Source: a virus
Strand: one strand, 5' to 3'
Virus record (IMG/VR): IMGVR_UViG_3300044617_000373
Coordinates: 1 to 29,131 of that record
Length of the DNA: 29,131 nt
Position numbers and translations under genes: made by a program. Shown piece by piece: positions 1 through 29,131 of this stretch (position 1 is the first letter of the stretch; every line of letters starts with the position of its first letter). The notes below the pieces were generated by a model that was given only the letters and a program-made list of their open reading frames with translations, was not told where the DNA came from and searched no databases.

Positions 1-69
1 TGCAGCCTTGCTTCTCAAGTTCTGAGATCCACACAGGAAGACGCTTGAAAGCATCCTCGTCGTAAGGGA
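1..69. repeat. Terminal direct repeat, left copy
   Basis: These 69 bases recur exactly as the last 69 bases of the window. They lie inside the replication initiator reading frame, which stays open and in frame when the two copies are merged. This is what assembly of a circular or circularly permuted genome produces. A biological terminal repeat of this length inside a gene is less likely. The unit length after closing is about 29,062 bp. Confidence 0.97.
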
Positions 70-223
70 AAAGACGACTCGCGAGGAGTCGCGAGGATGC
101 GCGAGCCCTCCCGACATCGTCGCAGCAGGAAAAGAGCCCTATGAAAAGGAGTCGAGCCTCTCTCGAAACTCTGCTTAGGCTTTCGGACTCCCAGAACTCG
201 GGCTTGATTGATCGGATTCTCAT
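1..223 (-). CDS. Replication initiator protein, N-terminal part (gene crosses the circular join)
   Basis: The gene starts at ATG 221-223 and runs off the left edge, continuing at 29062 down to 28548 for 245 residues in all. The N-terminus (MRISRIKPEFW, then SREARLLFIGL, a C-D-D-V-GRAR segment, LLASRLFPYDED) is the conserved winged-helix start of phage replication proteins found upstream of DnaB-type helicases. Such proteins are thought to bind the origin and load the helicase. The start codon shares 4 nt with the stop of the HNH gene (bases 220-223), so translation is probably coupled. Three 10-bp-phased repeats at 81-110 lie inside this part. The start choice is strong because the family motif begins at this Met. 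Confidence 0.88.
   Translation of the reverse strand, partial: MRIRSIKPEFWESESLSRVSREARLLFIGLFSCCDDVGRARASSRLLASRLFPYDEDAFKRLPVWISELEKQGC
81..110 (-). repeat. 10-bp-phased repeats in initiator gene, array A
   Basis: GCGAGGAGTC, GCGAGGATGC and GCGAGCCCTC start at 81, 91 and 101, each 10 bp apart. They encode part of the winged-helix domain, so protein constraint could contribute. Together with array B, about 180 nt away in the circle, they could be initiator-binding sites. Confidence 0.45.
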
Positions 224-708
224 TTGGCTTGGGATTTAGGGTTTTTTATTGCGGCAACCTGCTTTGAAAGCATCTCAATCCAAAGGCCGTCAATTATTCC
301 AAGCTCACAAGCATCACGCAAAACATTCAACGCCTTAACAACCGGGAAACCTGCTTCGTGTGCTGCACGGCAAAACGGGTGCAACACTCCTTCGTCATGG
401 TCTAATCCGTTCTTCATGTTCAAAGACTGTCGTGACATTTCTGCAATCACGGCAGGTTCAAAAACAGTGCACATTGAGTTAGACGTACTTGCTGGTTCAT
501 CTACCGATTTGTGGCAGTCAAAACAAAGTGTGACCATGGTGTTAAGATGGTATTCCCATGGGTTTCTTCTGCTGACGTAGTAGCAATGGTGAACGTGCAG
601 TTGCTTGGTTGTTGCACCGCAGCAAATGCAGGTGAAGTTGTCGCGTTGCAACACCAAGAGCCTGGTCTTCTGCCACTGCGGATGTTGGAGTTTTTCGGAA
701 TAGGTCAT
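220..708 (-). CDS. HNH endonuclease-like protein
   Basis: 162 residues. The N-terminal half is an HNH/zinc fold: C27-x2-C30 (CICC), then HVHH at 38-41, then C62-x2-C65-H66 (CFDCH). The two Cys pairs would bind structural zinc and the His cluster would form the beta-beta-alpha-metal active site. The C-terminal 90 residues have no fold I recognise. HNH proteins are common in phages, often helping terminase cut DNA or acting as homing nucleases. This one precedes the initiator and overlaps it by 4 nt, so it belongs to the replication operon. No phage-like gene is interrupted by it, which argues against a simple homing insertion. Its exact substrate is unknown. Confidence 0.8.
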   Translation of the reverse strand: MTYSEKLQHPQWQKTRLLVLQRDNFTCICCGATTKQLHVHHCYYVSRRNPWEYHLNTMVTLCFDCHKSVDEPASTSNSMCTVFEPAVIAEMSRQSLNMKNGLDHDEGVLHPFCRAAHEAGFPVVKALNVLRDACELGIIDGLWIEMLSKQVAAIKNPKSQAK

Positions 709-892
709 AATTCAAACGGAAAACCCCACCCAGACCGTGGTGAGAACTCGCGCAGAACCAACGCGACGTAACACGGAAAGGGTGGGGAAAATTGAGTTGA
801 ACATGGGTTCTGGTTGTGGTGTCGGCGTTTGCTTCTCACGGCTCACGTCGACGGGCCGCTCCCTAGCTGACAGCCGGGGAGGTGTCCAGCCC
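709..892 (-). other. Largest intergenic region (184 bp), with hairpin and CA-rich leader
   Basis: This gap separates the exonuclease stop from the HNH start. On the minus strand it holds, in order, a CA-rich stretch (CGACACCACAACCAG) just before an ATG at 802-804, then the long hairpin at 724-787. The ATG opens a 30-codon frame ending at 712-714, 3 nt before the HNH start codon. That frame runs through the hairpin and resembles no protein I know, so I do not call it a gene. I found no clear sigma-70 -35/-10 pair. A terminator, promoter or leader role for the region is inference. Confidence 0.5.
724..787 (-). terminator. Long stem-loop, possible terminator or leader structure
   Basis: Outer stem CCCCACCC (724-731) pairs with GGGTGGGG (780-787). 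A second stem CCGTG (735-739) pairs with CACGG (772-776) across a symmetric 3-nt internal loop. An inner stem TCGCG (748-752) pairs with CGCGA (762-766). Read on the minus strand, the last stem arm is followed by TTTT, which suits a weak intrinsic terminator after the exonuclease gene. The T tract is short, so it could instead be an RNA leader for the replication operon. Confidence 0.5.
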
Positions 893-1555
893 TCAATAGG
901 CCGGGATCAGGATGTCGGCCACCTGCTTGGTGAGCTGCACATCCCGCAGGCAATAGTCAAGGGCTGCTTGACGGTTGGTAGCCCACAGCAGGCTGAAGTC
1001 GGCGCCGGTCCCCGTCTTGTCCCCGAGGCCCAGGTGCCGACAGATGGACCCGAGGCTGCCATGAGCTCGGGAGTCGCCTAGCTGCCACACCTCACGCAGA
1101 TCGACCACCAAGTCGTTCCAATAGCGTCCCTGTCGCAGCCAGTACGGAGGCATGATCCTGTGCTTCCAGGAGCGCTTGATCAGGAATGGAAGGTCGAAGG
1201 CCTTGATGTTGAAGCCGATCAGTTTGGGCTGCCGTTCATAATGATTGAGCAGCGTCCAAAACTGGAGCAGTAGCGCTGCCTCACCGTCGGCATCGGAGCA
1301 CAGCACCGCGGGCTCCTGGTGCTCCATGCGGTAGCCTATGCACAGCACCTGGCCGCTCAGGGCATCCAGGGCAGCGTTCTTGATGTAGTCGGCGGTGTGT
1401 GACTCCTCGGCTTTCTGAAGCTTCTCGGCGATCATGTCCGGGTTCTTCACGTTACCCAGCTTTACGTCAGCTGGGTTGAACGGAGGGATATTGAGTTGAT
1501 TGAGCGGGAGTGGCCCGGTCTCGATGTCGAAGATGATGGTTGGATTGGCTGGCAT
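893..1555 (-). CDS. 3'-5' exonuclease, PolB-type DEDDy fold
   Basis: 220 residues. Exo I motif FDIET gives D10 and E12. Exo II is GFNIKAFD with D121. Exo III is YCLRD with Y201 and D205. These are the four metal-binding acids plus the tyrosine of the DEDDy exonuclease family, as in the stand-alone relatives of the PolB proofreading domain. It would remove 3' nucleotides from DNA and could serve proofreading, recombination or host DNA breakdown. No polymerase gene is present in the genome, so it works free or with the host replicase. It starts at ATG 1553-1555, 91 bp after the sigma4/alpha-CTD gene. Confidence 0.85.
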   Translation of the reverse strand: MPANPTIIFDIETGPLPLNQLNIPPFNPADVKLGNVKNPDMIAEKLQKAEESHTADYIKNAALDALSGQVLCIGYRMEHQEPAVLCSDADGEAALLLQFWTLLNHYERQPKLIGFNIKAFDLPFLIKRSWKHRIMPPYWLRQGRYWNDLVVDLREVWQLGDSRAHGSLGSICRHLGLGDKTGTGADFSLLWATNRQAALDYCLRDVQLTKQVADILIPAY

Positions 1556-1646
1556 TGTCTGAATGGTTGAGATTGTCGCGCGTTTGTCCCGATGCGCGCC
1601 CCCGGTTACCCACGAGTCCCAGCAGCAACAGGCTGCCGGAAAGTTA

Positions 1647-2042
1647 TTAGATCGGTTTGCCGCAATGAGGGCAGACGGTCTTGGTCAATGGCTGTCTTAC
1701 GGTGGGCACGCCCAACCATTCGCAGATCTCACGATAGGAGACCCACCCGAACCCACGCACCGACCTGGGCTGCAGGTGGCCTAGGTTGTAAAGGTCGAGA
1801 GCCTCCTGCCGGCTCTTGATGGCTAGGCTTTCCAGGATGTTGAACGTCCTGGTCGAGAACGGGAAGCCCCACACCCGCAGGATCTCCTCGTGCTTCTGTG
1901 CTGCCTGCTCGATCTGATTGATCCGTTGGCGGCTCAGGTTAAACCGTTTGCCGATCTCCTCTAGGGTGTAGCCTTCGGATCTTAGCTGCACCACCTCGGG
2001 CACCATGTGGGTCAGCTTCATCGTGGGTTTACGGGTCTTCAT
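1647..2042 (-). CDS. Transcription-factor-like fusion: sigma region 4-like HTH + RNAP alpha-CTD-like domain
   Basis: 131 residues. Residues 15-50 resemble sigma-70 region 4.2 (GYTLEEIGKRFNLSRQRINQ, then IEQAAQKH). Residues 61-112 align without large gaps to the C-terminal domain of bacterial RNA polymerase alpha. R65-x2-N68 matches E. coli R265-x2-N268, G99 matches G296, S102 matches S299 and E105 matches E302, all of which are UP-element or sigma contacts. K298 is replaced by V101. The C-terminus ends in CPHCGKPI, half of a zinc ribbon. Both domains suggest a protein that binds promoter DNA or host polymerase parts and redirects transcription. It follows the SSB-like gene by 3 bp. Met8 is an alternative start. 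Confidence 0.68.
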   Translation of the reverse strand: MKTRKPTMKLTHMVPEVVQLRSEGYTLEEIGKRFNLSRQRINQIEQAAQKHEEILRVWGFPFSTRTFNILESLAIKSRQEALDLYNLGHLQPRSVRGFGWVSYREICEWLGVPTVRQPLTKTVCPHCGKPI

Positions 2043-2045
2043 GGC

Positions 2046-2786
2046 TTAGAAGGGCACATCGTCAAAGTCGGGCTCGTCGGCCTTAGCCAGCTCCTCAAGG
2101 CGCTTTGTAACCGCGACGATCAGGGCAATGTCTTCAGGCGTCTTGCCGCTGGAGACTTTGGCCTTGGGCAGCCAATGCTCGGCCAGGCCGCGCACGGCGT
2201 CCGGGGTCAGCTCTGAGAGCGCCACGCCCTTGAACTTGCCCACGTGCACCTTCACCTCGGCAATCTTGACCGGCGCCGCGGTGGCCGGCGTCACCGTCTT
2301 TACCTTGTCGTCGTCCCTGGGCGGCCTGTCCTCCAGGCGTACCCACAGTCCCGATGGCTGGAGAGGCTCGCCGCTCTTGTGCGGCATGATCAACTTGATG
2401 TTGCTAAAGGTCTTGGTGCCGTCCCTCGATTGCTCGTGAACGATCACCACGGTGGCTGGTCGGCCGATCAGGTTGTCGAGGTTGAGGCTGACGGTCTCCT
2501 CGGCGGTAAGGGCTCGTCCATGCCAGTCCTTGAGGAACTTGGTCAGGCCGGCCTTTTCGTGCAGGCTGGCGGTCATCGGCGCCGTCATGACTACCCAGGG
2601 CTGCACCGGGTTGCGTGACTGGTCGATCAGATCCAGCTCGAAGGCGATCTTGAACTTCTGTTTCACCCCATATTCTGTGTCGTAGGCTTTCAGCGGTGTA
2701 ATGTCGACACAGACCGCGCGGCCTGTGTACTCGGGGCAGGGTGTGAAGTTCCCGCTGCTCGGTTTCGTTGATACTGTGATTCCCAT
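2046..2786 (-). CDS. Single-stranded DNA-binding protein-like
   Basis: 246 residues. The N-terminal 150 residues form a beta-rich region with a conserved phage SSB/DUF669-like flavour (GNFTPCPEYTGRAVCVDITP, an FKIAFELD strand, an FLKDWHGR segment). A proline- and lysine-bearing linker follows, then a helical region. The last residues, DEPDFDDVPF, are a typical acidic, aromatic-ending SSB tip that recruits replication proteins. It would coat single strands during replication or recombination. The start codon is not coupled to the previous gene (32 bp gap) and follows a CA-rich leader with no Shine-Dalgarno. Confidence 0.68.
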   Translation of the reverse strand: MGITVSTKPSSGNFTPCPEYTGRAVCVDITPLKAYDTEYGVKQKFKIAFELDLIDQSRNPVQPWVVMTAPMTASLHEKAGLTKFLKDWHGRALTAEETVSLNLDNLIGRPATVVIVHEQSRDGTKTFSNIKLIMPHKSGEPLQPSGLWVRLEDRPPRDDDKVKTVTPATAAPVKIAEVKVHVGKFKGVALSELTPDAVRGLAEHWLPKAKVSSGKTPEDIALIVAVTKRLEELAKADEPDFDDVPF

Positions 2787-2818
2787 GTGTTTGCTTTGTT
2801 GTGTCGTTGTTGTTGTGT

Positions 2819-3010
2819 TTACCTGGAGGCTTGTTTCTCGACCTCCGAAAGCTGTTTTGCCATCCGGTCGTACTGCGCCCAGTAGTCGGGCCAGGTTGCC
2901 TTGATCTTCGCCAGGTTGTCCTGGTCGGCCACCAGTGCCGCGGCGCCCAGCTTGCGAACGAAAGAGCCGCCGTATTCGATCATGGTGCGTGCTACGTCGA
3001 AGTCCTTCAC
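2819..3010 (-). CDS. Hypothetical protein, 63 residues
   Basis: Starts at GTG 3008-3010, which overlaps the preceding stop as GTGA. The N-terminal half is uncharged-to-hydrophobic (FVRKLGAAALVADQDN) and the C-terminal half is a charged helix with aromatic residues (ATWPDYWAQYDRMAKQL). No family recognised. It is the last member of the chain of overlapping small genes. Confidence 0.6.
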   Translation of the reverse strand: MKDFDVARTMIEYGGSFVRKLGAAALVADQDNLAKIKATWPDYWAQYDRMAKQLSEVEKQASR

Positions 3011-3156
3011 TTGGAGCCTTTCCCGCGTTTGCGTGTGAAGAAGGACATCGAGCCGATCTTGATCTTCCGGGCAGCCCGATAGGCCTCCCCGGCGTCCTTC
3101 TTGGTCAGGTGGTAAGGGCCGGTGCCCTCCTGTTGGATTTGTTGAGCTGATTTCAT
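3007..3156 (-). CDS. Hypothetical protein, 49 residues, basic C-terminus
   Basis: ATG 3154-3156 overlaps the upstream stop by 4 nt and the stop overlaps the next GTG by 4 nt. The sequence begins MKSAQQIQQEGTGPYHLT and ends FFTRKRGKGSK. The C-terminal third is rich in Arg and Lys, which would suit nucleic-acid contact, but no motif is recognised. Confidence 0.6.
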   Translation of the reverse strand: MKSAQQIQQEGTGPYHLTKKDAGEAYRAARKIKIGSMSFFTRKRGKGSK

Positions 3157-3344
3157 TGCAGGATGAAGTCGAAGTTGTTCTGCCAGGTGTCTGATAAACG
3201 GTTGTAGGTATCGTTCTTGATGCGCCAGGTGCGCGGGTCTCTAGTGGTCCCGCTGTGCCGGCACTTGATCCGCACGTCGATGTTCTGGATCGCCGTGTTA
3301 CGCAGTTGGTGATCTGGCGGCAGTTCGTGCAGTTTGGTGATCAT
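3153..3344 (-). CDS. Hypothetical protein, 63 residues
   Basis: Start chosen at ATG 3342-3344 (MITKLHELPPDHQLRN) because it overlaps the upstream stop by 4 nt and has GGAG 5 nt upstream. Charged and soluble, with a WRIKNDTYNRLSDTWQNN segment. No family recognised. Confidence 0.6.
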   Translation of the reverse strand: MITKLHELPPDHQLRNTAIQNIDVRIKCRHSGTTRDPRTWRIKNDTYNRLSDTWQNNFDFILQ

Positions 3345-3544
3345 GGTTGCTCCGTAAGTTGTTTGATGTACTTGTTTCTCTGCTTTGGCGTTAGTGACAC
3401 AATGAATGCGAGTGTCTCGACCGCATTGACCGAGTGGATGAGTTTCCAATGTCCCCTTGCTGCGTCCAGTTGCTTCGCTCGTTCCATATCCACAATCAGA
3501 ACTTCGCCGGCCATGGTGTGTCGGTAAATAAATGCTACGTTCAT
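3341..3544 (-). CDS. Hypothetical protein, 67 residues
   Basis: Start ATG 3542-3544 (MNVAFIYRHTMAGEVLIVDM) overlaps the upstream stop by 4 nt, with AGAGGG just upstream as a possible ribosome site. The N-terminal half looks like beta strands and the C-terminal half is helical (VETLAFIVSLTPKQRNKYI). Base composition is poorer in G+C than in the structural genes. No function assigned. Confidence 0.6.
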   Translation of the reverse strand: MNVAFIYRHTMAGEVLIVDMERAKQLDAARGHWKLIHSVNAVETLAFIVSLTPKQRNKYIKQLTEQP

Positions 3545-3744
3545 CGTCCCTCTAGCCATTTCTCCAAGTCATGGAGTTCATCCACTTTGGCTTCGAGTTC
3601 TTTGATGTGGTCGTTGAGACGATTGAGTTCCATCACAATGCCCCGTGGACGTATGTCGCTTAGGAAATTGCCTTCTGGAGTCTTGATGCTGAATCCATTC
3701 AGTGGAGGCATTCGTCGCAACACGATGTGGGTGTAGCGTTTCAC
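3541..3744 (-). CDS. Small coiled-coil protein with GTG start
   Basis: 67 residues. The start is GTG 3742-3744: it overlaps the preceding stop as GTGA and has a near-perfect AAGGAGG 6-7 nt upstream, inside the previous gene. The N-terminal part is basic and strand-like (RYTHIVLRRMPPLNGFSI). The C-terminal part is a heptad-rich helix (MELNRLNDHIKELEAKVDEL). Function unknown. Confidence 0.62.
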   Translation of the reverse strand: MKRYTHIVLRRMPPLNGFSIKTPEGNFLSDIRPRGIVMELNRLNDHIKELEAKVDELHDLEKWLEGR

Positions 3745-3869
3745 CGATTTACCTCCTTCAGTATGAAGTAAGCCGAACCAGCAATCACAAGTGCAAGCCA
3801 CAGTTCTGGATGTCGTTTGTGAAACTCCAGCTCATCTTTAACTAATTCAATAACTTCTTTGAGTTTCAT
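3741..3869 (-). CDS. Small single-span membrane protein
   Basis: 42 residues, starting at ATG 3867-3869 with AAGGAG 5 nt upstream. A charged N-terminal helix (MKLKEVIELVKDELEFHKRH) is followed by one hydrophobic segment (LWLALVIAGSAYFIL) and a short basic tail (KEVNR). Both ends overlap the neighbours by 4 nt. It would sit in the inner membrane. It lies far from the holin genes, so a lysis role is only possible, not shown. Confidence 0.62.
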   Translation of the reverse strand: MKLKEVIELVKDELEFHKRHPELWLALVIAGSAYFILKEVNR

Positions 3870-4099
3870 AGCTTCTCCTTTCCATCGCCAGACTCCACTC
3901 GTTCACGCCCCAGAGCCTCACGCGCATCGTCGCGGACATAGTTGTTCACGGCGTAGCCCAAGTCTTCAGGATCTAGGAATCGGTTGATGAATGACTCCAT
4001 TCGCTTGATCTTCTCATTGGCCGCATCCAACTCTGCTTGGAACTCAGCATCACAATGATCTTGCCAAGCCTGTTCGGCTGCATGGTCGGCGTTGCTCAT
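3866..4099 (-). CDS. Coiled-coil paralogue, 77 residues
   Basis: Begins MSNADHAAEQAWQDHCDAEF and carries DAANEKIKRMESFI, matching the NAANERIKRLEEAGD helix of the next two genes upstream. This is a third, more diverged copy of the same family. The C-terminal half (LDPEDLGYAVNNYVRD) is unlike the others. Overlaps both neighbours by 4 nt. Function unknown. Confidence 0.62.
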   Translation of the reverse strand: MSNADHAAEQAWQDHCDAEFQAELDAANEKIKRMESFINRFLDPEDLGYAVNNYVRDDAREALGRERVESGDGKEKL

Positions 4100-4323
4100 C
4101 GCTTGTTATTTTTGTATTTGTTCCATTGAAGGATTGCTTTGTATTCTTCATCGTCATTCTCAGCGTTCAGCATCGCATCCCCCGCCTCCTCCAGCCGCTT
4201 GATCCTAGCGTCAGCATTGTTCAGCGCCCGCTCCAAGGCACGCGCATGGTTGATAAGAACTTTTGGTTCAGGATCCATGTCATGTATAATTAGAAGCGTA
4301 TCTGTTCGCAGCGTATCACTCAC
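4096..4323 (-). CDS. SDTxRTD-type coiled-coil protein, 75 residues
   Basis: Starts at GTG 4321-4323 overlapping the upstream stop. It opens with MSDTLRTDT and contains NNADARIKRLEEAGDAM, close to the neighbour at 4320-4532. At DNA level 4179-4203 matches 4394-4418 in 24 of 25 bases, so the pair arose by duplication or has exchanged sequence. Small proteins starting SDTPRTDA are common in phage accessory operons; their role is unknown to me. Confidence 0.65.
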   Translation of the reverse strand: MSDTLRTDTLLIIHDMDPEPKVLINHARALERALNNADARIKRLEEAGDAMLNAENDDEEYKAILQWNKYKNNKR

Positions 4324-4532
4324 AGCTTGGCCTCCTTGGCTTTGGTCCAGATTTTGAGACGAATAAATACGTCCTCTTCCGTAACCATATTGTCCCCCGC
4401 CTCCTCTAGCCGCTTGATGCGTTCGTTGGCGGCGTTCAGTTCGCGTTCGAGTTGTTCAGAAAACTCAGCATCAACGGCGGTGTCCAAATCATGAAAACCA
4501 CGCTTCGCATCCGTCCTTGGTGTATCGCTCAC
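4320..4532 (-). CDS. SDTPRTDA coiled-coil protein, 70 residues
   Basis: GTG start at 4530-4532 overlaps the previous stop as GTGA. MSDTPRTDAKRGF is followed by a heptad-rich helix (LERELNAANERIKRLEEAGD). It is the clearest member of the local coiled-coil family, with copies at 3866-4099 and 4096-4323 and a related helix in 4529-5020. Probably oligomerises through the helix. Function unknown. Confidence 0.68.
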   Translation of the reverse strand: MSDTPRTDAKRGFHDLDTAVDAEFSEQLERELNAANERIKRLEEAGDNMVTEEDVFIRLKIWTKAKEAKL

Positions 4533-5020
4533 GGCTTGGCCTCCTTCCCAATCTTAGCGTCGTCCCAGCCCTGCAACAGGTTGTCCATTCGGGTGGTTCT
4601 CATGCTCGGAGATGGAGGGTTGATGAAGTCGTACATCGCGTTGCCAGCCAGTTCGAGTTGGTTGATGTGCTCATGGTAATGCTTCCGTTCTCCTTCCAGC
4701 TTGTCCCACAGGGCACGCAGACGACCTTCAAGTTCGGTGATGTGCTGGTTCGCATCAGTCAGTTTCTTCTGAATCTCTTCTATCGACCTGTCGTGAGAGT
4801 ATTCATCAAACGCAGCCTGTGCTTTGAGCATTGCGTCGGCTAGTGAGTACGCGTATTTAGCGACTTCATCGTTACTGACCGTTTGCTCAATAAGGTTTCC
4901 CTGTAACGCCGCAGCTGCGAAGTAGTCGCGGATTGAAATCCCGTAACATTCTGAGGTTGCTTCATCGTGTTGAAAAACAACAGGAAACGCCGGTCCGCCG
5001 TCGTTGATTGGTTGGTTCAT
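4529..5020 (-). CDS. INDGGPAFP-family phage protein with coiled coil
   Basis: 163 residues. Start set at ATG 5018-5020, overlapping the upstream stop by 4 nt. The N-terminus MNQPINDGGPAFPV with GISIRDYFAAAALQG is a recurrent phage accessory motif. The C-terminal half is a long helix with TDANQHITELEGRLRAL and LELAGNAM, echoing the IKRLEEAGDAM helices of the next genes. This suggests the coiled-coil part was shared or swapped among the four. Function unknown. Confidence 0.68.
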   Translation of the reverse strand: MNQPINDGGPAFPVVFQHDEATSECYGISIRDYFAAAALQGNLIEQTVSNDEVAKYAYSLADAMLKAQAAFDEYSHDRSIEEIQKKLTDANQHITELEGRLRALWDKLEGERKHYHEHINQLELAGNAMYDFINPPSPSMRTTRMDNLLQGWDDAKIGKEAKP

Positions 5021-5391
5021 TTCGATTCCTCCACTACCCCGCACGGGAGCCAGTTCTTACCGCCGTCGATGCTGTGTTCACGTTCGTCTAGCCACATATC
5101 TCTGTCAGCTTGGACAGACACCCAGCCGAGGAGAACTCGGTCCTGCGGGTTGCGCTTGAATCTCATCCACGCCCCCAGCGGCACCTCATCCGCAGTCCAC
5201 GGGCGGAGCGTTGCGGTGGGTTTGATGCGGTAGTCGCAGTTATCGAAATCCCAACAGGGTTCATCTGTATCGCACCAATCTGGTTTCAAAGACTCTTTTG
5301 GATTCCAATGCTTACCACACCGCTGGATTTCGTATCCGTCCAAATACGCCTCCATAATCAGAATAGCGGCTCTTGTTTCATTGCGTGTCAT
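5017..5391 (-). CDS. Hypothetical phage accessory protein, 124 residues
   Basis: Starts at ATG 5389-5391 with a 4-nt overlap. Two similar blocks are visible: DGYEIQRCGKHW ... YRIKPTATLRPWTADEVP and then GAWMRFKRNPQDRVLLGW. The phrase RPWTADEVPLGAWMR is a familiar ending/linker in small phage accessory proteins. Soluble, rich in Trp and Asp. No function assigned. Confidence 0.62.
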   Translation of the reverse strand: MTRNETRAAILIMEAYLDGYEIQRCGKHWNPKESLKPDWCDTDEPCWDFDNCDYRIKPTATLRPWTADEVPLGAWMRFKRNPQDRVLLGWVSVQADRDMWLDEREHSIDGGKNWLPCGVVEESK

Positions 5392-5591
5392 TGCTTGTCC
5401 TCCACTTTCACCATCGGAACAAAGTCCAATCGGTTGCTCTCGTCGATTGCAATGCCCCAGCCGTTGCGACGGCAGGACAGCTCGATTGCGTTGTAGATTT
5501 CGGTCATTGTCTTCTCTGGCAGATAGATGGATAGAAGTCCTTTGAATGTGATACGGTATTCCTGCTCTTGATCTTTGGTTTGCTTGCTCAT
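5388..5591 (-). CDS. Hypothetical protein, 67 residues
   Basis: ATG 5589-5591 overlaps the upstream stop by 4 nt and AGAGGAAGGA lies upstream. A charged N-terminus is followed by a strand and an amphipathic helix (MTEIYNAIELSCRRNGWGI) and closing strands. No family recognised. Confidence 0.58.
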   Translation of the reverse strand: MSKQTKDQEQEYRITFKGLLSIYLPEKTMTEIYNAIELSCRRNGWGIAIDESNRLDFVPMVKVEDKQ

Positions 5592-5749
5592 TGTTGTTCC
5601 TTCCTCTGTAGGTATTCAGTCACCGCTTCATCTGCCACAAACTGCAACTTGTAGCCCTTCTTGGTTGCGTAGTCCTTCAGCCGCTTGTGCGTGTCGTCGC
5701 TGACAACAAACACCTTTGCTGTGGGACGTTTTGGTTTGGTGGGATTCAT
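5588..5749 (-). CDS. Ribbon-helix-helix-like small protein, copy 2
   Basis: 53 residues, start ATG 5747-5749 (MNPTKPKRPTAKVFVVSDDT) with a 4-nt overlap. A short strand is followed by two helices (HKRLKDYATKKGYKLQFVAD, then EAVTEYLQRK), the size and pattern of ribbon-helix-helix DNA binders. It resembles the protein at 6422-6559 (THKALRDY / THKRLKDY; SKLQAIADKAI / YKLQFVADEAV). Likely an operon regulator or antitoxin-like fold; no toxin partner is seen. Confidence 0.6.
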   Translation of the reverse strand: MNPTKPKRPTAKVFVVSDDTHKRLKDYATKKGYKLQFVADEAVTEYLQRKEQQ

Positions 5750-5973
5750 CGTCTGTGGTGCTTGATGATCTGGGCCACGAACCGCCGCTTGCAGCCGATA
5801 GCCCGTGCCACCGTGTCGGTGTCGGCTCCGCTGTCCCACATCCGGTAGGCCAGCTCACCGTCGAAGGCCTCGACCGGCTGCGCCCAGTTTCTCGACAACT
5901 CCCGGGCCTTGGGCTCCGGGAATGAGATCCAGCCCGCGGCCACGGCGCTGGTGATCGCCTTCTTGCTGATCAC
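5746..5973 (-). CDS. Small HTH protein with GTG start
   Basis: 75 residues. The start is GTG 5971-5973, overlapping the resolvase stop as GTGA. The C-terminal helix-turn-helix is ADTDTVARAIGCKRRFVAQI. The N-terminal block AVAAGWISFPEP matches AIKHGWMSYPRG of the protein at 26908-27255, and the HTH regions also align, so the two are paralogues. Probably binds DNA; target unknown. Confidence 0.6.
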   Translation of the reverse strand: MISKKAITSAVAAGWISFPEPKARELSRNWAQPVEAFDGELAYRMWDSGADTDTVARAIGCKRRFVAQIIKHHRR

Positions 5974-6425
5974 TTGAGGCCCTCCGAGATCATGGCGTGC
6001 TCCAGGATAAGCACGGCGTCCGCGGTCTTCAGCGTGATCACCTGCCTGGGCTGCCTCTGCTGGGCGATCTGCTTGAGGTGGGCCTTCCATTTGGCCCCAT
6101 GGGTAGCCTTAGTGCCGGCGCCCAGCGTCTTCTGCCAGCGCTGGGGAGGCACCTCGATCACCCGGGTCTTCGAGGCTGCAATCAGGCCGTGCAGGAAGCC
6201 GACGTTGTAGCCGAAGTTGAACATGGAGCTGCCCGGGGCGCCCTTGCCGCCCACGTACCCGCCCACCTTCTCGATGTAGACCACGTCGCTGATGGCCAGC
6301 CTATCGCTCACCAGGACACTGATGTCCTGGTCGGTATCCGGCATGGAGTTCAGGATTATCCCGGAGGCGCCCAGGTAGGCCAGGCCGCCGCTCATGCCCG
6401 GGTCGATGGCAAGTATCCTGGTCAC
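5970..6425 (-). CDS. RuvC-like Holliday junction resolvase
   Basis: 151 residues with a GTG start at 6423-6425 that overlaps the upstream stop. The RNase H-like fold shows the RuvC acids: D8 in ILAIDPG, E52 in VVYIEKVGG and D136 in KTADAVLILEHA. Typical RuvC has about 170 residues, so this is a compact phage version. It would cut four-way junctions or branched DNA arising during replication and packaging, as a metal-dependent nuclease. It sits between two predicted DNA-binding small proteins in the coupled operon. Confidence 0.82.
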   Translation of the reverse strand: MTRILAIDPGMSGGLAYLGASGIILNSMPDTDQDISVLVSDRLAISDVVYIEKVGGYVGGKGAPGSSMFNFGYNVGFLHGLIAASKTRVIEVPPQRWQKTLGAGTKATHGAKWKAHLKQIAQQRQPRQVITLKTADAVLILEHAMISEGLK

Positions 6426-6559
6426 TTGGCAGCCTTTCTCAGCCAGGACAGGATAGCCTTGTCGGCGATAGCCTGCAGCTTAGATCCGGTCTGCAGGCAG
6501 TAGTCCCGCAGGGCCTTGTGTGTGGTGGGTGTCACGTTGATGGTTTTGGGTTTGGTCAT
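6422..6559 (-). CDS. Ribbon-helix-helix-like small protein, copy 1
   Basis: 45 residues from ATG 6557-6559 (MTKPKTINVTPTTHKALRDY), overlapping the endolysin stop by 4 nt. Strand plus two helices, a size and layout typical of ribbon-helix-helix repressors. Paralogue of the protein at 5588-5749. Function as DNA binder is inferred from the pattern only. Confidence 0.6.
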   Translation of the reverse strand: MTKPKTINVTPTTHKALRDYCLQTGSKLQAIADKAILSWLRKAAK

Positions 6560-6885
6560 TTCAGGTGCTTCTTGACCTTGGCCCAATAGGCCTCGGTCGC
6601 AGATTTGCGGTCTCCAGCAGGGCCCCCGTTCCAACGCCGGGCCAACTGCTCGGTGCTGGCGCCCTTGCCATAGGCCTTGAGGTAGGCCTCGCACACAGCC
6701 CGGGCTGCCACGCGGTTGGTCATCTCAGAGTGCCGGTAGTTGCTCCCGGTGATCCGGTTCACATCCAGGACCACACCGCGGTGGATCTGTAGTGGCCCTA
6801 GGGCGCGTCCGTTGTCGCCGATGGCCTGATCATTGCCGGCAGACTCTACGATCATCAGGGCGGTGATTAAGTTGTTTAGGTTCAT
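6556..6885 (-). CDS. Endolysin, lysozyme/transglycosylase-like
   Basis: 109 residues from ATG 6883-6885. The motif LITALMIVESAGND places a catalytic Glu at 14, followed by AIGDNGRALGPLQIH, the usual layout of the lytic transglycosylase/goose-lysozyme fold. RRWNGGP and the end AYWAKVKKHL also fit compact phage endolysins. No signal peptide is seen, so it would need a holin. It lies about 10.5 kb from the holin-like genes and heads the chain of overlapping small genes. Its start is not coupled and follows the CA-rich leader GCAACACCACAGCA. Confidence 0.78.
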   Translation of the reverse strand: MNLNNLITALMIVESAGNDQAIGDNGRALGPLQIHRGVVLDVNRITGSNYRHSEMTNRVAARAVCEAYLKAYGKGASTEQLARRWNGGPAGDRKSATEAYWAKVKKHLK

Positions 6886-6971
6886 TGCTGTGGTGTTGCT
6901 GTGGGTTGCTATGTTGCGCGTTGGCCAGTCGCGCCCCTGGTTGGATGGTATTCGCCCCATCCGGGCGTAAA

Positions 6972-7112
6972 TTATTCCTGGTCGTTTTCGATGGCCTCAA
7001 TGAGCTGGCCGTTGACGATGGTGATGCCGTGGTCGGCCAGCATTGCGAAGATCGAAAGGTTTGTTTCGGCCTGTTTGGTGGCGATCTCAGCGAGCTTTTC
7101 GTTCTTGGTCAT
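6972..7112 (-). CDS. Hypothetical protein, 46 residues
   Basis: Begins MTKNEKLAEIATKQAETN and ends with an acidic segment (IEAIENDQE). Helical N-terminus and a short strand pair (HGITIVNGQLI). No Shine-Dalgarno; it follows a CA-rich leader sharing 16 exact bases with that of the endolysin gene, which is the main support for its being real. No function. Confidence 0.55.
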   Translation of the reverse strand: MTKNEKLAEIATKQAETNLSIFAMLADHGITIVNGQLIEAIENDQE

Positions 7113-7246
7113 GTTTTGCTTTGGTTTGCTGTGGTGTTGCTTTCGACGTGATCAAGATGGCCTATGCCTCGACTTCCGTCTACAGAGAAAACTGTTTTTC
7201 TGTAGATTTTGAAGAAAACCCAATGTTTGCAGGGGTTAAACAAGGG
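7113..7246 (-). promoter_or_regulatory. Intergenic region with inverted repeat and CA-rich leader
   Basis: 134 bp between the winged-HTH gene and the 46-residue gene. It is AT-rich around an inverted repeat TCTACAGA (7179-7186) / TCTGTAGA (7199-7206), extended by A/T pairs with one bulged base. There is no T tract after the stem. The position before the small-gene operon fits an operator or promoter region, but no convincing -35/-10 pair is visible. The end nearest the gene is the CA-rich leader (7126-7141 repeats 6885-6900 exactly). Confidence 0.45.
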
Positions 7247-7495
7247 TCACTTCTCGGTCGAAATGTGCCTGAAGTGCGGCACCGGATAGGATCCTCGGCT
7301 CAAACACGGCACCCTGAACTTCTGAGTTTCCATCAGGCCAGACTCGATAGCCACCCGCAGCAGCCTGCCTGTCTGACCGCCCTTGAGACCCCATTCCTGG
7401 CCCCATTGATCCCGGGTTTTCCAATCGGGCCCAGGGTTCTCCATGGACTTGTTGATCTCGGCTCGAATGAGTTTTAGAAGCTGGGCAGATTCCAT
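7247..7495 (-). CDS. Small winged-HTH-like protein
   Basis: 82 residues; start taken as ATG 7493-7495 (MESAQLLKLIRAEINKSMEN), overlapping the phosphoesterase stop by 22 nt. The middle, TRDQWGQEWGLKGGQTGRLL then VAIESGLMETQKFRV, has the helix-turn-helix-plus-wing pattern. It precedes the intergenic region that leads into the small-gene operon, so it could regulate that operon. A longer form from GTG/ATG upstream is possible. Confidence 0.58.
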   Translation of the reverse strand: MESAQLLKLIRAEINKSMENPGPDWKTRDQWGQEWGLKGGQTGRLLRVAIESGLMETQKFRVPCLSRGSYPVPHFRHISTEK

Positions 7496-8223
7496 CGTTT
7501 TTCTCCTTGGGACCACTGGTGAACGTAAAGCTGGGCGCTGTCCTCGGTGTATTCACCGAAAACGATGCCATGCGACCAGGCCAATGTACCACGTCGCCGC
7601 AGCGCGTAATCCATGCATGGAGCGTCCGCAAGCGTCCCGGGCGACAGACACACCGGATTGTCGCTGCGGCGCCCTGTAGCCATGCCTGCGCGATGCGCGT
7701 GAGCCACCACGGTGTTGCCCCAGGTCTCCGCGGTGTCCCGCAGGAAGTTCTCGCTGTACAGCAGGCCGTGTCCCCAGGAATAGCCGCCCAGCTTGTACCA
7801 GCTCCTGGGCAGCACGTCGTGGTGTTTGATGAACACTCGGGCGTGCCGCTCAATAGGCTCTTTCATCTTGTCCCAGATGGCCTCGGCAAAGCCCCGCACC
7901 ACGGTGTTGTGGTGGTGCAGGTATTTCAGGGCACGCTGGTCGTGGTTGCCCATGATGAACACCGTCGGCCTTAAGGCATCCAAGAACTCCCGGCCACACT
8001 CGATGTCATCGAGGTAATCGTCGGCATGATCCGAGTCATCCGGGTTGGCCAGAGAGCCTGCTCGGAGGCTGGCCAGGTCGTAAGCGTCCCCGAGGTGGAT
8101 TACCTCGTTGGGCCTGTACTGCTCCCGAAATAAGAGCACCGCGGCCAGGGCGTCCTTGTTGGCCCGGTTACCGTGGGAGCAACCGACAGCCATCACCCGG
8201 CGCCGGGTTGGAACGATTGTCAC
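7474..8223 (-). CDS. Calcineurin-like metallophosphoesterase, altered first motif
   Basis: 249 residues with GTG at 8221-8223 (Met11 at 8193 is an alternative). Motifs: GCSHGN (15-18 region), GDAYD with D46, GNHD with N93 and H94, WGHG with H152, and AHAH with H175 and H177. These are the calcineurin-like phosphoesterase signatures, which bind two metals and cleave phosphoesters. The usual first motif is DxH; here Cys15 replaces Asp. Possible targets are nucleotides or nucleic acid ends. It sits between tail genes and the regulatory genes. Confidence 0.76.
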   Translation of the reverse strand: MTIVPTRRRVMAVGCSHGNRANKDALAAVLLFREQYRPNEVIHLGDAYDLASLRAGSLANPDDSDHADDYLDDIECGREFLDALRPTVFIMGNHDQRALKYLHHHNTVVRGFAEAIWDKMKEPIERHARVFIKHHDVLPRSWYKLGGYSWGHGLLYSENFLRDTAETWGNTVVAHAHRAGMATGRRSDNPVCLSPGTLADAPCMDYALRRRGTLAWSHGIVFGEYTEDSAQLYVHQWSQGEKRWNLPSF

Positions 8224-8266
8224 AGAAGATTACAAGCATTATCTGCGGCGATGATCAAGGCACTAG

Positions 8267-10957
8267 CTAGATGCCCTTCAGATCCACCAGGCTCAGGGTC
8301 AGGTACTTCTGGTCGTTGGTCGTGGCGTCGAAGTAACTGGCGATCACCTGGGTCTCTCGTTCCGAGTAGGAACGGTAGGGCTTCACCCGGGTGGCCAGGA
8401 CCGCCGGGAACTCGGTGGGCTGGCCGTTCTCAGTCTGCCAGTTGCCCGAGGTGAATCCGAACCGCCGGCACCAGGTCTGCAGGTTCTGGGGCGGCACAAA
8501 CCAGTAATCGGTGCCGAAACTGTCCTGGCCTTGGAAGCATTGGACGCCGTAGCCAGTCAGAAGATCGTAGCCGGCTTGGTCGGTGTACCAAGCGTCCTCG
8601 TCAAAGTCAGGCTCGTAGCCGGTGCCAAAGAAGCTGGGTAGCCCAGGGGCCTTATCCATGGTGCAGAGGCAGTCGGAGCGGGTCCACGAATCAAGGCGCC
8701 ATTGCAGCAGGTTCCAGAGCCAGGCGCTCTTGGGGATCTTGTGGAAGAATGGGCCTGTGCCGGGGCCGCCGTTAAGGGTCAGCAGAGGGCGGTAGGGAAT
8801 ATCGAACACATCGTCGATGTGTCCTCCATTGTCGAACTTGATCGAGGTCAGCCTGTCCTGGTAGGTGGCCACCGTGTTCGAGGTCTGCAGCGGCACCGTC
8901 GATGCAAAACGAGATCCCTCTCGATCTTTGAAGATGTCGTCGATCCCTGCCTGGAATAGACCAGTCGGCCCTTGTGCGAACTTCGGTGTCTTGTTTGGGC
9001 TGCCTGGGATTCGCACCGAGGCATCGACGCCGTTGGGGCCGCCCCATTTGTTGACCCAGAAGTCGGCCTCGAATCCAGCGGTCGCAAGCTGGTCAGGGTT
9101 ACCGAACTGGGCTCGCATCAGCTCGTTGTCGTAGTTGCCAGATGAGAATCCCCAAGGGCCTCCTGGTGGGATGAAGGCAGCGTTGATCGAGCCCTGGTAG
9201 AACAGGCTGGAGGTCGCCACATTGTTGCCGATCTTGGTCGGGAACAGGTGGAACCATTGGCCGGTGACATTGTTTACCCGTGAAGGCCCGATCAGCACCG
9301 TCTTGTCGCTTGAGGAAAAGTAGAAGTTCTGCCAGGCGCCCACACCGAACCCAGGGTCATGGTTCCTGACGTAGAGCTGGCCTGAGGTGGCATAGGCCTC
9401 GTAGTCGATCAGGAGGTTGCCGTCGATGCCAATAGGGTTGCCGACGCTGCAGACCAGGCCTTGAGGTGTCAGCCTGAGTAGGCCGACCCGGTCCTCGGTG
9501 ATGTCGTGGACATCATCGTAATTGTTCAGGAAGCCCTCTTCAACAGCCAGCCGGCGCCGAACGTCGATGGCCTTGTCGAAGATTGTGGCCTCGTTACCGG
9601 CAGACCAGAATCCCTGAGGATAAACTGTTGAGATGGTGAGCGGTGTGGTGCTGATCTGCCACCTGGGCGCCGTTGAATCGCAGAAGATGTTGCAGTCGAC
9701 CGGGCTTATTTCGATCAAACCGCGGTCACTGGTTAGCTCGATGCTGTTGGCATTCTGCACCACGGTGATGCCAAGGCCTTCCAGGCGCTGCACCAGGCTT
9801 CCAACACCCGGGAAGTTGACCAGTCGTTCCTCGGAGATCTCACCGCTGGACCCGAAATAATAGCGCACCCGGGCACGTCCCCAGGTAAACACCAGGTCTC
9901 CGAGTTGCTGCCTGAAGTCCCCGGGATCGGCGTAGGTCTGGGGGTAAACCTGCCGGATGTCGTGATGCACCGTCGGGTCGATCTGGGCGCCCATCGTGTG
10001 CAGCCAGTCGAACATGATGAACGGGTTGGCCACGTTGTTGGCCTGGGCCGATCGTTCCAAGGCCAGGAAGTCCGATGTGTTGGCGCCCTGCCAGCTCGGT
10101 GGCCCTTCAGCAAAGAAGGGCACGTCCCCCGGGAAGAACGGGAAGAAATGGTAGCAGAACCCACCGTTAGGCCAGCGCGTTGCCCAGGTGCCGTCCTGGC
10201 GGCGTCGGAATGCCCTGACGGCTCCAGGACCAACGAACTGCCTGTCGGCGCTGCCATCGGGCAACTGCAGCAGCACCTGCACGGTCGAGGTGCCGCAGTT
10301 GTGGACCCGCCAGCAGTCGTAGCGCTGGTATGTGTTCAGGATCCGGAAGTCGGTCAGGCCCTCGATGGCGATCTCGGCCACCGCCAGCCGGTGCTTGTGG
10401 ATCCGACCAGGAGGCAGGGTGGGGTCGGAAGGCCCGAGGCTGCCGCGCACATAGGACGTGAGCCCGGATCCGGCCTGTGGATCCCAGCCGAGGTGCACGT
10501 CGTATTCGATTCCGGCCACTTCACGGCGCAACAGCTCGTAGCTAAAGTGGATCTTGCCGACGTCGCAGGTAAACGGATCTCCCGTGGTGCTGTGGTGGTC
10601 GACGTAGACCTGGCCGCCGGCCACATCCAGGTGCTTGTTCTCCAGCTTCGACAGCTCGATCCGCGCGGCCACCTGGTTGTGCTCGTCCCGGTAGGTGCCG
10701 ATGCCCGGGATGCTCGGGCTGGGTACGGCGCCGTCGTCCTTGAGCCTGAGGGCGGTCTCCGGGTCGTTCCGGTAGACATACCAGACGCCATACGGGAAGG
10801 GCGCCGACCATTGGGCAAAAGGTGAGAACCGGGAACTCGCCCACAGAGGCCCCATCCCGTTCAGAGCCAGTTGGCACTTCTTGTCGAATCGGCTGTAAAG
10901 ATTGTTCAGGTTGTAGGCCGTGAACATCTTGTCGAGCCTGCCAGTGGCGTAGGGCAT
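8267..10957 (-). CDS. Large tail tip / central fibre protein, unrecognised
   Basis: 896 residues, the biggest gene. It is rich in aromatic residues, Gly and Pro and has mainly strand-like segments, with no membrane segment or signal peptide. The N-terminal region (YGVWYVYRNDPETALRLKDD) and repeated Trp/Phe blocks do not match a family I know. It is the last gene of the tail module, after the tape measure and distal tail genes, where the host-contacting tip or fibre normally lies. It could also be a baseplate hub with enzymatic activity; no catalytic motif is obvious. Confidence 0.62.
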   Translation of the reverse strand: MPYATGRLDKMFTAYNLNNLYSRFDKKCQLALNGMGPLWASSRFSPFAQWSAPFPYGVWYVYRNDPETALRLKDDGAVPSPSIPGIGTYRDEHNQVAARIELSKLENKHLDVAGGQVYVDHHSTTGDPFTCDVGKIHFSYELLRREVAGIEYDVHLGWDPQAGSGLTSYVRGSLGPSDPTLPPGRIHKHRLAVAEIAIEGLTDFRILNTYQRYDCWRVHNCGTSTVQVLLQLPDGSADRQFVGPGAVRAFRRRQDGTWATRWPNGGFCYHFFPFFPGDVPFFAEGPPSWQGANTSDFLALERSAQANNVANPFIMFDWLHTMGAQIDPTVHHDIRQVYPQTYADPGDFRQQLGDLVFTWGRARVRYYFGSSGEISEERLVNFPGVGSLVQRLEGLGITVVQNANSIELTSDRGLIEISPVDCNIFCDSTAPRWQISTTPLTISTVYPQGFWSAGNEATIFDKAIDVRRRLAVEEGFLNNYDDVHDITEDRVGLLRLTPQGLVCSVGNPIGIDGNLLIDYEAYATSGQLYVRNHDPGFGVGAWQNFYFSSSDKTVLIGPSRVNNVTGQWFHLFPTKIGNNVATSSLFYQGSINAAFIPPGGPWGFSSGNYDNELMRAQFGNPDQLATAGFEADFWVNKWGGPNGVDASVRIPGSPNKTPKFAQGPTGLFQAGIDDIFKDREGSRFASTVPLQTSNTVATYQDRLTSIKFDNGGHIDDVFDIPYRPLLTLNGGPGTGPFFHKIPKSAWLWNLLQWRLDSWTRSDCLCTMDKAPGLPSFFGTGYEPDFDEDAWYTDQAGYDLLTGYGVQCFQGQDSFGTDYWFVPPQNLQTWCRRFGFTSGNWQTENGQPTEFPAVLATRVKPYRSYSERETQVIASYFDATTNDQKYLTLSLVDLKGI

Positions 10958-10959
10958 GA

Positions 10960-11169
10960 TCAGTAGAACCAGGACTCTTCAGCCGTCTGCACCGTGGTCG
11001 AGCCCACCGCGGTCTTCAGCGTCGTGCCGTTGGCATTCTGCTCGACCCGTTGGCCAGGCCCGGCGACGAGCTGGACCCGGCGCACGGCCTCGATCAGTTG
11101 ATTGATGGCCCGAGCATGGTCTGCCTTCAGGCCGCGCTCCGATAGCTTGGATGGCAGTTGTAAAGGCAT
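10960..11169 (-). CDS. Small tail-module protein, 69 residues
   Basis: Begins MPLQLPSKLSERGLKADHAR. An N-terminal helix (AINQLIEAVRRVQLV) is followed by a Gly/Thr-rich strand region (NGTTLKTAVGSTTVQ) like a small fibre or adaptor shaft. It ends 2 bp before the large tip gene, so it may be an adaptor to it. Function unproven. Confidence 0.58.
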   Translation of the reverse strand: MPLQLPSKLSERGLKADHARAINQLIEAVRRVQLVAGPGQRVEQNANGTTLKTAVGSTTVQTAEESWFY

Positions 11170-11172
11170 GGC

Positions 11173-11529
11173 TTAAATCTCGCAGAACTGGGCGAAGATC
11201 TTCACCGGGCTGTTCGAGGCTTTGACGTACATCGTCGCATCGACCCAGGGGATCAGGATGAACTGCCCGGCCGGGATCTGGAATGAGTACGGCGAGGAAG
11301 GCCCGATAGAGACCGGGTTGACCAGATCCAGATTGACCACGAGGAGACGGTAGGGTGTGGACAAGTCGGCGGTAAGATCCAGCGTTTCGTCGGTCGTGCC
11401 GACCACCTGGGTCTGTTGCCCCATGTCGGTGCCCGTCATGTTGGCCACCGTGCTATAGGACAGTGAATTGATCACGGCGCCGCCCTTGCTGGCGTAAAGC
11501 CGCGCGGACATCTCGACTTCGTTTGCCAT
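11173..11529 (-). CDS. Tail-module beta protein, tandem copy 2
   Basis: 118 residues. Close to half identical by eye to the 119-residue product of the next gene upstream: both share ARLYASK, GTDMGxQTQV, IPAG and LIP, and end FCE. The strand-rich pattern suggests a jelly-roll or Ig-like structural module. Lies between distal tail and tip genes, so probably part of the tail tip or a decoration. Confidence 0.65.
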   Translation of the reverse strand: MANEVEMSARLYASKGGAVINSLSYSTVANMTGTDMGQQTQVVGTTDETLDLTADLSTPYRLLVVNLDLVNPVSIGPSSPYSFQIPAGQFILIPWVDATMYVKASNSPVKIFAQFCEI

Positions 11530-11541
11530 AGGGTTGGTCGA

Positions 11542-11901
11542 TTAAACTTCGCAGAAGGTGGCCTGGATGGTCACCGCGGAGGTGTTAGCCAGTAGGTAGA
11601 GGGTGGCGCTGACGTAGGGGATCAGCAGGGTTTCACCGGCCGGGATCCGCATGGTGTAGGTGCCGGAGACAAAACCCAACTCGACGTAGTTGGTGTTATC
11701 CAGGTTGCTGATCAGCAGCTTGTAGGGGCTGGTGACATCGACCGGCACGTCGAGAGCCTCGACGGTCAGGCCGATCACCTGGGTCTGGGAGCCCATGTCG
11801 GTTCCGACCATGGTGGCGCTCTTGGTGTAGGTTACTGAGGGCAGGTAGGCTCCGTTCTTGGAAGCGTACAGCCGGGCGGTCATTTGGATTTCGTCTGCCA
11901 T
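11542..11901 (-). CDS. Tail-module beta protein, tandem copy 1
   Basis: 119 residues, paralogue of the following gene (11173-11529). Conserved blocks: MTARLYASKNG at the start, VGTDMGSQTQVIG in the middle, RIPAGETLLIPYV and the end ATFCEV. The duplication is tandem and diverged, with the C-terminal Cys-Glu kept in both. Structural role inferred from position. Confidence 0.65.
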   Translation of the reverse strand: MADEIQMTARLYASKNGAYLPSVTYTKSATMVGTDMGSQTQVIGLTVEALDVPVDVTSPYKLLISNLDNTNYVELGFVSGTYTMRIPAGETLLIPYVSATLYLLANTSAVTIQATFCEV

Positions 11902-11920
11902 AGAGGTGTGTCAGTTAAGG

Positions 11921-12757
11921 TTAGATGAAGGGATAGACCAATGTGTCGTAGGGGGCAAAAGTCCAAGCAATCACCTGTTCGACCTGGTTGGTCTTGGTGA
12001 TAAGGCTGGTCGAGTAGTTTGTCTGCTTCCAGCCCCAGGCTGTCCCTACGGGCGCCAAGGCCTGGCCGGTAGTCTGGTCGATGGGTGTCGGAGGAAGCAT
12101 CGAGACCACAGAAAACGGAAGATTCCAGGCTGTGGCAAATGATTCCCTGGTGTAGACCGGAGGGATGCCGTTGGGAACTTGAGGAAGCCCGAGGTTGCCG
12201 CTGAAGGTTGCGATCCTGGTCAGACTGACCCGGGCTGTCGGGAATGTGTCCTGGCCGCGGTAAAGCATCTGCCAGACCTTCTGGGCCAATGGCAGGGTCG
12301 AGATGTTGCTCTCCTGAATGCCTGGTAGCCTCTCACCGTTCTTGATGGCTGTCTCAATGATGTAGCGGTAAAGGGCAGGGTTGCCTGTCGAGTTGGCCTC
12401 CTTGTCGACAGCGGGTAAAGCGAACACCGAGACATCGAGGTAATCGGTGCGGAACTCGTATCGGATGTCAGCGATCTCACCCACCTGCGGGGCGGTCTGG
12501 TCTTGAATCGGAAGGCCTGGGTCGAATGAGGTGCCGCCGATGGTGACGGTGGCCTCGGAATAGGGGCCGTCCTCTCGAATGCTGTATTTGGCGCCCAGGG
12601 CCACCCATTGGGCCGATGCGAACCGGAGGGTGTCTTTGTCGCCCCGGAAAACCAGTTGAACCACCCGGCCGTTGCCGTTGTTGTCGTAGGCGCGGCTGAC
12701 CTCGATGTAGTCAGTTGCTACAGGATACGGAATTGGTAGCCCTTGAATTGTTGCCAT
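11921..12757 (-). CDS. Distal tail protein candidate
   Basis: 278 residues starting MATIQGLPIPYPVATDYIEV. Directly follows the tape measure with 1 bp between stop and start, the normal place of the distal tail (Dit-like) protein. Strand-rich with no catalytic motif. It contains YEFRTDYLDVSVFALP and a long aromatic C-terminal half. I do not recognise the family by sequence; the name rests on order. Confidence 0.55.
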   Translation of the reverse strand: MATIQGLPIPYPVATDYIEVSRAYDNNGNGRVVQLVFRGDKDTLRFASAQWVALGAKYSIREDGPYSEATVTIGGTSFDPGLPIQDQTAPQVGEIADIRYEFRTDYLDVSVFALPAVDKEANSTGNPALYRYIIETAIKNGERLPGIQESNISTLPLAQKVWQMLYRGQDTFPTARVSLTRIATFSGNLGLPQVPNGIPPVYTRESFATAWNLPFSVVSMLPPTPIDQTTGQALAPVGTAWGWKQTNYSTSLITKTNQVEQVIAWTFAPYDTLVYPFI

Positions 12758-12758
12758 G

Positions 12759-13757
12759 TTATTCCTGCACAGCTTGAGCTGTTCTGCCGGTGTTTACTCG
12801 AACCGCCCTGGTCTCGTTGGTCATGATCTTAATTTCACCGACCATGGTATTAACCCAGCCGGGAGGCGCTGGTGTTGAGAACATTGAGGTTTCGCGTTTA
12901 ACTTTACTATCTATTGTGCCAATGGTTCCGCGTGGTATTGATAATGAGTCTAATGTTTTACTAACATTTGGAGATGAATCAAGTGTTCCTCGAAAGCCTG
13001 TTTTGTAAATATCTACCTCTTCTCCAAACTTTTTGAAAACACTGCTGAATAGATTTTGATACAGTATGAGTTCCTTAGCAGCCTTCTCAACTGCGTTTCC
13101 AAAGAAGTTGATAGCAGGAACTGCGGCGACAGTAACTTGTCTCTCTATTTCATCCATGCGATCAGCTAATTTGCCAACCTGATCAATTTGTTCTTTAGAA
13201 ACAAGGTCGATTGGGCCGATCTCTTTGATCTTTGAAATAGCACCGGCAGCCTTGAAGGCCTTCTCGCCGAGGATGGCGATCATGGCGGCCTGAGTCTGGG
13301 CGCTGTTTCCTGCGTCCTTGTGCGCTTGGCCCATCCTGGAAATAAGATCAATGTTTGATAGGCTCGCGTCGTTTAGTTCAGCGACTGAAAGGCCGAGTGC
13401 CTTAAAGTATGCCCGGGCTTTGCCGCCCTCTTCAATAGCCTTCAGGCGCTCCTGGCTGACCGCGGTGATCGACTTGGCCATAGCCTCGAATGAGACTCCC
13501 GTTTGGCCTGCTAGCACCTGGAGGCGCTGCACGTCGTCGGTGCTGATGTTGAGCTGCTCGGATAGATCACCGATGGCGTCGACTGTATCAATCACCTTCT
13601 TGGTAAAGGCGCCGATAGCAGCAACAGACAGCGCTGCGCCAAGTTGAGATCCTACTGATGATCGGAACTTGTCGGTAGTGCTTGAAGCCTTTTTAAGGCC
13701 GTTTTCGAAGGCGCTTCCGTCTAGGCCCAGCTTGGCGATAAGTGCAAAAATAGCCAT
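12759..13757 (-). CDS. Tape measure protein
   Basis: 332 residues. The N-terminus (GLDGSAFENGLKKASSTTDK) is the typical phage tape-measure start, followed by helical segments with an Ala/Gly-rich membrane-like patch (LGAALSVAAIGAFTKKV) and long helices. It sets tail length; about 50 nm is expected. It comes straight after the chaperone gene. The C-terminal third (roughly 12880-13200) is clearly poorer in G+C than the rest, which suggests a swapped segment. Confidence 0.8.
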   Translation of the reverse strand: MAIFALIAKLGLDGSAFENGLKKASSTTDKFRSSVGSQLGAALSVAAIGAFTKKVIDTVDAIGDLSEQLNISTDDVQRLQVLAGQTGVSFEAMAKSITAVSQERLKAIEEGGKARAYFKALGLSVAELNDASLSNIDLISRMGQAHKDAGNSAQTQAAMIAILGEKAFKAAGAISKIKEIGPIDLVSKEQIDQVGKLADRMDEIERQVTVAAVPAINFFGNAVEKAAKELILYQNLFSSVFKKFGEEVDIYKTGFRGTLDSSPNVSKTLDSLSIPRGTIGTIDSKVKRETSMFSTPAPPGWVNTMVGEIKIMTNETRAVRVNTGRTAQAVQE

Positions 13758-13760
13758 TGA

Positions 13761-14324
13761 TCAGTTCCTTACCGTCTGTTGTTGAGCCATACGCCAGAGG
13801 GCGTCGTTCTTATCGTTCCAGAGTTCGACGTTACCATGCATTTCGGCATTGGTCAGGAAGAACCTTTCGGCATCGGTCACCGGCATATTTAGCACCGTCT
13901 GCTCAGTGAATCCAATGTCGATCAGGCCAACCAATAACCTTTCGGGCCAAGGCATGGCTGCCTCCCTACATCCTGCACCAGGCTGCCTGAGAACCTCTGG
14001 GCAATCGGACTTGTCTCCGATCCACTCGTTGACTACCTGGCACTCCTTCACCAGATCGGCCTGGCTGACCTTGTGGCGCATTATTCTGAGAGGCACCCAT
14101 CGGAACACCGAGGCCATAGCCTTGACGGATTCCTGGGCAGATTGGCTGCACACGATAACAGCCTCGACCAGATCGTTAGCGCTAGCCTTGCCTCCCGTAA
14201 CGAATGGAGATCCTAAACGATGCAACAGGATGGCATGGCCGACACTAAAAGGCACCAGCCGGAGCCCCATTACAATTGGACAGGGCTTCGACGTAGCGGT
14301 CAGGATGTCGGCGAGGCTGGTCAC
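13761..14324 (-). CDS. Tail assembly chaperone candidate
   Basis: 187 residues, GTG start 14322-14324 overlapping the tail tube stop as GTGA. The phrase LVPFSVGHAILLHRLGSPF is typical of chaperone-like proteins between tail tube and tape measure. Mostly helical. In many siphoviruses this gene is extended by a programmed frameshift; here the next gene starts 4 bp later, leaving no room for an extension. Function inferred from motif and position. Confidence 0.66.
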   Translation of the reverse strand: MTSLADILTATSKPCPIVMGLRLVPFSVGHAILLHRLGSPFVTGGKASANDLVEAVIVCSQSAQESVKAMASVFRWVPLRIMRHKVSQADLVKECQVVNEWIGDKSDCPEVLRQPGAGCREAAMPWPERLLVGLIDIGFTEQTVLNMPVTDAERFFLTNAEMHGNVELWNDKNDALWRMAQQQTVRN

Positions 14325-14806
14325 ACGTTCAGGGCAATGGCGGCGCCGGCAGTCAGGTTTTTGTATTTCTTGACCGTGATCGAGACCATAGCCTTGCCGG
14401 TCTGGGTCATCTTGACCGATCCGCCGCCGGCATAGATAAACCGGCCACCCATCAGAACGTCCTCGGTGTTGAGCACGTCACCATATCCCATCATGGCGAT
14501 GATCGGAGCACCAGAGATCCGGACCGTCCCGTTGACCGGAGCCAACGAGCAGAACGCCAGGGCAGCAGCAGCAGTGGCACCAGAGGGGATCAGGTTAAGG
14601 TTGAGAACCACGCGCTCGTTGTAGCCGATGTGGCCAACAACCTCGCCAGCGCTATTCCGAACCTCTTCGGTGTCGGCCTCGTGAGTGATGTCGTAACTCT
14701 CAATCGAGGTGAGCCCTGTGAAAACGGCGGTCGAGTTGTTAGTCTGGAACATGGTCACCGTAGCCGGTGAGCCAAACTGGTATGCGAGTCCTTGTGAATT
14801 GGCCAT
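14321..14806 (-). CDS. Major tail tube protein
   Basis: 161 residues. Begins MANSQGLAYQFGSPATVTMF and has a DITHEADTEEVRNSAGEVVG block, then strands and Gly/Ala-rich segments. This matches the small beta-sandwich tail tube fold, and it lies between tail terminator and chaperone genes. It would polymerise into the tail tube around the tape measure. Confidence 0.74.
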   Translation of the reverse strand: MANSQGLAYQFGSPATVTMFQTNNSTAVFTGLTSIESYDITHEADTEEVRNSAGEVVGHIGYNERVVLNLNLIPSGATAAAALAFCSLAPVNGTVRISGAPIIAMMGYGDVLNTEDVLMGGRFIYAGGGSVKMTQTGKAMVSITVKKYKNLTAGAAIALNV

Positions 14807-14818
14807 AGATGTCTTGGG

Positions 14819-15301
14819 TTAGAGGGTTGCGCTGCAGTAAAGGGTGAATGTCCTGGTGAACGTCCTGGACCGATTAGAGATTGAGGCTGCCCCAAAGTCC
14901 AGAGGGGCGGCAAACTGGGCCGTAAACGGGCCGCTGACGTCGTTTGATGGTGCATCCAGGGCAGAGGCCCCGGCGTCGTCAAAGAGCGGCAGGATCCGAT
15001 TGTCGAGCACCTGGACGGTGGTCAAGACATCGGCCTCGTCGGTGTCGTCTGCCGATAACTGAAGCTCGACGGCGATCTCCAGCTCACAGGTCAGGTCGGT
15101 GCGTTGGACCGGCCGCGCGGAGTTGGTCGAGACCACCAGGCGCGGGAAGTTGGGCATGACGTCCTGCTCGTCCGGGTCGTCGTACAGGCCGCGGCTGTAG
15201 GATGTCAGGCAGGTGGGTGTGCCGGCGCCGGAGGCCGACCAGTCGGCGGCTGCCAGGTAGTCGGCCACGGCCTTCTCTGCTCTTAGGGCTACGGCGTTCA
15301 T
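14819..15301 (-). CDS. Tail terminator-like protein (gpU-like position)
   Basis: 160 residues, ATG overlapping the upstream stop by 4 nt. An N-terminal helix (LRAEKAVADYLAAADW) is followed by strands with FPRLVVSTNSA and LTCELEIAVELQL, the alpha/beta layout of tail terminators that cap the tube and join it to the head. Assignment rests on layout and on its place just before the tail tube. Confidence 0.62.
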   Translation of the reverse strand: MNAVALRAEKAVADYLAAADWSASGAGTPTCLTSYSRGLYDDPDEQDVMPNFPRLVVSTNSARPVQRTDLTCELEIAVELQLSADDTDEADVLTTVQVLDNRILPLFDDAGASALDAPSNDVSGPFTAQFAAPLDFGAASISNRSRTFTRTFTLYCSATL

Positions 15302-16113
15302 TTGATCGCGATCCCGTTATCTTCGAGCACCTTGCCTTTTTCCAAGAGGGCCTCGGTCATGTGGTTGATCAACTCTGCTGTCTCGTCGTCCATGGCTCGC
15401 TGCATGGCGGTGTTGTAGATTTCAGATACCCGGTTGTATTGGTTGTCTGAGATGCCTGTTCTCATGGAAACGAATGCGTGCGGATTCCATCCAGGAACTG
15501 CCTGTAAACCATGGGCAACAGTGCCCTTGTGTATGGCCACATTCTCCTCGGGCAGGCCGTATTGGTTGGCCAATGAGACCAAGGCAGCGTTGGTCTTCTT
15601 GGGCTTCTTATAGCCTGCAGGCTTCGACAGAGGCTTCCATTTCGGACTCTGGAACTGAGTGAATCCTCGGTTGTAAATCCTGATTGATTTTACCACGGCC
15701 GACCTAAGGTAACCCACTGATCCGATTGCTTTCTTCATCAGCGCCGAGGCTGCCGCTTTCATGCGTTTGCCATAAAGACCATGCCCTCCGTTTAGGTTCT
15801 GGGTCGGGTTTTTTGCGGCCTTTGCTTGGGCAATTAGATGAACTCTTCTCAGTATTCTTGAGGTTCCTATGCGTTTTCCGGTCTTCTTGGACTTCCGGTT
15901 AATGTTTCCGGCAGGTGCTCCCAGATAGTCGGAGATTCGACGCCGTTCCTGTCCCGGGCTCTTGGGCGGGACCAGGACGAACAGCCGAACCATAAGGTAA
16001 AAGAACCGGGCGTTGACCGCCTTGTGAAGTTCACGACTGGTCTGGGTCAGATACTGCTTCATGGCAGCATCGAAGTGAATGCTGTCGACCGTCATGTTCA
16101 CGACAGGTCTCAC
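15298..16113 (-). CDS. Minor tail / tail completion protein candidate
   Basis: 271 residues. Start GTG 16111-16113 overlaps the head-closure stop; Met7 at 16095 is an alternative. Very basic in the first half (INRKSKKTGKRIGTSRILRR) with a helical end (INHMTEALLEKGKVLEDNG). Lies between head closure and tail terminator, where the HK97 gp10/lambda Z-like tail completion protein sits. Longer than those families usually are, so identity is uncertain. Confidence 0.55.
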   Translation of the reverse strand: MRPVVNMTVDSIHFDAAMKQYLTQTSRELHKAVNARFFYLMVRLFVLVPPKSPGQERRRISDYLGAPAGNINRKSKKTGKRIGTSRILRRVHLIAQAKAAKNPTQNLNGGHGLYGKRMKAAASALMKKAIGSVGYLRSAVVKSIRIYNRGFTQFQSPKWKPLSKPAGYKKPKKTNAALVSLANQYGLPEENVAIHKGTVAHGLQAVPGWNPHAFVSMRTGISDNQYNRVSEIYNTAMQRAMDDETAELINHMTEALLEKGKVLEDNGIAIK

Positions 16114-16565
16114 CGGGTTTTGGCTCCTAGTTCGAGGCTATAGTAGGCGCCGGAGGCATCGACCCGGCAGGACAGGATCCGCAGGGTGCGCCCTTGGTAG
16201 ACCAGCGTGCGGCCGACCACCGGCCTAGGCTTGCAGAAGGTGAGGGCGATGCGGTCGGTGTTCTCCTGGAGCAGATAATAGCCGTCCTCCTTGAGCAACC
16301 GAGAGAACTCGGTGCCCTGGTCGAGGGTGTACAGCGTGGTGTCCATCGTGACCAGGGTGCTGTCCCAGGTCTTCCAGTCGGAAAACTTGACCAGGATCCG
16401 GGATGCTACGTTGTCCTGGAAGCCACCGGGCACCGGGGTGTTGGCATCTGTGACCATGGCCGGGATGCACCGGATCGACGAGCCTTCCCAGATGAACATC
16501 GGCGCCCCCAGCATCTGCTGGAGCACCGTCATGCCCTGCTGGAGACTGGAGCCGATGATGGTCAT
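16110..16565 (-). CDS. Head closure / head-tail joining protein candidate
   Basis: 151 residues starting MTIIGSSLQQGMTVLQQMLG. Strand-rich with an EDGYYLLQENTDRIALTF block and a C-terminal LRILSCRVDASGAYYSLEL, consistent with small beta-barrel head closure proteins (FII-like). Starts directly after the stop of the 166-residue gene. Position before the tail completion gene supports the call. Confidence 0.58.
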   Translation of the reverse strand: MTIIGSSLQQGMTVLQQMLGAPMFIWEGSSIRCIPAMVTDANTPVPGGFQDNVASRILVKFSDWKTWDSTLVTMDTTLYTLDQGTEFSRLLKEDGYYLLQENTDRIALTFCKPRPVVGRTLVYQGRTLRILSCRVDASGAYYSLELGAKTR

Positions 16566-17066
16566 TTAGGCGGTGAAGTAGGTGCCGGAGATTACGATGC
16601 GGCTGGTTGCCTGTAGTTGCCCGGCCAGGCTGGTCGAGTCCCCGTTGTCGTAGTGGTACAGAGCGGCGTAGGACGTGCCACCGACAGCTTTACCGATCAC
16701 CGCGGTCTTGGCCTGGTTTGTGGCGTTGTCGAGCCAGATGGCCAGTGCGGCGTCGTAGGTGACTGGATCCGGCAGGCTCAGTCGAAGATCGCCGGTGGCA
16801 GCGCCGCTCACCGAGTTAATGGTTAGGTCGACCGTAAAGGTCTCGATGAATCCAATGGCCGTGTGTCGCGCCATGTTGACTGTGATCGCAAAGGTTCGAC
16901 CACCACCGGAGTCTGTCAGCGTCGGCACCCAGGTCGACGGGGCGGTCAGAGGCAGTGCGGCGTAGATCTCGTTGAAGTTGTCGTTTAGCTTCTGCCCGGC
17001 ACCGCGGAGGGTGTCCCCGGTGTTATCGTTGGCGATTGCTCCGATGTTGATGATTTGCTGGGCCAT
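16566..17066 (-). CDS. Tail appendage / decoration protein
   Basis: 166 residues. MAQQIINIGAIANDNTGD then GQKLNDNFNEIYAAL is a recurrent N-terminus of phage appendage and fibre proteins. The rest is strand-rich with Gly, Thr and Asn. Sits between the lysis genes and the connector genes. Probably virion surface; exact place unknown. Confidence 0.62.
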   Translation of the reverse strand: MAQQIINIGAIANDNTGDTLRGAGQKLNDNFNEIYAALPLTAPSTWVPTLTDSGGGRTFAITVNMARHTAIGFIETFTVDLTINSVSGAATGDLRLSLPDPVTYDAALAIWLDNATNQAKTAVIGKAVGGTSYAALYHYDNGDSTSLAGQLQATSRIVISGTYFTA

Positions 17067-17067
17067 A

Positions 17068-17295
17068 TCAGTTCTTCGGTAGTGCGTACCAACCGGCAGG
17101 CAGCGTCACCGTGGACGGCCCGACCAGCTTCTTGTCTTTGTCGAATCCGTACACGCTGGCCTTCACCGGCTTGGCCAGCATCACCGGATCACCGGAAGGG
17201 ACCAGGACCACCTTCGTCTGGCAGCCCAGGAAGATCGGCAACACGAGCAGCCAGATCATCCTTGAGAGGCTTTGGAGCTTGGCCGTGTTGGACAT
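17068..17295 (-). CDS. Spanin-like lipoprotein
   Basis: 75 residues. A hydrophobic signal segment (MIWLLVLPIFLGC) ends in a lipobox-like Cys25, after which comes a short soluble domain ending LPAGWYALPKN. It would be lipid-anchored, probably in the outer membrane, and act in the last step of lysis as an o-spanin-like protein. It overlaps the 56-residue gene upstream by 107 nt in another frame, as Rz/Rz1 pairs do. Met13 is a possible second start. Confidence 0.64.
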   Translation of the reverse strand: MSNTAKLQSLSRMIWLLVLPIFLGCQTKVVLVPSGDPVMLAKPVKASVYGFDKDKKLVGPSTVTLPAGWYALPKN

Positions 17296-17359
17296 CGGTG
17301 GGTGGGGTTGCTCGGATCCAGTCGAGGAATGCCAGGACGATCTGGTAGATCCAGTTCAC
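17189..17359 (-). CDS. Small N-terminally hydrophobic protein, lysis block
   Basis: 56 residues from GTG 17357-17359, overlapping the holin-like stop as GTGA. An N-terminal hydrophobic helix (NWIYQIVLAFLDWI) is followed by a Pro-rich soluble region. Its 3' end overlaps the lipoprotein gene in a different frame. Could be an inner-membrane partner of the lipoprotein, though it is short for an i-spanin. Start and reality supported by the overlap pattern only. Confidence 0.52.
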   Translation of the reverse strand: MNWIYQIVLAFLDWIRATPPTDVQHGQAPKPLKDDLAARVADLPGLPDEGGPGPFR

Positions 17360-17541
17360 TGCTTCGGAGTTTCGGTAGGCTTCTTCAGGTTGCTCTTGAT
17401 GGACCAACCAACGCTGGCCAGCGACAGCAGAGCCCCGACCAGCTCGGTGATCTGCTCGGTGGAGGCAACGCCACGAGCGATGAGGAAACCGCCGGCGGCG
17501 GTGAGGCCGTGGCGGATGAGGGAGGCGATGTTGGGATTCAT
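17356..17541 (-). CDS. Pam3-gp28-like putative holin
   Basis: 61 residues from ATG 17539-17541. MNPNIASLIRHGLTAAGGFL then ITELVGALLSLASVGWSI form two hydrophobic helices with a short turn, followed by a basic tail. This matches the small family named after Pam3 gp28, annotated as putative holins. It would form or regulate membrane lesions that release the endolysin. It overlaps both neighbours by 4 nt. Confidence 0.72.
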   Translation of the reverse strand: MNPNIASLIRHGLTAAGGFLIARGVASTEQITELVGALLSLASVGWSIKSNLKKPTETPKQ

Positions 17542-17708
17542 TTTCCGAAAAACAGTTTGTAGGTGCCGTAGGCCATGCATAGGAACCCCAGCACGGCGGT
17601 TCCTAGCTGGACCCACTGGGTGAGGATAGGAGCCAACGATGCAGCGGTCAGGCCAGCGGCTGCGCTGATGGCTACAGTGACGGCGTTGGTCGATGAATCG
17701 TTGGTCAT
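17538..17708 (-). CDS. Small membrane protein, second holin candidate
   Basis: 56 residues from ATG 17706-17708 (MTNDSSTNAVTVAISAAAGL). Two hydrophobic stretches (TVAISAAAGLTAASLAPIL and VLGFLCMAYGTY), then a basic end (KLFFGK). Stop overlaps the Pam3-gp28-like start by 4 nt. Size and charge pattern suit a holin or antiholin; the pair may act together. Confidence 0.62.
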   Translation of the reverse strand: MTNDSSTNAVTVAISAAAGLTAASLAPILTQWVQLGTAVLGFLCMAYGTYKLFFGK

Positions 17709-17711
17709 GTC

Positions 17712-17864
17712 CTACTCAGGCTTGTGTTGGGCTGCTGCGGTTTCGAGGAGTTCCACCAGAGGAAGGCCGACCTTCATGTTGGTCACGTTGCCGGCCTTCA
17801 TTCCAATGACGAGCAGCTCATAGAGTTGGTTGAACTGCTGGGGAGTGAGTTCGATCTTGATCAT
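17712..17864 (-). CDS. Hypothetical protein, 50 residues
   Basis: Start at ATG 17862-17864 (MIKIELTPQQFNQLYELLVI), overlapping the DUF7936-like stop by 4 nt. A short strand is followed by two helices. Similar tiny proteins occur in phage fibre/lysis blocks. No function assigned. Confidence 0.6.
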   Translation of the reverse strand: MIKIELTPQQFNQLYELLVIGMKAGNVTNMKVGLPLVELLETAAAQHKPE

Positions 17865-18235
17865 GCGACCGGAGAATCGACAACGGTGGCCGGCTCCGCA
17901 ACCAAAACCGGCTCGGGAGCGGGAGCCACCCACGGCAGCGGCAGACTCACAACCGGCGGGTTGATCTGGTTCTGGATCTGCGCGGTGACGTTCGCCTCAA
18001 TCGCGGTCTTGTCCACGCCGTTCTGATAGCACCAGTCCAGCACCTGATCCTGCGTGAGGTCTTCGTAAGGCGTGAACGATCCGGTGGGCGGAGCGAAGCT
18101 GCACGAGCCGTAGCACGTTCCGAAGAACGATTCCTGCGAGCCGTTGCAACGCCAGTCGGCGGTGATAACGACATCGGTTTTGGAGCCTTCAACCGGTTTG
18201 GTGAGAAGGCGTTCGATGAGCCAGAGGATGGTCAT
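17861..18235 (-). CDS. DUF7936-like protein
   Basis: 124 residues. MTILWLIERLLTKPVEGS, then TDVVITADWRCNGSQESF, FTPYEDLTQDQVLDWC and QIQNQINPP are the successive blocks of a phage family I believe is listed as DUF7936, found beside fibre genes. The C-terminal tail is Pro/Ala/Val-rich and probably disordered. It follows the fibre gene, so a fibre-linked role is likely. Confidence 0.66.
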   Translation of the reverse strand: MTILWLIERLLTKPVEGSKTDVVITADWRCNGSQESFFGTCYGSCSFAPPTGSFTPYEDLTQDQVLDWCYQNGVDKTAIEANVTAQIQNQINPPVVSLPLPWVAPAPEPVLVAEPATVVDSPVA

Positions 18236-18247
18236 GGTAGGTATTGA

Positions 18248-19246
18248 TTAGGCGTTGGCGATTGTGGTGACAGTGCCGGAGCTTCCACGGTACTTCAGCG
18301 CACCAGCTTCGACGTAGAGTTGGCCCATACCAGCGGGAGAAGTGCTTGGAGCAGTAGCGTCAGCAAGACCAAGAACCTTAGCAGCAGAGGTTCCAAACGC
18401 GCTAACTCCGATGCCGACGTTGCCGGAGGAGTCTATCCGCATCTTAACCGAATCACTCACAGCAAAGCACAGATTGCTCGTCGAGCGACTATTGAGTGTG
18501 AGGTTACCAGCAGAGCCACCTCCTGTTATTGCAAGCTCGGAACCGATGTCACCAAATTTGCCGGTCGAGTTATGGAATATGACGTAAGGACCGTTTACGT
18601 TAGTGCTGTGAAACATCCCGATAGCAGCAGCGGAACTTCTAACAGTCAACGGTTCGGTCGGACTCACCCCCACCCCAAGTCCGGTGGAGTTGAGGGTCAT
18701 GGCGGTGCCAGCGACTCCGCCGACGTTGGACCAAGTGGCTACGCCGTCGGAAGCAATGCGGTATTTCTCAGTATTAGCAGAACCGTTATTCGTAAAGAAC
18801 CGCATTGCAGCCCTATCGCCATACGTTGCTCCATCATCAAACGTGTCGATCTTAGCGGCAAGACCCGTCATCGAACTGTCAGATGACAGCCAATCAATTG
18901 TTCCGTAAACACCACCAACAACAGAAGTTGATGTGTCTTGAATACGGATTGTTGGTGAAACTGAAGCAATTTGTAGAACAGTCCCCGGACTCGCCGTCCC
19001 AATACCCACCCGATTGTTCGCCGAATCCACCTTCAGCGTCGAGGTATCCACCGTCAGGTCGCCGCTGATGGTGGCGGAGGCGAGGGTGGCGGTGCCGCCT
19101 GCCCCCAGGAGCTGATTGATCGTCGACTTCTTGGTCGTGCCGCTGGCGGCCATTGACGTATCGGAGACGTCGACGATAACCAACGGGTCGGCCGTTGGAT
19201 CAACTGTTGAGATGGCCGTTAAGGCCGTAATTTTGGAGTCTGCCAT
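18248..19246 (-). CDS. Tail fibre protein
   Basis: 332 residues. MADSKITALTAISTVDPTAD is a common appendage N-terminus. Repeats of the RVGIGTASPGTVLQI type occur (also GLGVGVSPTEPLTV and GNVGIGVSAFG), a hallmark of beta-helical or shaft regions in fibres. No chaperone/intramolecular protease domain (Ser-Asp pair at a C-terminal helix) is evident. Probably contacts the host surface. Unusual position between capsid and connector genes. Confidence 0.74.
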   Translation of the reverse strand: MADSKITALTAISTVDPTADPLVIVDVSDTSMAASGTTKKSTINQLLGAGGTATLASATISGDLTVDTSTLKVDSANNRVGIGTASPGTVLQIASVSPTIRIQDTSTSVVGGVYGTIDWLSSDSSMTGLAAKIDTFDDGATYGDRAAMRFFTNNGSANTEKYRIASDGVATWSNVGGVAGTAMTLNSTGLGVGVSPTEPLTVRSSAAAIGMFHSTNVNGPYVIFHNSTGKFGDIGSELAITGGGSAGNLTLNSRSTSNLCFAVSDSVKMRIDSSGNVGIGVSAFGTSAAKVLGLADATAPSTSPAGMGQLYVEAGALKYRGSSGTVTTIANA

Positions 19247-19247
19247 A

Positions 19248-19484
19248 TCAGTAAACGGTAAGGATGAACTTGTCGGAGTTTTCGGTTAGTAAAAGGTCGG
19301 TGCCGTCTTCCAAAGCAATTCGGTCGTAGGTGCCGAACGAGAAAACGATCTTACCGGAGGCATCTTCCTGCAGGACGAAGAACTCGTCCTCCTGGAGCAT
19401 ATCGCGCCGCAGGATCGGTAGATCGAAGCCACCGGCATCGCCGGAGGGCGCTCGATTGGTTCCGATGCCGATGCCAAGTCTCAT
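19248..19484 (-). CDS. Small structural protein, 78 residues
   Basis: Starts MRLGIGIGTNRAPSGDAGGF. Contains three related blocks: MLQEDEFFVLQEDASG, IALEDGTDLLLTEN and a closing strand. The same LxxEDGxxLLxEN pattern appears in the head-closure candidate (KEDGYYLLQEN). Probably a small beta-structured virion protein or fibre adaptor. Confidence 0.58.
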   Translation of the reverse strand: MRLGIGIGTNRAPSGDAGGFDLPILRRDMLQEDEFFVLQEDASGKIVFSFGTYDRIALEDGTDLLLTENSDKFILTVY

Positions 19485-19487
19485 GTG

Positions 19488-19751
19488 TTAGGCGGTGCGA
19501 GCCAGGAATGCCACGGCCTTGCCAGAGGCTAGTTGAAATTCGGTGATGTTACCGACCAGCGGGAAGCCGGCCGGCAGGGTGATGCCGGTCCAAGTCCCAG
19601 AGATGCCGGTGCCTGTGATCGAGGTGAAGACGGTCGGCTCAGCCGGAATCACGGCCGAGAAGTTGCCAGTCTGGGCAGCCGTGGTGGTCACCGGGAAGAA
19701 TCCCTGGCGCCCCATGCTGTATTCCATCGAGATGTCTGCTTGAACGGCCAT
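19488..19751 (-). CDS. Small structural protein, 87 residues
   Basis: Starts MAVQADISMEYSMGRQGFFP. Strand-rich, Gly/Thr-rich (SITGTGISGTWTGITLPAGF). No catalytic or membrane feature. It follows the capsid block hairpin and precedes the 78-residue protein. Possibly head decoration or fibre base. Confidence 0.58.
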   Translation of the reverse strand: MAVQADISMEYSMGRQGFFPVTTTAAQTGNFSAVIPAEPTVFTSITGTGISGTWTGITLPAGFPLVGNITEFQLASGKAVAFLARTA

Positions 19752-19768
19752 TTGGTTTTTCGGTTAGA

Positions 19769-19801
19769 GGGGAGGCTGCCAGCGTATCCAACAGCCTCCC
19801 C
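19769..19801 (-). terminator. Perfect 10-bp stem-loop downstream of capsid genes
   Basis: GGGGAGGCTG (19769-19778) pairs perfectly with CAGCCTCCCC (19792-19801), loop 13 nt. On the minus strand it follows the stop of the 58-residue gene by 12 nt and precedes the next gene by 17 nt. There is no T tract after it, so it could be an attenuator or an RNA end-protecting hairpin rather than a full terminator. Confidence 0.55.
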
Positions 19802-19813
19802 AATTTCGGTTTG

Positions 19814-19990
19814 TTAACCTTTTCGGACTTTCGGTGCCAGGGCTCCCTGTATCCACAGGATGAGCTTGCCTCCTTCTGGAACGGTCGCGGTGTTGAAGCC
19901 GTCGCGTTGGAGTGTCGCGTCGACTTCGGGACCAGAAACGAGCTTGGTTTTGCCGTTCTTGTCCACCGAGATGGTAGTTGCGATTCTCAT
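19814..19990 (-). CDS. Small head-module protein, 58 residues
   Basis: ATG 19988-19990 (MRIATTISVDKNGKTKLVSG), stop TAA 19814-19816. Strand-rich, Lys-containing, ending GALAPKVRKG. It starts 11 nt after the capsid stop. Small proteins here are often head decoration or head-stabilising factors; this one is not recognised. Confidence 0.62.
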   Translation of the reverse strand: MRIATTISVDKNGKTKLVSGPEVDATLQRDGFNTATVPEGGKLILWIQGALAPKVRKG

Positions 19991-20001
19991 GGGTCAGCCG
20001 A

Positions 20002-21159
20002 TTAGGCGGTGATGAGAACCTCGGCCTGCGTGGTATCCGCAGCCGCGGCGCCGAACATGATGTCGTAGGACGCCATGTGAGCGCGGGTAGCGCGGCTGTA
20101 CCAGACCGACAGCAGGACCGACAGGCCATTGGACAGCTCGACCGTGCGCTGCTCGAGGAACTCACCGGCGATCATGCCAACCGGGAGGCCCGAGGCCACC
20201 GCAATGGCGTCCTGGCCGCAAACGAAGCCGGCGGTGTTGGCGATGGCGCCGGTCCAGTCGTTCTGCTCGAGGATGTTGGCGAAGCCGAAATAGCCGTTGT
20301 TCAACGGGCCGTAGCGGCTGTCCGGGAACGGGTTGGTTCCGGCGGCAGCAGTGAATTGACCGGAGAACATCAGGCGAGCCAGGTGGCCACCGTCGAGCAA
20401 CAGCAGCTTCTGGCGGTAGTTCTTAGCCAAGGCCAGGATCGCCGGAAGGTCGGAGCTGTCGAAGTTAGCGGCCGTGCCGATGGTCGTGCCGGCGCCGTAG
20501 TTACCGGAGGTCATCACCGCGGTGACCTTCTTGGAGATACCAAGGGCGAAGATCTCAGCAGAGCCCTGGGACAGGTCCGAGAGGGCGAAGCCCTGGTTCA
20601 ACTCCTGCTGGGTGACCGTGAAGGTCTTGGTGATCTGGTTCACCGTCACCGAGGTGGCGGCCAGGGTGCTCTGGTTGGCGGCGCCGTCCTCGAAGTTGGT
20701 GGCGTTGTCGACGGTGGCGTCACCAGTCGTGAACTTCTTAACCTGCACCGTCGCTCGCGGCCTCAAATTGTCCAAACCGACGTTGCGGGTGAAGTTGCTG
20801 ATCATGGCCAGCTTGGCAGTGGCCACGGTGATCACGGCGTCGGCGAGGTAGTCGACAACCAAGCCAGAAGCGAAGGTGTTCGCGTTCTGGGGGGCGATCA
20901 GCGCCGACTGGCGGAGCAGTTCGCTGTGGTTCTCAACTAGGAAGCGCTGGCGCTCGGCACCGGCACGGAGGCTCTTGTGCTTCTCCAGGAGAGGGTTGCC
21001 AAGGTTCTGGATCACCGGCCGGAGAGGCTCGGGGGCAGGCGCGGCGGTGATAGCCTTGGCGCTGATGGCAGCGGCAACGGCCTTAGCCACGATGGCGTCG
21101 ATGTCGAGGGCGGACGGCGCACTAGGAGCGGCCGCCACCACGGTGTTTGATTCAGTCAT
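20002..21159 (-). CDS. Major capsid protein from internal start (385 residues)
   Basis: An in-frame ATG at 21157-21159 (residue 334 of the fusion, MTESNTVVAAAPSAPS) is preceded by the CA-rich leader GCAGACACCACACAAC seen before other uncoupled genes. A product from here is 385 residues, a normal size for a capsid protein, with an Ala-rich N-terminal arm. Independent translation would supply the many capsid copies needed without equal protease. No Shine-Dalgarno is present. The call is inference. Confidence 0.58.
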   Translation of the reverse strand: MTESNTVVAAAPSAPSALDIDAIVAKAVAAAISAKAITAAPAPEPLRPVIQNLGNPLLEKHKSLRAGAERQRFLVENHSELLRQSALIAPQNANTFASGLVVDYLADAVITVATAKLAMISNFTRNVGLDNLRPRATVQVKKFTTGDATVDNATNFEDGAANQSTLAATSVTVNQITKTFTVTQQELNQGFALSDLSQGSAEIFALGISKKVTAVMTSGNYGAGTTIGTAANFDSSDLPAILALAKNYRQKLLLLDGGHLARLMFSGQFTAAAGTNPFPDSRYGPLNNGYFGFANILEQNDWTGAIANTAGFVCGQDAIAVASGLPVGMIAGEFLEQRTVELSNGLSVLLSVWYSRATRAHMASYDIMFGAAAADTTQAEVLITA

Positions 21160-22158
21160 GTTGTGTGGTGTCTGCTGTGATGTCGGCGCGGTTGTCGCGC
21201 CATCGGCGGCAGCGTCGGTGCTGCCGGTCGAAAGTTTGTCCTCCGGAGATTCATCCGGGGTCTCGCCCTCCTCGATTTCGAGCTGGGCATAAAGCGCTTT
21301 GAACCAATCACGGCCTGCGGCGCCTCCCCAAAGGTTGGCTGCCACGTCGGCCGGTGTGTTGGGCTCGGCTTCGAGGAAGCGCTCGTTGCGTCCCCACCAG
21401 GCGTTGGCTGTGCGGATCTTGTCCTCGGTGGGCGCCTCACCGGCCACGAGGGCCTCGGCGTCCAGGACAGTCTGCTTTTCAAGGCCATCACCGGCGAGGC
21501 CTTCGGCGTACTGCTCCAGGCCGCGGCGAAGGTTGCTTCGGACAGTCTCGGGGGCGGTCTTGGTGACAGCCCGAGGGTGCCAGCAGGCGGCGATAGCCAT
21601 TTGCTCCTCGGTCATCTTGTCGGCCAGGCCGAACTGGATGGCCTCCTGGGCAGTAAACCAGGTCTCCTCCTTCATAGCCGCGCGGATCTGAGAGGTTGGT
21701 CGGCCGGTTACCTTGGAGTAAATACCGGCCAGCACCTCGGCGTGCTGATCCAATGCATCGGCCATCTTCCTCATTTCCTCCGAGGTGCCTGCCACCATTC
21801 CGGAGGGGTCGTGAATCATGAACAAGGCGGCATCGGCGATCTCAACAGTATCACCGGCCAGGGCGATGATCGAAGCGATCGAGGCAGCGATGCCGACCAC
21901 CCGGGTGGTGACAGGCGCCTGCCGGCCTCGCAGCATATTGTAGATGGCAAGGCCGTCCCAGACGTTGCCGCCAGGGCTGTTGATTTCGACCACCAGGGGG
22001 CCTTGGCCGACGTCCTGCAGGGCTTGGCTGAAGGCCTTGGCCGAAATACCGGAGCCACCAAACCAGTCCTCACCGATCTGGTCGAAGATCTGTAGGGTGG
22101 CCGGCTCCGAGGCCGAGGCCCGGGGCTGGTAGGAAAGCCAGTTGTTGATCTTGGTCAT
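20002..22158 (-). CDS. Fused head maturation protease and major capsid protein
   Basis: 718 residues. Residues 1-220 are a ClpP-like (S49-type) prohead protease: EINSPGGN at 59-65, IAASIAS with candidate nucleophile S93, MIHDP with H116. A variable linker follows (about 220-333). Residues from about 334 are a HK97-fold type capsid protein: an Ala-rich N-terminal delta-like region, then ENHSELLRQ, capsid core strands and the ending ASYDIMFGAAAADT. Starts 4 nt before the portal stop. It would cut scaffold and itself during head maturation. See the internal start at 21159. Confidence 0.86.
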   Translation of the reverse strand: MTKINNWLSYQPRASASEPATLQIFDQIGEDWFGGSGISAKAFSQALQDVGQGPLVVEINSPGGNVWDGLAIYNMLRGRQAPVTTRVVGIAASIASIIALAGDTVEIADAALFMIHDPSGMVAGTSEEMRKMADALDQHAEVLAGIYSKVTGRPTSQIRAAMKEETWFTAQEAIQFGLADKMTEEQMAIAACWHPRAVTKTAPETVRSNLRRGLEQYAEGLAGDGLEKQTVLDAEALVAGEAPTEDKIRTANAWWGRNERFLEAEPNTPADVAANLWGGAAGRDWFKALYAQLEIEEGETPDESPEDKLSTGSTDAAADGATTAPTSQQTPHNMTESNTVVAAAPSAPSALDIDAIVAKAVAAAISAKAITAAPAPEPLRPVIQNLGNPLLEKHKSLRAGAERQRFLVENHSELLRQSALIAPQNANTFASGLVVDYLADAVITVATAKLAMISNFTRNVGLDNLRPRATVQVKKFTTGDATVDNATNFEDGAANQSTLAATSVTVNQITKTFTVTQQELNQGFALSDLSQGSAEIFALGISKKVTAVMTSGNYGAGTTIGTAANFDSSDLPAILALAKNYRQKLLLLDGGHLARLMFSGQFTAAAGTNPFPDSRYGPLNNGYFGFANILEQNDWTGAIANTAGFVCGQDAIAVASGLPVGMIAGEFLEQRTVELSNGLSVLLSVWYSRATRAHMASYDIMFGAAAADTTQAEVLITA

Positions 22159-23690
22159 TCTGATTTCTTGGATCTGGGTTTCCGTTTCTTGGCCACCGCA
22201 ACCACCTCCTGGATGGGTTGGGCTGGGATCTCCTCGGGCATTGTCCCGGAGGGCTCCACCTCGGCTGCCATCTCGGCAGGCTCGGGTGCAATAGGTTGCT
22301 TCTGGGCGGTCGAGATCTCGGAGACGTCCAGGCCGTATTTGGCAGCCAGGTCTTGGATGTATTTGGCCTGCTGGGCCTTGGCCTCCAGGGCAGATCGCCA
22401 GTCGATGCCTCGGGCGCCGTAGATCTCGTCGTAGGTGGTGACGCCGGCGGTCAGCTCAGCGAGCTGGGCCGATGAGTTGCGGCCGACATCGACATTCGGA
22501 GCCCGGGGGGCCTGGATGGCGATCTCGTACCAGTCGTCGGGAGAATCGCGGAGGCTGGGGTCGGTGCGGATGGCGTATTCCATCACATATTCCCAGATCC
22601 TACGGGCGGCCGAGGCCATCACCTGGTGACGGCTCCGGAACCACACCGAGGACATATCGAGGGCGCCGCGGTAGACCGTGCCCTGCATCCCTTCCGGGAA
22701 CACCAGGACGTAGGGGATGCCGACGCCGGCACACACCTTCTCGGTCAGGCTGCGCCAGTATTCCCTCATGTTGACGTTGGGGCGGTCGGCTTGGAACTGC
22801 TCGAACTCGTCCCCGGTCTTCAGGACTTTGACCGTGCTGCCGAAAATGTTCTCGTAGTAGGTCTGGGCGGTGCCCTGGCTACCAACCACACCGGAGCGGA
22901 GGCTGCTGGCCTGCACCTCACCGGAGCTGGTCTTGATCACCTGGGCCACGCTGGAGGCCAGCTTGCAGGATTCCATCTCCAGCTTCTGGAGGTCGTCCAG
23001 GTCGTGTAGGTCGTTAATGACGCACGCCACGAAGGGTAGGCCGCGGAGCTGGCCGGCACGCTGGGCCTCGTAGATATGGACGATGGAGTCGGACGATATC
23101 GACCGGACTTCGGTGAGTTGGCCTTGGTTCGTTTCCTGCCCAATAAAGTAGGAAAGAGCGCGGCCCGTCTTGGTATCGAACCGGACTCCATCGAAGATGT
23201 CCGGCGATTGCTCCTGGCCGGTAGGTGTTGCCACCTGTTGAGGCTCGATGAGCTGCAGACGGGGGCGGCCTGAGTCGCCCTTAGTCAGAAGCAGGAAGGA
23301 TTCTCCATCGTAGAACCAACCACGGGCTGCCAATGACATCAGGGTGCCGAAAGACTGCCGGGATCCGATGTCAGGATAACGGCTCCAGGTGTCCCACCAT
23401 TTCTTGGCGCGGAGATTCCAGTCGGGATCCGAGGAAGCCGGCTGCACCGAGAAGTTGCTGCCGACCGTGTAGTTCTCGAACAGGTCGCCCAGGCGGTTCA
23501 TCACCGCGTTGTTCTGCTCGAAGAATCGGGACTTCCGGACGATCTGCTGCCGGGTCGAGGCAGTGACATCGAACCGCACGGAGGTGTAGCTGGTGTCTAG
23601 GAAGGAGCGCCGGATCGAGTTGGACGCGCCCTCGTATCGGTCGACAGGGGCCGACCGGAACTTAGCCAGGATGTTGTCGAGGAATCCCAT
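22155..23690 (-). CDS. Portal protein, lambda-type
   Basis: 511 residues starting MGFLDNILAKFRSAPVDRYE. The motifs RRSFLDTSYTSVRFDV, QQIVRKSRFFEQNNAV and GEFEQFQ-like DEFEQFQADRPNVNMREYWR fit the lambda B portal family. The dodecamer forms the DNA channel at one head vertex. Start ATG 23688-23690 overlaps the upstream stop by 1 nt (TAATG). The C-terminus is Pro/Glu-rich then Lys/Arg-rich. A longer frame upstream to 23876 overlaps another gene and is not used. Confidence 0.86.
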   Translation of the reverse strand: MGFLDNILAKFRSAPVDRYEGASNSIRRSFLDTSYTSVRFDVTASTRQQIVRKSRFFEQNNAVMNRLGDLFENYTVGSNFSVQPASSDPDWNLRAKKWWDTWSRYPDIGSRQSFGTLMSLAARGWFYDGESFLLLTKGDSGRPRLQLIEPQQVATPTGQEQSPDIFDGVRFDTKTGRALSYFIGQETNQGQLTEVRSISSDSIVHIYEAQRAGQLRGLPFVACVINDLHDLDDLQKLEMESCKLASSVAQVIKTSSGEVQASSLRSGVVGSQGTAQTYYENIFGSTVKVLKTGDEFEQFQADRPNVNMREYWRSLTEKVCAGVGIPYVLVFPEGMQGTVYRGALDMSSVWFRSRHQVMASAARRIWEYVMEYAIRTDPSLRDSPDDWYEIAIQAPRAPNVDVGRNSSAQLAELTAGVTTYDEIYGARGIDWRSALEAKAQQAKYIQDLAAKYGLDVSEISTAQKQPIAPEPAEMAAEVEPSGTMPEEIPAQPIQEVVAVAKKRKPRSKKSE

Positions 23691-24097
23691 TAGGTCATCC
23701 CCGTTCTGATGGCGCCCTCTCGACGGAAGTTCGAGAAGTCGCCGCCGTAACTGGTCACAGCGACCAGGACGACAGCCATCATTTTGTTGAAAACCTGAGT
23801 GTCGGTAGGGGCTGCGATGCCGTCCTGGCCGAGTAGATAGACCGCCAGCTCGTAGTCGGCGATCAAGCTTTCCCACATCTCGACCATCTCGGACGGTGTG
23901 GGGGCGCCTTTGCCGGGTTCTGCGAATTCGACTGAGACATCCGAGGAAGATGTCGACCGAACAACCTGGCCGGATTCAATCACCGAGGCCGCGGCAATGA
24001 CCTTTGAGGTCAGTGCGGCCAGCAGTGTCGCGCCACCGAGGGCGCTGTAGACACTGCGAAGATAGGCACGCTTGATTGCGACCGTGAAAGTGAACAC
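23690..24097 (-). CDS. Small protein at the gpW position
   Basis: 135 residues from GTG 24095-24097 (no upstream in-frame ATG). An N-terminal apolar helix (YSALGGATLLAALTSKV) and a second half with VRSTSSSDVSVEFAEPGKG then EMVEMWESLIADYELAVYLL. Lies between large terminase and portal, where lambda has gpW, the head-tail joining protein. Length and N-terminus differ from gpW, so this is only positional support. Start is uncertain. Confidence 0.48.
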   Translation of the reverse strand: MFTFTVAIKRAYLRSVYSALGGATLLAALTSKVIAAASVIESGQVVRSTSSSDVSVEFAEPGKGAPTPSEMVEMWESLIADYELAVYLLGQDGIAAPTDTQVFNKMMAVVLVAVTSYGGDFSNFRREGAIRTGMT

Positions 24098-24143
24098 CTC
24101 GGGCTGGAGGCTCCCACATTATTTCACCTGTTCAATGGCTTAG

Positions 24144-25994
24144 CTAAGACTGGACATCGCTTGACGTAAGATCATTCCAGAGCATGACCATAGCCAGTTG
24201 CATGATCTCGCAGTCATGCAGATGGTCGGGCCACTTTTGGTTGCGCTTCACCCAGACGTGCTTGATGCGGCCAGCTCGATTGGCTTGGGGCCGCAATAGG
24301 TGCGAGTCTAGGTGCCGCCAGTAGAGATCCGGATCAGCCACATAGGCGCCTTCGGCCTGGACGCTGGGCGGCTCCTGGTGCACGCCCCATTCTCGGTCGA
24401 TGTCTCCCTTTCGAAGTCTGGACAGCATATCCCGCAGGTGCTCGGTGTCGAACACCAGGAGGGGCTGCACGACGTCGGTGCGCATCGAGGAAGACGTCGA
24501 CAGGCCGAACGGGTGCACGGCTCCGGTGGCTGTCGTGAACCGGGCGCCGGTCTCCCGGCCTTTGAGAGGTAGCCATCCGACCAAGGCAGGTTTTCGGAGG
24601 CCGCCTTCCGGTGGGAAACGTAGGCCGCACGGGTAGCTGATGGGGTTGGATGTGATTGAGGAATAACTGCCGCAGGCATCGTAGACCGTCTGCGTGTTGA
24701 AGCCTGAGTCGATGCCCACATCCATGTCGTGCACCTCCAAAGCCACCTGCACCCGGCGAAGGGCTGCGAAGTCATCGGCATGGCCGGCAGCCACCAGCGT
24801 GCTGTTTCCGTCCTTCCATTCCCGGCAGACCCACCACAGGAACGGCGCCACGGCCTGGACGTCGGCGGTCAGGTAGCGGCGGCCTCCGGTGATAGAGACA
24901 GCAGCCGATACCTCGGGGCGCTCCTGCTGCACGTCCTGCTGCTCCCAGGGCTCGGCCAGATTGCCATTGATAAAGCCCTGCAGGCCGGCCATCGAGGATT
25001 TAGCTTCGAGGAAGGCCACGGCTAGGTGTCCCCAGGTGCACTTTCTATCCGGGCTGTAAAGGCTGCTCAGGTGGTAGGATCGCACGCCGGGCATGGCGTT
25101 TGGATTCTCGGGGCGCCACTGGCCATGGCGGAGGGCTGCCACCTTGTGGGCGTCGGTGATCTTACCGAGGCAGAGCTGGCAGACGTAGTGGGCCGAGGCC
25201 CGGATCTTGGCCAGGTCGTGCTTGCCGTCTTCGGTCTTGGCGTCGTCCCAGGTGACCTGCCGCCACTCGAGCTTGATCAGCTCCCGGCAGTGGGGGCAGG
25301 GCAGGTAGTAGCGCCGCTGGTCGCCGCGCAGGAAGCGCTGCCAGATCCGGCCTTCGACCACCGTGGGCGTCGAAGTCATAAAGGCTTTGGAGCTGGAGAA
25401 TGACTTGAGGCGCTGCTCAGCCAAGTCGAGGGCGTCGGCCTCCTTGGCCGTAGCCTCGGCGAACTTGTCCACCTCGTCGGCGATCAGCACCCGTACCGGA
25501 CGGCTGGCTAGGTTGGCCGGGCTGTTGGATCCTACGAAAGTCAGGGTCGACCGAGTGAAGTTTTGCTCCAGGTTGGTTATTTTATCAGACTCGGCCGGGA
25601 AGCACTCGAGCATGGTCGGGCTGTCCTCGAGCATGGGTAGCCAGCGGCTCTTAGAGAATGACCTGGCCAAGTTTTCGGAGGGCATCAGCCACAAGGCCGG
25701 GCTCGGCTCGTTGGCGATTAGCCAGGCCAGGCCGGCCATCAGGGTGGTGGTCTTCGAGGTCTGCGAGCCCCAGCACAGCGTCACCTCGGAGACCGATGGA
25801 TCCTTCCAGGCCTCCATGGGCTCCCGGGTGTAGGGCCGTACCGAGGTGGAGAACGGCCCTGGGTGCTCGGTCTGCCGCTGGGTCAGGCGGAGGTTGGCCT
25901 CGGACCATTCGACCACCGTCTGCTGCGGGGTCGGGCGATAGAGGCTCCGGCGGTAGTCCAGAAGGCTGCGCTGGAGGTCGGTCAGGATTTCCAT
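24144..25994 (-). CDS. Terminase large subunit, GpA family
   Basis: 616 residues from ATG 25992-25994 (MEILTDLQRSLLDYRRSLYR). Walker A CWGSQTSKTT is at 74-83 and Walker B VRVLIADEVDK at 167-177. A Cys cluster CPHC ... CQLC is present, as in lambda gpA relatives. The C-terminal nuclease half has LTADVQ and DVGIDSGFNTQTVYDAC with candidate metal acids. It pumps DNA into proheads and cuts concatemers. Overlaps the small subunit by 13 nt; its leader is CA-rich (GACACTACACAACACC). Confidence 0.92.
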   Translation of the reverse strand: MEILTDLQRSLLDYRRSLYRPTPQQTVVEWSEANLRLTQRQTEHPGPFSTSVRPYTREPMEAWKDPSVSEVTLCWGSQTSKTTTLMAGLAWLIANEPSPALWLMPSENLARSFSKSRWLPMLEDSPTMLECFPAESDKITNLEQNFTRSTLTFVGSNSPANLASRPVRVLIADEVDKFAEATAKEADALDLAEQRLKSFSSSKAFMTSTPTVVEGRIWQRFLRGDQRRYYLPCPHCRELIKLEWRQVTWDDAKTEDGKHDLAKIRASAHYVCQLCLGKITDAHKVAALRHGQWRPENPNAMPGVRSYHLSSLYSPDRKCTWGHLAVAFLEAKSSMAGLQGFINGNLAEPWEQQDVQQERPEVSAAVSITGGRRYLTADVQAVAPFLWWVCREWKDGNSTLVAAGHADDFAALRRVQVALEVHDMDVGIDSGFNTQTVYDACGSYSSITSNPISYPCGLRFPPEGGLRKPALVGWLPLKGRETGARFTTATGAVHPFGLSTSSSMRTDVVQPLLVFDTEHLRDMLSRLRKGDIDREWGVHQEPPSVQAEGAYVADPDLYWRHLDSHLLRPQANRAGRIKHVWVKRNQKWPDHLHDCEIMQLAMVMLWNDLTSSDVQS

Positions 25995-26614
25995 GGGTCG
26001 GTGTTGTGTAGTGTCTTGAGCGCCACCTCCTGCACCCACCTGGTCAGCTCGATCTCGCAGTGCTCCGGGTCGTGCGGTGAGATCCGGCCAGAAAGTTGTT
26101 TGGGCATGGCCTTGAGCAACGAGGCCACCGCCCCGTCGTGCTCCTGCATCACCCGGCGCACCCAGTCGCCGGACACAAGGCGCCGCTCCTTCTCGGCCTG
26201 GGCGATCACCTCGTCACGGGCGCTAGTCAGGTTCTTTGCCGCGGCTGCATGGATGGCGACCAGGCGGCCTGCATCGGCTCGACCGCCCCGGAGCGATTCG
26301 ACTGCCAGGTCGTAGGCTGCACGCTCGATTTGCCTCTGGCGCTCATAGGCGCCCTGTGGCGAGTCGATAGCCGCGGTGGCTGTGTCGATAGGGTTCGAGG
26401 CTTCCGCGGGCCTGTAGGGGCCTTCTTGTTCGATTGCGGTGGGTTCTGGTGTGGGCGGTGTTTCTATGTGTTGCGTCGTGGACTTGGCCCGGATGTTTTT
26501 CTTGCGCCAGGCATCTGCGGCCTCGGGACTATGCATAGGCATTCCCTTTGCAGCCAGTTGGGTGACGTAGCCGTGCGAAACACCGGCGTGCTTGGCGTAT
26601 TCCCGCTGGGTCAT
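25982..26614 (-). CDS. Terminase small subunit
   Basis: 210 residues from ATG 26612-26614, which overlaps the upstream stop by 4 nt. The N-terminal HTH is MTQREYAKHAGVSHGYVTQL with AAKGMPMHSPEAADAW, like lambda Nu1 relatives. A Pro/Thr-rich linker follows, then a long helical region (QIERAAYDLAVESLR) for oligomerisation. It recognises the packaging site and loads the large subunit. A longer frame to 26728 overlaps the previous gene and is less likely. Confidence 0.82.
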   Translation of the reverse strand: MTQREYAKHAGVSHGYVTQLAAKGMPMHSPEAADAWRKKNIRAKSTTQHIETPPTPEPTAIEQEGPYRPAEASNPIDTATAAIDSPQGAYERQRQIERAAYDLAVESLRGGRADAGRLVAIHAAAAKNLTSARDEVIAQAEKERRLVSGDWVRRVMQEHDGAVASLLKAMPKQLSGRISPHDPEHCEIELTRWVQEVALKTLHNTDPWKS

Positions 26615-26838
26615 GGCTTTAAGGCTCCCAGGATCTCGGGAGGCAGCATCGAGTTGGGCACGGTCGAGGCGTACTGCAAGGCCCGGAAAACACCGTCGCG
26701 CCTGCTGTCCTGCGGGTTGGGCACGCAATAGCTGGCCAGTTGCTCCGGCGGGGTGCCACGTTTCATGAGGCGAATGAACCAGGCCACGTTTGCAACACCG
26801 TATTGATCCACAAGGAACTGTATGTGTGTTGAATGCAT
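26611..26838 (-). CDS. Hypothetical protein, 75 residues
   Basis: MHSTHIQFLVDQYGVANVAW is followed by FIRLMKRGTPPEQLASYCVP and a helical end. Overlaps the small terminase start by 4 nt, so it is probably co-translated with packaging genes. Not recognised. Its leader (CAAGCACAAAAAACAATATC) is CA-rich and lacks a Shine-Dalgarno. Confidence 0.62.
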   Translation of the reverse strand: MHSTHIQFLVDQYGVANVAWFIRLMKRGTPPEQLASYCVPNPQDSRRDGVFRALQYASTVPNSMLPPEILGALKP

Positions 26839-26907
26839 AGATATTGTTTTTTGTGCTTGATCACACAGAACGATAGGGGTCTCGCGTTCACCTGTTTCTG
26901 GGTAGTA
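26839..26907. other. Short intergenic region before packaging genes
   Basis: 69 bp. It holds a weak dyad ACAGAACG (26865-26872) / CGTT..CTGT (26885-26895). It is the only non-coding gap near the terminase genes, so it is a place to look for a cos or pac site. Nothing in the sequence proves that. Confidence 0.35.
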
Positions 26908-27255
26908 TCAAAAAGATTCCTTAGTGCTATTGGGATTTGTCCTTAGCCTTAAGAGGTAGTCCTCATGCCCCTTTGATATTATGTAAGCAATAGATCCACG
27001 AGGAACACCGCACACTGTTGCAATGTTATCCAATGTTATCCCTCGCTCCCTAAGTAAGAACGCCTTGTTGCACAGCTCCGGTGTGATCGGGCTGCTAGTC
27101 TCCTCCTCCGGCTCCAGGTTAGGAATGGGATCGCCCTCGGTATCCATCTGGGTGCCGCGTGGGTAGGACATCCATCCGTGCTTGATGGCGAATCGCACCA
27201 GGTGCTTGGCTTCTCGCAGGACTTGGGTCTGACTGATGCTGTATTGTGTTGTCAT
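26908..27255 (-). CDS. HTH protein, 115 residues
   Basis: Starts MTTQYSISQTQVLREAKHLV directly after the helicase stop. Contains AIKHGWMSYPRG and a C-terminal HTH (ITLDNIATVCGVPRGSIAYI). Both parts align with the 75-residue protein at 5746-5973. The Pro/Glu-rich middle (NLEPEEETSSP) is a linker. Probable DNA binder in replication control; target unknown. Confidence 0.6.
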   Translation of the reverse strand: MTTQYSISQTQVLREAKHLVRFAIKHGWMSYPRGTQMDTEGDPIPNLEPEEETSSPITPELCNKAFLLRERGITLDNIATVCGVPRGSIAYIISKGHEDYLLRLRTNPNSTKESF

Positions 27256-28551
27256 TTAGAAACTGGGTGATGGGTCGGTGAATCGGCAGTATTGGCCGTC
27301 GTACCACAGAGGCACCAGGCCGCACTCGCCATCTCTTTGTTTGGCAATGGCAATCACAGCCTCGCCTTGGGGCTGGTTGCGCTCCCTGTTGAGCAAGAGG
27401 ACCAGATCAGCGTCCCTCTCAATCTGCCCAGAGTCGGCCAGGTCGGTGAGTCGAGGCACTCGGCCTTTGTCCTTCTCGTTCTCTCGATTGAGCTGAGCCA
27501 GGGCAACTACGGCTGTCTTGGTATCGGAGGCCACGCCCTTGAGCCTACCAGATACTTCTGCGATCTCGTAGGTCTTTTTCTCTGCGGCTTTGGATCCATG
27601 GATCTTCTGGAGGTAATCCACCAGGACCAGTTTCACGCCCCATTTGCGTACAGCCCTGCGGATCACCGCGGTGATGGTGGCAATGTTGGACACACCGGAT
27701 CCTGAGATGAAATGAATCGGGCTGCCTGCGATCTTGGCCGATGCCGTCGACATAGCCTTCATGCCTCCCTGGTCGAGCTGGCCGGTCTTAATGTCCTGCA
27801 TGGGTATGCTGCCAACAGATGAGACCATCCGGCGCACGATAGACTCGTCAGACATCTCCAAGCTGATAAACAGGGTCGGGATCCTTGAGTCGATGCTAGC
27901 TGCCTTGGCGATGGCAATGGCAATGGCTGTCTTACCGATGGATGGCCTGGCCGCAATGATGGCCAGCTCGCCGAACTGGAAGCCGTCGGTCATCTGGTCG
28001 AGGCGATGGAAGCCTGAGGTGATGCCGGAGAGCTGTCCCTGCCTGGCGAACCGTTCCTGTGTCGAGTCAATGAACCGGCTGACAACCGACTTGGACGATT
28101 GGACTTCCTCCTTGGATGCCTCAACGGTTAGCCCTGCTTCGGCATTAGAGACGATTTGATCGACGGAGAGGGTGGAGACAGCGGATTCACGAATCAGACG
28201 GTCTCCAGCGGTTCTGAGATGGCGTCTGTGGTGGGCCTCTAAGACGGCCTGAGCGAATGCCGGGTAGTTCGCTGGGCTCGGACACATCTCGTCGCACTTG
28301 TTCAAAGCCTCGAAAGGCACCGGAGTCTGGCCCATGGAGCGCTTCCACTCCTTGACCACGGTGGCCATGTTGACCGGATCGCTCTTGGCAACGAGGCCTT
28401 TGGCAATCTCGAACACATTGTACAGATCGCTGTCCTGTAGAGCATCGCTGGGTATCTTGGCGAACACCTCATGGCAAACATCCGATCCACCGGACAGGCA
28501 GGCGCCGATGAGGCCAAACTCGTCGTCCTGGGCATAGTAGGGGTCGCTCAT
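27256..28551 (-). CDS. DnaB-type replicative helicase
   Basis: 431 residues, a little shorter than E. coli DnaB (471). N-terminal domain residues 1-110, then the RecA-like motor: Walker A ARPSIGKTAIAIA at about 201-213, VLVDYLQKIHG as Walker B and LVLLLNRERNQ later. It unwinds DNA at the fork as a hexamer. The start overlaps the initiator stop by 4 nt, so initiator and helicase are made together, in keeping with helicase loading by that protein. No primase domain seen. Confidence 0.93.
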   Translation of the reverse strand: MSDPYYAQDDEFGLIGACLSGGSDVCHEVFAKIPSDALQDSDLYNVFEIAKGLVAKSDPVNMATVVKEWKRSMGQTPVPFEALNKCDEMCPSPANYPAFAQAVLEAHHRRHLRTAGDRLIRESAVSTLSVDQIVSNAEAGLTVEASKEEVQSSKSVVSRFIDSTQERFARQGQLSGITSGFHRLDQMTDGFQFGELAIIAARPSIGKTAIAIAIAKAASIDSRIPTLFISLEMSDESIVRRMVSSVGSIPMQDIKTGQLDQGGMKAMSTASAKIAGSPIHFISGSGVSNIATITAVIRRAVRKWGVKLVLVDYLQKIHGSKAAEKKTYEIAEVSGRLKGVASDTKTAVVALAQLNRENEKDKGRVPRLTDLADSGQIERDADLVLLLNRERNQPQGEAVIAIAKQRDGECGLVPLWYDGQYCRFTDPSPSF

Positions 28552-29131
28552 TGCCAGTTAGTGATGTCGGCGCTGATAGCGCCTGGGTTGCTGTTGGATG
28601 AAAGACCTGCTTTAGAAGCAAAGATGCCAAGGTAATTGTTTGCCATTGAGTGATTCACCGCATCCGCAAACGTCTTGGCATCGAACTCTTTTTCCCATGC
28701 ATTGAGAGCAGCCGAAAGGCCTAAGCGCTTATAACCGCTTTTACGCTCGGCTTTGTAGGCAAGCCAGGTCTTGACAGCAGCAAGGCATTCGTCCGTTTGG
28801 AGCTTCTCGGGTAGGATCAGGCCGAACTTAACTTCCCAAAGAGGTTTCGCCAGAACATCAGGCACGACGACAGTCTCTGAAACCTCTCCCTGTTCCTCTT
28901 CCCTGTTCCCTGTTCCAAGGCAATCTTTCTCGAATCCTCGCGAATCCTCTCGAACATCGTCGAATGATGGGAGCTTAGAGGCTGAAGGTTTGTCGATTTT
29001 CTGGTGATTTTGCCACTTTGGGATGTCCAAGTAAGATTCACCGTCGACCTGATAGAGCCTGATGCAGCCTTGCTTCTCAAGTTCTGAGATCCACACAGGA
29101 AGACGCTTGAAAGCATCCTCGTCGTAAGGGA
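28548..29131 (-). CDS. Replication initiator protein, C-terminal part (5' end continues at bases 223-1)
   Basis: The frame is open to the right edge and joins the segment at 1-223; bases 29063-29131 repeat that end. This part encodes the end of the winged-helix domain (YLDIPKWQNHQKIDKPS is a family hallmark). A low-complexity acidic linker follows (GTGNREEEQGE), then a C-terminal domain ending in NWQ. The linker DNA holds repeated 9- and 10-bp units, as in lambda O, where the origin lies inside the initiator gene. The stop overlaps the helicase start by 4 nt (28548-28551). Role: origin recognition and helicase recruitment, inferred from the family and the neighbour. Confidence 0.88.
   Translation of the reverse strand, partial: PYDEDAFKRLPVWISELEKQGCIRLYQVDGESYLDIPKWQNHQKIDKPSASKLPSFDDVREDSRGFEKDCLGTGNREEEQGEVSETVVVPDVLAKPLWEVKFGLILPEKLQTDECLAAVKTWLAYKAERKSGYKRLGLSAALNAWEKEFDAKTFADAVNHSMANNYLGIFASKAGLSSNSNPGAISADITNWQ
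28883..28970 (-). repeat. Repeats in initiator gene, array B (origin candidate)
   Basis: Four units beginning CGAA lie exactly 10 bp apart: CGAATCCTCG (28931), CGAATCCTCT (28941), CGAACATCGT (28951), CGAATGATGG (28961). Next to them CCCTGTTCC occurs at 28888, 28901 and 28908. The region codes for the variable linker of the initiator, as the lambda origin does in gene O. The origin call is inference from this parallel. Confidence 0.5.
29063..29131. repeat. Terminal direct repeat, right copy
   Basis: Identical to bases 1-69. It marks the join of the circular genome. Features here are the same DNA as the left end and should not be counted twice. Confidence 0.97.

Follow-up and report, generated by a model that had tools for sequence, protein, structure and literature searches.

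Introduction

Several phages redirect host RNA polymerase via small proteins that contact region 4 of sigma (sigma4) or the C-terminal domain of the alpha subunit (alpha-CTD). Mor of phage Mu is a dimeric activator that, unlike the protein considered here, carries no alpha-CTD module. What the two would have in common is a phage-encoded regulator at a promoter read by the host sigma70 holoenzyme (PMC4390567). Minimal phage sigma factors consisting of a helix-turn-helix (HTH) only are known from jumbo phages (PMC7824862), and share with the present protein a single HTH of the sigma-70 region 4 type (PF04545) and, presumably, use of the host polymerase by the phage. Compared with sigma-70 region 4 proteins and the minimal factors, the present protein lacks regions 2 and 3, has an incomplete region 4.1 and bears an additional alpha-CTD-like domain.

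Searching GenBank phages with the E. coli alpha-CTD as query returned both phage alpha-CTD proteins and a protein of a gut element. Ruegeria phage vB_RpoS-V16 gp23, Microbacterium phage Mazun gp26 and Bacillus phage Goe8 gp5 resemble the present protein in their phage-borne alpha-CTD module and differ from it in that no sigma4 HTH was recognised in them (by Pfam for gp23 and gp26, by annotation and reading only for gp5). In gp23 (L262:2932-3798) the alpha-CTD is N-terminal (PF03118, 1.2e-10) and is followed by a MazG-type pyrophosphatase-like region; a RefSeq record of the same phage has 'pyrophosphatase' annotated at this place. The gut element MT835636.1 (L270) encodes HTH_17, Sigma70_r4 and RNA_pol_A_CTD in one 332-aa chain. 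As in the protein described below, sigma4 precedes alpha-CTD in a single chain; the extra N-terminal HTH and the long inter-module linker set it apart. No kinship with the present family was detectable beyond the modules, and the gut-element fusion appears from its sequence to have arisen independently. No description of such a sigma4/alpha-CTD fusion was found in the literature searched, in which coverage of subscription papers was slight. What the present family adds is the joining of known modules in compact form, the gut-element fusion of the same kind being uncharacterised.

Results

Gene and genome context

The window analysed here is the 29,131-base IMG/VR virus record IMGVR_UViG_3300044617_000373. 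Its ends (1-69 and 29063-29131) are an identical direct terminal repeat of 69 nt, which suggests that the window probably represents an entire phage genome with terminal redundancy. Terminase, portal, a tape-measure-like protein, DnaB, a RuvC-like resolvase and a replication initiator are encoded in it, as is a head maturation protease domain within a longer chain (20002-22158, minus strand). The latter is a single 718-aa frame of which the N-terminal part matches the protease, and the remainder may be capsid protein, that is, a putative protease-capsid fusion. Elsewhere (4096-4532, minus strand), two adjoining small frames share the motif MSDT.RTD...LER.L..A..RIKRLEEAGD, accompanied by a 56-nt direct repeat with 75% identity.

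The gene of interest occupies 1647-2042, stop codon included. An initial sequence-only reading had proposed an open reading frame here with no strand given; the frame is real and lies on the minus strand, running from an ATG at 2042 down to 1647 and encoding 131 aa. It starts 3 nt past the stop of a 246-aa gene (2046-2786, minus strand; phrog_862). The encoded protein has DFDDVPF, an acidic tip of SSB type, at its C-terminus and is by this token presumably SSB-like. About 91 nt downstream of the 131-aa gene's stop begins a gene for a predicted PolB-type 3'-5' exonuclease (893-1555, minus strand; DNA_pol_B_exo2, Pfam E=3.5e-13).

Searches of viral contigs with the single sequence and with alignments gave at least 72 distinct relatives, in contigs of uncultivated phages, which share from 100% down to ~50% identity and form 10 clusters at 80% identity. 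Differences at codon positions 1/2/3 (3/2/24 between the window and L016, 24/19/50 between the window and L041) point to purifying selection on the 131-aa gene. Among GenBank phages, tblastn gave no match to the window protein at E<=0.01 and none to the relative L079 at E<=1; a match of the relative L061 covered the HTH stretch only. Among the GTDB contigs, a relative occurred in a phage-like one that had been binned as Verrucomicrobiota (L081). Other GTDB matches (L083, L122) were rejected as relatives, those examined being sigma-factor region 4, and a further weak match in a Verrucomicrobiota sample was a chance match inside a metallophosphoesterase.

The neighbourhood is largely fixed. The SSB-like gene immediately precedes the family gene in 108/131 related loci with room on that side, and the exonuclease gene immediately follows it in 148/151 with sufficient flank, in both counts with some contigs entered under two locus ids. 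Looked up in reverse from the exonuclease, 64 of the 67 loci with room encode the family protein and three do not, so that the sigma4/alpha-CTD gene, although usually present in the cluster, is a module that can be dispensed with. In these three loci (L430, L432 and L435) the SSB-like gene is followed by a short AAAACGAT...ATCGTTTT inverted repeat and then by the RNA element described below; in all three, the inverted repeat occupies the place of the missing gene.

Such neighbours raise the alternative that the 131-aa protein is a replication or recombination accessory, holding phage DNA through its HTH and a helix-hairpin-helix-like domain together with the SSB-like protein and the exonuclease, with no contact to transcription. 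The flanking SSB-like and PolB-type exonuclease genes in nearly all relatives would fit this proposal, as would the RuvC-like resolvase, DnaB and replication initiator of the same genome; helix-hairpin-helix folds are, moreover, common in DNA repair proteins. However, both domains resemble families of the transcription apparatus specifically, not helix-hairpin-helix families of repair. We regard an accessory role as rather unlikely, if the most serious competitor, and prefer a transcription regulator, to which we give slightly better than an even chance.

A sigma region 4.2-like helix-turn-helix

Residues 15-50 (1893-2000, minus strand) had been read as sigma-70 region 4.2, and the profile check agrees: Pfam Sigma70_r4 (PF04545) matches residues 18-48 with 33.9 bits (E=2.2e-8), above the curated cut-off of 24.1, and was found in all 22 family members scanned. 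The full-length model (pLDDT 83, pTM 0.67) places helices at 10-22, 27-34 and 38-58. Alignment to E. coli sigma70 sets R38, Q39, R40, N42 and Q43 on what we take to be R584, E585, R586, R588 and Q589. Over 72 family proteins, the recognition-helix positions Q39, R40 and Q43 are invariant and position 38 is R or K.

The alignment to the Sigma70_r4 profile begins only at its position 13 of 50. Judged from this, the 131-aa protein lacks the initial portion of region 4.1, the region that binds the beta flap in sigma. Pfam recognised no sigma region 2 domain in the protein, and Sigma70_r2 was found neither in the window genome nor in 19 related records, while control genomes were positive. Given a probably complete genome and no Sigma70_r2 in these 20 phage records, the host polymerase is the likely partner. 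Foldseek matches of the whole protein were driven by the HTH and were set aside: the leading ones, VirB/ParB, superposed poorly and had E-values no better than 0.07, and in the 3n97 rows chain A is a sigma chain.

A diverged alpha-CTD-like domain

The C-terminal domain (residues 55-112; 1707-1880, minus strand) is more diverged. The window's single sequence gave no Pfam match to PF03118 (RNA_pol_A_CTD); 10 of 22 relatives matched weakly (best E=0.014), and in the genome search two family members scored 11.8 and 13.4 bits, below the cut-off of 23.8. Aligning the family profile by hhalign with host alpha-CTDs (24 segments with some duplicates, drawn from E. coli and 13 other sampled genomes) gave a score of 26.7 (P about 7e-5 to 1e-4), and column-shuffled controls all stayed below it (maximum 17.6 in 200 shuffles and 16.0 in 300). 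When the family alone was searched as a profile against solved structures, the top match was the H. pylori alpha-CTD (2max), with E=0.07.

Sister phages encode a stand-alone alpha-CTD protein of 112 aa (L056:1416-1754, plus strand; also L057, L065 and L233-L238), which provides a bridge between the family and host alpha-CTDs. Its gene sits just upstream of a RuvC-like gene, the L056 protein reaches the PF03118 cut-off with 24.1 bits, and the bridging protein shares 37% identity over 67 aa with the window's 131-aa protein. It matches PF03118 at 3.8e-5 as against 0.2 for HHH_5, which also argues against the accessory role considered above. When the stand-alone protein was added to the profile and 177,635 PDB sequences were searched, four RpoA chains came out on top (E=5e-4, 1.8e-3, 2.3e-3 and 0.02), E-values of an iterative search that hold only if the protein added is truly related. 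The profile comparison, the shuffled controls and the bridging protein together bear out the initial suggestion that residues 61-112 are related to alpha-CTD, and support a diverged alpha-CTD linked to those of hosts through the bridging protein. No alpha N-terminal assembly domain was recognised by Pfam in the 131-aa protein.

An AlphaFold model of residues 53-119 (pLDDT 91, pTM 0.79) has helices at 54-58, 64-72, 78-86 and 100-110, which presumably correspond in position to helices 1, 2 and 4 of the E. coli alpha-CTD, helix 3 being replaced by a longer loop. Foldseek with this model against the PDB, with no host alpha-CTD positive control alongside, listed no alpha-CTD among the best 50 of 83 matches. 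This result and the score below the PF03118 cut-off would fit a resemblance due to chance, with the protein just another HTH DNA-binding protein. That reading, already disfavoured, is very improbable in our estimation in view of an hhalign score above all 500 shuffled controls, the RpoA chains heading the PDB search and the identity with the bridging protein.

Contact residues of the domain were compared over the 72 distinct family proteins, with E. coli numbering and roles for R265, N268, G296, K298, S299, E302, D259 and E261 as we take them to be. The proposed match of R65, N68, G99, S102 and E105 to E. coli R265, N268, G296, S299 and E302 was upheld: R65 and G99 are invariant (72/72 each), S102 and E105 nearly so (71/72 each), and N68 is mostly kept (68/72, otherwise R or H). 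The departure at position 101 from K298, noted initially as the only one among the residues checked, holds in 55/72 proteins with V or I; the other 17/72 have K or R, making it a trait of a subgroup. The DNA-contact (265) determinant is thus mostly kept, as the alignment supports well. D259 and E261 of the E. coli alpha-CTD touch sigma. In the alignment they fall on G59 and P61, within an invariant W58-G59-x-P61-F62, indicating that the sigma-contact (261) surface is gone.

Compared with RNA_pol_A_CTD proteins, the phage domain has in common the positions of R265, G296, S299 and E302, mostly that of N268, the positions of helices 1, 2 and 4 in the model, and homology at the profile level. It differs by the lack of alpha-NTD, D259/E261 and helix 3, by a 3-residue insertion, by the invariant WGxPF and C107, and by scoring below the Pfam cut-off. 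The overall layout of a sigma region 4.2-type HTH, ~5 residues and a diverged alpha-CTD with the 265 determinant mostly kept and the 261 determinant lost is, at the level of predicted domains, well supported.

Retention of alpha-CTD-type DNA residues with loss of the sigma-contact surface would also suit a protein that inhibits host transcription or competes with it. Such a protein would shut host genes off by covering -35/UP elements where host promoters are strong, or by binding to the polymerase of the host. The small size of the protein is in keeping with this, as is its faster divergence than that of the neighbouring exonuclease (~52-54% versus 70-79% identity in distant relatives). The absence of the gene from 3/67 relatives counts against it, and we consider such an inhibitor unlikely.

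The C-terminal CPHCG knuckle (residues 124-128; 1659-1673, minus strand) is a possible metal site. C124 and C127 are invariant (72/72 each) and H126 is found in 69/72. Zinc binding by CPHC together with a second chain, as suggested initially, is possible; because C107 and H89 are also invariant over the 72 proteins, an intrachain metal site with C107 and/or H89 is equally possible.

A structured RNA preceding the exonuclease gene

The spacer from the 131-aa gene's stop to the exonuclease start (~91 nt in the window, ~95-120 nt among relatives) contains a conserved structured RNA (1578-1639, minus strand). In 24 aligned sequences (the window and 23 related loci) it folds as an 8-bp hairpin plus an H-type pseudoknot, with 94.5% of cells paired and 38 cells with compensatory double changes against a shuffle mean of 12.7. 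Slid controls gave at most 13 such cells, a comparison in which the structure has the advantage of having been drawn from the same 24 sequences. Neither the window nor six relatives matched an Rfam family at the gathering threshold, and when window 1400-2200 was scanned permissively the matches were weak and at chance level.

The sequence pattern of the RNA core occurs at 127 distinct places among related loci, with the exonuclease downstream in 124/124 and the sigma4/alpha-CTD protein upstream in 116/116 where there is room. It is kept in all three loci that lack the sigma4/alpha-CTD gene, so the RNA belongs with the exonuclease gene and is separate from the protein. The RNA model also matched weakly a second time, at window 6883-6977 (E=0.02), close to where the SLT gene begins; these matches are probably due to chance. 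In addition, stop-codon readthrough into the exonuclease was rejected because the frames differ.

Discussion

The explanation we favour, by a cautious judgement only just on the positive side, is that the 131-aa protein is a small, two-headed, DNA-binding transcription regulator encoded by the phage and acting together with the host's RNA polymerase; that two modules binding DNA would serve to regulate this polymerase is what we infer. The Sigma70_r4 match above the cut-off, conserved HTH residues, the alpha-CTD homology, the contact residues kept (with K or R at position 101 in 17/72), a net charge of +8, the fixed place in the gene cluster and a probably complete genome in which no Sigma70_r2 was found favour a regulator, and the independent sigma4/alpha-CTD protein of the gut element is counted on the same side. 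Against it stand the Foldseek matches listed, in which no alpha-CTD appears, neighbours that are genes of replication and recombination and not of transcription, the three relatives that lack the gene, and a promoter scan that gave no recurrent site.

Mechanistically, the HTH would enter the major groove and recognise an operator or a -35-like sequence there, and the alpha-CTD-like domain would anchor in the minor groove next to it. One chain might thus occupy DNA normally held by host sigma4 and alpha-CTD, so that host RNA polymerase would be positioned or recruited at phage promoters or, where the protein overlaps them, blocked. The scan, of window 1-12000 for sigma-70-type promoters, gave 1 site against 3.4 expected, with no recurrent promoter-like site, and on first look no obvious operator was seen in the window-wide repeat list.

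It had been proposed at the outset that one phage protein with both modules could mimic or replace promoter-contact parts of the host polymerase. Profile evidence and conservation across the family support both modules together with the residues by which they would touch DNA; the loss of D259/E261, the incomplete region 4.1, the lack of an alpha-CTD among the Foldseek matches listed and the 3/67 relatives that lack the gene speak against full mimicry. In its strongest form, in which the protein acts in trans and takes over both of the contacts that host polymerase makes upstream at promoters, with -35 and UP-like DNA read by one chain, we think the proposal improbable. If true, phage promoters would be handed to polymerase with no need for the contacts of host sigma4 and alpha-CTD, and this would be a phage class of promoter specificity of which no description was found in the literature searched.

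A phage protein made from relatives of both modules would allow one to test, in compact form, how the pair of upstream contacts at promoters can be joined and rewired, and the 72 sequences, together with the bridging stand-alone alpha-CTD, give concrete residues for it, namely R40, Q43, R65, G99 and S102.
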